Source: Blepharisma japonicum
Taxonomy: Eukaryota > Ciliophora > Heterotrichea > Heterotrichida > Blepharismidae
Reading direction: 5' to 3'
Length of the DNA stretch: 64,000 bases
NCBI GenBank assembly: GCA_949751835.1
Contig: CATKHK010000045.1
Span: 124,001-188,000, forward strand
Below are positions 1 through 64,000 of this stretch, piece after piece (the first letter of the stretch is position 1; every line of letters starts with the position of its first letter). The notes beneath the pieces are model-generated. The model did no database searches. It was not told where the DNA came from and saw only the letters and a list, made by a program, of their open reading frames with translations. Position numbers and translations under genes: made by a program.

Positions 1-352
1 TATTCGGATGATCAATGCTTTGCAAAATTGTGACTTCTCGCTTTAATAAACGCAACTCATTTTTTATTTTGGATTTATCAATACTTTTGATTGCAACGAT
101 TAAATCTGGATGATTTTTGTGCTGACCTTTTCTAACAAATCCAAAGCTTCCTTGGCCTATTACTTTTTTTATATTGTAAACATCTGTGAGTTCTCGTTTT
201 TTGGGTTCTTTTATTGTATTTTGCAAGTCTAATGCGATAGGGGAGGTTGGATTTGTAGGAGATTTTAAAGGAATCATTGAAGTATTTTTAGTATTTTCAT
301 CTAGTTTGTGTGTTGGTAGTGTCTTTTGATTTTTTAAGCAGCAGCAACCCAT
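1..352 (-). CDS. Protein kinase, N-terminal part, MGCCC lipid anchor (partial)
   Basis: The reading frame starts at the ATG complementary to 350-352 and runs off the left edge. About 117 residues are visible. They begin MGCCC, a strong candidate for N-myristoylation at Gly2 and palmitoylation of the Cys cluster, so the kinase is probably membrane attached. After a low-complexity Ser/Thr/Pro linker comes a protein kinase start: the glycine loop GQGSFGFV, then VAIKSIDK carrying the ATP-binding Lys, then the start of helix C (LLKREVTILQ) with its Glu, and HPN. This is the usual arrangement in CDPK-like and related Ser/Thr kinases. Whether EF hands follow cannot be seen, so CDPK is only a guess. 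The kinase assignment itself is secure. Confidence 0.85.
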   Translation of the reverse strand, partial: MGCCCLKNQKTLPTHKLDENTKNTSMIPLKSPTNPTSPIALDLQNTIKEPKKRELTDVYNIKKVIGQGSFGFVRKGQHKNHPDLIVAIKSIDKSKIKNELRLLKREVTILQSIDHPN

Positions 353-813
353 TTTAATAACTGAAAAATTACCTGATTTATCTACCATTTTATGGCATGA
401 AAAATAATTTATGAATTTTTTGAAATTAATGAGATGAAATGTAATTATTTTTTTTGAAATTCAACTTTTTATCTATTAGAAATAATTATTACTTTAAATA
501 CATCAAAATATATGTAATATTAATCTACGATTTAAAATAAATTACTCCTGATAATATATACTCGAAAATAATAAAAAATCGATTTTCTTAACATATAATT
601 TTTGTAACTTCAATCAAGCCAATCTTGGCTGAGAGGATTCAAATTACATCTCAAATCAATTCGCAAAAAGTTGATAACCTTAGATATAAATTTAAACTGA
701 ATTTTAGAAGCAAAAGAATAAGAGTAAACTACATTTTCAATTAAGAAGCTTTTTCAATTGCAGTAGCCACAAATAAATTCTTTGTTATCTTGAATCTTTT
801 CAGTATAAAATAA
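353..813. other. Intergenic, divergent promoter region
   Basis: 461 AT-rich bases separate the divergent kinase and metaxin-like genes. I see no open frame, RNA gene or repeat. It presumably holds both promoters, but no specific element can be supported. Confidence 0.5.
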
Positions 814-1782
814 ATGGAAGAAATAGTGCTATATTCTTATGGAAACATTTACGATCCAATTACCCAAATTACCAAATTGTGGCACAATCTCTTCGAAATA
901 GAAAATTTCCAAGAAATTAATTCAAATTATTACTGGAATGGTCTTGGCGACCTCCCTGTTTTACGATTTAATAAATCATTTTTCACAAATGACCACATTC
1001 TTCCATTCCTCAAAATTACATTTGACAGTAATTTTGATTTTTCTGAAGAAGAGAAGCTTGAATCTGATCTGATTGAAGAGCAATGCATAAGCAAACTACA
1101 CCCTGCAACTACCTATGCCAAATGGATGGAAGAAGACACACCCAAAAACTTTTTCTATTCTAGAGGAAATTTCTTTTGAAGATTGGTGAAGCTACCTTTT
1201 GAAAAATTGAGCTTCATAAAAGAGAAAAGGCATATTAGAGAATATCTGATTAGGCAGCACAATATTGTTAATAAAAGAGATGCTTATTATCAAGCAGAAA
1301 AAGCTCATGAAATTTTAAGCCAAAAATTGGGGGAAAAACCTTTCTTTTTCAGCAAGGCTGGAAGGAATGATTTCCCAAGAAGCACTGATATTGTAGTTTA
1401 TGCTTATTTGATGGAAGAACTGAATAATATTGGAAATAATTCTAATGTGAAGGACTCATTAGCCAAATACGAAAATTTAATTAGATTTTTGAAAAGGATG
1501 GATAAAGTCATTTTAATGAAAGGGGGAGAAATAAAGAATTCTGTTTATAGTTGCTTTGCCGAGCAACCTCCTGAATGCCAAGAAGAGTATTTTCCTCCAA
1601 AAATTTATTTTAATGTTTCAAAGCACCCAGAAACGTTTTGGTATGCTTTAAAGTATCAAAGTAACCAGAAAAAGCTTTATGAAGAGAAATCAATCAATAA
1701 CGAAATATTCGTCAATAGATACTGGAACACTGGAGTTGCATTAGTTTTTCTTCTATTTCTCGTTGCAAGAGATTCTAAATAA
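814..1782 (+). CDS. Metaxin-like mitochondrial outer-membrane protein
   Basis: A 322-residue protein once the TGA at 1177-1179 is read as Trp. The layout matches metaxin/Sam37: an N-terminal thioredoxin-like part (LYSYGNIYDP, then GDLPVLRF), a helical GST-C-like middle including AYYQAEKAHEILSQKLGEKP and FFFSKAGRNDFPRSTDIVVYAY, close to the metaxin stretch QKFFFGDAPASLDAFVFSYL, and a hydrophobic C-terminal segment (VALVFLLFLVA) that would be a tail anchor. Metaxins work with Sam50 in the sorting and assembly machinery that inserts beta-barrel proteins into the mitochondrial outer membrane. The start is the first ATG after an AT-rich leader. Similarity is by motif order, not by alignment, so metaxin-like is the safe level. 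Confidence 0.7.
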
Positions 1783-1851
1783 CTCAATATCATTAATCTT
1801 AGCCATCTCTAAAAATTGCTTCATTCATGGAGATTCATATTCTTAAATTAA

Positions 1852-3933
1852 ATGGAAGGCCTTCCCAACTTATTAAAAACAAACCCCAAAACCAATTCTA
1901 TCAACTTGGAATTTTGCGAAATTGAAGCTCTTGACCCTTTACTGCCTTTACTAGGCCAATTCACAGAGCTCCAAGAACTCTTGCTTTTTGGAAATCGGCT
2001 TGAAAGTCTTCCAAGAAATCTATCACAGTTAAGGAAATTAGAAAAACTCGATATCTCAAACAACCTTATAGAATCAATAGACAAAATAATTCCTTCATTA
2101 AAATCGCTCCCATCCTTAGTAGATCTTCACATTACTCTGCAGCATGACGACGAAGAACAGCTCATTCTTGATTCTCTCCCCAACTTGCAAAGACTTAACG
2201 GCGCTGAAATCGAGACTGAAAAAGAAGAAAAAGAAGACCAGCCAGCAATCCAAGTTGAGATGAGCGAAGCAATTGATTTCGGCTCTGAGGACTTGAACTT
2301 AAAGCAAGAGGATTTAGAAAAAGTGGCAATTATGTACGATGAAATTAGAAATCTATGGAGGGATGCTGACCCTTCATATGATAAAAAGCTTGCAGAAGAC
2401 TTTGATAGTCATGTAAAAGACATCATGGGAGAACTTTCACAAATGCTAAAGCAAGGCGAATCAAATCACCTTATCCATGGGTATATGCTGAAAGCTAAAC
2501 ATGGACTGTATTTGATTTGTCAAGAAAAAATAACACAGTTGATTATTAAGCAGAACAAAAAGGCAGGAGCTTTATTAAAAAATGTTAATCAAGCCCTTTC
2601 TTCCTTATTTGGAGATTCACTGTCATCACTGTTTTCAGTCCATATGAAATATCAAGAAAAAATTAAGGCAATGAAAAGTGATATGGAAAAAGCTATGAAA
2701 GAAACCGCAGAAGTTTTGGAAGCTGCTGAACAAATTGAAAAAGAAGCAGAAACGCATAAAATGGAAAAAGAAAGACTAAAGAGAATGCTGGATGAAGAAA
2801 AAGAAGAAATGAGACAAGAGTTGGAGACACTACAAAATGAAAATAAAAGGTATTTGGATATTATTATAAAACATTCAAAGACAAATGCAGAATCTGCACT
2901 TACTGGGAGAACAGTTAGCCCTGGTGATGAAGATCTTAGAAGTTCAAGAGGAAATACAAGCTATAGACAAGTTTCACTTGGCGGATCAAGAATTCTTACT
3001 TTAAGGCAATTAAAAGATACCATCCAAGAAATTTATGCCTCCAAAGCTAAATTTGACCAAAAATGTCTTGATACAAAGCAGCCAAGAGAAACCATGGAGC
3101 AGCACATGTACACATTTTTAAATCAAAAATATGGGCTAAAGAGTTTAATTATAGAATGAGCATCAGCAATTATTTCAGGAATCAAGCGTTTTTCATCTGA
3201 AGATAACGATGTAGCTGTTTTCGGAAAAATACTCAGAAATGAATGTGATGAAGAATTCAGATTCGTCCAAAGCCAAGTAAAAGAAACAGTAGCAGAGCTT
3301 GTAAGAGTCCATCTAAAAGGAAAATATCCGCTTAAAACCAATGGTGACATTCAAGAGATGCTCCAAGAAAAGTTCAACGGATTTTTATCTGAAGAGGAGT
3401 GGACTGATATAGTGAAATATATGTATAATGAAACAGACGCTGATTTATTAGTATCCTTAATAGGTGAGGTAATCCAACTTAAAAATTATCCAACAGAACA
3501 GTCACAAAATAAAAATAAGCCAACTCGTGAAGAACTTTTGAGCGCTAAAGAAAAAGAAAAGGCAAATAATGGAAAAATTGCTTATACGGATCTGCTGAAA
3601 ATATTATTAGACTTCCAACTTAAAGGACATGAAAAGTTTTTGTCGAAGTTTATTCAGCTGTTTAGAAAGGTGGATTCAGATAATAATGGAGTTGTGAATG
3701 AAATGGAATTTAGGGAGCTGCTTGCTTTCACCGAAATGGGATTTAGTGAAGAAGACACTTTGAGACTGCTGCACATTGTTGATCCTTATAATAACCAGCA
3801 AATAACATTCTCTGAGTGTATTTCTTTGTTTTCAACTGTAAATTTTATATAGGAACCTGCTCCAAATCAGGATAATAAAGAAGAAAAAGATAAGGTTGCT
3901 GTTTTGCAAAAGCTATCTCTTAGTGAAGAATAG
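1852..3933 (+). CDS. LRR, coiled-coil and EF-hand protein
   Basis: Spliced length is 688 residues, with TGA at 3157 read as Trp and a 15-nt intron at 3838-3852. The N-terminus (about 1-125) is a short leucine-rich repeat block with LQELLLFGNRLESLPRNLSQL and a capping LPNLQRLNG. A helical, charged central region with a long coiled coil (about residues 270-345) follows, then a globular part, then a C-terminal EF-hand pair. The first loop reads DSDNNGVVNEMEF, a complete calcium-binding loop; the second (DPYNNQQITFSE) is also close to consensus. The architecture suggests a calcium-responsive cytoskeletal or ciliary scaffold. I do not recognise a named family. Without splicing the intron, translation would stop at its terminal TAG. 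Confidence 0.8.
3838..3852 (+). other. 15-nt intron
   Basis: GTAAATTTTATATAG, phase 0, interrupts the EF-hand gene near its end. Splicing joins ACT to GAA and gives a 26-residue acidic tail ending at TAG 3931-3933. Branch-point A candidate at position 10. Confidence 0.8.
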
Positions 3934-4611
3934 TAAAATAGTTAAAATTTTAAGAATAAAGCATTTATTAAACCTAAAACCTCTCAAAATAATATTTTAC
4001 TAAATTTCAATTTAATTTATTACGTATTTCTTTGGACAACTTTTGCATGCATATTTATTTGCTATATTAAAAAACCAAAATAAATCCAAAGAAATTTAAT
4101 ATATGCAATTGCATGGCTAAACCCTAAATTGGCTTCCATTTTTAAAAAGCCATTGATAAATTCGAAATTTTACTATGGTTTCCATTTTTAAATAATACTG
4201 AACAATTAAAATATTTTATCTCTGACTTGCTGAGTAAAAGATTGATCTTTATATAAAGATTTAAAGCCAATTTTCTTTATATTAATTTTTAAAATTAATA
4301 GAGCGATATTAGTACGATTTATAACATATATAGCAATATAATTCAAAAACTACCCAAAATAATGAGATTTATTTCAATATTTGGCATTTTCTTCTTTTCT
4401 CCAATAGCTATATATATATAAAGAGAATAATTATAGCTTTTTTTTTCATATTATTGGATTCAGTATGGAAAAGAAATTTTAAAATGTAACATGCTTATCG
4501 CAATTTAAAATTAAAAACACAAAGTTTAGCTTTCAAATAATTAAATGCATTATGTTAGCAATTTACCTCTCTATAGGACAAAGTATTAATTGACTTTTTG
4601 CAGAAAGAGAA
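3934..4611. other. Intergenic AT-rich stretch
   Basis: Nothing gene-like is visible. Two near-identical short stretches, GGCTTCCATTTTTAAA near 4130 and GGTTTCCATTTTTAAA near 4180, form a weak direct repeat. Confidence 0.4.
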
Positions 4612-4878
4612 TTATATTGACAATGAACTGAATTTATTATTGTTCTTGAACCTTCTTATGTATAGCTCACTTTTGGACATATTCAATTTAGGTACTCTTT
4701 CTGCCTTTTTTATTCATATCTTTCTTCGAAGATCTTTAATCTTGGATGAGCTTTGATGTTTCAGTTTATCAGAGTTTAAGAATGCTGATGTTACTGCAAC
4801 CATAGCATTATAAGATTGAGACTTGCTCATATCAACTCCTACTGCTCTTTTCTTTTGGAGATTTATACATGAACCCAT
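4612..4878 (-). CDS. Small basic MGSC protein, predicted lipid-anchored
   Basis: An 88-residue frame from ATG (complement of 4876-4878) to TAA (4612-4614), with one in-frame TGA read as Trp. It begins MGSCINLQKKRAV, so Gly2 is a myristoylation candidate and Cys4 a palmitoylation candidate, followed by basic residues. The rest is Ser/Lys/Arg-rich (SSSKIKDLRRK, YIRRFKNNNK) with a net positive charge. The GC content is visibly above the flanking DNA, which supports real coding. I recognise no family. It resembles the seven MGC genes at 31-43 kb only in its N-terminus, not in its C-terminal block. Confidence 0.55.
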
Positions 4879-5639
4879 ATTTATATTATTATTTTTGTTC
4901 TATTATTTACTGCTATTAATCCTTATTTGAAAATAGAACATCGAATGATATTTTTAAGAAATCATAATAAAAATTGCAATATTTTACGATTTTAAATCTT
5001 TCTCCTTCACCTATGTTAATTTAAGACAGTGTAACAGAAATTAAAAAATGGAAACAACCATAAAAAAATTGTAAAAATTATAATTTTTTAAAGCAAATGT
5101 TCATTTAGCCTTCAAAACTGCTTGATTAGATTTTTTCTAATTAAACTTTATTTTATCGAGCCAGATTATTTTACTTTTGATTCAGATAATCATCGTGGAC
5201 AAGGGCGATTAGACTAATAATATGCCTATGGCTTAATAGTAATAATAATTTTATGAAAAGCTTTCTTTATTTAATTTTATAGTGGTTTCTGTTATATCCT
5301 AAATTTTCAAAAAGAAAACTTTGCAAAATAATATCTTGATTGTTCACATTTGTTATTTTATTTAGTTTATTTGAAGTTGAGATATATAACAAAGTAATCC
5401 CATAAATCTGGACTTAATACACATATAAAAACAATTTTTTAACATAATAAAATCAATCAAAAATGCTGTTAGAGAACTTTTATTTCTATGAAGAAGCAGA
5501 CACAATTACTTTTTAATTTACTAGAAACAATTATTAATTTCTTCGATTTCTGAAGAATCATTAATAAAGATAATTGCTATTATTGCCATATTAGCTCCAT
5601 TTTGAGCTAAAATTGAATTCAAATTTGTTCATAAATTAA
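4879..5639. other. Intergenic AT-rich stretch
   Basis: About 760 bases with no supported gene. The only short frames are under 20 codons. Confidence 0.4.
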
Positions 5640-7157
5640 ATGTTAGAAAAATCATTTGAAATCACCGTGCTTAGAGCAGAACCTGTAGACAGCGAAGAAT
5701 CAGAAGTTGGCTGCTATATATCTGTAGACGGACGCCTATTTGATGTAATCACTCCACTGAGCCCTGATAATGAAGAAAATCTTGTCCAGATTAACAGTAT
5801 TGGAAAACTTCAGCTGATTCTTAAAAACATGAGTAGTGGAGAAGAAATAGGAAGTGTGAGCCTGCCGACTTCAATTTTGCCTTCAGAAGGTTTTCAATGG
5901 CTGCCTTTGTTTCAGCCCCAGAGTAACGATTATTTGTCATCATTTCCAGAAGAAGTAACCTCGCCCCGAATTCTGATATTAGTAAACACTAAAAGAGCAC
6001 TCACTCCAGTCCAAGAAGTCACTGAACTTTCTGAGCTTGACTGCGAAATTCACCAAAATAGCATTGTGCACTCAGAAAGTGACAGCGGATTTATGCCTGA
6101 AATTAAACTATGTCCAAGTCCATATAACAAAAAGCCTATCATTGAAGACAACGAACGGTCAAATACTTTTAGGGTCATTGAGCTAGAAAGGGCAATAGAA
6201 GAAGAAAACTGGAGGCATCAAGAAGAAATATTAAGGGTCAATCAAAACGTAAAGGTCACAATTGATGGGCTAAATTTCGAGATTGAGAAGATCAAGGCTC
6301 AGAATAAAAAGCTTGAATCGAAATATCTTGAATACAGAAACGAGCTAGAATCAAGTAAAGAAAATTTGATAAAAGAAAAAAAAGAGACAGAAGAACTTAA
6401 ACAGATGCTTGAAAAATTAAGCACAGAGTATGATGCAGCTACCAAAAAATTCAGCTGCACAGAAGCTTCTTTACATAAATTAATTGAGAAAAAAGACCAA
6501 GAAATGTTTAAACTGCAATCAGAGCTGACAATATGAAAAAAGAATGCCACTAATTTTGAGCAGCAAATACAGAAATCAAAAGCTGAGTCTTCCAATACTT
6601 TTCAGCTTTCTCAAGAAATTGGACTTTTAAAACAAAGGCTCGAGCAGTCAGAAATACAAAGGCAAAACTTGCAAAGGGTAATCCAAGATCTAAACGAAGG
6701 ATGGGGTTCTGATGCTCAGCTCCAAATGTTGACAAATGAAAATAAGAAACTCAAAGATGAATTGCAAAAGCTAAAAACTGCCCAAAAGCCTACAAATCTT
6801 TTTGATAGCACACTTAAAGATTTAGAAGCTTTATTAGAATCTAGGAAGAAAAATACACAATCGAGAACTCCAATTCAAAGCCCGAAAAAGTACCATAAGA
6901 GGTCAAGTACAGGGTGGAATAATCATGCTAAACATCAAGATGACGTGGAGACAGAAACAACTGCTAGTGTTTGCAGCAAATCTTCGCTGAATGTAGATAG
7001 AGGAAAGACTAAGTGTGGGTCACCGAGCAAAAGGTTGCTAAAGCAGACAGTTAGCAGCATTAATAAGGGAAGGAATTCTACAACTCCTGGAAGAACAACT
7101 TCTATTATTCCGACTACAAGAGAGGTAAAGTCTCCAAGGAAGATTCCATTTAGATAA
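5640..7157 (+). CDS. C2-like plus coiled-coil protein
   Basis: A 505-residue protein with one TGA (6534-6536) read as Trp. Residues 1-120 look like a divergent C2-type beta sandwich: FEITVLRAEPVD, CYISVDGRLFDVITPLS, IGKLQLILKN, GEEIGSVSLPTSIL, WLPLF. That order resembles the ciliary C2 domains seen in many centriolar proteins. Residues about 180-400 are a continuous coiled coil rich in Glu, Lys and Leu. The C-terminal 100 residues are basic and Ser/Thr/Pro-rich (SRTPIQSPKK, SPSKRLLKQ), typical of a disordered microtubule-binding or phosphorylated tail. A structural role at cilia or the cortex is inference; no named family is recognised. Confidence 0.7.
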
Positions 7158-7258
7158 AGCCTTATAAATATAAATTTTAAATTCTGCTGGAAGATAAGAA
7201 AATTTAAATTTTAAAATAAGGGTGAATCTGCGAATGCATCAATATAATAGCTAAACAT

Positions 7259-7747
7259 TTATTCTCTATATCTAAGTTTATCACCTTTAATTGCAACATA
7301 TTCAATTTCGCAAGTTCCAAAAGTCAAAATATCTTGGCTTTGAATTTCATAAAATCTTGCCGCTTCTAACTTCTTATTATTCAAATATGTGTTATTTTTG
7401 CTTTCCAAATCAATTATATATGGAATAATATGAGATTTTCTTTTTCTAAATTGTATTGCAGCATGTTCTTTAGAAACAGACATGTGGGGTATTAAAATAT
7501 CAGCAATATTTTCATCTCTTCCAATTATATAGCTGCTTTTTATGTGTAAATCAATTGGCTCTTTTTCATCATTTCCTTCATATACAAAAAGTCTTCAATG
7601 ATATCTAGGAAGAGATGCATCTAATGGCTCAGTATATTTAATAGCAATCCCTGATTTTTCGTTTTCATATCTAGCTAAAATCCCTGAAGGAGTAAAGTTT
7701 GGACGCTGGGGAGATCGGGATCGAGATCTTGACCGTCTACTACTCAT
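7259..7747 (-). CDS. SNIP1: SNIP1-like FHA-domain protein
   Basis: A 162-residue protein. I chose the ATG at 7745-7747 because it gives MSSRRSRSRSRSPQRP, an RS-rich start, rather than the in-frame ATG further upstream. TGA encodes Trp in RYHWRLFVYEG. The FHA domain fills the C-terminal two thirds: SYIIGRDENIADILIPHMSVSKEHAAIQFR, then PYIIDLESKNNTYLNNKKL and YYEI-like RFYEIQSQDILTFG. This matches the SNIP1/DDL/Pml1 family closely, including GR, SxxH and the N-T-Y-L-N-N segment. The family works with the spliceosome and RES complex and binds phospho-threonine partners in the nucleus. The protein is short because the long RS region of animal SNIP1 is reduced here. Confidence 0.85.
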
Positions 7748-7792
7748 TAAATATTTATATAAAAATATTAATTTATATATAAAAATCATAAA

Positions 7793-8836
7793 TTACCTTT
7801 TACCCAAAATTAAGCTCTCAATCGATTTTGCCATAATACCCATCATAGCTGCATCGTCATCTTGTGATCGAATCCTTGACGCGTCAATTTTTTCTTTAAT
7901 CATTCTTTTTGTATCATTTAATATTGAATCAAATTCGTCCTTCAATATTTCTGATTCATTTTCAGCAATCAAAATCTTAGGATCTCTGTTTTCTTTTTCG
8001 CCTTTAAAAAGCTCAGATTTTTTAAAGCTGAATTTTGACAGAGGACTATACTGGCTTAAAGTAGGTGACGCATAGCCAATGCTGCTGTTTTTGTCTTCAA
8101 AAATATAATTACTAAAAGAATCCCTTGTCATCAAATTAGAATTATCAGATAACTCATCTGCAAGGCTTTTTTCGGGTATTGATAAGTTTACGCTTATAAG
8201 CGGTGCAAGTTTTTCAATAGTGTTTTGGATTTTGGTCACAGATTTTTCTAACGATTTTATTTGTTCTTTAGTTTTACACGCTAGTAATTTTTGTTTTCGT
8301 ATATCTTCAGTAGTTCTCTTGTGACATTTGAATAGCATATTAATGCTTTCATTAAACGACTCAACGTCAGGATTACTTTCAAGATCACTTGAGTTTATAG
8401 AAATCTCAGTGCTATTCAATATTTGCGATTTTTCTGGGCTAGCCATTCAAGAAGCCTTATTAGCCACTTTATTTACAACTGGATTTTTCAATCTCCTCAA
8501 AGTAACAAATCTGCTGTTTCACACTCCTGAGTCTTGGTTTACCTCAGTCAGTCTTCTTTTCAATGATTTTCGTTCATTTTTCCACACTTTTCCTCTTTCC
8601 TTTCACATCTGAACACTCCTTTCCAGTTTCTTTATTTTTAAATCCGAAGCCGTTGGTGATTTCTCATTACCTACTGGCGATGTATATGTGGATTCTAAAC
8701 TTGCAGAAGGCAAAAATACATATGACGGTGTCCTTGTAGATGAAAGTGTGTATAATTGTGGAGAAGAGCGCTGAGAGTTCGCTGAAAGAGACGGCGGAAT
8801 AATAAATCTGCTATTCAGATCTAAACTCTTTAACAT
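7793..8836 (-). CDS. Unrecognised Ser-rich, partly coiled-coil protein
   Basis: A single frame of 347 residues when three TGA codons (in QMWKERGK, SGVWNSRF and KASWMASP) are read as Trp. The N-terminal 80 residues are Ser/Pro/Thr-rich, followed by a basic helical segment (KERGKVWKNERKSLKRRL) and a predicted coiled coil around EQIKSLEKSVTKIQNTIEKL. The C-terminus contains further Ser-rich and helical parts. No domain is recognised. It lies 45 bases upstream of the SNIP1-like gene on the same strand. The absence of stops across three Trp-TGA codons supports it being real. Confidence 0.7.
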
Positions 8837-8885
8837 TTTTTCGGTTTAATTTTAATATATTTTATCAATTGCGTTTATAAGGTTA

Positions 8886-10481
8886 TTAATGAATGTTTAA
8901 AAACTCAAACACCAAAAATATCGTTAAAAATGCCGCATAGAAAAAGAACATGACAACTCCGAAGTGGCGGGATAATTGGAATTTAAAGCCAGCTAGGAAG
9001 ATATAAGAAGTCCCAAATACACTCATCATTACGTATTCTGCCATGTATAAATCTGCAGGGATATCTATAGGGTTATTAATGAGTGCTTCAAAAAAGCATG
9101 GAACTCCTATCCCTACGCTTAAGTTTAAGATGTTCGAGCCTATACATCCAGATAAGGCCATATCCCCATGACCTTCAATAGTAACTTTTAAGCTATTCAA
9201 AAGATCTGGAATAGATACCCCCATAGCTAGAATTGTAATCCCAAGGACACTTTCATGAATTCCAAGAGCCATTCCTATATCTGAAGTCCACCACACTAAT
9301 AAAAAGCTGAGACCTCCAATTCAGGTCAATGAAATAATCATTGAAAAAATCCACAGCTTTGGATGGCGTTCAATATTTGGAATTGTTAGCTTTAGACACA
9401 GCCTAAGTGGCAGCATCAAGCATCTCAAAATTCTATTTAAAAGTGATCTAGAAGGTGAAACCTCTGAAAGAATTTCTTTCTTTTCTTCAATTGTTTGCAA
9501 TTTTCTAATTCTCGCTATTGGCTCAATCATGTCTTCTTTGTTAAAAACTTCATGCTTATAAGGATAAATTAGTCCTCTTTCTTCTTTATTTCTTCTCTGG
9601 CATTTCTTCTTTTCTTCAATAGCTCTCATGATTAAATACACGTTATATTTAAACCTGGCTCTTAATTCTTCATCTTCTTTAGAAGAATTTTTGACTATTT
9701 GTAACTGTGCACTTTTTATCATTTTTGCTAAAATGCCTCTTTTAAAATTCAGAGCTTGAGGAATATAGGCCTCAAGCTCCGAAATAGAATACCTTCTAAC
9801 CTTAAAAGGTTTGTCAGGGAGAGGCTTAAAATCTACTTCGTCTCCTTCATATGGCAAATTTAAATGTTTTTTAAAAAATTTTTCAATTGTACCATTGAAC
9901 TTCATAAAGTAGACATAAATTATATATACAAGTATAAGGACCAGTCCTTCGTATCAGTCAATAAATAAATTGCTTCAAAATAAGACTAAAAGACCGAGCA
10001 AGATCATATTGAACATAAAATCTCTTGCAACTTGCCATCATTGAAGTTCAAAGACTGATTTAGCACACATAGCGCAAATACCGACAAGAAGTATAGCATT
10101 GAAAGCGCCTGAACCTATAACCGTTGCAAACCCTATTGTGCTACCAGCAGCAAAAGTGCCCATGAAACAAATAAAGATTTCAGGTGCAGAACCACCCAAT
10201 GCCATCAGTGTTGCACCGGCAACATTGGGGGAAATAGAGTATTTATTTACAATGTAATCGATGATTGGCATAAAAAATCCGGAGCAAACTTCTCTGATAC
10301 CGAATAAAACATAGAGAATGCCGATTCCATAAAGAACTTCTCCACCTCCTCGAATTTGATCAGTAGAAAGTGAGCTGTCTGGCAACCCATGGAGTCTTCT
10401 TGGCTGATTTTGAGTTGGATTATATATAAAGTAAGGAATAAAAATTGCGAGACCAAATAGAAAAAATTTGAGTTTTTTCAT
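8886..10481 (-). CDS. K+-dependent Na+/Ca2+ exchanger (NCKX/SLC24-like)
   Basis: A 531-residue membrane protein with four TGA-Trp codons and no intron. It begins with a hydrophobic signal-anchor-like segment. Two inverted exchanger halves each carry the ion-binding alpha repeat: NVAGATLMALGGSAPEIF in the first half and GITILAMGVSIPDLLNS in the second. The acidic residues Glu in SAPEIF and Asp in SIPDLL are the expected cation ligands. A large hydrophilic loop of roughly 200 residues, rich in Lys and Glu, separates the halves as in SLC24 and SLC8 proteins. It should exchange Ca2+ for Na+ (and probably K+) across the plasma or an internal membrane. NCKX is preferred over NCX because of the motif forms and the lack of Calx-beta domains. 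Confidence 0.88.
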
Positions 10482-10665
10482 TGATTTTTTATCTATTCTT
10501 ATAGAAATGCAGCATTTAGAATAACTAATTATTTAAATCGTAAAATATATGTAAAACTTCTCAATGGGATTTTAATCTATTATATTTCTAGAAAGCAAAT
10601 AATTTAAAATAAATTACTGAATAAATTTCTTTATAAATATGTATAGATTTATTCCTCTGTACAGC

Positions 10666-11619
10666 CTATGCTCCTTTTTTCTTGTCCCTAGATCTGCTAC
10701 AGCAAGAGAATGCTGTTAAAAAGAACATCAAAATCTATATAGCTTATACCTGAAACAGCCCAAATGCCAACGCTATTATTCCATACGTCAAAAAATTATC
10801 CTGTATCCAATCATAAATTTCCTGCCTACAGCTCCCAGCTGGCACACCTCTATTGATATCACTAAACAAGTATAAATTCGCAGCTGTGCAAAGCCCTGAA
10901 CAATCAAACTTTTTCTCTATTCATTTGAGGAATGGCAAATAATCTGAATAGTCTCCTAAATATGTGTCTTCAAATATATCATCTGGCATTTTGCAATTAG
11001 AAGCTGTCACTTTTAGATTGAGATTTGAATTAATCCAACTTATTACTTCATTCTGAACTTCACTGGAATATGATGACAACCCACTACAAGGATCACAAGT
11101 GTATATATCTGTAGCATTTCCTTTAGTCTCTGTCTGGTTTGCGAATAAATTGGGGTTAGCTATTTTCAGATCACAAGGACAATAATATGTGCAGATAACA
11201 TTATCGGCCTTAATAATTGCGTCGTTTGCACTTGCAAGCTTATTATTGCTTAGACATTTGGATTCGCTTTCAAGGTAATCAGACGCCCATTTATCTCGGG
11301 CATACAGAAAAGATCCTGCAAGAGCTAACAAAGCAAATCCGACTATCAGAGATCAAAGCATAAAAAGGCCAAGCACACACATGCTATCTTTTCATATGCC
11401 AAGGAAAGCTAAAGCGGCGAATAGGATAATGCCAGCCCCTACACCTATGACTACATATCCGATATATTTAACGTCAAATGCTTGAGCGAATTCAGAGTCT
11501 TGCAGATCGTATCCAATCCAAATAATCACAGACCCTATCCCCTATTTAGGCTTTACAAGCATGATTATACAACAAACATAGAGTGTCAATCGTAAAACTT
11601 TATATGGACAACAGCACAT
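10666..11619 (-). CDS. Tetraspanin-like protein
   Basis: Spliced product 307 residues, with two 15-nt introns and three TGA-Trp codons. The start MCCCPYKVLRL has the juxtamembrane Cys cluster that is palmitoylated in tetraspanins. Four membrane segments are visible: about 10-30 (LYVCCIIMLGIGSVIIW), about 50-70 (YVVIGVGAGIILFAALAFL), about 80-105 (LGLFMLWSLIVGFALLALAG) and near the end (YGIIALAFGLFQILMFFLTA). Between the third and fourth lies a large Cys-rich extracellular loop with YYCPCD, CDPCSG and several more Cys, in place of the animal CCG motif. The C-terminal tail has CCSRSRDKKKG. The family assignment rests on topology and Cys placement. Confidence 0.8.
10735..10749 (-). other. 15-nt intron
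   Basis: GTATAAGCTATATAG on the minus strand, phase 0, inside the fourth membrane segment of the tetraspanin. Splicing joins CAG to ATT; retention gives an in-frame stop. Confidence 0.8.
11542..11556 (-). other. 15-nt intron
   Basis: GTAAAGCCTAAATAG on the minus strand, phase 0, inside the first membrane segment of the tetraspanin, joining CTT to GGG. Without splicing the first exon would be orphaned. Confidence 0.8.
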
Positions 11620-12099
11620 TATTTATTGTAGATACCTTTTTGATGGTGATCAGATAAAAATGGTTTAAAAAAGATGAGAAATATTTTAAAATTATTAAGA
11701 AAAACGTATAGTCGTCGGGATTCTTATAGGGTGATATAAAAATAGGAATTATATCTTGAGCTTTAAAGGATAGATAATATTTGAAATTGGTCGGTGCTAA
11801 TCTTTACTGTTATATAATAAGTTAGAAGATAAGAAACTAAATTTTATAAATTTATAATGGCTGTCTTGTATGTTTTTTATGAACAGATTATCGCATATGC
11901 ATATTTGTTTTATTTTTCATGTGGAATTTAATAAATCACAAATAATTATTTTGCAAGTGAAGCACATTTACTTGTGAATTACTAATGAATTAAATGCAGC
12001 TAAAAGTTAGCTTAATTCAGTTTCATCCTAATGATGTATGATAAAAGATATAAATTCAATTTTTACAAAAAGTGACTGAAAGGTATGATTTTAATGAAA
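11620..12099. other. Intergenic stretch
   Basis: 480 AT-rich bases between the tetraspanin start and the ribosomal P1 stop. No gene, RNA or repeat supported. Confidence 0.4.
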
Positions 12100-12486
12100 T
12101 TACCATTCATCTCCTCCGAAAAGATCCATTGCGCCTTCAACGACTTCTTCTTCTGCAGGCTCTTCCTTCTTTTCCTCTGGTTTAGCTTCCTCTTTAGCAG
12201 CTGTAGTGCCAGATTGAGCAGCTGAGCCAGCAGGTGCACTTCCACCAGCGCCTAAATTGCTTAGTAATCTTGCAAGGTCTTGTCCCTTTAAGGCATTTGC
12301 AAAGAGTGTAGGCCAATACTTTTCAACTTGATTTCCAGATGCTGTGAGGATTTTTGAGATTTTGTCAGCCTAAATGAAGGATACTGTGATATCTGAGGCA
12401 TCATCGTGAAGAATTAAAGCTGCAAAAACGCAAGAAAGTTCATCATGCTCAGCTTTTGATAGTGATGTTCTTGATACAGCAGCCAT
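12100..12486 (-). CDS. RPLP1: 60S acidic ribosomal protein P1
   Basis: Spliced length 123 residues. The N-terminal helical domain reads HDELSCVFAALILHDD, then ADKISKILTASGNQVEKYWP and LFANALKGQDLARLL, matching P1 rather than P2. A Gly/Ala hinge (NLGAGGSAPAGSAAQ) leads to a Lys/Glu-rich stretch and the acidic end MDLFGGDEW, where most eukaryotes have GFGLFD. P1 and P2 form the stalk of the large subunit that recruits translation GTPases. One 15-nt intron (12370-12384) splits the first domain. No TGA codon is used and the final Trp is TGG. Confidence 0.93.
12370..12384 (-). other. 15-nt intron
   Basis: GTATCCTTCATTTAG on the minus strand, phase 0, in the P1 gene. Splicing removes an in-frame TAG and joins ACA to GCT, which restores the usual P1 spacing. 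Confidence 0.85.
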
Positions 12487-12685
12487 AGATTAATTATGGA
12501 TTCCCAAATTGCATATTGAATCATCTTAATAATCAAAAAATTTGGTTCTGATCAACTTAGGCTTGCTTGATAGGACAAGATAGCCAAAATATTATATGAA
12601 CAGATAACCTATAATATTAATCTTTATAAGAAATTGATAAACTTAGAAGCGAATCTTGGCAGAAAAAGGAGAGCTATTCGTCTGT

Positions 12686-13456
12686 TTAGTAGTGAAGTTT
12701 TCTTATATTTTTAGCATCTGCTTTTATTCCAGTAACAGGGCAAGATTTAAACACATCAACATGCCCTTTGATACAAGAATAGCAAAATACATACCCCGAA
12801 ACTGATAAAGCTGCTGGGTTAACAATATTTTTCCGACATATTCCGCAGTATCCTTTCTGGACCTTACTTTCTTTATAAGGAGCAGAAACATCTGCCACTT
12901 CCGTTAATTCTGGTGGCTTAGACCTTGATGAAACCCATAGCTCAAGTCCTTTAATCAAAAGCAATACAAAAATAAATACATATCCCATTGAGTTGCTTCC
13001 TTGCTGCCTAACCACCTTATGCCTAAGTATTGAATAAGCAGGAGCAAAATAAGGAAAATTCAAATAAAGATAAGAAATCATATGAATCCCCTTGATAATA
13101 TCATGTGAAGAGTGTAGAATACGAGAACTCTGACCAGGAATCCTTTTGCTTAATAAAGGCAAAATATAATTTACAACAAGATACTTCAATATATCAAATT
13201 TTGATGTGAAAATGCGCCTCAATGAATAAAAGCTTTCAGAAAAATTTGAGTTTGTTTTTAGCAATGAGTAAAGGTCAAGAGACCCTAAAAATAATGATGA
13301 AATCTCATCTTGATAATACCTAAAAGGAGTAAGCACTGAAAACTTTTCACAAAAAACTCCTAAAACAAATTTGATGCTTTGCCAGATCATATCTTGCAGT
13401 CTGTCTTGCATAACCATCTCATAAAATGTTGGCTCTTTGTTTTCAAACGAGTCCAT
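12686..13456 (-). CDS. PEX12: Peroxin-12, peroxisomal RING protein
   Basis: A 256-residue protein without TGA codons or introns. The N-terminal domain matches PEX12: PTFYEMVMQDRLQDMIWQS, LLSKRIPGQ and YLYLNFPYFAPAYSILRHK, with a hydrophobic segment at about 155-175. The C-terminus is the degenerate RING: CGICRKNIVNPAAL, then GYVFCYSCIKGHV and KSCPVTG, with the reduced Zn-ligand set typical of PEX12. PEX2, PEX10 and PEX12 form the peroxisomal membrane ubiquitin ligase that monoubiquitinates the import receptor PEX5. At 256 residues it is shorter than animal PEX12 (about 360) but has both ends. Its start lies 30 bases from the stop of the upstream gene. Confidence 0.93.
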   Translation of the reverse strand: MDSFENKEPTFYEMVMQDRLQDMIWQSIKFVLGVFCEKFSVLTPFRYYQDEISSLFLGSLDLYSLLKTNSNFSESFYSLRRIFTSKFDILKYLVVNYILPLLSKRIPGQSSRILHSSHDIIKGIHMISYLYLNFPYFAPAYSILRHKVVRQQGSNSMGYVFIFVLLLIKGLELWVSSRSKPPELTEVADVSAPYKESKVQKGYCGICRKNIVNPAALSVSGYVFCYSCIKGHVDVFKSCPVTGIKADAKNIRKLHY

Positions 13457-13486
13457 ATTGTGATAAAATTAATTTAATACATATTT

Positions 13487-15133
13487 TTACTGTTTAGTAA
13501 AGCCTTTCACTTTATAAGTCTGAGGTTTCAGTCTCACATAAAAAGGAGATGAATAATGATTTAAAATCTGAGTAAACTCTGGCAATGCTGCTTGAAAAGA
13601 TAACGAGCCAGGATTTTCGCCACTAGGAATATCTTCAGAAATAGAATTCAATACGGATTGAGTTCTATTTACAATAGGAGCCTCATTTGTAGTTGGTCTA
13701 TGTATTTTCTTGGGCTTATTAAAAGTTTTAGATAAAGGTAAAACAACATAGTGTTTTCTGTTATCATGAGTGCTTGGTCTTCATACAGGTCTATTGTCAA
13801 AAGATGGAGGCTTATAGGGCTGCTGTGTTTTTTGGGCGTATGTAAAAGTTGGGCTATTAATTTTGTTGTCACCGCTTGCAGTTTTCTTTTGAACTTCTGC
13901 TTCAGTTTTTGGGTATATCATATCAGCATCCCATCTGCTTAAATTATAAGACATTGTTGCTCTTAAATAGCTCGGCGATTTAGACCTGCTATCACTTCTT
14001 TTCCCAGCTTTAGGGGATGAATATCGTGTTTCCAATGCTTTTGGCAATTTTAGAGGTACTTCTTTTTTAGGGACGTATCTTAATGGGACTGATTCAGACA
14101 TTCTTGTGACTGTTGCCCTTGTGGGCATGAAATGATGAGTTATTGGTCTTGTACTTTCCATTAAATCCTTTTGGTAAAGAAAAGGCAGTAAATTTTGCTG
14201 CGGCTTCGATTTAGGAATTTTATATGAAATGAACCCTTTTTTGATTTTTTCTTTTCTTTCTTTTTCCTTTCTGCGTTGAATCACAGAGTCATCTTCGCTG
14301 CTTTCATCTGCAATTTCATCAACTTCTTGGTTGATTTCGTCAAAAAATTCAATATTACCTTGAGAAGACAGAATTGTATCTCCTAAAAGGCCGTCTTTAG
14401 GAGTAGATATAAAAGAACTAGCAACACTAGGGACTTTTGTAAGCTCATGATCTTCTATTACAGTAACCATTTGTTGTGCAGTCTTATCATCAATTGAGGG
14501 TTCTCTTGATTTGTTTGGTGACTTTTGGTTAAATTTAAGCTTTCGTTTGTATTTTCTCATTCTATATTTAATTACCTTAAACGAAAGCTTGTTTTCTTTA
14601 TATATTTTTTTGATTTTCAATAATGCCAATTTTTCACATATTTCTTTAAGCCTTGCTTCTTTATAAATTTCGAACTTCAAGCCATTTATAATCATTCTTG
14701 CCTTCATATATAGTAGCCCAGTCCCAATTATTCCATATATTCTCTTTAATTTTTCTTCTAGCATCATCTCATAGACTTTCTTTAGTCTTTTTATTTTTTG
14801 TAAAAATAAAAATTTTCTTGCACATTTTTGGATCTTCTTTGCACTGATCTCAGGCATAATTCCTACGCTATAAACGCAAAAATCACTTGTGTATTGAAGT
14901 GAATTCATCCATACCTTGATAGCTCTTTCTTTAAACATGATAATTTCCTATCTAAAATTTACATCATCATATTGTTTCCTTGTTAAATATCCTCTGGCAA
15001 TCTTTTGTATTTTTGTTGCACATTGGTTCATGAATGATATTTCTATATCCTTTTTTTGATGCTCGGTCTTGACTAGTGCCAATTTTTCTTCGAGTTGATT
15101 ATAACTGGCATTGAAGACTTTAACTCCTCTCAT
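13487..15133 (-). CDS. IQ-motif protein with basic helical core
   Basis: Spliced length 543 residues, one TGA-Trp (FDNRPVWRPST) and one 15-nt intron at 14948-14962. I place the start at MRGVKVFNAS (ATG complement 15131-15133), which leaves 46 bases to the divergent neighbour. Two IQ-like motifs are clear: ATKIQKIARGYLTRKQY and AKKIQKCARKFLFLQKI, so calmodulin or centrin binding is likely. A strongly basic helical region follows (KIKKIYKENKLSFKV, RMRKYKRKLK), then an acidic patch (EVDEIADESSEDDS) and a long basic, Pro/Ser-rich tail. It is probably a cytoskeletal or basal-body protein; the family is not recognised. Confidence 0.75.
14948..14962 (-). other. 15-nt intron
   Basis: GTAAATTTTAGATAG on the minus strand, phase 0, between the two IQ motifs. 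Splicing joins GAT to GAA and unites two frames otherwise split by TAG. Confidence 0.85.
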
Positions 15134-15179
15134 ATTTATTCTTCCATTTAAAAACTGCAAACAGTATTTTTGTATTAAT

Positions 15180-17576
15180 ATGAGCAGAAGACATAAGTCA
15201 ATTGACTCAAAAGTTCAAAGCCAGCGTCATCGGACAAAGAAATCTTTGCCTCCTATTTCACACCATCTCCGAGATATTTCAGATAATTCAGCTAGAGCTA
15301 CACCATGTGATAAGACCCCTGAATTAAGCTTATATACATATTTCAACGATCAAAGTTTTACATCTAAAGAGCACACCACAGCTCATAAATTTTTTAATCA
15401 TGAGCCTCTATCTCCTGTTTCTCCATCTCCGGATTTTTTATCTCGATCTGTTATAATTCCAAATGAAACTCCAACTCCAAAAATACTTATAAATCCTTCA
15501 CTTCAATTAATTGGAAAAACTTCGAAATGAGAAATAATGGAAAGGGTTGAGAATTATGAGATAAAAAGAATCCAAAAAGTAAACCCAAAAAGAAATTTTA
15601 AAGTTTTGAGTGATGAATTCTATATGTGATTTCAATGCTATAGTGAAATTGTACCATTAATTAAAATCCAATCAGAGGAAACAGCTAAGGCTGTTTCGAA
15701 AATAAATGAATATATTTTATCACTGTTTTCAGAAGTTACTCATCAGTTTAGGATTCAAAATAAAGAAAGAAAAGAAGAGAAATTTGGACTTGAGAAAAAA
15801 CTTCAAGACTGTAAAGAAATAATAAGAAAAATGCAAGGAGATTCTGAAGAAAGGCTGAAAGAGTCACAAATAGATGAAGAAAAAATAAAAAAAGAAATAA
15901 ATGAAATTTTTGGAGATGATGATAGGGAATATCAGTTGTTAAAGCAAAAGGCGAATAGATTAAATAGTATCAGAAGTGGCGCAACTACAGAAGTGCTAAA
16001 TGAGATTTATAATGATATGATGCAAGAAAGGGAAATCCCTTCACTAAGAAATTATGATAATCCAATTCTAAAACCTGAAGACATTGAAAAAAATTTGATG
16101 AAAAACTTCCGAATTTTACAAACAAATACTGCTCGTCGAGTTCATAAAATCTTTGAGTCAAAACAAGTCAAGCTTGATAACTTTGCTCAAACTGAAGAAG
16201 CATTTATTGAACCTCAAAAATACGATGAAGCTAATAAAAAGATTGAAAGATTAGAAAAACAATTTCATCAATTAGCTTATGAGCATAATGCAAAAATCGA
16301 GGAGATCTCTAGTTTGAATAAAGAAATTAAAACTCTAAATTTTGAAAAAGAAGACATGAAAATGATTCTCTCAAGAACTCAAAAAGAAGCTGAGATCATG
16401 ATGGAAGAAGTAGCAAAGCTTAAAAAAGAAAACCTAAAATTAAAAACAGAAATGGATGAAGGAAAAACTGAATTGGCGAACAGATTAGCTGAGAAGAAAA
16501 ATTTGGAGATGAGGATTGAACAGCAATCAAAGAGAATTGAAAAACTAGTAGAAAAAACTGAGGGATATGAAAGACTAATCAAAGAAAATGGGGAAAAAAT
16601 AAAAGAGCTTGAAGAAAAAAATAAACTGTCTCAAGAAAGGCTGAATAAAGAAATTTCGAAAGGAATTTTAAGCTCTAAGCATACATCAACAAATAATATG
16701 TCAGGCAGTTCTAACTCTATAATTATACCTCAGGCCGGGCTTGAAAATGATGAGGAAAACCAAAATATCTTTCAGAAATCAGACTCAAACTCCACAATTG
16801 ATTTCAACGCACGAGCCATATCAAGACTGAGCATGGATACAAACTGCTCACAATCAACAGGAGTCACCCAATCGATTACAAAGCATCAACCACGAAATTC
16901 ATTTTTAAGTAAAGTAGATGAATTGCAACCTACTCCAGCTAATACAAAATCTCAATTGAAAAAGCATATAAATAAGGAAACAGATTACGTTAATAAATCA
17001 TCCAAAAAATCTGTACTGAATAATGAAGAAAACAGATCTGAAGAGGATGAACTGCAACTGGACAAAAAGTGAAGGGAAAGCATTATTGCAACTATAGACA
17101 GTCATAATTCAACTTCCCCAACTTCTTATCTGAGTGACCCATATTTAAGGATTAGCAAAAAAGCAAGAATAGGAGAAAATGGTATCCCAATTCAGCTTTT
17201 TGATGAAGACAGCTCAACTTTAGAACTAAGCATTAAAAATGCCAGAGAAAACTCCAAAGGGATTCAATATAACTGGGAAACCCCAGATATGGATTTTAAT
17301 GATGAAAAATTTTATGATTCTAATGGAAATATTGTATATTTAGTGCCGTTTAATCCAAATAATGTTTATGGCTTAAGCGGCGACAATTACCATCATACTC
17401 TAAAACAAATTTTCCAAGCTCAGCCTAAAATTCCAGATCTAAAAGATTCAGTTATGTTCCGACCAAACTATGTTTTAGATAGAAATGAAGATATAATGTT
17501 GGATAAACTGAGAAAGAAACACAAAAAGAAGAACAAAATAGCAAAGCAAGCAATAATTTCACCATACCTACAATAA
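15180..17576 (+). CDS. Long coiled-coil protein
   Basis: A 798-residue protein in one frame when three TGA codons (15528, near 15627 and 17070) are read as Trp. It starts MSRRHKSIDSKVQSQRHR, a basic disordered head with Ser-Pro sites. Residues about 180-500 are mostly helical, with a long coiled coil (for example EEVAKLKKENLKLKTEMDEG). The C-terminal third is Ser/Asn-rich and ends in a basic KLRKKHKKKNK segment. No catalytic domain is visible. It shares a short divergent intergenic region with the IQ protein and ends tail-to-tail, two bases from the MORN gene. A structural cytoskeletal role is inference. Confidence 0.75.
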
Positions 17577-17578
17577 AA

Positions 17579-18700
17579 TTAATTAGTAAATTGCAAATAT
17601 GATATAGAAGAATTATTGGCAAATTTTCCCATATTTCATTCTCCTTCAATTTCAATGATTTTTTTTCCATCTTCAAAATGGGAACATTTTCCGATCCCAT
17701 CTTTCTTATCCTTTTTCCATTCGCCATCATAAACATCAAAGTGTCCATTATTATCAATTTCTACTGAATGGCCAACTCCATCTCTCATATCATTTATTCA
17801 GTCCCCTATATACCGAATTCCATCTGTGCCTGTATAGTTGCCTTTTCCAAATCTTTTCCCATCAATTCAGCTTCCATTGTACCAGCTTCCATCAGCATAT
17901 GTGCATTCACCATTCCCATTTGGCTTAGAATCATTGATTTCACCAATATAAATTCTACCATCTTTAAATGCTATACATCCTTTCCCAAACATTTTATTGT
18001 TCTTCCATCATCCTTCATATCTTGAGCCTTCAAAAAGAGTTAAAATTCCATACCCTTCTCTTTGGCCATGATTAAATTCCCCTTGATAATGCCATTGCTT
18101 GTTGTGAAGCTCTCCATATCCATGTGGAAATCCTCCAGCAAATTCCCCCTCAAAGTATGAGCTTTTATCTTTATATTCATATCTTCCATAGCCCGATATT
18201 TCTCCATTTATCATTTCACCTCTATAAAATGCTCCAGATTTTCAATAAATTTCTCCTTGACCCTCAGGAAATCCATTAAAAAATTGCCCTTGATATTCGA
18301 ATATTGAATTTTTCAGGATTCCATATCCATTTTGTTTATCATCTTTTCAGTGCCCAACATAAGAGTCTTCATTGATTCAATACATCTCTCCTTTTCCATT
18401 TTTCAAATCATTTTGAAAATTACCTCTATAAACATCTCCATTGGTATTCTTATAAATCCCATAACCATGCTTAAGATTATTTTTTCAGCTGCCAGTATAA
18501 ATATTTCCAATACTTAAGGACATTTGCCCATTTCCTTCTATTTTGCCCATTACAAAATTTCCTTTATAAATATCTCCATTCTGGTATTTCAAAATTCCTA
18601 GACCATTTGGAATTCCATCTATATGATATCCCATATATTCAGAGCCATCTTCTAAAGTTAAACTTTCAGTGAAAATTTTTTTTGGGGTATTTTTTGCCAT
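17579..18700 (-). CDS. MORN-repeat protein
   Basis: A 373-residue protein made almost wholly of MORN repeats of about 23 residues. Examples are GSEYMGYHIDGIPNGLGILKY, GDIYKGNFVMGKIEGNGQM, YFEGEFAGGFPHGYGEL and GRIYIGEINDSKPNGNGECT. Eight TGA codons all fall where repeats have Trp (for example the W of GSWIDGKRFGKG and GDWINDMRDGVG), which is strong internal evidence that TGA is Trp. MORN proteins of this kind link membranes to cytoskeleton in protists or bind phosphoinositides. No additional domain is present. The stop TAA (17579-17581) lies two bases from the stop of the convergent gene. Confidence 0.9.
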
Positions 18701-18945
18701 TCTGACAATTAAAGAGTTTCTCTGTTAATTCCATTTTTAAGTACACTTAGAAGAAGCAAAATAGCTTATAATCATAGATTATAATCAAAATCTTAAATTA
18801 TTTTTAATGTGCAAGGTCTCAATTTTTTACTAATTTTTTTTCTATTCCATCATTATTTATATAGTGTATCATTACTGTAAGTAATCACGATTTATCGATC
18901 TAAATTTTTCATAAAAAGATTCTTATGAAAATTATTTTTACATTC

Positions 18946-20232
18946 TTATGATTCTAGTGACTCCAAAACCACTCTGTTGAGATGACTTGCAACCAAATGG
19001 GGCCAATGTTTTGGCATGTTTTTTGACTGCCTGTAATATGCATTTCCTGTGATTCTTTGGTAAAACAAAACATATGAGTCTTTGTCTAGCAAGGGTTCTT
19101 CATCAGCATAATAAGCATCAGAATCATCAAAAAATTGCCAAGTTTGATTATTCTTATGCCTAACAGTGGCTGTATAGTGCCTGCTCTTCAAATTTGACTC
19201 ATAATTAATTTTTGCAAACATCTCATATACTGGATTTTCCTTCTGAAATGCTGAAACCCATTGAGCTATGTCTATTTTATAGCTTGCTCTTTCAAATAAT
19301 TGCTCCTTCACATGATTCCTCTTTGTATTTATTTCTTTTCGTTTTAAATGTATAATTAATATTGGTGGAACTTTTCAAAGATCAATTTTTTTAATTGCCT
19401 TTACCCCATGGTTGCATCTGGGGCAACACCAAGATTTGTCTAGCTCTTCAGGCCGAGTAAAAAGCTCAAGGCAGTCCTCAATTGAAACCGGCTTTTCTTT
19501 GTGTGGAATAGCCAAACTTAAAGAAAAAAAAATTTCAAATGTCTGAGTTGCAAAATTGCACTCAGTGCAAGTAAGAGTAGATCTCAATTACCCTTGGAAT
19601 AGATCAACGACAATTGAAGAGTTTTTGTCTAATTCTTCTTGCCATGCTTGAGCAGCTTTTAGCTCTGAAGTTTTGTTTGATTTTAGGGGACTCAATAGAG
19701 GAATTTTATTTGCTCGATTTAAATCTTCGTTTATCAAATTTAAAAGAGCTAAAAGAAGTTCGTAAGCATCATTTTCTTTTCTTGGAGTTATTGTCCCTAT
19801 AGTATTCCAAATTGACTTCACAAAAAATCTAGGGACCATCACGTCATATGATTTAGTTCAATAAGCATTTGCTAGCTCTGCAAATGCTAAAGTGACTTCT
19901 CTTCGGTTACCATTTTGATTCAGTAAATTCAGGTCTTTTATATGAACCCTGGAAAGAAAATAATCCATCAATGGTTGGCAGTTGAATAAGCACTGTAAGA
20001 CTGAATTAATATAGCACGTATTTCCTAGGTTTTCTAACCCAGAAACTCCGATATCCTTTGAATTATTGAATTTATCTGAATTAAACGTGTTAGGGATTGC
20101 CAAATAGTTGTCTTGAATTATAGTGTATATTTCTTGCTCATTTTCATCAGTTCGTGTGTTGATCACACTGATACTTGTTTCTTTGTTGCTTTTTTCTTCT
20201 CTTTCAACATCTTTGCAGCATCCGCTTCCCAT
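18946..20232 (-). CDS. Ubiquitin-specific protease (USP) with one in-frame TAA
   Basis: A 428-codon frame starting MGSGCCKDVERE, a myristoylation and palmitoylation candidate, so membrane-attached. The Cys box reads GLENLGNTCYINSVLQCLF and the His box SRHYTATVRHKNNQTWQFFDDSDA, so the catalytic Cys, His and Asp are present. A Cys-pair finger (CTEC and CCPRC) and VPPILIIHLKR complete the USP fold. Two TGA codons are Trp (AYWTKSYDV and DLWKVPP). Unusually, TAA at 19588-19590 interrupts the canonical box: FQG, TAA, LRSTLTC, where families usually have a polar residue such as Gln. No 15-nt intron explains it. It could be a pseudogene, a CAA-to-TAA change, readthrough or a sequencing error. Confidence 0.8.
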
Positions 20233-21556
20233 CTTGTAATATTTTTTAATTTTGCCATGTACAAGAAAATGATGCAATATCAGTTAGTTTGTCCAGTGAA
20301 AATGGTAGAAATAGCTTTTAGTTCGACAAATGCCTTAATTTTTATAAAATGGTTTTTTATAAATATTAAGTAGGATAATTAAGCCTATAATAAAATAGCA
20401 TCCATAATTAAATGATGAGAGTCTTTAAGCTGCATAGCGCCTTTATTAAGAAGAATTATTAGCCAAAATTCTTTGCCTTCATAATGAATTTAATAAGTGA
20501 CACAAAGAATAACTAACTGTCTTTTTAATTCTAAGTCTGTTAGGCTAATTAATTAAAAAGATTTAGCCAACTAAAATGCTCATTTCAGTAATGCTTTTTG
20601 TTTTTTATTATTCAATTTATAAAAAACACTTTTGAGCTTTTATTTCAACAAGATAAAGAAATTCAGTAAAGCTTAAATACGAAAATCTTAAATTCAAGAT
20701 CGTCATTAGCCAGAAAGCTTTCAGAATATGAGAGCTGCCTTATGCTTATAATTTATTTTGGTGGAGCCAATAATTGATTAAATTGCTTATTGGATTGAAA
20801 TTCATTTTAATTAATAGATATAGATCTAGAGTAATAGGATCATTTTATTATGGAAATTAAGGTCTCTGTAAAATTACTGATCATTATTTTATCAGTGCTT
20901 AGAAATTGTTTCTGTTTAGTTTTTAATGCTTATGTAGAGACTATATTCAATAATCATCTAAGGTAGAAAGAATAGTAAATTTTTTGCCCTGAAAGGACTA
21001 AAGAGGAGAGGAGTAAATTTGATCAAGGCCACTGGCTCATGACTAATATCACATAATCTAGCATATTGTCATTTAACTTAGCACTTATTATGCCATTTTT
21101 GTATCCATTTAAAATAAAGTATTTCAGGCAGCATATTTTAAACAATGTTTTAGATTTTTTAGAGAAATTATAAAAAGACATAAATGCGAAAATAATTTTT
21201 AAGGAGTACTCAATCTAGAGCAATTTTAATTTCATTCATTTTCAAATAGTAAAAAGCACAAACATAGGAAAATATTCTTGATCTTTCTAAAAAATCTTTT
21301 CATTCATATTTGCTTTTCTACTCCTTTCCCTTATCTAAGTGGCATTGGATTAGTAGTTTTCTTGTGATTCATTATATAGATGATCTTAATTTCTGATTTT
21401 CTATCATATGATGTAGATAGCGTCCTTCCAAAATTCCATTTTTAAAAGTGGAATAAACTTTACTTTAGATTCAAACAAAGGCAGAATAAATTTCAAAAAC
21501 CTCAATAAAGATTCGGTTTTATAAAATTATTAAATCATTTTATTTTCTTTATTTAT
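20233..21556. other. Intergenic stretch of 1.3 kb
   Basis: No gene is supported. At 21433-21454 there is a near-perfect 22-base palindrome (ATTCCATTTTTAAAAGTGGAAT). The rest is AT-rich with a few slightly GC-richer patches (near 20985-21050) that show no open frame. Confidence 0.4.
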
Positions 21557-22036
21557 TTAGAACAACACAAATTGTTTTCTTGCTGATCCAAAGATTTGAT
21601 TTGGTTGAACCTTAAGAACGTTGAATCTGACGGTTTTAGATAAAGGTCGGCATTGGCCAATTGTCACAATATCTCCTTCCTTTACATGTTGAAAGGCTGG
21701 TGAGCAGTGAGCTGAAATGTTTTTGTGTCTCTTCTCAAACCTTTTGTACTTGGGGATGTAGTGAAGATAGTTTCTTCTAAGAATGATTGTGTGCTTCATC
21801 TTTGTCGAAATGACCATACCTTTCAGAATTCTTCCACGGATAGAAACATCTCCTGTGAATGGGCATTTCCTATCAACATAAGCTCCTTCAATGGCTTCTT
21901 TCGGAGTTTTGAAACCAAGACCAACATTTTTCCAGTATCTCACTCCTTTTGTTGTTTTCTTTGTGAAGAACTTCTTGCTCTTTAGCGAGACTCCGTCTTG
22001 TCTCATAAAGGCTTTCTCCGTTTGTACATCCGCCAT
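21557..22036 (-). CDS. RPS11: 40S ribosomal protein S11 (uS17)
   Basis: A 159-residue protein starting [10 protein letters not shown], aligned with the animal start MADIQTERAY; an in-frame ATG six codons upstream is probably not used. Family signatures follow: [69 protein letters not shown] and [20 protein letters not shown]. uS17 binds 18S rRNA in the small subunit. No intron and no TGA codon. It sits alone between two stretches of intergenic DNA on the downstream side and the ankyrin gene upstream. Confidence 0.97.
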
Positions 22037-22105
22037 TGTTAAGATTATGGCCACTACAATAAAAGTTAGAATTATATAAAAAATTAATGTCGCAGTAATT
22101 TACGG

Positions 22106-23221
22106 TTATCCTTGAGGATTGAACTCATTCGTACTCATAAACGGGGTTGCAATGTTAGAATCGAACGGTTTTATTGAGCTCATCATGCTTTGTCTAGTAT
22201 GATCATCATTTTCAAGGCATTTTTGTAAATCAAAATTATCCTCAAATTCTCGGTCAAGTTTTAGCTCTTCTAATGTTTTAGGGATATGAGGCTTTATAAT
22301 TTTATTCCTTTTTTCTATTTGAGCTTTCGTCACATTTACTCCACGAGTTATCAGCTGTTTTTCTACGTATTTAATTAAATTACGATCTTCTAACAATAAA
22401 AGAGTTTCTTCGTGCATATAAGTGATATCTATTCCAATATTTTCAGCCAAGTATGAAAAGCATTCCAAAAATGCTGCTGTAGGCTTCTTCTTACTGCCAG
22501 CAGCTGCCACTTGTATAGCATTTTCATTCCTTTTATTAAGAACTCTGAAATTTGCATGGCAACTTTCATTCAAAAATTTCATCATTGCATAATTCCCGTT
22601 TCTGCAAGAAATCAAAGCGCAGTTTTCTCCAGTAAAATCGTCTTGAAAATCGATATCAAGTTGATACGGACAATATGGTGAAGTTTTGAAGTAATTATAT
22701 ACAAAACTAATTAAATTGATATGACCTTGTTCACAAGCCATATGAATTGCTGTATAAGTTATCAGTTGAGGTGTTTCCATTGCCTGATTCGTATTGAAAT
22801 TTATAGTAACACTTTCTTCTTGGACAATAACAGTTTCTTTATTCAGTGATAAGTAATAAGGTAAAAAACACTCTAAAATATCCGTGTGGCCTTTTTGGCA
22901 AATAAATTCAAGTACATTTATTTTTTGTCTTTCAAGTAAAGAACACATTTCTTGGATGCTCGCACCCATCTTTTCGCAGAGATGCTTAAATACATCGGCT
23001 TTGCCAAGGTATAGAGCATATGCAAGAGCGTTGAGCGAAATTCCTTTAATAGTTATGATTGGCTCATCTATCATAGACGATTCTGATGACTTTGTATTGG
23101 CATCAGTCATGTGAATGAATTCTTTTAAGCCTCTAGCATTATTTCGTTCAATTGACTCACGAACCTTTTGAGTGATATGCAAATATTTTTGACGTCTTAA
23201 CTCACTATTACAACAGCCCAT
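22106..23221 (-). CDS. Ankyrin-repeat protein with MGCC lipid anchor
   Basis: A 371-residue protein without TGA or intron. It begins MGCCNSELRRQKY, a strong dual-acylation signal. Ankyrin-type repeats run from about residue 60 to 265: NALAYALYLGKADVFKHL, NVLEFICQKGHTDILECF, YTAIHMACEQGHINLISFV, NCALISCRNGNYAMMKFL, NAIQVAAAGSKKK. The C-terminal hundred residues are helical, with a basic patch, and Ser-rich at the end. It is probably a membrane-tethered protein-interaction scaffold. No specific orthologue is recognised. It lies 69 bases upstream of the ribosomal S11 gene on the same strand. Confidence 0.8.
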   Translation of the reverse strand: MGCCNSELRRQKYLHITQKVRESIERNNARGLKEFIHMTDANTKSSESSMIDEPIITIKGISLNALAYALYLGKADVFKHLCEKMGASIQEMCSLLERQKINVLEFICQKGHTDILECFLPYYLSLNKETVIVQEESVTINFNTNQAMETPQLITYTAIHMACEQGHINLISFVYNYFKTSPYCPYQLDIDFQDDFTGENCALISCRNGNYAMMKFLNESCHANFRVLNKRNENAIQVAAAGSKKKPTAAFLECFSYLAENIGIDITYMHEETLLLLEDRNLIKYVEKQLITRGVNVTKAQIEKRNKIIKPHIPKTLEELKLDREFEDNFDLQKCLENDDHTRQSMMSSIKPFDSNIATPFMSTNEFNPQG

Positions 23222-24354
23222 TATTAGACCATTTAGAATGACGTCGGTGATGAATTTAAAGAAAATAATTTTTTGCGCTTTAAACCATGATTTTAGATTG
23301 TTAAATTATGAATAAATAGAATTAGGTTTAAATGTAAAGGTTGTGGAGAAGCTAGAAAATTATTATGGAATCGATAGATTATGGCGAAATTTGTGAGCGA
23401 AAAATTATTTAAATTTTTTACTAAAGTCATATAATTTGACGACTGGAGATAATATTATTGTGATGAGCAGATTAAATCTTATGATTATGATTATATAGAG
23501 ACGATAAGCAATTATTCTAAAAATTGAAATTTTTATATTTTTGGTGCATCGCCCAAAAATATCTTATATGAAGTAGTAAAATCTGCTTTAATCACTTTAA
23601 TAAAGCCACCAAATAATCTAATATTAAATTATACATAATTATTAAATTTTTAATAGTTAAATTTCTGCAAAAAGAAGGAGAAAAGTAGAAATAAAAAATA
23701 GAAATTAGCTATATTCATATTCCAAAACTAATTGCAAGTATTTTATAATTCAGAGGGCTTTCATCTTTCTAGCTATTTAAACAAATATCGCATAGTTTTA
23801 TATAAATCTAAAATTAAATAAAATATAAATTATTCCATTCAAGTTCTCTTCTCTCTATTATACTCAAATTATAGAATTTGTGAATAGGATTATAGCTTAT
23901 AGCTATACCTTCTTCCTAATTTAGATAAAACATCCTTATACAAATTTGTCCTTTGATATTCCAACTAAGATTGATAAATTAAATTGAATATTCCATGCAT
24001 AGCCAATTGTATTTTATTTATAGATCCCAGCTAATCAACGAAATCATGAATGCATTCAAGGTCTGATTCCAACCCTTGAATGGGCTATACATATGCAAAT
24101 ATAGTTTATTTGCGATTCATTTAGCTACTCGAGCCTAGAACTACACTTACTCGATCTGGCTAGTAATTGTCCTTAAAACTCAGAAATTGGCTTAGAAATC
24201 AGCTGATGCAAATTTAAAGGAAAGCTACTAGTATAGAGTGAGCTAAATAAATCCATCAATATTAACGAACATTTATTTTTTATTAAAGTAATATATCTTA
24301 TTTTAATTTTTATAGAAATCATTTTTGATTTAAAGAATATAGTGTTTATAAATT
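23222..24354. other. Intergenic stretch of 1.1 kb
   Basis: No gene is supported. The part from about 24000 to 24240 is a little richer in GC than the rest but shows no open frame, tRNA or conserved RNA motif that I can recognise. Confidence 0.4.
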
Positions 24355-25542
24355 ATGAATAACTTGAGCGAGCTAAACTTCTACTACGGATTTTTTAATA
24401 AAAGTTTATATGTGTCGAAAACAAGAGTAAAGGTCTATAAAGTAGAATTTACTAAATGAAAAGAAGGCTGCCCATATCCAAAATATGCAGTTATGAAAGA
24501 ATTTTTAACCTTTAAGCCAAGATATGAAGAAGAAGCTAGATATCTTCAGGAAGTTGGAAATTACCATGCAAATATCGTGAATCTTTACCACTACATGAAG
24601 CAAGGTGACAAGTTTCTCATTTTTATGGAAATTTGCTCAAACGGGAGCGTTAGCGATCTAATCAAACAAAGGCGGAGAAATCAAACATATTGGCCTGAAG
24701 TTGACCTTTTATTCCATTTTATTACTCTAGCTGAAGTACTATTTACGTTACACAGCAAAGGTATAGTCCACAGAGATATAAAACCAGACAACATTTTTGT
24801 AGGAAATAACGAACATCTAAAAGTTGGAGATTTTGGTGCAGCAAAGCACTTAAAATATGGGATTGTGGCTAACACTGTTGTCGGTACCCAATGCTATATG
24901 TCTCCATTTTTGTTGAACCAGCTCAATGAAAAAATCATTAGAAGTGTTGATATAATCCCTCCAAAAGAAGAAGTTTGGTCTTTGGGAAAATCGTTTTACG
25001 AAATGGCGAGCTTGAGTCTATATGAAATGTTTTCCCCAAATGAAGTTACAACAATGAAAAAAGTTCAAAGAGAGTTAAAATCTATTGGCTACAGCGATGC
25101 GTTGATTGGAATCATCACTAAAATGCTAGCATATGACCTCAATGCAAGACCCTCCATGAGTGAAATCTATCAAGAACTCAAAAACCTTCAAGTGTACTTG
25201 AACCCTAGTTCATTATCTTCAGAATTCACAGTCTTGCAACTGTCTGAAAAATCTCAGTCCAGAAGTAGCTCTAAAGAGTCTAGCATATCGACTAATAGCT
25301 TAGAAAATGATCATGCAAAGCATTGCGAAATATGCAAAAATAAAGATGAAGGTGTTTTAATTCATATATGTGGAGAAAAGATTGATAACTCATATTTTTC
25401 TGGCTGACTAAAGATGCTGATTGAGATAGGATTTAGATTTAGTGATATTAATTGCCAAATTTGTGGCAAACCTTTTTCAAAAGAAGTATTTTTCTGTGAA
25501 AATCTAAGGCCAATAGTATTGCCTGAAGACTTTTTTAATTAG
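24355..25542 (+). CDS. Protein kinase with C-terminal Cys-rich zinc-binding tail
   Basis: A 395-residue protein with two TGA-Trp codons (TKWKEG and SGWLKM). The kinase domain is NEK/ULK-like: YAVMKEF has the ATP Lys, IVHRDIKPDNIFVG is the catalytic loop and VGDFGAAKH the metal site; GTQCYMSP replaces GTPxYxSPE and lacks the usual APE Glu. The glycine loop is degenerate (GFFNKSLYV). After the domain comes a Ser-rich linker and a tail with CEICKNKDEG, HICGEK, then CQICGKPF and a final Cys, arranged like a RING or treble-clef zinc site. The tail is only continuous if the TGA at 25405 is Trp. Kinase plus RING-like tail is an unusual combination. Confidence 0.8.
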
Positions 25543-25980
25543 TGTGAATAAATTAAATTATTATTTATTAACTTAAATTCTTAGACGTAATTTTTTTATA
25601 GCTTTTCATTCGATTTAAGAGATATGATGTGATGAATATCAAAACTAATACAATAAGAACATTATTTTTTATAGAAGTAAAGTTTTTTATAAATATATGT
25701 CAAAACAGCATTTTCATCAACTGATAGGAGTATTGATTCATCGAATATAATTAATTCTTGTATTTAAATTTATAAAAATTAAAATGCTTTTAAAATTAAT
25801 TTATAGTTATAACCTAAGAATAAATTTCTTAATCCTGATCTTTTAATTTATTTTTTCTAGCTTACTATTAATAATTACCGAATATATAATAGACAATAAA
25901 TAAATGGTATTTAGCTTCATCCTTCTTGATTCTAGGCTTATAAAACCATATGCCAGATTATTTGATAAGAAACATAAACA
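25543..25980. other. Intergenic stretch
   Basis: 438 AT-rich bases between the kinase stop and the DHHC start. A short ATG frame at 25904 overlaps the DHHC start in another frame and is not supported. Confidence 0.4.
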
Positions 25981-26991
25981 ATGGCAGAATTATACCGATC
26001 AGTTGGACCTCCAAATTTTATTCGTGCCTATGATGAAGCTGAGCAAGAACTGAAATTCAATCTCCCGCCATGGAGATTATCAACTGCAAGTCAAAAGTTA
26101 TTGACAGTGTGCTTATATATTGCAATATACTTGCCTGTATTAGTTCTTTTTATAATCATAATAGGAGGATATTCAATATATTTGATATTCTATATAAAGC
26201 CTCTAATAACTGATATTGACAAAATTCCTGAAGTATATTATTACCATTCCGAATCCGAAAGGAATGCTACCAAGACCAAAGGGTGAACTTATTTTTCATT
26301 AATAACATGATGTGTTTTTTGAATCTTAATCAGCCACTACCGAGCATTAAGAACTAACGCAGGTGAAATTCCTAAAGAAAAAGAATGGGACCTTCCAAGT
26401 GAAGATAACTCAGAGTCTAGCAATGAAAGCACCATGCTGATTGAAAAACGAAAAGATGGAACCATCAGAACTTGCGCCAGGTGCCAGCATAGAAAACCCG
26501 ATAGAACCCATCATTGCAAGCAATGTGAGCGATGCAACTTAAAAATGGATCATCACTGTAACTGAATCGCAAATTGCGTAGGGTACTTTAACTATAAGTA
26601 TTTCTTTTTGATGGTATTTTATGGAGCTTTAGCCCTAACCCTTTTTATTTCCACTTTTTGGGAAACTGCTGTAGTTGTATTGAATGATGAAAGTTCCTCT
26701 CAATTTATGTGCCTTTTTATTGTTTTAAGTTACTCATTAGGATCTATGCTTGGAATTGCATTGATTGGTTTTGTTATTTTCCATCTTTGGCTAATTTCAA
26801 ACAATTACACAACAATTGAATTTTGTGAGAAGAAAAAAGAACTTATACCAGAAAGCAGGACATCGCCATATAAACTCGGCCTATTTGATAATTTCAAAGA
26901 AGCATTAGGAAACGAGCCTTTATTTTGGCCTTTTCCATTCAAATATCGAGAAACCTATGATAAAGGTCTTTATTTCAAAGTAAATAGATAA
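25981..26991 (+). CDS. DHHC palmitoyltransferase
   Basis: A 336-residue membrane protein with four TGA-Trp codons. The Cys-rich domain is complete: [21 protein letters not shown], followed by [20 protein letters not shown], where the Trp is TGA. The catalytic DHHC is intact; Asn replaces the usual Pro after it. Four membrane segments are visible: about 43-65 and 105-120 before the domain, and 210-228 and 240-265 after it. A TTIE segment matches the TTxE motif of the family. It attaches palmitate to Cys residues of membrane proteins. Several genes in this window carry N-terminal Cys clusters that would be typical substrates, but no direct link is shown. Confidence 0.95.
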
Positions 26992-26998
26992 TTGATAA

Positions 26999-28318
26999 TT
27001 AGTTATATCGGTCGATCATAATAATGTCTTTATCTTTGATTTTCTTTATTTCATACAATAGCTTTTCATCATATCTCAAGAACTTAAACCCATATACATG
27101 CAATAACTCTCAGTCGCCGTGATAAATTTTCTGCTTACGAACTGGTATCTTAAATAACCTTTCTATAAATTGCTTTAAATCAAGCACTGTTCAATTTAAA
27201 GGAACCACTGTATCTTCAGACCTATTTCCATTTTTTAATTGGAAGTGAAGCAAAACTTCAGTTGGAGGCGCCAAATTTATTTCAGCAAATTTGTGAACGA
27301 CTCCATGCTTTTCGAACAAGCGGTTAAAAAGCTGTATATTGCATTCATATTCGACTGGTATAAGTGAGCTTGCTAAACTATTTTCAGCTTGAAAATCAAT
27401 ATGTTTATCATTTTCTTCAGGATCTGAAAATTCTCTGACAAAATTTCTTTCTGCAGTTGTACGCTCTGCTGAATCAACTGCACCTCCATTGATGCAATCA
27501 CAGTTTGGGAGATATGCAATTAGAATTTGTCTGAAGCGGTCTTTAAATCTAAATGCTAAAGCTGTGCTTCCAATCCTTAACTCTTTGAGAGCTGGAAAAC
27601 TGTTTAGGTTATTTATAGATTCAAGGTCATCTATTTCTGTTTCTTCTAAATTTAGAAGTTTGAGACTTTCGAAACCTGTTGTTGTAAATGTAGGAATTTT
27701 ATGGATCGGATTTGAGCTAGCTATCAATTCTGATAAATTTTTAAGGTTTTCTAAGTTTAAAATCTGTGAAAAATCATTGATACAAGCGTTGTGCAAGTTC
27801 AAGGTTCTGAGATTTTGAAAGCAAGATTGAAAAATAGGGGTGAAATCTTCACGAGTGTCACACAGCACAAAGGAAATTGTTCCTGGAAAGGTTTGTGCTA
27901 TAGTTCTTAAATGATTGAAATTAATATTCATGTTGATTAAAACCAAAGTTTTCAATTGCGGGAAATTTTCTTCTGGATTTTCAGGAAATGTGTTTAAGTC
28001 AAATGCAATAGAACTGAGATCTAAAAATTCTAAATCCTAAGTGAGTATTACTTGTAGCTCTCTGCAGATTTGCAATATCACGTTTCAATCAGTTATTTTT
28101 GTATATGAAATATCAAGTTCTTTTATGTTCGGACAAGTCGACGAGATTAGACCAGGTCTGAATGTTGACGAAAGATTGGTATTTTTAAGACTCACAACTG
28201 TAAGTTCAGAGATTTTAGGTTGACGTTTTACCTTAATGGATCTTACAAGTATTTCAATTCCAGAGGACTGAGAAAAGCTTGTATCATATTTTGCTTTTAA
28301 GATACCTGTAAAAGACAT
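26999..28318 (-). CDS. TBCE-like (TBCEL-type) LRR and ubiquitin-like protein
   Basis: Spliced length 434 residues, one 15-nt intron (28037-28051) and three TGA-Trp codons. LRR units fill residues about 40-250: VSLKNTNLSSTFRPG, NIKELDISYTKI, LEFLDLSSIAF, LRTLNLHNACINDF, LKLLNLEETEIDDL. The cap reads LIAYLPNCDCINGG and then ERTTAERNFVREF, which matches tubulin-specific chaperone E and its relative TBCEL. A ubiquitin-like domain ends the protein (VLDLKQFIERLFKIP). The N-terminal CAP-Gly domain of TBCE is absent, as in TBCEL, a tubulin-destabilising factor. Ending: about residue 434 with IMIDRYN. Confidence 0.8.
28037..28051 (-). other. 15-nt intron
   Basis: GTAATACTCACTTAG on the minus strand, phase 0, inside the LRR region of the TBCE-like gene, joining CAA to GAT and giving the LRR unit LEFLDLSS. 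Confidence 0.85.
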
Positions 28319-28407
28319 TTTATAAAAATAGTTTATTCAGAAATCAAGAATTTCCTAAGACTGAAATATAATTATTATAAATTCCAAGATAATTTAGCAT
28401 GAAATAT

Positions 28408-29112
28408 CTAAATCAAATTATACTCATAAACTTCGCAATTTTGCAGTCATTTGCATCCCCTATACTCTCCATTCTCCAATCTTTCTGCAGGGAAATAATT
28501 AAAGAAAGTTGAATGTGAAACCAAAGCGACATTTCCTTCTTCCAGCTCCTTTCTTCAAACTTCTTTACTTCTTTGGGCTCTATCGTATAGCTCGTCAAAG
28601 CTTTCAACTTGCTGAGGGTTTATTTCTCTCATAATTCCCAGTAATCTAGATTTGGCATCGTCATAAGATAATCCAACTAATTGCTCAGTATAGCGATTTT
28701 TGAGTATGTAAGGAGCTAAAACTTCATTTGGAATTAAGGATCAGTTATAATGAGAATATTCAGGGAAGGGAATTCCTCTATATGATGATACATCATGGCC
28801 ATTGTTTATGATTTCATGCAAAATTGGATGAACTATTATTTGAGGATGATTAGGATGGTCCTTGAATAAAATCTCGCAAGTTTGCAAAGCCCTTTTTAAA
28901 GGGGAAACAAAGACTTTATGCACGTCGAGACTTAGCGCTATGTGTCTGGCACTCAAGCATTGCTGAATCCCAATTTCATTTAATTCCGCATCACATAAGT
29001 CAGGATCTCATCTTAAAGGTGCATTATCCATAGACTTGCCCTCTTCTTCCCACTGGTACTGAGCTTTATTGTAAAATGTTTGAGCGTGTCTTATTAATCA
29101 GAGTTTTCCCAT
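28408..29112 (-). CDS. Histidine phosphatase (phosphoglycerate mutase-like)
   Basis: A 234-residue protein, start at ATG complement 29110-29112. The catalytic RHG-type motif is WLIRHAQTFYN (RHA with Gln-Thr), and further hallmarks follow: ELNEIGIQQC, VFVSPLKRALQTCEIL and the second His in VALVSHSTFF. Five TGA codons encode Trp, including in the first ten residues (MGKLWLIRHA). Family members remove phosphate through a phosphohistidine; the substrate here is unknown. It has about the length of a minimal PGM-like phosphatase. It starts about 110 bases from the divergent small acidic-protein gene. Confidence 0.88.
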
Positions 29113-29223
29113 TAATAAGAATTAAACAAATCTATAAATTATTTAATATTTTCAATTTTTTTGTAGTTCAATGATTCGCATTCTAAGATCTATTTAATGG
29201 TTTTAGCATAATCCCTTAATAAT

Positions 29224-29580
29224 ATGAAAAGAAGGGATTCACTAGATGAGGATTCTAGTTGTTCAACCTCAATTTTTGAAGAAATAAAAGAGGCTCAAAA
29301 TATTGACTACAAGAGCTTAACCAACTCTCATAGCAGCGGAGCTGAAGGTGGTTCTTTCCCTAACTGAAGGATAGTTTCTCAGAATGACTATGGAAAGAAC
29401 AGCTTTCAACTCACAAGAGTGGAGGATTCAAGCAATTGTAGAGAGTCTATTAGAGAAGCAAATGCAAAAACTGCTTGTCAATACTGAAACAGCATTTACG
29501 GATTCAATGGAGATGAGGACTCATATAAAATTGATGAGGATTTAATAACCAAAGGAGAAGAATCAGATTTTTTTATATAA
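29224..29580 (+). CDS. Small acidic Ser-rich protein, unrecognised
   Basis: A 118-residue frame from ATG 29224 to TAA 29578-29580 with two TGA-Trp codons (FPNWRIVSQ and CQYWNSIYG). It begins MKRRDSLDEDSSCSTSIFEE and is rich in Ser, Asp and Glu, suggesting a disordered phosphoprotein. The last 25 residues are acidic (DEDSYKIDEDL). The codon pattern and higher GC stand out from the flanks. No domain is recognised. The gene is invisible under the standard code because TGA would break it. Confidence 0.6.
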
Positions 29581-29785
29581 CTTAATTTTTTATTTGTGAA
29601 ATTGATTATTAGGTATAGCCAGAGAATTATAATAATCAAAATTTGAAGACATTATTTTCAATGTATTTTAGCTATGCTGATTGAGCCTAAAATCTGATAT
29701 CAATAACTTAGCTACTAAAATATCATTTTTATAAATATATATAATTTCAGTAGTCCTGGCTTTTCTTTTTAGTTAATGCTGTAAA

Positions 29786-30622
29786 ATGGTGGACTCGTTA
29801 TCATTTGAATACTCAAGCACCTCAGATAGCCTTCTACTTGGCAATATTGTAAATTTTCAGCTAATCGGAGTTGGCCCGAGCTCCAACAAAGACATATACC
29901 TCCTGGATAGCTCTTGTCTTATCTGCAAACACAAATTCATTTTAGCAAGACACAAATATCGGTGCAAATTTTGCTGGCACGGAGTTTGTGCAAAATGTTC
30001 TAAACAAAAGACATATCACCCTACTTTTGAGTGCGCTAAAAGAATTTGTGATGAATGCTTTAAATCATATATTTGCAAGCTCAGTAATGCCTCAATTGAA
30101 AATGAAGTTTCAAGGTCAAAAAAAGTAATTGAAGAGTTGCATTATTATATTAAAAATACTACAGATACTGTTTGCCGAGATTCAAAGACAACTGGCATTT
30201 TGAAAGAAAAATATGAAGTCATTGAGAATGAAATAAAAAATATCGAAATGAGGTCAAAATTAAGGGAAAGTGCTGATGAAAGAACAAAGGAAAATTCAAG
30301 AATTAGCAAAGAAATTGACATAATAGAGATTGAAAATAATTTTCGGAAAAGAAAAACAAGGATGTCGGAAGATAGAGTTATTTGGGTGAGAAAACTAGAT
30401 GATAAACTAGGAGAAGCTATTAAAGATAGAATTCTTCTTTCTAAAGAAGCGGGGATTTTAGAATCGAAGTTGAAAAAATATAATGAAAAAAGAAAACAAA
30501 TCGATGAACTGTATGAAACTTTGCACAAACTTCGTGAGCACAAAAAAAGTCTACATAGACAACTTATACCGTTAAATAGAGAAGTACATAATGAGTCATG
30601 CTTAGAATGCACAATTCAATAA
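29786..30622 (+). CDS. FYVE-type zinc finger plus coiled-coil protein
   Basis: A 278-residue protein, no TGA or intron. Residues about 48-95 form a FYVE-like finger: CLICKHKF, then RHKYRCKFCWHGVCAKCSKQK in place of the RHHCRxCG core, and KRICDECF at the end. The basic core that binds phosphatidylinositol 3-phosphate is conserved. From residue 105 on, the protein is helical and charged with a long coiled coil (ESKLKKYNEKRKQIDELYETL), a layout seen in endosomal FYVE adaptors and in protist PI3P effectors. The C-terminus has a CLEC pair. Endosomal localisation is inference from the finger. Confidence 0.85.
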   Translation: MVDSLSFEYSSTSDSLLLGNIVNFQLIGVGPSSNKDIYLLDSSCLICKHKFILARHKYRCKFCWHGVCAKCSKQKTYHPTFECAKRICDECFKSYICKLSNASIENEVSRSKKVIEELHYYIKNTTDTVCRDSKTTGILKEKYEVIENEIKNIEMRSKLRESADERTKENSRISKEIDIIEIENNFRKRKTRMSEDRVIWVRKLDDKLGEAIKDRILLSKEAGILESKLKKYNEKRKQIDELYETLHKLREHKKSLHRQLIPLNREVHNESCLECTIQ

Positions 30623-31060
30623 TTTTTAATTCTAATTGTTTATCTTTCAAAAAATATTTTTGATTTACAACAAGAGTTTGGATATCTAAAAGAAATACGT
30701 GGAAAATAGTTTTATTTATCTACTTTTTCTCTTATCTTTAATTGATATAATTAATTTCATTTCTTATTATTATGTGCATATAATGAAATTTAACCATAGG
30801 CAATGCCAATCATTTTTTATAATATTAAAGCATTCTGAAATCCCAAATAAATGTACGTAACACTTCAGGATCTTAACAAAAAATAGCATTTACCTAATTT
30901 ATATCAGCATATTTCTCCTGAAGTATTTATGCATTCTATTTAAACTTTTATGGCATTTTTTAACTAATGATAATATTTCACACAAATAATCCTAATCTAA
31001 GAAAATCTTTGAGATTAGGTCAAATTATTTTACTTCATATTTTATTATTGTAAAGAAGAA
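30623..31060. other. Intergenic stretch opening the desert
   Basis: 438 very AT-rich bases with no supported gene; start of the gene-poor 30.6-44.4 kb region. Confidence 0.4.
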
Positions 31061-31288
31061 ATGGGCTGTGCGATATCATCGAAACGAACCAAGCCAAAAT
31101 CATTACATGAAGACGAAGTAGAAACTTCTCCCAAAAGAGCCAGCACTAATTTTGGCTCTCCATTTAAAGAAAGTAAAGAGAAAATTCCCGGACTGGGTCC
31201 TTTGAATTATACAGTAGATGGGTCAAGTTACAGGATTATTATTAATTTTATGCCTACACCAAAGAATCAATCTATTTCAGTGAGCTAA
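31061..31288 (+). CDS. MGC small protein family, copy 1
   Basis: A 75-residue protein beginning MGCAISSKRTKPK: Gly2 for myristoylation, Cys3 for palmitoylation, then basic residues. An acidic and Ser-rich middle follows. The conserved C-terminal block reads LNYTVDGSSYRIIINFMPTP, matching the family pattern Y-x-V-x-G-x-x-Y-x-I-x-V-x-x-x-x-(T/S)-P. This is the most diverged N-terminus (MGCA instead of MGCG) and it lacks the DTSL motif. Function is unknown. Confidence 0.75.
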   Translation: MGCAISSKRTKPKSLHEDEVETSPKRASTNFGSPFKESKEKIPGLGPLNYTVDGSSYRIIINFMPTPKNQSISVS

Positions 31289-33507
31289 AAGAACTATTAC
31301 TCGAAGTAAAATTATTTATACAACGTAAATAACAATACACTAATTTTTTGTTTATAAATATTTTACTGGTTAAGGACATTGCATTTTAATAATTATTACT
31401 TAAAGAGATTGCAAAACTAAGCATGCATTATTCTTGGCCTTAAACAGTTTATAAATTCTTTGAACGGAGAATATTTCAAATCTGAGTTTTTAATTTTTTG
31501 ATCACTAAATAAAGATTTTGGTTAGATTATAAGACTTAAAATCAATAATATCCAACTAAGAATCTTTTCTCTACTAAATTCAACGATTTCTATTTGGCTT
31601 CACATAAATGAATCCACATAATTTGACGTCAAAAAATGGAGCTTGGATGACATTACTGATTAGAAAAATAACTAATTATTTGTTAATCTTATCGGATAAG
31701 ATAAGACAACTGAAAAATACAAAATTTTATACTCAAACTTATTGGCTTTTCTCTTATTTTGTGGGTCATGCTGATAAGCTTCTATTTTCGCCTAGTTGTT
31801 AATTGTATTTCTTGGAATTTTAAGCAACTCTTTTTAGCATTTTTAAGCAAAGATTTCAATTCTGTGCTTAATATCAGAAAACTTAGCCCATAATTTCTTT
31901 TATTTAATTTCCAAAAATTGTGATTTGAAAATTTGGAGCTCAGTTGTAATTAGGTATAAAGTAAAGAAAATTCTTAAGCTACTTTGAACTAAAAGGATAA
32001 AAAATCTACCTTAGCCTCAAAGAAGTTATGATTTGCATAAAACTATTTGTTTATTAAATATTGAATTTCTAAGGTTTTCAGGATCATTCATATATCAAAA
32101 ATCTTCCAAGTGGCTTCCTCATTGAAAAAGCTAAAGGTCTTATTTATAGCTCTAAATTTAGTAGAAATTTTAGAGTAAATAAATTACACTTCATTAAAAT
32201 TTAACTAAAAAGCCATATTAGAAAATAGATTATAATTAAAAATTATTAATATTCTTTGATCATACATATTAAATACTCCATGCTCAATCCAACTAATGAA
32301 GTGGAGTTTTCAAAGACTGGAAAATATTAAAGCCAACTCTTCACTTGCTCAGTGGATTTGAGCCTTAAAGTAATACATATGGATGCTTAACGCATAAAAT
32401 TTATTATTCTCAAATTACTTTCTAGAGAGACAGTAAGTAACTTCAATGTTTCTGATAAATTTCTGAATCTTTAGATGATTCATGCAATTGAAGATTGAAG
32501 CTTTCATAGAAAATTCTTAAAATTGATATAATTAGCTTTCTAGAGATTGAAAATAGGTCAAAAATGGTAAAAAATATAAATAATAAATTTTACAGGCTAT
32601 CTATCTAATAAATAAACTAATAATGAAATTTCTTCAATTTTTTCTTAAATAGAATGTACAAGCTTTAAAACTTACTTTTATGAATTTATAAATTTATAGT
32701 AGAGTGCATTAAAGTTAGCAACATTTATATTGAATATTCGCAGTCAACATATATTTTGATAAAATAATCTATAAACTTTGTTAAGGAGCAAGCCAGTATC
32801 AACTTACATTTTGGTTTTATCAAAATTTTTAACATAATAAAATTCTTACTATTGAGTATCTCTTGAGATTTTAACAACTGGTATTTTGATTCTATCAAAA
32901 CTTTAAATATCAAATTAATTATTAAACGTACCTATAAGTAAGTGATTAAATTAGATGTTTTCTAATTAACTAGAGTAAGTCTTATAATAATATTTGCAAT
33001 AAAGCTTAGGATCTTTATTAATATTTTAATTCTAAAAATATTGAAAAATTAAAAGCTAAATCTTAAAAATATTAATTTGGGATATAAAGCATGCAAAAAT
33101 CATAATTTAGAGATCTTTCGTGCACCTTTATTGCATCTTTCGTATTGATTTTAATTCTTTTGAGTTATCTAATTTATTGAGCCGTGGCTTATATAATCGC
33201 ATATAGGTTATTTAAGACACTCACATAATAATTTTTTTTATGATTTGTAAGCTTCTTCAAAAAGTTCTTATAAATTTAAATAATAAAGCTCAAAAATTAA
33301 CTAAAGTCAAAATTTCTAATACGGTTGCTATAGTTTGCCTTTATTCGAAAAACTCATTGAGCGAAAATTTAAACATTTTTATCTTTTTACAAAAATGGCG
33401 GCGTTACTGAATGATTAAAGTATTTCGTCTTTTATAATATTTACTGACTGTATAATTTCTCATGATGGTATTATATCTTTCTCAATATTATATAAATAAA
33501 ATAACAT
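31289..33507. other. AT-rich desert between MGC copies 1 and 2
   Basis: 2.2 kb without a supported gene. A 64-codon frame at 31608-31802 has no start context, motif or conservation and is not called. Confidence 0.4.
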
Positions 33508-33729
33508 ATGGGTTGTGGTATTCCTCAGAAAAGTTATAAAAAAAAAGAAAAAGAAGAAGAAGATGACACATCTCTTCATAACTATTGTATTTTTAGCGCT
33601 TCCGCTATTCCTGGCCTCAAAGTTAATCAACTTCAAAAGGGTAATTTTTCCTTTAATGTAAAAGGGATAAGGTATAATATTGTAATAAGTGATGCAAAAA
33701 GTCCGGAAAAATCTCAAGTGTTTATATAA
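33508..33729 (+). CDS. MGC small protein family, copy 2
   Basis: A 73-residue protein beginning MGCGIPQKSYKKKEKEEEDD, followed directly by the TSL of the family DTSL motif. The C-terminal block is FSFNVKGIRYNIVISDAKSP and then EKSQV. It is closest to copy 3, sharing the start MGCGIPQKS and the end SPEKSQV. The N-terminus predicts myristoylation plus palmitoylation; the Lys cluster would add membrane affinity. Confidence 0.8.
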   Translation: MGCGIPQKSYKKKEKEEEDDTSLHNYCIFSASAIPGLKVNQLQKGNFSFNVKGIRYNIVISDAKSPEKSQVFI

Positions 33730-35450
33730 ATTATTTACACATTCCAACTCGATTCATCATCAGAGTCTAAGTAAGATAAGTATAATTAAAATCAAACTGT
33801 CTTTTAAATCAGTTTATTTATATAATTTTGCCACTATAATAAATTTTCGACATGTCAGAATATTAATTTTGGGGATAAAAATATTTTCAAATGTAGTTCT
33901 GAAATTGTTTATATACTCATATGTTTGGAAAGAATCATTTATTGGAATTATTCAATGATTAAAATAAAATTGTGAAAGGGTTTGGGCAATAGAGAATTGC
34001 TTTCGAGATAAATTCAAGATTAACAAAAATACACCTAAAATAAAAAATAAACTTCAGTATAGACTGCAAACTTCACATTATTTATATTTTAAATTCAAAG
34101 TTTTCAATTAATTTTTGTCATCAACTATTAGAAATTTTAATAGCGCTAATTATTTTTTAAGAGAAACATACACTATTATTTTCCTTGAATCTACTAATGC
34201 TTTCATGTTTTTTAGAATCATTTTTTTGATTTCAGAGTAACATCTTTATAAGTACTATTAATAGAATGTGTAATTTATTTCCTGTAATTTTATTAATTTA
34301 TCAAAGTTTTGAAATAAAAATAATTGTCAATCTATACATGCCTTTTTTCATTTAATTTAAAAATTAAGCATTGTTAATCTCATTTGAGATTTATTATAAT
34401 ATTACCTGCTCATACTCAAAAGGTCAAAACGTTTAGGTTTTAAGGCATATTTCCTTTTTTTGTCTTTTTCAATTTCAAAATTGACTCCTTAATATTGGTC
34501 TTATAGTATAAAGAAGAGCAAATTGAATGGGGCTGTTTATAAGATTTTTAAAATTTCGAAGTCACTTTCAAATTGTAATTGCTCGTAATAAATTTAAACT
34601 TTTAAATTAAAAATAATATGTCATATGATTAATTTTGGCCAGGTTTTCATTGTATGATTTTAAGCAAACTTTGAATCCTTAATTGCTCCTTATTAAATTT
34701 ATTTTTTAGTAGCTCCCATATTTAATTCAGTCATGATTAAATCAAGGAGAAAATTATAATTCGTATAATCGGCATACATACAATAATCATTTGCTATTAA
34801 GGCACTACAAAAACTTAAATTTTTCGAAATCGGACTTTCTTAAGAATGGCAGCAACAGCGAAATTGAGAATACACCTTTTAAACTAAATAAAATTAGCTT
34901 GCATATGGGTTTTATTTAGATATTTTTTTATATAAATCAGAAACAAAAACAAATAATCATTTATTTCAATGTTGAAGAAAATTTTTTGTAAATTTAATCA
35001 GAATCTGTTTAGTAAATGAGACATTAATCCATTAAATAGATTAAAGTATCAGATGTTTGCACAGAAATTAAGCTAAATTGATAATCAATATCACTAATAG
35101 CTTAAGTGTTCTCATTATAAGGATGTTTTCATGATTTCTAAAATTTAATTATCTAGAATTAAATTATTTTTCTAAGATCTTCTTTAGATTAATAATTATT
35201 AGAAGATAAATAAAAATCTTATAAGAATATCTAAAAATTTAATTTTTCCCTTGAAATAGTCAACAAAAAATTTTAAAAATTAATAAAATTATTATAGTTA
35301 GAAGGCTTGATTGCTCATTCAAATATGGCTATCATACTGATTATATAATAATTTTTTTATCTTGGGTGAAATATTTGCTGGCTTAGAAAATTTTCCATTA
35401 AGTCCTCAATATGCATTGATATTTAAAGGCTAATAAAATTACTAATCATT
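33730..35450. other. AT-rich desert between MGC copies 2 and 3
   Basis: 1.7 kb with no supported gene, RNA or repeat. Confidence 0.4.
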
Positions 35451-35675
35451 ATGGGATGCGGAATTCCTCAAAAAAGTTTCAGATCGAAACGCACCAAAGT
35501 TGAAGAAGGTGATACCTCTCTTCAAGACCTTAATATCAATAATGATTCTCCTACCGCAACACGCAAGACCAAGCTTTCCGAGCAAGGTCAGTTCTTATAT
35601 AATGTAAATGGCATTGCCTACAGAATTGTTGTAAGTGGAGCGATAAGCCCAGAAAAATCCCAAGTGTATAATTAA
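35451..35675 (+). CDS. MGC small protein family, copy 3
   Basis: A 74-residue protein beginning MGCGIPQKSFRSKRTK, then VEEGDTSLQDL, the motif that identifies the family, and the C-terminal block FLYNVNGIAYRIVVSGAISP with EKSQV. Closest to copy 2. GC content is clearly higher than the flanks across the frame, arguing for selection on coding. Confidence 0.8.
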   Translation: MGCGIPQKSFRSKRTKVEEGDTSLQDLNINNDSPTATRKTKLSEQGQFLYNVNGIAYRIVVSGAISPEKSQVYN

Positions 35676-38429
35676 AGTATGCAAAGTGTAACCAGGAGGT
35701 CATGCCTCTTGGGATGTAATGTAAATTAGTATATGATAAAAAATAAAAATTCAAAAAATATCTTCCAGAAATTGAGTAAATGCTTGTTAAAGAAACTCTG
35801 CATTCTAATTTTTGATAAACTAAGAAAAATTATGATGCCATCGAATATTAAAGAGTGCTTATTTGATGCCTTAAATTCTCACCATTTTCTAGGTATTAAA
35901 GTTTTAAAGAAATGTTTGAATTCTTCAGTGAATAATGGATAGGTATTTTCGATATGTAAATTCAAATAAATTTAAGATAAAGATAATGAATTCTCATTCA
36001 CATAAAAAAATAGTAAAATTATTTGTACCTGCCTTTTATTATGAAAAAGAATAAGTGCTCAACTATTTGTTTATTTTTTAATTTGAAATTTCTGAACTCT
36101 TAGAGGAGAATGTATTCCAAATTAAAAGTATAATTATGAAATCCTAATTCAAGTGGGCTTAAAGTTTTTACTCTCATTTCATCTATCACCCTTTTCATTG
36201 TCAATATTCTTTATCTTTTAAAATTTAATAATTTTCAAAACTTTTTCAATACACATCATCACTTTAATTAAAATTAAGTGATTTCCCTGAGTCTATCATA
36301 AATTATTGGCTAATTTATTAAATTTCTTTCATTTTATCCAAAAAACCAAAGTCACTTGTTCATTTTTTTTTTAGTTTTCCTTATTCAAAATCTCAATAAA
36401 GTCGCGATGTCTAAAAATATCAAGCCTATCATAATTTTATAATACTTCTTATGAATAAGCATATTTTCAATTTTATTTCATTTAAAATAAAAATAATTTA
36501 AATGAACAATTCAAAAAATTAACTTTCTGAATGGCACCTAATCTTAAAATATAAATTCCTATATTTTCTTTAATTGGATTTTCAATCTAGTTAGAATAAA
36601 AATTTATAAATTCAAAAGGTCAGTTATTTTTTTTTGAAATATAATTTTTGAATAACAAATTAAACTGAGCTTTTAGATTTTCTTTCAGAATCCATAAAAA
36701 ATATCCAAGCTAATATTATTTTTTAAAAAATAATTCTGATTATAAATTTGGGATATCTAAATATTAAAGATCATTTTGTTCAGTATAAAAATAGATCGAT
36801 ATATAATCAGTAAAATATTCAAGTTTCTCATAAATAATGCAAAATATCTTTTATCTCTGTAATTCAGCTGTTATTATATGAAATGGCAGTTCTTCTTATA
36901 TACGATATACTGAATCATGTGAGTAAAGGTAATTAGAGATAAAGCGTTGTAGGGATGCTTATTATTTGAATTTTAGTGACACCAAAATTCAATATTGCAA
37001 AAAGTATTTTGCTAGTTTTATGCAGGGCGCTTTTAGAAATCTTACCCTAGCTCATATTAGCTAAATATATCGATGCATAATAGCTGTCAGTTTTGATAAG
37101 ACTAATCTAAAATTCTCCATAATTTTCATTGATCAGTATGTTTCTTTTATATTTCCATATTAATAACCAATTAATATATATAAACTGATATGGGTTTGCA
37201 AGCCAAATTTCTGAAACATCAATTTTAGCTACTTAAATAAGGCTTTATAATAAAAGAGACTTACAAATGGCGTCATTATTCTGTATAAAGGGGCATATGC
37301 CTTATGGAGAATAAAGAATTTAAAGTAAGAAAACAAGACCTAAAAAATGAGTTTGTGAAAATACAAAAGAATTTTTTCAATGAAATAATTATAAAATATA
37401 GTGTTATAGCAGCTTATCCAAAATTTTTTAGAAATATTCAATATCGAATTATTAGTTTAATTAATTTAATTAAGTACATTAATTATTTAAACATAAAATG
37501 GCTTTTTTGAAAGGCATTTCCTACATTAGAATTGCAAAGTTAAATTGCTTTTAAATTTATAATTCTTTTTTTGCTGATACAGAGGAGCATCAATGGATTA
37601 TTTTAACCCTTTAAGGAGTTTGAACTTCTACTTATTTTATGGAAGGCCTCATTATTTATTGTTTTAAGGTAAGCGAATAATTAATATATGGGCAAAAAAA
37701 ATAATAATTAACATTGAAATATACGCCTATAGGGATCATCTTCACTCTTATTAATGGATAAAGCTTTTTTAATGATCTTTTCTCTTGACTATATTAAAAT
37801 AATAATCAAAGAAATGGATTTTCCAATACTGTGCTTTGCTTATAAGAAATTATTCAACAATAGAAGAAATTCATAAATATTAAATATACAAAAACATAAA
37901 TAAATTGCTAATTGCATTTAATAATGCTAATATCAATTTATATGAAGTAAAAGTATCTGATCAATCGCGTATATATTAAAAATTATACTCTAATGATAAA
38001 ATCTTTACATTATCAATTCGTCATTATTTTTAAAACAAGAAAGCTAGTTATTAGGTAGGCAGATAGAATGGTGGATTTTATGTTCATTTATATAATTTTT
38101 CTTTAGCATATTCTAGATTCTATTTGATATCGAAAAGCATTCAAACTTAGATTGATAGTTTAATAAAATCACTTCAAATTTTTGCAAATTTTATTTTCAT
38201 TTTTCTGGCCTAAGATATTAAATATAATTATCCTATCTTCAATAATTTATATAAATTTATCTTATTTCTAAAGTTTTTAATTATCTTAGTGCGCCCCTTA
38301 ACTGTATTCTTTGTAATTGTCTGGTTCAGTAATAGCAGCGTTAAATGCTAGTTCATTTTTTTTATTCATTGAGAAAAATCATTTTTTTATAAATTATTTT
38401 AATTACTTATAATATAAACATTCAATATC
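35676..38429. other. AT-rich desert between MGC copies 3 and 4
   Basis: 2.75 kb, the widest gap in the array. Short frames at 35733-35942 and 37304-37510 show no motif or compositional support and are not called. Confidence 0.4.
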
Positions 38430-38657
38430 ATGGGTTGTGGAATTTCTCAAAGAAGCTGTTCAAAACTGAATCAAGGAAAGGACTATGACAAGCCTGCTTA
38501 TTACCTTAGTATACCGACACCTAAAACAAATCCTAACTCTCCTAATCTTGATCAAAAATGCAAATTTTCAACCTTAGTGGCTCACTTCGAGTACAAGATT
38601 AAAGGAGCTGAGTATCAGATTATTGTTAGGAAGGTTACAAATCATGAAAGAACTTAG
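38430..38657 (+). CDS. MGC small protein family, copy 4 (divergent)
   Basis: A 75-residue protein beginning MGCGISQRSCSK. The DTSL motif is lost (DYDKPAYYL sits there). The C-terminal block is recognisable: FEYKIKGAEYQIIVRKV, but the T/S-P end is replaced by TNHERT. It may be evolving fast or under relaxed selection, though the frame is intact. Confidence 0.7.
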   Translation: MGCGISQRSCSKLNQGKDYDKPAYYLSIPTPKTNPNSPNLDQKCKFSTLVAHFEYKIKGAEYQIIVRKVTNHERT

Positions 38658-40814
38658 TGTAAATTACATTAATATATTTATAACTTGTATAAAATTATAG
38701 TCTCTCTATTTTGCAGAGCTTAAATGCTCAGAATCATATCCTTTCAATAGAATAGTAGGATAATTTGGGGAAACACTAATTAAATTTAAGTTATTCAGCA
38801 GAGAATTATTTATTTAACCCCAATATTTTCTTAATGGATGCCTTGCCTAAAGATTTGGCTATGAGCCACCATTTTACTAGGCAAGAGCAGATAAATCTTA
38901 TCACATCAAAGAATATTTGATTCAGATTACGGGAGTTACAAGTTTCATTTTCTTCCTGTAGCAGAGGATAAGAAACCTAGGAGGAGCTGGATTTCATAAT
39001 AATTTGAAGATTATAAAAACTCTAGATATAAGTTATTCCGTTTTTTAATCTGCTTTTATATTTACAAATGAGCGTGAATATATTTAAATAAAAAATATAA
39101 TAGCCAAAATTTTCTAAAACTGTTTCAACTTTTGCTATTACTATTATTATCTATTATATATTTTAAATCGAAAATAACCTAAGCTAATAATTAAAGAATG
39201 TAATTTAACTTAATCATTTTATGAATTTTATTTTTAGTTCCGGCCCAATCTTGCTTCCAAGCTCCTGATACCATGGATGGATGAAATATTTCACGCTGTG
39301 AGCACTTCTTCCTTACCTTATCATCTCCGATATTGAGTTGGTAAACTATGGACTTCTGCGTACCCAGGGTGGAGGAGTGCTAATTTAATTTATTAGGAGA
39401 GACTTAGTATTTCGAGTGCTGAAGTGTGTTCCCAACAGTGACTAGAAAAGAGTTGTTCCAATAACCTTGCCAATTAACATCGTTTTTTGAAGAGGATGAC
39501 TTCGGGACCCTAAAGGAGATTTCAAAATCCATTTTCACACATAGGAACTAATCCAAAACTCCAAATAAACATATTTTGCTTTCTTTGAATTTTGGCTAGA
39601 TTTTCTCCAAGAAAATCAAATATAGTGTATTTAATCCAAATTTAGTTTTTGATTTAGAATTTGAAAGAATTTTTATATATTTTACTTTAAAATTAAAAAT
39701 ATATTTGAATTTATTCTTTACTTGTTATACTTATTAAAAGACACAATATTTATATAAGAGGCATTTTTATAAAAATATATGAAGTTTTTCCAGAATTATT
39801 AAAATGTGATTCGAGCTTCTAATAATAATATTTTAAACATATGAAAGAATTAAGATTTTAGGTCAGATTTAACGAGATGATCAATGATTATTTTATATAT
39901 ATAAATTTGTAACAATTGTTTAGACTTATTGAGCACTATGTATATAAATCTAAAGGAATGTTAGCCTAATTCTCCTTCATTTTTTATTTCAAAATTTGGC
40001 ATTCTTTACAAATTTTTATCATAAATCTGTAAGCATGAAGATGTGGAGAAACTGTTTAATAATTAGATATGTGCAAAGTTTATAATTTTGGTTTTATTCT
40101 ATAAGCATTAGGCTAGCTTTTTAAGTTTTGCAACGCTCTTTAGGATATAGCTATAGTCTTTTTCATTTTATCTTTAGTCTTTTAACCAAAATACTTGATT
40201 TGGGTTTAAAATGAAATAAGCACTGATTGAAACATGCTAAATTAATATAAACTATCTAAGCTTGCTATCAAACATTCTATTTCTAGAATATTCTTGCTAA
40301 ATTACTGTCCTTTTTATGTTTTTACTTGTTGAATTTTTGTATTCAAATATCATTATTTAAGCAACTTAATTAACATTTGGATTTTGAATATAAGAATCTG
40401 TATCCTCATATTGAAAAAAAGAATAGAATATATGATTGAATATTAAATATTCTAAATTAGATTGTAATGTTAATTTATGGCATTTTTATTCTTTATATAC
40501 GAGCAAAGATAATTTTATAAGTTTGGCTCAGAGATTGATTGATAATCTGCGGACATAAACCTATACTTAAATTGAGTTTTATAAATTAATTTTAGGTTTT
40601 ATAAGCAGAGGAAAGAGCCTTAAACTATGATATATTTCTAAATTTTTTGAAAAATAAAAGTTTTAATATCAATGATGCTTCATTTTGACAGCTTAAAAAT
40701 TAAAAGTTCAGCCGCAAATTTAAGCTTACCTTTGGCCTTATTAAATTAGAGAAAGTATTTTAAGATATATTTATTAGTTAAATGGCAACAATTAATACAA
40801 TAAATCAATAAACA
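38658..40814. other. AT-rich desert with two GC-richer relics
   Basis: 2.2 kb between copies 4 and 5. Two patches are clearly richer in GC than their surroundings: 38830-39000, with a 45-codon frame starting MDALPKDLAM (38834-38971), and 39240-39530, described separately. The rest shows nothing. Confidence 0.4.
39233..39520 (+). pseudogene. Possible decayed gene fragment (DUSP-like?)
   Basis: About 290 bases of unusually high GC for this desert. On the plus strand, with TGA as Trp, a 50-codon frame reads LLPSSWYHGWMKYFTLW and then ISDIELVNYGLLRTQGG before a TAA. The spacing W-Y-x-x-W-x-x-Y followed by I-S-D-x-x-L resembles the start of a DUSP domain of ubiquitin proteases, and downstream RRDLVFRVLK could be its degraded second half. 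The minus strand is also open over part of it, so strand is uncertain. It is probably a relic; the family guess is weak. Confidence 0.3.
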
Positions 40815-41039
40815 ATGGGCTGCGGAATACCATCAAAAAGACCACATGAAAAAAAGAGCATAGAAGACGACGGAGATACTTCCTTAATAGATCATTTAGA
40901 GCACTCAGAATCATTTTGCGTACAAACCAAAATTAACCGTCCAGAGAACAACTCTTTTCATTACAAGATCCAAGGGACAAATTACAGAATTACAGTGGCC
41001 CTTATACAGACTCCTAACAAATCTTTAGTGATGTCTTAG
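40815..41039 (+). CDS. MGC small protein family, copy 5
   Basis: A 74-residue protein beginning MGCGIPSKRPHEKKSIEDDG, then DTSLIDHL and the C-terminal block FHYKIQGTNYRITVALIQTP. Cleanly matches the family pattern including the T-P end. Predicted dual N-terminal acylation. Confidence 0.8.
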   Translation: MGCGIPSKRPHEKKSIEDDGDTSLIDHLEHSESFCVQTKINRPENNSFHYKIQGTNYRITVALIQTPNKSLVMS

Positions 41040-42449
41040 GAGCCTTGACATATTAAACCAATGTTCAATAGCCTTAACTTAAATTAATTACATATGTAAA
41101 TCTTCCCAATCACAAAATCTAATTGGAGAAAAATACTTAAAGATTTTAAATTCTAAGTAAGCTCGTTGATTAATGCACATTAGCTGATATAATAAAATAA
41201 ACAATAATCAGAACTTATAAGAAAGCTTTGGTATCAAATCTAAAACAATTAAAATTTGCTCTCATCAAATGATGCAGGTTATAATGGCGCTACAAAATAT
41301 TAATAATCGTATTTTATTTATCGATAAAACAGATTCTCAAAGAAATTAGCCTCTAAAATCATGCTAGCTATTCTAAAAAAATTTATATGCTATAAAATAA
41401 TACATAGACATCATAGGTATCAAATTTTCATAAAATTGGCCTATTCCAATTTATCTTATTAATAATTGGCATTCTTTAAAGCTAATCTGGTTTTATTTCT
41501 TAGGCAGAAATAAATAGAAATAAGATAAAATTTTGATCTTTCTCAAGCAAAAGATAAATTTTAATTGTTTGACAGAATCAAATTTCAAAATAAATGGAAG
41601 ATGGCAATTTTAATTTATTTTTAAGACTTCAATTTAAATAAAATGCATATTCCTTTAAGGCAATATGCGCAAAATAAATAACTACTAAAGCAATGAGATG
41701 AAAATTTTTGAAGTATAAAACTATATCATACACTCAATTTTATCTGTGATGATACCTCTTCTGTGATCTTTAATTATAATTTTAGTGAATATAATATCAT
41801 CACAAAGAACTTTACCTCAATAATTAATTTTTCTAGATATTAAAGCTTGCAGAATAAAATGATTTATGGTTTAAATTTCATAATCGAATATTAAAAATAA
41901 TTATGCTTGAATTGCCAATTTTTGTATTGGCAGAAATTTTATAGTTATAATAAAATTTTAAACAATTATGTTGATAATTTAGATCATGCAATAAATAAAA
42001 AAGATTCCATATTGATATTTAAATAAAATTTTTTAATTTTACTTGGATGAAAATTTAATCTCTATGGCAAATTCAAAATCTCCAATATAAAGGATCCTTA
42101 TTTGATAAGTATGTAACTTTCTATCATTAGCAAACCATACTTTGATGAATTTTAAAGAATACCGCAAACTGGCGTCCCTTTCAATTTCGAAAATAATAGA
42201 AAATTCCTTTTATTTCTCATTGATAAAATTTTGAAATTTGTCTTTGTGGTTCTGTTCTAAATAAAATTTAAGATGGTAGTTATTCATTGATAATCATTGA
42301 GGCTAAAGATAAGTATAAACATTATTTAAGCAATTTTGTGAATGAATAATCATTGATATCGTTTATATATCACTTATTACTGTTCTGACATTAATTATAA
42401 AGCTTAATTGTTTTCCATTCCGCAGTCATTACTTTTTATAATTATATTA
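41040..42449. other. AT-rich desert between MGC copies 5 and 6
   Basis: 1.4 kb with no supported gene, RNA or repeat. Confidence 0.4.
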
Positions 42450-42671
42450 ATGGGTTGTGGAAATTCAAGAAGAATATTCAGAATCAAAAATTGTCAAGAC
42501 GAAGGGGATACATCATTTCATGATTTAAGGATAAACATAAGTCCTCCTCAGATGGAGCAATCTCCTGAATTATATGGAGCCGATCAATTTGCATATGAAG
42601 TTAATGGAACGGCATATAAGATAACTGTTGCAATGATCAAAACGCCTGATGGATCCCAGGTAATATGCTAG
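42450..42671 (+). CDS. MGC small protein family, copy 6
   Basis: A 73-residue protein from the ATG at 42450 (MGCGNSRRIFRIKN), chosen over an in-frame ATG 42 bases upstream because all other copies start MGC. GDTSFHDL replaces DTSL, and the C-terminal block is FAYEVNGTAYKITVAMIKTP with GSQV. Closest to copy 7 in the block. Confidence 0.8.
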   Translation: MGCGNSRRIFRIKNCQDEGDTSFHDLRINISPPQMEQSPELYGADQFAYEVNGTAYKITVAMIKTPDGSQVIC

Positions 42672-43219
42672 ATTATGTACTCTACATGAATATTTAATAA
42701 TTCATTTGCTTTTGACTGAATAACTTAAAGTAAATTGAAGAAAACGCATAAATGTTTTTAATTTCTATTTAAAATTGCTCCTTCTGTTGATTTGTGGATG
42801 GAAGATTATTTCACCGCTATATAAAATAACCCTTTTTATGGAATGACATTAGGTGTTTAAAGCTGGTTAATTATTTATTAATATATTGCTTATTATTCAT
42901 ATAATATAAAAGCGCTGTTATAGACTCTTTAATATTTTTGTTCCTTATGAAAATCAATAGAGCTTTTTTATTTTATTAATTTTAAAAAAAACTTTGATAT
43001 TTTTGTTAGCATTTTATACACTAGCCTAAGTTTAAAAAATCATAAGAAACTTTAAAATTTATATTTCCATAATTCTGCCAATTATTTTCTTAGTCTTATC
43101 GTTTGAATTCAGCCATTTTATGAAATTCAGGCTATAAAATCTCCACCTCAAACTTAAAAAACTTCTAAACAGTTTCACAATAATTAAAATGGTCATAATT
43201 TTATAATTTAATTCTAATA
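42672..43219. other. AT-rich spacer between MGC copies 6 and 7
   Basis: 548 bases, the shortest spacer in the array; nothing else visible. Confidence 0.4.
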
Positions 43220-43447
43220 ATGGGTTGTGGTTTACCATCCAAAACTTTCAAACGCAAAAGTAGCCAAGATGAAGAAGGAGATACTTCCCTTCAAGAACAA
43301 TATATTTCATCTCCCTTCAAACTTGACAGAAACCCTAATGCTAGCATTTCAAAGGATGGTCCTTTTGACTATAATGTCAAAGGGACAGCTTACAAGATTA
43401 CAGTCGCACTCATTTCAACCCCTGAACGGTCTATCACAAGCAATTAA
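43220..43447 (+). CDS. MGC small protein family, copy 7
   Basis: A 75-residue protein beginning MGCGLPSKTFKRKSSQDEEG, then DTSLQEQY and the block FDYNVKGTAYKITVALISTP. It is near the family consensus and closest to copy 6. Only 548 bases separate it from copy 6, which suggests a recent tandem duplication of this pair. Confidence 0.8.
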   Translation: MGCGLPSKTFKRKSSQDEEGDTSLQEQYISSPFKLDRNPNASISKDGPFDYNVKGTAYKITVALISTPERSITSN

Positions 43448-44394
43448 GACCCTGAAATTATAATAAGTCTGTTCTATGATTAGGGCAGCTTTAATTAATG
43501 CTAATAAGGTATGAGTAACATTGAGCTTTAAAAGAAATTCGTTAGATGGCTAATATAAAAATAATGCTTTTGTTAGAGTTATTCTATTAATATGCGTTCT
43601 AGAAATTAAAGCAAGCTAATTCCAGAGCATTTAGTGCAGTCGGCCATTAGCCAGAAAAATCATTCATTAACAGATCAATTTTGCTTTATTAAGATTTAAA
43701 GAATATTAAGCATATTTAATGGTCCTCTAATTTTGATTGGTTTTGAGATCAAAAAATTTATTTTGGAAAGAGAGGAAAATATATTGCTGTTCATTACTTT
43801 TATAATTGATTCATAGTTTAATTATTTAATTTTTCAACAACTGATATTAGAACAAAAATGTCTAATAATTTACTTTTACATAGAGACTCAAGCCAAAATA
43901 ATACATTTTTGGCAAGAATAGATTATTTCATTCTAATCGAAAGCTAATATTTCATAGAAATTTAATTGACTAGTCCACAACATTTGATGTTTAGCAATGA
44001 ATTATCCTCGAAATTAAATGTATAAATTAGCTTTGCCTTTGAACTAAAGTTCTTGAACAAGATGAAAACGGTTTATTGCCGCTCTATACTGATTTAAACT
44101 GGTTCCTAATTACAAAGTTAAATACATAATGATATGGATGATACCATTTTTAACTATCTCACTAAATGTTGTTAGAAGAAATTGCATCAAAAATTTTCCA
44201 ATTACCAATAAGCCTTGACTACAAATAAATAGCTAAAACCCCTTCTTTTATGCAATTTTATATTTTTATTTTGTATTTTTATTAGAGTTTCTTAAAATAT
44301 TACATACATAAGGATTATAACTAAGAATTTAGAATATATGAATAATCTTAAAATAATAGTAGATTCTTTATTATTAAATTTAAAGAGAAGCGTG
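43448..44394. other. Intergenic stretch closing the desert
   Basis: 947 AT-rich bases without a supported gene. An in-frame ATG at 44338 could extend the next gene, but the MGNG start at 44395 is preferred. Confidence 0.4.
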
Positions 44395-45315
44395 ATGGGA
44401 AATGGTGTCTTTGGCTGCTGTGATGCGATAGCAGCAAACCGAACAAATGAAGTCTCATTATTTGCTGTAAAAAACAAATCAAACTCACAATCTTCATATC
44501 AAAGACCTTCTGATCTTTTTACATCAATTATTCCAAATATCGAGGTTGATATGTCTAACATCGAATCTCGAAGAATTCAACTACTAACTCTTGCAAATGC
44601 AAAAACATTACAGTTGAAAATTTTAAATTCAGGGAACCTTATGAAAGGTTCGGTTTTACTATTTAAGGCTACAGGTTTGATAGACTCACTAAGAAATGCA
44701 AATGACGGCTTCACATTTTTTGGTTGCAAAAAGAAATTAAAATCAAAATTGGTAAACGATTTTGTAATTCCCTTAAAAGATCGAGAAATGGAGGACCATC
44801 ACAGAGGTCGACACTTTGTGATTTATTACAAAATAGAAAAAGATTCCTACTGAATTCGAGATCTTGCTAAAGGATTTGGAGTTTTTGTTAGGCTTGACTA
44901 CGCTCTTGTAAAGTATATCTAGGTCTTAAAAGACAACATGCTTATAAATGTAGGTGAAAGCTTTGTAGTTATAAATTTGCTCAAAGAAAAACAAGATACT
45001 TCAATTAGGCTGCTTTTAAAAGTTTTCAGCGGGAATATATCCGGAGAAATAAAAAGTTTTGGAGAGGTAGATTCCATTATTCGAATTGGGAGACATATGA
45101 ACTGTAATTTGAAGATTGAAGATCCTTTATTATCCAAAATTCAATGCACAATTTATTATAATTCAATCTCCGGGTGAACACTAGGAGATGGAGATATTGA
45201 TTCTCAGAGGACCAGCACAAATGGAACTTGACTGTATTTAAATGAAGATTTTGAGATTTATAATGGAATGATTTTCAAATCTCATCAAACGCTATTTGAG
45301 GTGATGAATATTTAG
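44395..45315 (+). CDS. FHA-domain protein with MGNG..CC N-terminus
   Basis: Spliced length 301 residues, with a 15-nt intron at 44908-44922 and three TGA-Trp codons. The start MGNGVFGCCDAIA is a myristoylation and palmitoylation candidate. Residues 30-210 form a region of unknown fold with two repeated-looking halves (LLFKATGLID, FGVFVRLDYAL). The C-terminal FHA domain reads SIIRIGRHMNCNLKIEDPLL, SKIQCTIYY and TSTNGTWLYLNED, with the GR, S..x and N-G-T phosphopeptide-binding residues; His of SxxH is replaced by Gln-Cys. The last 15 coding bases (GTGATGAATATTTAG) could themselves be an intron, extending the protein by four residues to 45330. Confidence 0.75.
44908..44922 (+). other. 15-nt intron
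   Basis: GTAAAGTATATCTAG, phase 0, joins CTT to GTC upstream of the FHA domain. Confidence 0.85.
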
Positions 45316-45541
45316 GCAATTTTGATATAAAGAAACTATATACAAAAAATCGGACCCTTCCTTTAAGTGGTAGGTGCCCTTATACATATTGGATGCAGCT
45401 TTTGAGATGTCATTGTAATAAGAGCTTTAAATTTCCATATTTAAATTGAAGTAGTATTTTTGTTCCTTTTTAAATGAGACCTATCATTAGAATAACATAT
45501 TGATATAAAGAAAATTAAAATTTAATATTGATATCATTTAA

Positions 45542-45904
45542 ATGACTTCTCAGGTATAAATAAATCAGGGTGCATCTCTACAAAACTGCAATAACCAGCT
45601 TGTAGCTTGCTTAGAAGAGCTAAAAGAGCAAAGAGGAGAGCTTGACCAAAATATTGAGAAAGTGCTGAATGAGAAAAGTGATCTAGAAATGCAACTTGCC
45701 CAGCTTAGTGGAAAATTAGCATTAGTTAATGGTAAGTGAGACGTAGAAAATTTGAGTAAAAGGATTCAAGCGAGAAATGAATTTGACAGGATAATTCAAG
45801 AAACTGAAGGGGCATATATGAAGATCTTAGAAAGTTCTCAAACTTTGGTACATATACTTAAGCGAGAGTCAGCAAATTTAAATAAAAGAATATCCGACTT
45901 CTAA
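45542..45904 (+). CDS. SSNA1: SSNA1/NA14 (DIP13) microtubule-remodelling protein
   Basis: Spliced length 115 residues, almost the length of human SSNA1 (119). After a four-codon first exon (MTSQ) and a 15-nt intron the frame reads [19 protein letters not shown], then a coiled coil, and [19 protein letters not shown] followed by [17 protein letters not shown]. These match human SSNA1 almost position by position. One TGA is Trp. SSNA1/DIP13 is a small coiled-coil protein that polymerises into fibrils, branches or stabilises microtubules and localises to basal bodies and axonemes. Missed by standard-code gene finding because of the intron and TGA. Confidence 0.96.
45554..45568 (+). other. 15-nt intron
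   Basis: GTATAAATAAATCAG, phase 0, after the fourth codon of SSNA1. Splicing CAG to GGT gives MTSQGASLQN, matching the animal start MTQQGAALQN. The only intron here ending CAG rather than TAG. Confidence 0.9.
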
Positions 45905-46354
45905 TTAAAGTATTTTTATTTATTAGCTGATGCCTTAAATTTTTTATTAATTTTACAGGATAACCTATCATGCATATCTTTACACTAAAACAGTTAATTA
46001 TTCATTGAATTATAAATTTTAGATGCTAATGCTTGTTATTCATTTAATTTAATGAATAAGCAATTCAAAGCAACACATTAACTGATTTATAATTAATGGG
46101 AAGATTGGTTTCAATATTATTATTCTTTAATCTTTCTTAAATTAGATTTATATTATTGATGACAATAAAGCTTCTTATAAGATAAATTGATAATCTGAGT
46201 TATTCTTTTCGAAATTTTCAATTAATATATAGTCATATATATACCCTGAGTAAAAATTATGGAGAAATATAGCAATTAGAGAAGATAAAATTAAATCCAT
46301 AGATAGGATAATTTTAAATTAAAAGATCACATTTATATAAAAACCTAAGTTAAG
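45905..46354. other. Convergent intergenic stretch
   Basis: 450 AT-rich bases between SSNA1 and the convergent RNF213-like gene. No feature supported. Confidence 0.4.
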
Positions 46355-49300
46355 CTAATATATATCCTCAAATTCCATCAACCTTGCCCTTTTTTCAAGT
46401 TCTTCTCCAATATTCACAATTTCCTCATAAGTTGCCAATGAATGAGAGATCATAACCTCTTCTGAAAATTTCATTCCAAATAGCTGAATTTGCTCGTAGG
46501 AAACTGACTTATCCCAAAAGTCTGATTTCGAAATATACATTTGTATTGATAAATTTGGATTTAATTCAGCAGTCAAGCATCTCATTATAAATCTCATCAA
46601 AGCGTCTTGAGCTTGGAGTCGAGTTGGAAGTCTAAGCCCATCACACTCTTCAATCAAATTACGAAGAAGGCTTCTAAAATATTCTTTATTATCTGATTTC
46701 TGGAATTCAGCTCGAATTAGATCTTTCATATAAGGAAAATAACAAAATTCAATATACTCATATAAAGCTACAATATTAAATAAGCTTATCTCAGCCAAAG
46801 CATGGCGGCCTTTGATGAATTCACTTATTTTGGCTTGATTCAGTCTTTGGCAAAAGTCACTTATCGATTTTTCAGGGTTTTCTTTAGAGTTTTTAAGATA
46901 GCAAAGAATGTAATCTAATGAAGAATAAATTTCTTTAAGTATAATTTGATACCCTCTTTCTTCTTTTTCTTTTAATTCTTTAAAGAAAAGCTTTACTTTG
47001 ATTTCAGTTTCCTTGCTAAAAGGCTGTTGGTGTATCAAATTATGAATTTCTGATATTAGTCCTGAGTTTTCGTCTTGCATATTTAATAACTCAAATTGAT
47101 ATTGAATTAGGCCAAGCTTTGACTTATCAAGGTACTTCTTTGTTAATAGAGAGTTTGCCAAATAGGACTGCAATTTTTCAAAATCATATATAAGCTCTCT
47201 CCCTTTCCCATATTCAGGGTTGTTTATTGAAGATCTGTTTACTATATCTGGGTCGTCTAATTCGCATGAAAGTATATGATTTTTCATAGCATTTTGAATT
47301 GGATACATCTCACTACTAGAGCTTTGGGAGTCATTTGGCTGATTTGATGGTAAAGCATCTTTCATTAGACGTAATAACTTATTATGGCGTGAAGTTAGTT
47401 CCAATAATGCAGCGGTCATATACATTCCTCCTCCTACTTCTTTATTGTCTACTAGGAAATATGATAATGGTGAGCTCTCATCTTCAAACTCTATTGATTC
47501 AAGTCTTTTGCATTCATAGTAAAGCTCTTCAATTCCTTTGTTTTTCCATGCTTGCTTAAATTTTCTGAACAGTTCTTTAATGTTTTCATTAAAATATATT
47601 GCATCTTTAATTGTCAAGTTTCTAGCTTGGTCTCTTGCAATTTTGTGATTATAAATTTCTAGAAGGTTATTAGTTAATTCAATAATTGGGTATAAGCTCT
47701 CAATGGTTTTAATTTCATCATAATTTTTAAAATATATGCTTAGCAAATTGAATTGTTGGCTTGGGTTGTGAAACAAAAAATAATTTTTCATTTCCTCAGC
47801 TGAAGGCTTGTCAATTATTCTGAATAATCTTAAAGCTGGATACTTTGGCTCATATATACCTTTTAGTTCATCAAGAAAATCAGAGATGCCCCCATTTCCA
47901 AAAGTTTCGCAAAAGTTGTTTTTATAGTCCATTATGACAGATGATGGGCTCATATGCTTATTTATAATTTCTCTTTCGAAACACTTTTCAAAATTATCTC
48001 TGATATCTTTTGTACTAGGTTCGACATTAAAAGCTTCAATTACTTCAGGGAGCTTTGATATAATGCTAAATATTCATATATTTGATTCATGTATGCTCAA
48101 CAGAGAAGAAATTGATGTAAAATCATTCTGAATCGCCTTTCATAAAATGCTTTCACATTCTAAATGAGACTTATTTATTGCTGAAGCAATATCCCCGATC
48201 TTTAATACATCTAATTTCATTATCACATAAAGGCATCCACTAAGAATAAGATGAAGGGATTCTGATGTAATTGGCTTCAATTCTCTAATCAGCTTTACCC
48301 CATTAAAGCTTCCATAATTTTTGCATCCTTTGCCCTCGTTTACTTCTTGTCTAGCTATTGAGTCCCCTAAGAACTTCAAAGCCTCCTCATGTGATAAATT
48401 CACATGCCCTTCTCTAGGAACTGGTGTATGGCCTATTCCACCTATTTCTCGTTTGCAATATGGACAAATTCCTTTTTCTGTTGGCCCTCCACAAGCATTC
48501 ACAAAATAAAGAAAATCGCAATCACTTGAGCATTTATAGGTACTCCCTTTAGAATATGGAGCCCTCCAAGTGCTAGATATTAGCGAATTAAAATTTTTAA
48601 GTGTATCTTTCAAGTAGTGCAACATAGCGCTTGGCTCAGAACAAACAATATATAAATTATTGAAACGATTTTGGAAATCATTATCTATTGTTCCTGATTG
48701 TGTGAAAAAGAGACTGGAAAGGGGGTTTGAGAAATTTCGATAAGAAAGGACAAGAATTGAAATAGAGCATAAAATTAAAATATGTTCTACTTCTTCAATC
48801 GGCTGATTCTTGTGCAAGCAAAGATAGCTGCTGCGATGAAAATTGTTAATAAAAAAATATAATAATTGATAAAGCTCCTTTCCAAGATTTGAAAGGATCA
48901 ATTCTTTTTTGTTTGTAAACCAATTTTTAACTGAAGGATTTATTTGCTCTCCTAAAGAATGCTTAATAAATACCTCGTTCATAAAAGCCATTGCAATCAC
49001 AGTTCTGGATTTAGGGTTATCTGCATTTACGATTTTTTCGTCTAATATATTTTCTCCTTTATCATTCATCAATAATTTTAATAGATAAACAATTTCTAAA
49101 TAAGATTCTTTCATACTTGGGAAGTAAGGCAAAATAGACCTTTCTTGCTCGTTTTCTGATGGTAAACTTTTCTGAATTCAAGTAAGTTCGTTATGCCGTT
49201 CAATAAAGCCATCAAAATTCTTTGATTTGTGAATGGTTTTTAAACAGTAAAGCCTAAGAGTATCCCCAAAGTTTGTTTCTAAATTCAGCTCTCCATTAAT

Positions 49301-52300
49301 ATTGTTCAAAAACTTTTGTGCCTTCTCGTCAGAGTTCTCAAAATTACTGTTTTTTGGATCAAAATACGTTGCATAAATTTCAAGGCTTTGCTTAATATAT
49401 GCAATTGAAAATAGTCTTATTAAGTGTGGAAATTCGGAAGGAAGTATACAAAGATTCTTGTAATGTTGAGTAAAGAAAAATTTCTTTTCCATGAATTTAA
49501 ATATATTGCTGTCTTGTCTTGATTTTTCTTTTTCATTCTCTTCATCTATATACTTTCCAATAAAATCGCATAATAATATAGTAAACTTGCTTTCAAATCC
49601 ACATATTTCAATAGTTTTTTCTATTTCCATTGAATATTTGCTATTACTGAAATCTTCTGTATTAAGCATTCTTGTATTTAAATCACATTTTATGTTCATA
49701 TAATTCACTAAATTACTGAATAACTCTGATGAATACTTTCATAATTCGCTTTTCTCTACTAGATGAGCTATTTTTAGTACATATTTTTCATCCTGTTTAA
49801 GTAAAACACTCAAATAATAGCTTTGAAATTCCAAGGATGAAGCTGTTTGATAACTATCACTTGATGAATTATGATTTAAATAGCTAAAAATATATTCTGC
49901 AAAATCTTGATTGTAAAGAAAAGATATATCACCCTTCTCAAATAACTTGGAGACCTCAAAGACTTTTAATAAATTATCTTTTGTTTCATATTTAGCCATA
50001 TAGGTACTAAAAGTTGCCCAAAACTCAAGATGATCTAATCTTCTAATATCAAAAACCTCAATATTTTCAATCTCTTTGATAATACTGATTAATTTTCCTG
50101 TATCTGATGGGTAAGATTCTCAATTTTCACTGCAGATTTTATTTATCTGGTCTGGACAAGAACAGATTATTATCTCATTCAATATATCACTAATAAATAA
50201 CTTTCACTCTGGCTGGTATATCTTATTAGAAAATTTTGATTCTTCTTCTTTGTCATCTTCGTTTCTACTAGATCTGTTCTTAATTTTTTCTAAAATTGAT
50301 AAAGATTTATTGAGATAACTCTGGACCGCATTAATTTTTGTTTCTGGTGAGTGATAAAATAAGTTAATTGCATAGCAAATAAGAACACAAATAGGTTTTA
50401 ATTTCATAAAAGCGATAACTTTTTCTTCTAGGGAGCTCTCATAGATTGTAACTAGCCTTAGCAGATTAAAAACAAAATCTTCGAATTCTTGATTGATTAG
50501 ATTTTTATTTAATAAAAGCTTGGCTAGATCACTCAGAAGCAGCTCTTGAAGTTCAAGATTTTGATTTAGTGCGTCAAATTTATTATAGAAAAACGATTTT
50601 TGTTTATATAGTTCACCAATGTTATTCTGAGTTATTGACTCCTCATAAAGAATACCTTTTTCTCTCCAATTTTCACATAAACCTTCGATAATTTTATATT
50701 CTGCTTTAGAAAATGGGAAATTTAATACTAGTTCCAAATTAAGCAAATTTCCTTGGTTAATATCTTGCAGTTTTATTTCCCCAGTACTGATATTTCGAAA
50801 ACTATCAAGCCAAATATCACGTTTAATTGCATTAATTTCTTTGTTTCCATTTTCAAAGTAACTCATAAGGGCAGAATTTTCTTCAAGAGAATATAAAATC
50901 AGAGTTAAAACTTTTTCAATTTCAAAAGAAAGAGCTGCCTTTATTGCAGTTTCTAGCTTATTTGAATCTGAAACAATAAGAGAGCTCATGAAAATCTGGT
51001 ATTTCCAATCTCTAACATCTTCAGATTTTATAATTTCACTAAAAACTTTTTCTTTTAATTCTTTTACAAAATCCTCGTGTTCAGAAACACTGTTAACAAT
51101 TAATGCAATGTGATCGTTTAAATTTTCTTTATTTGCCATTTTTTGGGCATACTTAAATTTCAATATGCATTTTTCAATAAAGCTACTTAGATTGTCTTCA
51201 AAGTTCATAATAAGATTTTCAGTAATAAGCGTTTTAGTATCTTTCATTAGTTTATCAGATATATCAAAAGGCTCTATTGATAGATCATCAAACATTTGCA
51301 TTTTCCATGACTCAAACAATATAATTGCATTATCATATTTAACATTTCTTTTCATATGAATAATAATACAAATATTTTTCTCTATCTTTATTTCGTCCTC
51401 AAGCTTATCTATAATAAACTTTATCAGTGATAAATGTTGGCTTTCTTTGGAAAAATCAAGCTCTAAAATGTATATTTCTTTGTCTTCAATATAAAACTTT
51501 TGTAGATCTTTAGCTAGATCCTGCTCAGATTTAAAACTACTTAATTCTTTCACAATCATTTTGCTTTGGTTTTCTTGCTCATATTCGTTTGAATAGTAAT
51601 TACTATCATAAGTAAACGCAATAAGTTTGCTAAATTTTCCATTTATTTTCGAATCATTTAAAATAGAATGAATGTGATCAGGAAAATTGCCAGAATGTAA
51701 TTCATTTCAGTCACTGATAATAGAAATCTTCTCCTCCTCTTCCATATAGTTTACTTCAAGCAGTGCTTTAATGTCAGAAGGCGCCACTCTTAACAACACA
51801 TCCTTGCATTTTTTTATTGACTCATTTTCATCTGAGCAATAATTAAAAAGTACCAATAATGCAATTGTTTCTGAGCTATATATAGGGAATAAGTGATTTA
51901 TTGTATAAGGCACTTTGTTTCCTTCTTGAAAATAAAATATTCTTTTTGCCCATTTTATTAAGTCTTCTTGGATTTTTTTCTGTTCAGTAGTCAAAATTTT
52001 ATCAAGTGACAAGTTGTGTTTTTCAAATCGATTTAAAAAGGGGGCATCAGCTTTAAGCAAAATGTCTTTGTCGTTATCCATGAAGACAATAGCATGGAAA
52101 TTATTATTCACATAGCATCTGGGGTTAAATAAAGCTCCTAAAGCAATTCTACAATATTTTCTTTCTCCTTCCCCTTCCCCTGAGACCGCGAAATTTTGAT
52201 TGAATAAATCATATAAAGAGCTATAAATATGATCCATATTTTTAAGAATAATTGAAATTCCTTTTTCCATATAGAGAATAATGTCACTAAGAGACCTAAA

Positions 52301-55300
52301 GCCGTATTCCTCTTGGCTTATATCATCTTTTAATTTGCTTCCAACAATTATTCTCCTTTCTAAAAGAGAGTGCAAATACTTGTCAAGAATAAATGAGACT
52401 GCGTCCACCCTACCTATAAGCATAAGATAGCGTGAGCTAGGGTCTTTTAAATTCTCTTTGATAAGATCTAATATATTGATATTCGGCTCACAATAAGGAT
52501 ATATGTTTTCAAATCCATGAAGCTTCATAAAAATATTTCCCATTTCTCCTGCTGCTCCTTCTTTGCCACCAAAATTCCTTTCAATTGCTTTCTTAACTGT
52601 ACCTGCAATTTCCCAAGGCTCCAAGAAATTATTATTGACTAATTGCTTTGACACTTGCTTTATCAAATGATAAAAATCTCGAAGCCCGTAAAAATCAGCA
52701 TAATTGGTATCCTTGTACTGATTCTTAAATTCAAAATAAGACAAAGCCAAATGTTTGATTACATTTTTGTGTATATTATGATTACCTCCAAAAGATGAAT
52801 AAATGCTATTTGCAGTATACACTAAATCAGACTCATCTGGATCAGGTCTTGCAAGATAAAGAGCTCGGTTCATTTTAGATGCGTCAAGTCTTCAATTAGA
52901 AATTCCGACAAAACCTACTGTGACATTTTCTATTTCAAGTAAATTGTGAAGAACTTTTAATGGATTATGCTTTGAAATTTCAGCAAGCCCAATCTCATCA
53001 AATACTATAACTGGTAACAAGGCAGTTTTATCAGTATCATAATATTTTTCCGCTCTTTTAAATGCTTTTACGATCCCGTCTGATGTGCAGGAATCTGAGC
53101 CTTGAAATGGTACTTGAATAAGCTCTGGAAGGGTTTGAAAATAAGAATCAGTTGATTTTTTGCCCCTAAGATGGGCAAATATTAATTGGATTGATAAAGT
53201 TTTGCTGCATCCAGGCTTACCACATAAAAATACTGGAATTTTATTTATAATGCAAGGGATAATTGTAAAGATATTTTCCTTTAAAGCTGTATTAAATGCT
53301 GTTCCTTTAGGCAGTTCCATCCTTGCAAGATAGTCATTTTGCTCATTTTGAATTATTGCTAATATTCTCTCTACAAAAATCATTTCATCTTTAATAATTC
53401 TACAAATCTCCTCCAAAAATTCAAATCTTTTAGTTTGAGTACTATGTCTTAAATAGTAGCAATGGCAAAAAGCTAAAATTCCTGCATCAAAGTCAGGATC
53501 ATTATATCTATCTTCGATAGCCAAATTATATTTTTCCAGGTTTTCTAGATATCTTTTATCTCTATGAGCATTTTTTTCTACAATTGAGCTCTTGAATCAT
53601 TTATATAATTTGATAAATCTCGAAACATCTCTAAGACTAACACTGCTGGCATCCTCAGACCTTTGAAAATGCTTATGAGATAAGCAAATAAAATCGACAA
53701 AAAGATCAATATAGTTTGATTTAATATTTTTAAGCATCGCTTTAACATATTCCCTCTCATCATTATCAGTCAAAGCTCCGTAGTCTCATATATACTCAAT
53801 CATAGTTTCTGGAAGTGGCTTAACAACATGTGAGAGTTTGCTAATTGTTTTAGTGTCTTTTTTAATTCCAACATTTTCTTGGTAGTTATGGCTTTTAGTT
53901 GATAGCCTATAAGGGTTGCAGGCGCCAATAAATACCATATTTTCAGGCAGTTTCCTTCCCTCAAGTGTTCTGTTGCAGATTATTTCACAGATTAGCCCGA
54001 CACTTTCAGTTGTATTAAACTCATCAAAGAAAACCCAGAGTTTCTTTACTTTTATATCCCATATTACTGCCTCCTCAATATACATCTGTGACTGTAATAT
54101 TGGTGATTCTAATTCTTTTTTTATTTCACTAGATGTGGTGCCAGCATGAATACTAATTTTTACAAGCTGGTCTCCAAGAACATTTTCCACAAAAAATTGG
54201 ATTAAAGAAGTTTTTCCACAGCCTGTTTCTCCCATTATAATTATAGGTATATTTGATATTGCTCTCAAATAAATTAAATTCATTTTTAAAAAGTTGTCTG
54301 GAGTAATAACATATTGAGAGTCTATGTACATGAGTTGCAGATCTCTTTCCGCTCTGCAATAAGTTTGGAGCTTCAAGAGAAAATCATTGTGAGACATCGT
54401 TTGATAGTTTTCAATTGTGTATGCTCCAGATTGTATAATTTTATTGAGCTGGTTTACTGGGACTCCACCTTGCTTTATAGCTATCAGAGCATTATGTTGA
54501 GTAAAAATCACCTTCTTGATATTTGCTGGGACTAAACTTGGATCTCTATATATTGGAATCAATGAACCATCTTCTAGAAAAACCATTGTAAAGTGGTTTG
54601 ATGATTCTCATTTCAAACAACATTTGAATCTATCTGCTAACTCCTCATCCTCAATAACACTAGTATTTGCTTGTATCTTTTGAGAAGTTTTCAATTGTTG
54701 ATTTCTAACGTCATCAATACATTTTGAAGTGAATTCTTTAACAGTCAAAAGTATACTTTCAAATATCTGGGATCTTAATGCATCAAGGTCAGAAATCAAG
54801 GCACTCAGCCCATTTGCAGCAAAATCACTTTTCGTTTCTTTTATGCATCATGGTTCAAAAAATCCACAATTTCCAAAATTTCTGCATAGGCTTGCTAAAA
54901 TTTTTATCATAATATTTAGCTGAATATAAGTTATTTTGCTATATTCATTCTCTTGTCTAGGCAGCAAGTAAGTGTCAAGCAAAAAGCGAACTTTATCATC
55001 GCCATGGACTGATAAACCTTGGTCTGTAATTTCTGAAATTGATTGGCTGTCAAGTAATTTTCTATGATATAAGTCAAGATAAGAGCAAATAAATTGTAGA
55101 CTATCTTTTCGATTCTTGTGGATGATCAATCTATCTAAAGAAAATTTTTCTATATGAAAATGGTTGATATAATGAAGACATTCTAAAGAATTTAAAAGTA
55201 TATTTGAATATGTATTGGAAACTTCAATGAAAATTTTTATCTCTCTTGGTATTATAATAATACTTTTTGTGTAATTTAGTGTTCGAAAAATGCATAGATT

Positions 55301-58300
55301 TATAAGGAATTCGTTTAGCAGATAGCTGTTGCTTACATAACTTAAATGAAGATGCAAAGTCATTGACTCAGAAATGGATGGGAAATTTTGGCAAAGCTCA
55401 ATACAGTCAACTTCTCCAGCTATTGGGAATGTTTTTATTATTTCATCTAATTTTTTCTCAGTGTCTTCATCATAAGGGCTATAGTTTTTAGCTTCCTTTA
55501 CTTGCTTTCTTATTTCTGTTGTTTTGCCAAGTCCAGCCACCTCGGAAGTTACTACAGTTACACAATCTTTATTAATTTCCAAAACTATTTCTTTTAAATC
55601 TTCATCACTCAGCAGTTTACTGTCATTTAAAATAATCACTCTTGTCGATTCAGTATTTTTAAAATATGATGATAGTGCAGACGTTTTATCGGCTGTTATT
55701 ATACCCAATTTGAATCGTATATCTCCTACTTTGTGGAAACACAAATCTGCAAATAAAGATTTAAATTTATTTTGATTCTCTAAAGCTAACTCTTCACAAT
55801 TCACTAAAAGATAGAGCTCGTGTCTTGGATTTGTGAAGCATCTGTATAAAAACGCAAAGAGTTCATTCCAAGAGGTTTTATATTGGCAGAAAAAAATTTG
55901 ATCTGCTCGAGGCATTGAAGAGCAAGAATTGAAATAAATTGAAAATGTGCCTAGTAATATTTTGGAAGTTTCAAGATAAACGACTTCTCCATTATTTATG
56001 ATGAATTTGTTTCTGTTCCTCGGGGAATAACTTATATTTTCATCGCTTTTCTTAAGATTAGGGAGTTTTTCCAGTGTTTCTCCCAATAATAAAAGCCTTT
56101 CAGATGCATTATTTTTATTTACACTTCGTAAATCTGTTATTTTTGCATAGGATTTCCCCATATATTCTAAAAGGCTATTAGCCTCCTTTTCAAAATCTTT
56201 TTTATCATCAATTAAATAGCCTTCAAGCCACCAAAACTGCTGCCCATGTAGAAAAGTAAGAAAATAGTTACTACTATATTTATCAGACAATGAAATTTCC
56301 CAAGTTTTAAATTGCTCTGATAACTGTTGTTCATATTCAAGAACACTTGAAATATCTCCTTTATTAATTCTAAATAATTCGGGAATTTCTATTAGAGGAT
56401 ATCCATAAATTCGGAGATTATTCAGATTTGCCAAAATCTCTTGAATTGAAGTAACTAGGTTTTTGAATCCAGGAAGAAGAATCACATCTGGATCTTGAAT
56501 TTGGGCCGCATCCAGAGTATGAAGAAGCAATGATGCTCGCTCTTTGAATTCAAGTAGGCTTGACAAGTTAAAATAATGTTTTCGATTTTTTAAATATTGC
56601 AAATGCACATCATAAGAATCTTCAACTAAAATTATACGAAATTCTGACTCTGTTATTATTTCAACAATTTGCTTTTTCTTGGCTTCTTCTTTGCAATTTA
56701 TATTTACATGCAGCTCTTTTATTCCTGCTAGTTGAGATCTACAATTTTGCAGCTGAGCTATAATTTTATCATATTTTTTATCAATCCTTCTTTGGCTAAA
56801 AATTTGGCAAAACCTCTGATAATCATGGAATTCATTTCTAATTTCTCGAATAGACTCCCATAAATTTTCCAAATCCATAATTGCTTGAGTATTAGCGTAT
56901 AAGTCGTCATAATCATTTACACTTTCTTTCAGTTGTAGTATATCACTTTCATTGACACTGTTCAAAAATGTTATCAATTCTTCTGATTTTGAAATCTCAT
57001 TTAAGGTCTTAAACAAAATTTTAAAAAAATGAATTTTTCAGGGTAGACGTGATTGCTCTGTGTGAAATACACATATATCTTTGACTCAGAATGCACCGCG
57101 TTTGAAAGGCTATAAATGGTTTGGGAATAATGGAGGCAAGACATTGAAGGGTGTTGGACTTTATGTGGAAGAAATGGCAGAAACTGAGAGACTGCGGCTG
57201 AAAAGAGTTGATATACTTGCTGGAAGACCTTGTGATAGTCGAGGCATATTTGCCTGTTGAAAGTGGCACCCGAGAGAAAAGAGAAGAATTCTATGACGAA
57301 CTCACGCAGCTTATCACTGAGCTCAAATATACGTACAAATCGCTAATCCTAATGTCAGATATGAATGCACATATTGCAGGTCAATACTCAGACACTACAA
57401 ATTCAAATAAGAATTACTTCTAGATATGGCAAATAGTAATGGTATGCAACTAATGCTCACTGATGGCTTTAAGTTTGCAGGGAGGAATGGATTCGCATCA
57501 TAATATATTATGCACTTAACACTAGAGATTTATCTGGACTAATTACTGAAGTTCTAAGGGTTTTGGAAGTAGGATATTCCTTGGATCACATACTGATATT
57601 ATTTGGCATGAAAATCACTAGTAGTGAGCATAAGAAAAATGAAGAGCGCAAAAGGGGAATATTCATAGTGGATCTTCTGCAAAATACGGCCAAAAGAGAA
57701 AGATATCAGCAAGTTTTGAAAAGATTCTTTATAAATTGCATGGCATGTCCGATGTAGACGAAATTCTCGCCAGATGAACTCTGGCAGTAAAAGAAACAGC
57801 AAGACTCACGTTGATAAGTCTGGAAAGATGATGTCAAGATAAGGCCACGATTTTTTCCACGAAACTATTAAAATTTACAGTCAGCGAAAACTCTCCGGAA
57901 TGAAACGATATCAGCTCTTGAAGGCAAAAACATTGGTGCTTATGTTCATTTAATGGAAAAACATAAAAATGAGTGTCAGAAATTTAAAGAGGAGAAAGCT
58001 GCAGACCAAAAAAACTTGGCTCTGGAAAGATTGCCAAAAAATAGGCTTAGCATAAATAATGTCTAGAAAATGCACAAGGAAGTGAAGACAAGGATTTCCA
58101 AAGTAGAGCTTATCTTTACGCTGAAAAGAAGGAGGAACTGACCAACTGATAGGAGAGCATGCACTCAGGCAATAGTGAAATAGGGAAAATAGATAAAAAA
58201 ATTCAGAGCAATCGAATATAAGAAAACATGAAATTTTGGAGCTCATGAAATGCATTGGAAATGGGAAAGCATGAGGACCTCACGAGATTCCAGGAAAATT

Positions 58301-61300
58301 AATTAAATACTGAGAATCTGCTCCGGCAGATGCATTAAAAGTCATGTTCAGTAGAATATGAGCGAGCAATAAAAATACCAATATCTATGAAAAAGGCTTA
58401 CATAGTACTGTTACCGAAAAATAAGGACAGCAAAAAACCGCAAGACCTGAGGCCCATTACTCTGTTAAACTCGGTGTACAAGCTTTTTGATAAAATGGTG
58501 ACTGGGAGACTTCGAAAAGATATGAAAATAAAGAATATGATTCATCAATCCCAGGCAGATGCTTTGCTGGGCAGATTTTCGGTCTTCAATCCATAATCGC
58601 ATATAGGGAGAAAACTGCAAAATCATAGCATTATTTCGGTGGTTCAAAATTTACTAATAACTGCAGGCATATCAGGCATCTGACTGAAAATCCAAGGTGC
58701 GTTTTTGTGGAGAAAAAGAAGATGAAATTCATGTTATTGAGATATGCAAACTATATAGGAAAGATAGAGAGGAACCTATTATGAGTTTAAGAGAAATATT
58801 GAAAGAAAAGTTGGATGAAGTAAATTTGACGGAAATGGTTTTGTATGGCTAAAGGTTCGAGAAAATAGTGCTAGAAAATTATCAAGGAAAGTTGGAACCA
58901 TAAATAGATATATTAGAAAATCTATTGGAGGAATCGTTAAGACTAGGGTAATTATGTTAGAAAATGATGGCCTAAATAATTGGTGATAACCGCTAAGTAT
59001 TTGTATTTGTAAGGTCTTAAAAAATATTTCTTCATTACCTATTTTAAGATTGCTATTCAAGCTTTCTTTTGCAAGGGTAGATAGAGATAAAAAAACACCC
59101 AATTTTAGAAGGAAAACAGCATCAAGGTTTGGAAATAAATTTTCAATAATTGATATTTCTTTTTGAATGTAGTTGAGGTCTTTAAAGATTGCTATAAATT
59201 TTTCCATAGGATAATTATCAAATGCGGTAAAAAGAGAATTGAGTTCATTTACCATTTTATTTTTTGCTTCTGTGCAGATTTTTGCTATGTTTGCTAAACA
59301 CAAGGGAGATGCTTCTAATTCTTTTTGCAAGAAATAATGGATATATGAATGAGAATGCAAAACGGAAGCTAAGCTTACAGCCAGATCTTTTATTTGAGAA
59401 ATGGTTGGATGATACTTAAAATCTTTTAAATCTATATTAGAAAAGCTATGCAAGGATGCTTTATATGCTTCTTCTACATCAAGCAGATTTATGCAGATTA
59501 CATCTATAAAAGCTTTCACATGACTCATTTCTTCACTAATAAAATCCATCTTTATCAATAATTCCTTTATTTTTTCCATAAAATCAGGCCTATTCTTATT
59601 TCCTGCGATATCAAATGGCGCATTTATATATTTTAAAAATGCAGCCCTTTCTTCTTCACTTTGGTATTTTATTATCGTTAAATCATCAACTTTAATTTCT
59701 CCATTCATTATTTTTAAGGCTTCTTTTTCAAAAAAACTCATCAAATTGTTAAAATATTTTAAGTTTCTAGAAGTATAGTACTTATGAGATTCAATCAAAG
59801 CGTCTCAGAATCTCTGAGAAGACGGATTCTTATAAAGATTAATTTTAGTTTCTTTTTCGGGTAGCTCAGCAACTCCAGATAAGGCTAGCTTTAATACTAA
59901 TAATTCTTTTAAGAGGTCGCAATGTTTATACTTTTTTTGCAGCTCAAGTATTTTCTCCGTTTGAGAATCATAAGATCATGAATGATTATAATTAGAAAAT
60001 TGTGTTTCTTGGATGAATTGGACATAGCTCGTTTGGAGAGTTTCAAAGCCATCAATAATTGGAGCGAGTTCATAAATATTGTATAGTATTCTTTTACTAG
60101 ATTCGTAGATGAATACTATCGCAGCATTACTAATGGTGTTGATAATGTCTATAGTGGTTTTGATTTCAAGGCTTTTTATTATTTTAATTTCCTTTTCTAT
60201 TTTTTTGATAGTTATTTCTATGTCAGAATAGTTGTTGATTTTAAATTTCATTAATCAATTTTTGAATAGTCAGCTGCAGTCTATATTGAAGTTTTCTATC
60301 AGCTCATGGGGCTCTAAATTAGAACTTTTTAAAAGTTTTTCACACACGAAGTCTGACTTCATAGAAAAAAGCAATCTTTCATTATAATAAAGCTTATAAA
60401 TTTTCTTAAAGTAAACCAAATAACTTTTATCAAAATTTTCTAAGCATTTCCTGATTGTTGGATTAACAATATTTTGAAAATTTGAACAAAAAAAGAAATG
60501 TTTGAATTCAGGCTCTTTATTATCTAATATTTCCAACAAATCAGCGACTATGTCTATTTTCAATGGCTGCTTTTCAAAAAATGAATTGATAACCCTCATT
60601 CAATCTTGCCATCAGTTTGCTTTTTTATCTTTTAATAAAAATGCTTCATGTAAAAGTTCTGTGAATAATAGGGGCGACTCAGAACATGCAATTATTTTTT
60701 CATAAATTTCACTTGAGCCTAATGATTTTATAATTAATTGTAAAGTTTCAAATTCATCTTTATTAAGAGTGAGGTTCAATGAATTTATAATTTCTATGAA
60801 TTGATGTAAAATTTTAGATTTCTGATCTTTATCCTCAATCTTATTAAGAATCAAAACCCATTCTCTTTCTCCTGCTTTTTTATTTAATGCTAAAGTATGC
60901 CCGATTCCTAAAATTGCATTTTTATAAAGGGATTGCATTTTGAATTTTTCAAAGAAGTTTTCGAAATTTTCAATTCGTAGCAGAAGACTAATTCCAGAAT
61001 CCAAGCTGCATTCTTGATATTGAATGGCTTTAGCTTCAAGGCAGCCCAAAAGTGCTAAAAATATATATGAAAATTCTTCAGAGTAATTTGAATTTGTCTC
61101 TCTAATAAAATAATCTAAAACCTGGAGAAATTCAATTGCTCTTTGCTTTTCAACATCAAATTTAACTTTTTGAAATTTCATATTAAACTGCTCAATAAGA
61201 GCTGGGAAAAGTATTTCTCATTTTGCATTTTGAAAAATATATAAAGAATAAAAAGTTAGCTGCTCTATTGGATTGAGCACAGGTTCGCCATCTGGACTTT

Positions 61301-61835
61301 TTCATTCAATTCCAAACCAGGATTTCTTTACAATCCTCGTGCTGAAAACAAAAGCATGATTTCAGCTTCCAAAAGATCTGAAAGTGTCTTTTTTTTCATA
61401 AAATTCATCATCTGAATTACTTCTTCATAGTTTTAATTGGAATAAATTGGAATGATCATTTCTCTTAGGGATATAAGTGACTTTATAAAGCTTTATTTTT
61501 TTATTCAATCTAAATTCAGCGTTATCAAAGTTTTGATACTGAAATTTCACTTCTCGGATTTTATCTCCAAATTGATGAATCATCATCTTAAATTCGTTTT
61601 GAGAGAATTGATGATTGTCAAAAGCATAAAGAATGTAAACGAACTTGCATTCTTTTAATTCTCCTGTTTTGGAGTCCAAAATATATCCTTGTGATTCAAT
61701 ATCTTTCTGAGACATTTCACTATATAAAAGGGATTGTCTTTCTAGGCCGGGCTCTGCTTTTGTTTCTTCAGTTGGAAAGGGTTGGCGTTCATTAACTTGA
61801 TTACCTTTGTTGCCTTTCTTACCAGCTGGACACAT
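46355..61835 (-). CDS. RNF213: RNF213/mysterin-like giant AAA+ E3 ligase, interrupted by a retroelement
   Basis: Once the insert at 57014-59009 and one copy of its flanking 12-bp repeat are removed, the gene is one frame of 4490 residues with about twenty TGA-Trp codons and no intron seen. AAA+ module 1 has Walker A GETGCGKT (about residue 1866, 54209-54232) and Walker B WVFFDEFNT (about 1935). Module 2 has Walker A GKPGCSKT (about 2203) and Walker B VIVFDEIGLAE (about 2276), followed by VGFVGISNWRLDASKMNRA, a signature of RNF213. An RZ-type finger (about 3766-3800) reads CSSDC, NACGGPTEKGICPYCKREIGG, with Cys where others have His. No RING is seen. Human RNF213 (about 5200 residues) is a ubiquitin ligase in lipid and pathogen responses. 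With the insert kept, translation would end at 58779. Confidence 0.88.
57002..57013 (+). repeat. 12-bp direct repeat, left copy (target-site duplication)
   Basis: TAAGGTCTTAAA, identical to 59010-59021. Both copies read TTT AAG ACC TTA in the same frame of the RNF213-like gene (Phe-Lys-Thr-Leu, residues 939-942). Confidence 0.85.
57014..59009 (+). mobile_element. Decayed non-LTR (LINE-type) retrotransposon, 1996 bp
   Basis: Read on the plus strand with TGA as Trp, but with several frameshifts and stops. From about 57040 to 57500 it encodes pieces of an APE-type endonuclease: DVIALCE, then KGYKWFGNNGGKTLKGVGLYV, VIVEAYLPVESG and SLILMSDMNAHIAG, the last containing the D-x-N-x-H catalytic signature. 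From 58387 to 58593 a reverse transcriptase piece reads KKAYIVLLPKNKDSKKPQDLRPITLLNSVYKLFD in two segments and MIHQSQADALLGR. The middle (about 57500-58380) is degraded, the YxDD region is missing and no poly-A end is visible. It cannot be active. It lies antisense inside the RNF213-like gene. Confidence 0.82.
59010..59021 (+). repeat. 12-bp direct repeat, right copy (target-site duplication)
   Basis: TAAGGTCTTAAA, identical to 57002-57013; flanking bases differ on both sides, so the repeat is exactly 12 bp. Confidence 0.85.
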
Positions 61836-62798
61836 TATTTATATGGGAATATTATTGGACGATATCATTAGCATATTTTATAGAATCTTATCTTATAATC
61901 AAAGCTCATACATTTTTCTTTATATAATATGTGAAATAAAAGATATTGGTAAGATTAATAAATAGCCTTAAAATCAGGCAACATCACCGAGTGATTATTT
62001 TTTTAATTTTATTATGAATGCTACCTTAAGTTTCTGATAATCTAAATGTCTATAATTCTAAGTGACTCTCAGAATAGGCAAATCAGGAGACTCCCTTAAA
62101 ATTGAAATAGATAACTGCTAATGTCTTTGAGTAGCTAAAAATTAAAGAAGAGCTATTTCCAACATATCAAGAAAAGAGTCAAAAATATTTAAGACTAAAA
62201 TTCGAAGCTAAAAGATTCAAGCAAGAATTAAATATAGAAAATTCAGCAAATATAAGGTTAAATATCATTCGCTTTACACTTTTAAATATTAGACACTTGT
62301 TTGAAGACAATTTAGAAAATTTTTCCTCAGACATTTCATCGAGAAAATGGTAAATTCCAGAGCAAATGCCTGAGGATAAAAAGTTCAATAAAGTGCGGCT
62401 AATAAACGAAAAATTCAGATTACCTAATAGAAAATTCTGTATTTAATTTATAGATGAATTTGCAAAGACTACAAATTTTCTTTATCCTTTTCAGCAAATA
62501 GTGCAAATAAGCCGGATTATAATTAATACTTTTTCTAAAAAGAAACATAAAATTATAAATGTGTTTATAATAAATTATAATCAAGCCTTCATCTTACATA
62601 TAGGATGATCTGATATATAAATATGAATGAATGTAATATTAAGTCTGACTAAATAAGCCCTACTAGAACTCTATAAGCTAATGCTAAAAATTATTTATTT
62701 CTGATGATCTTCCCTTTTTAGTTCACATCCATACACATTTTCCCTCATTTTATTTAGAGCTAAAATAGATCTGACATCTAAAATCACAAATCTATAAA
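61836..62798. other. Divergent intergenic region between two RNF213-like genes
   Basis: 963 bases between two divergent paralogues. It holds a transposase-like relic (separate entry) and otherwise AT-rich DNA that presumably includes both promoters. Confidence 0.45.
62046..62640 (+). pseudogene. Possible decayed transposase remnant
   Basis: A plus-strand trail of coding-like sequence broken by stops. It opens MSIILSDSQNRQIRRL, similar to the first helix of helix-turn-helix transposase heads. From 62135 it runs in another frame LKIKEELFPTYQEKSQKYL and so on for about 70 codons to TAA, resumes as IPEQMPEDKKF, and after another TAA continues FIDEFAKTTNF and INVFIINYNQAF. The FIDE stretch resembles the second acidic region of Tc1/mariner or IS630 (DDE_3) transposases. 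At least three in-frame TAA/TAG codons and one frame change mean it is inactive. The family is a guess. Confidence 0.35.
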
Positions 62799-64000
62799 AT
62801 GAAAACTCAAACAGTAGTCAAGAAGGATAAGAAGAAAAAGAAAAATAGCAAGAATGAGCTCAAAGGAAATGGAAAAATAATTGAATCTGATGGTAAGACA
62901 GATGAAAAATTAACTTTAGAGCATAATGATATCAAAGAAGAGAACGAGCCCACTAAAGTAGAGTCCAAGGATAATATAATATTAGAAGAGTACCAATTGA
63001 GTTTGGGAAAAACAGTTTTGGCTATTTATTCTTTTAGCAAAGCGCAATATTCAAGCAATGATTTGCAACTAATCGCCTTGAAGCAAGATAATTCCACATC
63101 AACTCAAGAGTTTGAGCAAACTTCTTTTAGTTATACGAATCCCATTGATAAGAGAAAAATCAGACTTTATAAAGCACATTATTATTTCAATGATGATAGT
63201 GCTCGTTTTAAGATGAGCTTGAAAAAGCATATAATGCTCTTATCAGATCCCATTTACTATGAAAAAGATGAACGTATTAGGATCTTGCCAGATGAAAATT
63301 TCGCATTCATTTTCGACTTAATGTTTGCTCCATGCTCAAGTTTCCTTAACAAGCAGCCAGCTGGAGTTCCAGTCAAGGATCCATTAATACACCTTATATG
63401 CTATTCTTATTATTTACTTGATCAAAGTGACTGGATTCAGACTATTCCAATTCTTGCTAGACAATTTTTTAGTTTTTACAGGATCCTTAATGCTACTAAA
63501 GATTCCAGTCTAGAAGCAATCAAGTTAATCAACACTGCTATCACATATATAGATCCCAATAAAATTGATGAACGGTCCTCCTATGCAATCTTATCATTAT
63601 TAGGGTGCTTGCCACATAGCATTCATTCTTATCAAATTGCTAAAATTGACAGTATAGATAGCTTTTTTAATATTTTTGGGAATTCTATATTATATACTTT
63701 AGAAGAATTAAAAAATTCTCAGCTTTATCCTGCAGTAACAGGATTAGTGCATATGATGATTTTTTCAAAAATTTCAAAAAAAGATGATTGAAAAATATTT
63801 TTAGCCCAAATAAAAAATACTGAAATAAAAGAAGAAGTCATTGACAAATTTATTGAAAATTCTAAGTCGCACCTTAATTTAGATTTCAATGATTGCGAAA
63901 TCTTATTTGAGATAATCGGAAACTTGGAAGTTAAAAAATTTATTGATTATTCCCTCAAAATAGCATTTTTATGCCAAAATTTCTCTGATTTCACTGTGTT
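62799..64000 (+). CDS. RNF213-like paralogue, N-terminal part (partial)
   Basis: Start ATG 62799; 400 codons are visible before the right edge and the frame is still open. The N-terminus is a Lys/Glu-rich tail (VVKKDKKKKKNSKNELKG). From about residue 68 it parallels the N-terminus of the minus-strand giant: TVLAIYSFSKAQYSSNDLQL versus FVYILYAFDNHQFSQNEFKM, then IRLYKAHY versus IKLYKVTY, and later ILSLLGCLPHSIHSYQ versus FLALLGCLEAKAIQYQ. One TGA is Trp (63789). The two genes are therefore diverged paralogues arranged head-to-head. Whether AAA+ and RZ domains follow is unseen. Confidence 0.7.

Follow-up and report, generated by a model that had tools for sequence, protein, structure and literature searches.

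A decayed LINE between 12-bp direct repeats in an RNF213-like gene of Blepharisma japonicum: a candidate for partial somatic excision

The window analysed here is a stretch of 64,000 nucleotides from a Blepharisma japonicum contig, in which a giant gene on the reverse strand is divided by a retroelement-like insert. With TGA read as tryptophan (table 4), the gene parts are open from 46355 to 57016 and from 58779 to 61835, and under table 11 they appear as several open reading frames. The 3' part (46355 to 57001, reverse strand) carries AAA modules and an RZ-type zinc finger, with Pfam matches to PF20173 (E 1.2e-10), AAA_7 (E 1.8e-9), and AAA (E 1.7e-6), and its best match to RNF213 chains of the PDB has an E-value of 7.2e-106. 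The 5' part (59022 to 61835, reverse strand), with its ATG at 61835, is collinear with a neighbouring paralogue, which is transcribed divergently from 62799 on the forward strand, runs past the end of the window at 64000, and lacks an insert at the corresponding position. The predicted giant protein thus combines its size with the AAA modules and the RZ finger that characterize the RNF213 family, and together with the PDB match these features bear out the RNF213-like identity proposed in the initial annotation of this DNA. The family has five RZ-finger places in the assembly, and the AAA region is found, besides in this gene, at six places on contigs C45, C20, and C25.

The insert is bounded by two perfectly matching copies of the repeat TAAGGTCTTAAA, at 57002 to 57013 and 59010 to 59021, the first of which reads TTT AAG ACC TTA in the gene frame. 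There is no third site in the window, where the mean number of matches expected by chance is 0.03 and none of 100 shuffles contained two or more; the whole assembly (45.2 Mb) holds 15 matches. Between the copies lie 1,996 bp (57014 to 59009), antisense to the RNF213-like gene, so that the repeat positions and the insert length reported earlier are both confirmed. Together with one repeat copy the insert measures 2,008 bp, which is not divisible by 3. The repeat is best read as a target-site duplication, since two paralogues show the empty site, as described below, and since 72-bp segments drawn at random from the gene rarely have an exact 12-mer in common (18 of 20,000 pairs); it would also be the candidate excision boundary. 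The initial annotation had pointed out that the repeat begins with TA, like the boundaries of Blepharisma internal eliminated sequences (IESs). TA is indeed present, at positions 1 and 2 and again at positions 9 and 10, but TA occurs in 65.5% of the 12-mers of the gene and opens 8.7% of them, which is near chance, and the leading TA was set aside as weak evidence for excision. A further pair of the 12-mer, 1,626 bp apart on contig C95, involves by eye two zinc-finger-like genes and looks unrelated.

The insert aligns to a LINE open reading frame on contig C6, with 130 identities (30%) among 433 aligned residues and a score of 349 against scores of 46, 45, and 38 for three shuffled controls; tblastx to the same LINE locus gives an E-value of 6e-35. 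Relative to this frame the insert has 7 frame changes and 1 stop in 1,356 bp (57217 to 58572), in agreement with the decay noted before, the frame changes resting on one alignment at 30% identity. An AP-endonuclease remnant, in pieces, extends from 57043 to 57408 on the forward strand (PF14529 at E 0.0035, below the cut-off); its first piece (57043 to 57161) scores 72, without a shuffled control, and contains 1 further frame change. A remnant of the N-terminal part of a reverse transcriptase, likewise in pieces, follows on the same strand at 58224 to 58572, and its match to PF00078 (E 0.0038) covers profile positions 3 to 41 of 205 and is also below the cut-off. Two further Pfam matches on the LINE pieces, Mre11_C_bact (E 0.0022) and LcrV (E 0.05), are below the cut-off as well and were taken as chance. 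Endonuclease and reverse transcriptase occur in this order on one strand, collinear with the C6 frame, and a target-site duplication, which is of variable length in LINEs, is represented by the perfect 12-bp repeat and the paralogue-supported empty site; judged by its sequence, the insert (57014 to 59009, forward strand) is a decayed APE-type non-LTR retrotransposon (LINE).

The remainder of the reverse transcriptase was not recognised in the insert, at a point where the C6 LINE that served as reference also breaks off. With just 437 bp left for it, part of the element has likely been lost internally, and the order and room of the parts suggest that the insert is probably 5'-truncated as well as internally deleted. 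The second repeat copy is immediately preceded by two TATTTG units (58998 to 59009, forward strand), which may be the 3' tail of the LINE; among the scanned LINE loci, paired units of this type were found at one other locus only (L070). Genome-wide family searches, which miss decayed copies, did not list the insert, and a DNA search of the assembly with the insert, which diverged copies can escape, returned only the insert itself. DNA searches with both flanks gave no alternative haplotype, and the only other match in the insert and flank searches was 65 bp of the C20 paralogue.

When the gene parts are joined so that a single repeat copy remains, the result is a stop-bounded frame of 4,491 residues, 4,490 of them from the ATG, with no internal stop, as had been predicted and as holds with TGA read as tryptophan; once the insert is omitted, the gene runs over 13.5 kb without a stop or frame break. 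Restoration of the frame is on its own weak evidence for the join, since 30 of the 59 direct-repeat pairs of at least 8 bp between 56017 to 57016 and 58780 to 59779 restore it; of the best three repeat pairs listed for the locus, two involve different repeats, of 10 and 9 bp, that likewise give long fused frames. The paralogues provide stronger and independent support. Gapless alignments across the join of FKTL to NEIS were obtained for both the C20 copy (L073) and the divergent neighbour, whose sequence begins at 62799 and extends into L075, and from these alignments we take the joined sequence to be the empty site. Immediately before the site, each of the two paralogues has 51 codons that are missing from the gene, an in-frame difference indicating that the gene is not wholly unaltered in this region. 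A three-way rate comparison over gene residues of about 601 to 1298, which has no power over recent time, gives 39 changes unique to the gene and 49 unique to the neighbour before the insert (p 0.34), and 28 and 48, respectively, after it (p 0.03, with the neighbour faster). Within this range, the comparison shows a gene that is not accelerated on either side of the insert.

The openness of the gene can be set against the decay of the insert. We calibrated the lesions on one pair of regions, C186 and C144, whose non-coding part is assumed to be neutral and which are 91% identical (blastn), with 6.1% substitutions. In their non-coding and LINE parts, 37 indels of a length not divisible by 3 accompany 255 substitutions; adding the stretch from 5400 to 7900 changes these counts to 47 and 441. 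On this scale the lesions of the insert correspond to 0.031 to 0.048 substitutions per site (95% limits of 0.013 to 0.10 over the variants), whereas zero lesions in the gene limit its unconstrained time to at most 0.0012 to 0.0015 substitutions per site; a gene left free for as long as the insert decayed would be expected to carry about 79 to 99 lesions, and none is observed. Since the lesions of the insert far exceed this bound, either selection on the gene persisted after the insertion or the LINE was already decayed on a very recent arrival. The contrast between heavy decay and intact flanks, on which the initial annotation built its case for excision, is therefore real and can be quantified, but decay alone leaves room for a recent insertion, since trans mobilisation could have brought in a copy decayed beforehand. 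A perfect 12-bp repeat is in keeping with a young insertion and likewise with an in-situ decay of 3 to 5%, at which the chance that all 24 repeat bases stay unchanged is 0.30 to 0.47. The GC content of the insert is 0.361, compared with 0.429 for the less decayed C6 LINE and 0.244 to 0.263 for five intergenic stretches, and if it has drifted from a start near 0.43, the decay could be older than the frame changes suggest. Such deeper decay fits badly with a perfect repeat, for which P is 0.005 at 0.2 substitutions per site.

The assembly in which the insert is found looks macronuclear. The CCCTAACA telomere repeats and the reading of TGA as tryptophan match the published description of Blepharisma stoltei (PMC9942806). 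A three-unit telomere pattern has 168 overlapping matches in the assembly and the reversed control pattern has none; the matches listed lie on at least 13 contigs, on 11 of which they are within about 430 bases of the contig end, with C17 and C38 not placed, and the inspected ends of C45 have no telomere repeat. In B. stoltei, 39,799 IESs are scaffolded on a 41-Mb somatic genome (PMC9942856). At that density 12 to 13 IESs would be expected in the 13.5 kb of the gene, and no interruption other than the insert was found. The telomere repeats at contig ends and the otherwise uninterrupted gene both speak for a macronuclear assembly, and a germline assembly is very unlikely if the species resembles B. 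stoltei. The insert should then be present in at least some somatic copies. A plain germline-limited element, as favoured in the initial annotation, does not fit an insert assembled as somatic DNA, whose presence argues against full elimination; partial excision still fits.

We also looked at the surroundings of other LINEs. A sample of 44 family matches (32 and 12, partly the same elements) yielded 10 longer stretches (L062 to L071), and open reading frame maps of these (at least 150 codons) showed no other LINE inside a long coding frame. Of these stretches, L063 and L068 end, and L069 and L070 begin, at the edge of a contig, leaving short outer flanks, and the flanks of a further 42 short LINE loci, at most 1.5 kb, are too short to decide. 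A LINE within a coding frame may thus be unusual, in a small sample in which four of the ten stretches touch a contig end. One apparent second case, on contig C151 (L071, with arms of 586 and 536 codons), turned out to be a LINE between tandem paralogous genes.

Our first choice, held tentatively and at somewhat less than an even chance, is a LINE in a gene under continued selection that is partly excised from the somatic genome at its target-site duplication. Given its type, the element would have inserted into the RNF213-like gene by target-primed reverse transcription, creating the 12-bp duplication. The lesion counts suggest that the gene remained under selection as the LINE decayed, and selection could have persisted if the DNA of some somatic copies, at least, is freed of the insert. 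The removal would take place during somatic development, exactly at the duplicated target site and in at least some macronuclear copies, the duplication thereby serving as an IES-type terminal direct repeat, and incomplete removal would explain the retained form in the assembly. That the LINE has in this way turned into an intragenic IES, with the target-site duplication as elimination boundary, the gene rebuilt in the soma, decay proceeding in the germline, and removal incomplete, is a slightly more doubtful proposition. Partial excision is supported by the empty site in the paralogues, by the open gene next to a decayed insert, and by the lack of acceleration in the gene, and also by the poor fit of an intron or of a separate downstream gene. 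The insert shares with IESs its bounds by direct repeats containing TA, a weak trait, and an exact removal that leaves an open frame. Some somatic LINE loci of B. stoltei have coverage dips that were read as partial excision, about 70% of the IESs of that species lie within genes, where their removal is considered precise, and a target-site duplication with a suitable submotif has been proposed as a clean excision site (PMC9942856). A conjecture in the same paper, that foreign DNA may escape excision if it lacks a suitable site (PMC9942856), counts against partial excision here, as do the insert's presence in a macronuclear-looking assembly, its GC content, the near-chance occurrence of TA, and the 51-codon shortfall of the gene.

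Close behind, and nearly as good an explanation, though one to which we would give about one chance in three, is a recent disruption, in which trans insertion placed the transcript of a previously decayed LINE here during the latest 0.1 to 0.15% of divergence, the gene being newly dead or alive on other copies. Such an insertion could be fixed, heterozygous, or strain-specific. The perfect repeat and the open gene both fit a young insertion, the paralogues with their RZ-finger and AAA places may make loss of the gene tolerable, and other LINE families in the assembly have copies 92 to 97% alike. The insert, however, found only itself in the DNA search and the nearest protein relative of its reverse-transcriptase piece is 48% identical, so that the source copy would have to be germline-only or lost; moreover, LINEs mostly act in cis. 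It is improbable that the insert is retained in all somatic copies while the two gene parts function as separate genes. Both parts would be open with the insert kept, at 1,018 aa (76 codons of which extend into the insert) and 3,553 aa, but no in-frame ATG occurs from the upstream stop to the repeat, and the first one, 45 codons from the repeat start, lies past residues common to both paralogues. A downstream gene starting there would be without the 41 post-repeat codons, which show partial conservation in both paralogues, and the paralogues are continuous across the site. An assembly artefact joining the LINE into the gene is very unlikely, as a misjoin is not expected to yield a perfect 12-bp duplication at a site that matches two paralogues when empty. 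Splicing of the insert as an intron, which would sustain the gene even if every somatic copy carries the insert, is the least credible and was rejected: none of the 13 offsets for an exact removal of 2,008 nt has GT...AG ends, and the introns of B. stoltei are mostly 15 or 16 bp long (PMC9942806).

An ordinary truncated LINE insertion has a target-site duplication, a short tandem 3' tail, and endonuclease and reverse-transcriptase remnants in order. The insert resembles it in its 12-bp duplication, its short tandem tail, and its ordered remnants, and differs from it in that the host gene has no stop or frame break despite the decay of the element. On how the clean excision of new mobile elements from ciliate genes originates, one published model is that an element stays on as an IES if it either carries a seamless excisase or has, in its target-site duplication, a motif that a domesticated excisase can cut; the model is illustrated with cut-and-paste transposons (PMC9942856). 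A LINE makes a target-site duplication without an excisase, and its removal at its own duplication, if true, would test this model at a locus that is single and easily amplified.

The B. stoltei LINE loci are similar in having endonuclease and reverse-transcriptase remnants in a macronuclear assembly, with partial excision reported at some of them (PMC9942856), which for the present locus is a proposal. The parts of that paper used here describe IESs within retrotransposon genes, but no LINE in a host coding frame whose exact removal at its target-site duplication restores the gene. Compared with the IESs of Blepharisma, the insert is unusual in its presence in a macronuclear assembly and in its retrotransposon content, and its repeat is 12 bp long, whereas the commonest terminal direct repeats of IESs are short alternations of T and A (PMC9942856). 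It resembles the TA-bound IESs in its direct repeat containing TA, as about three quarters of the IES direct repeats do, in its intragenic position, in an exact removal that restores the frame, and in its length, which is within the reported size range with a maximum of 7,251 bp (PMC9942856).

RNF213-like genes form a family in the assembly, with three places on contig C20, two on C25, and two genes on C45, the contig holding the window, where they lie head-to-head and the neighbour of the LINE-split gene starts at window position 62799 and runs on past the window's end into the stretch C45:188001-198414. Five RZ fingers are found in the assembly. The alignment with two paralogues, the C20 copy and this divergent neighbour, shows that the LINE-split RNF213-like gene is 51 codons shorter, in frame, than both, directly N-terminal of the insertion site (59031-59146, gene codons 898-935), the shortfall being spread over three alignment gaps. 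This difference is an in-frame loss near the LINE insert.

Positions 1588-7047 of stretch L071 on contig C151, rejected as a LINE-split gene, carry two tandem paralogous genes that flank a decayed LINE, an arrangement that imitates such a gene under automatic screening. Contigs C186 and C144 are collinear over 9.1 kb at about 91% identity, and the partner stretches C186:10000-19500 (L064) and C144:49500-59000 (L065), which have the same decayed LINE in common, are a diverged haplotype or a segmental duplicate within the assembly.

The window region 30700-44290 comprises 13.6 kb with a GC content of 25%. Here, the code 4 (TGA=W) ORFs started by ATG, GTG, or TTG are all at most 126 amino acids long, the Rfam search yielded no match, and the genome search with a 3-kb sample found no second copy. 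The region would be an unusual gene desert, provided that genes are packed as densely in this genome as in that of B. stoltei.
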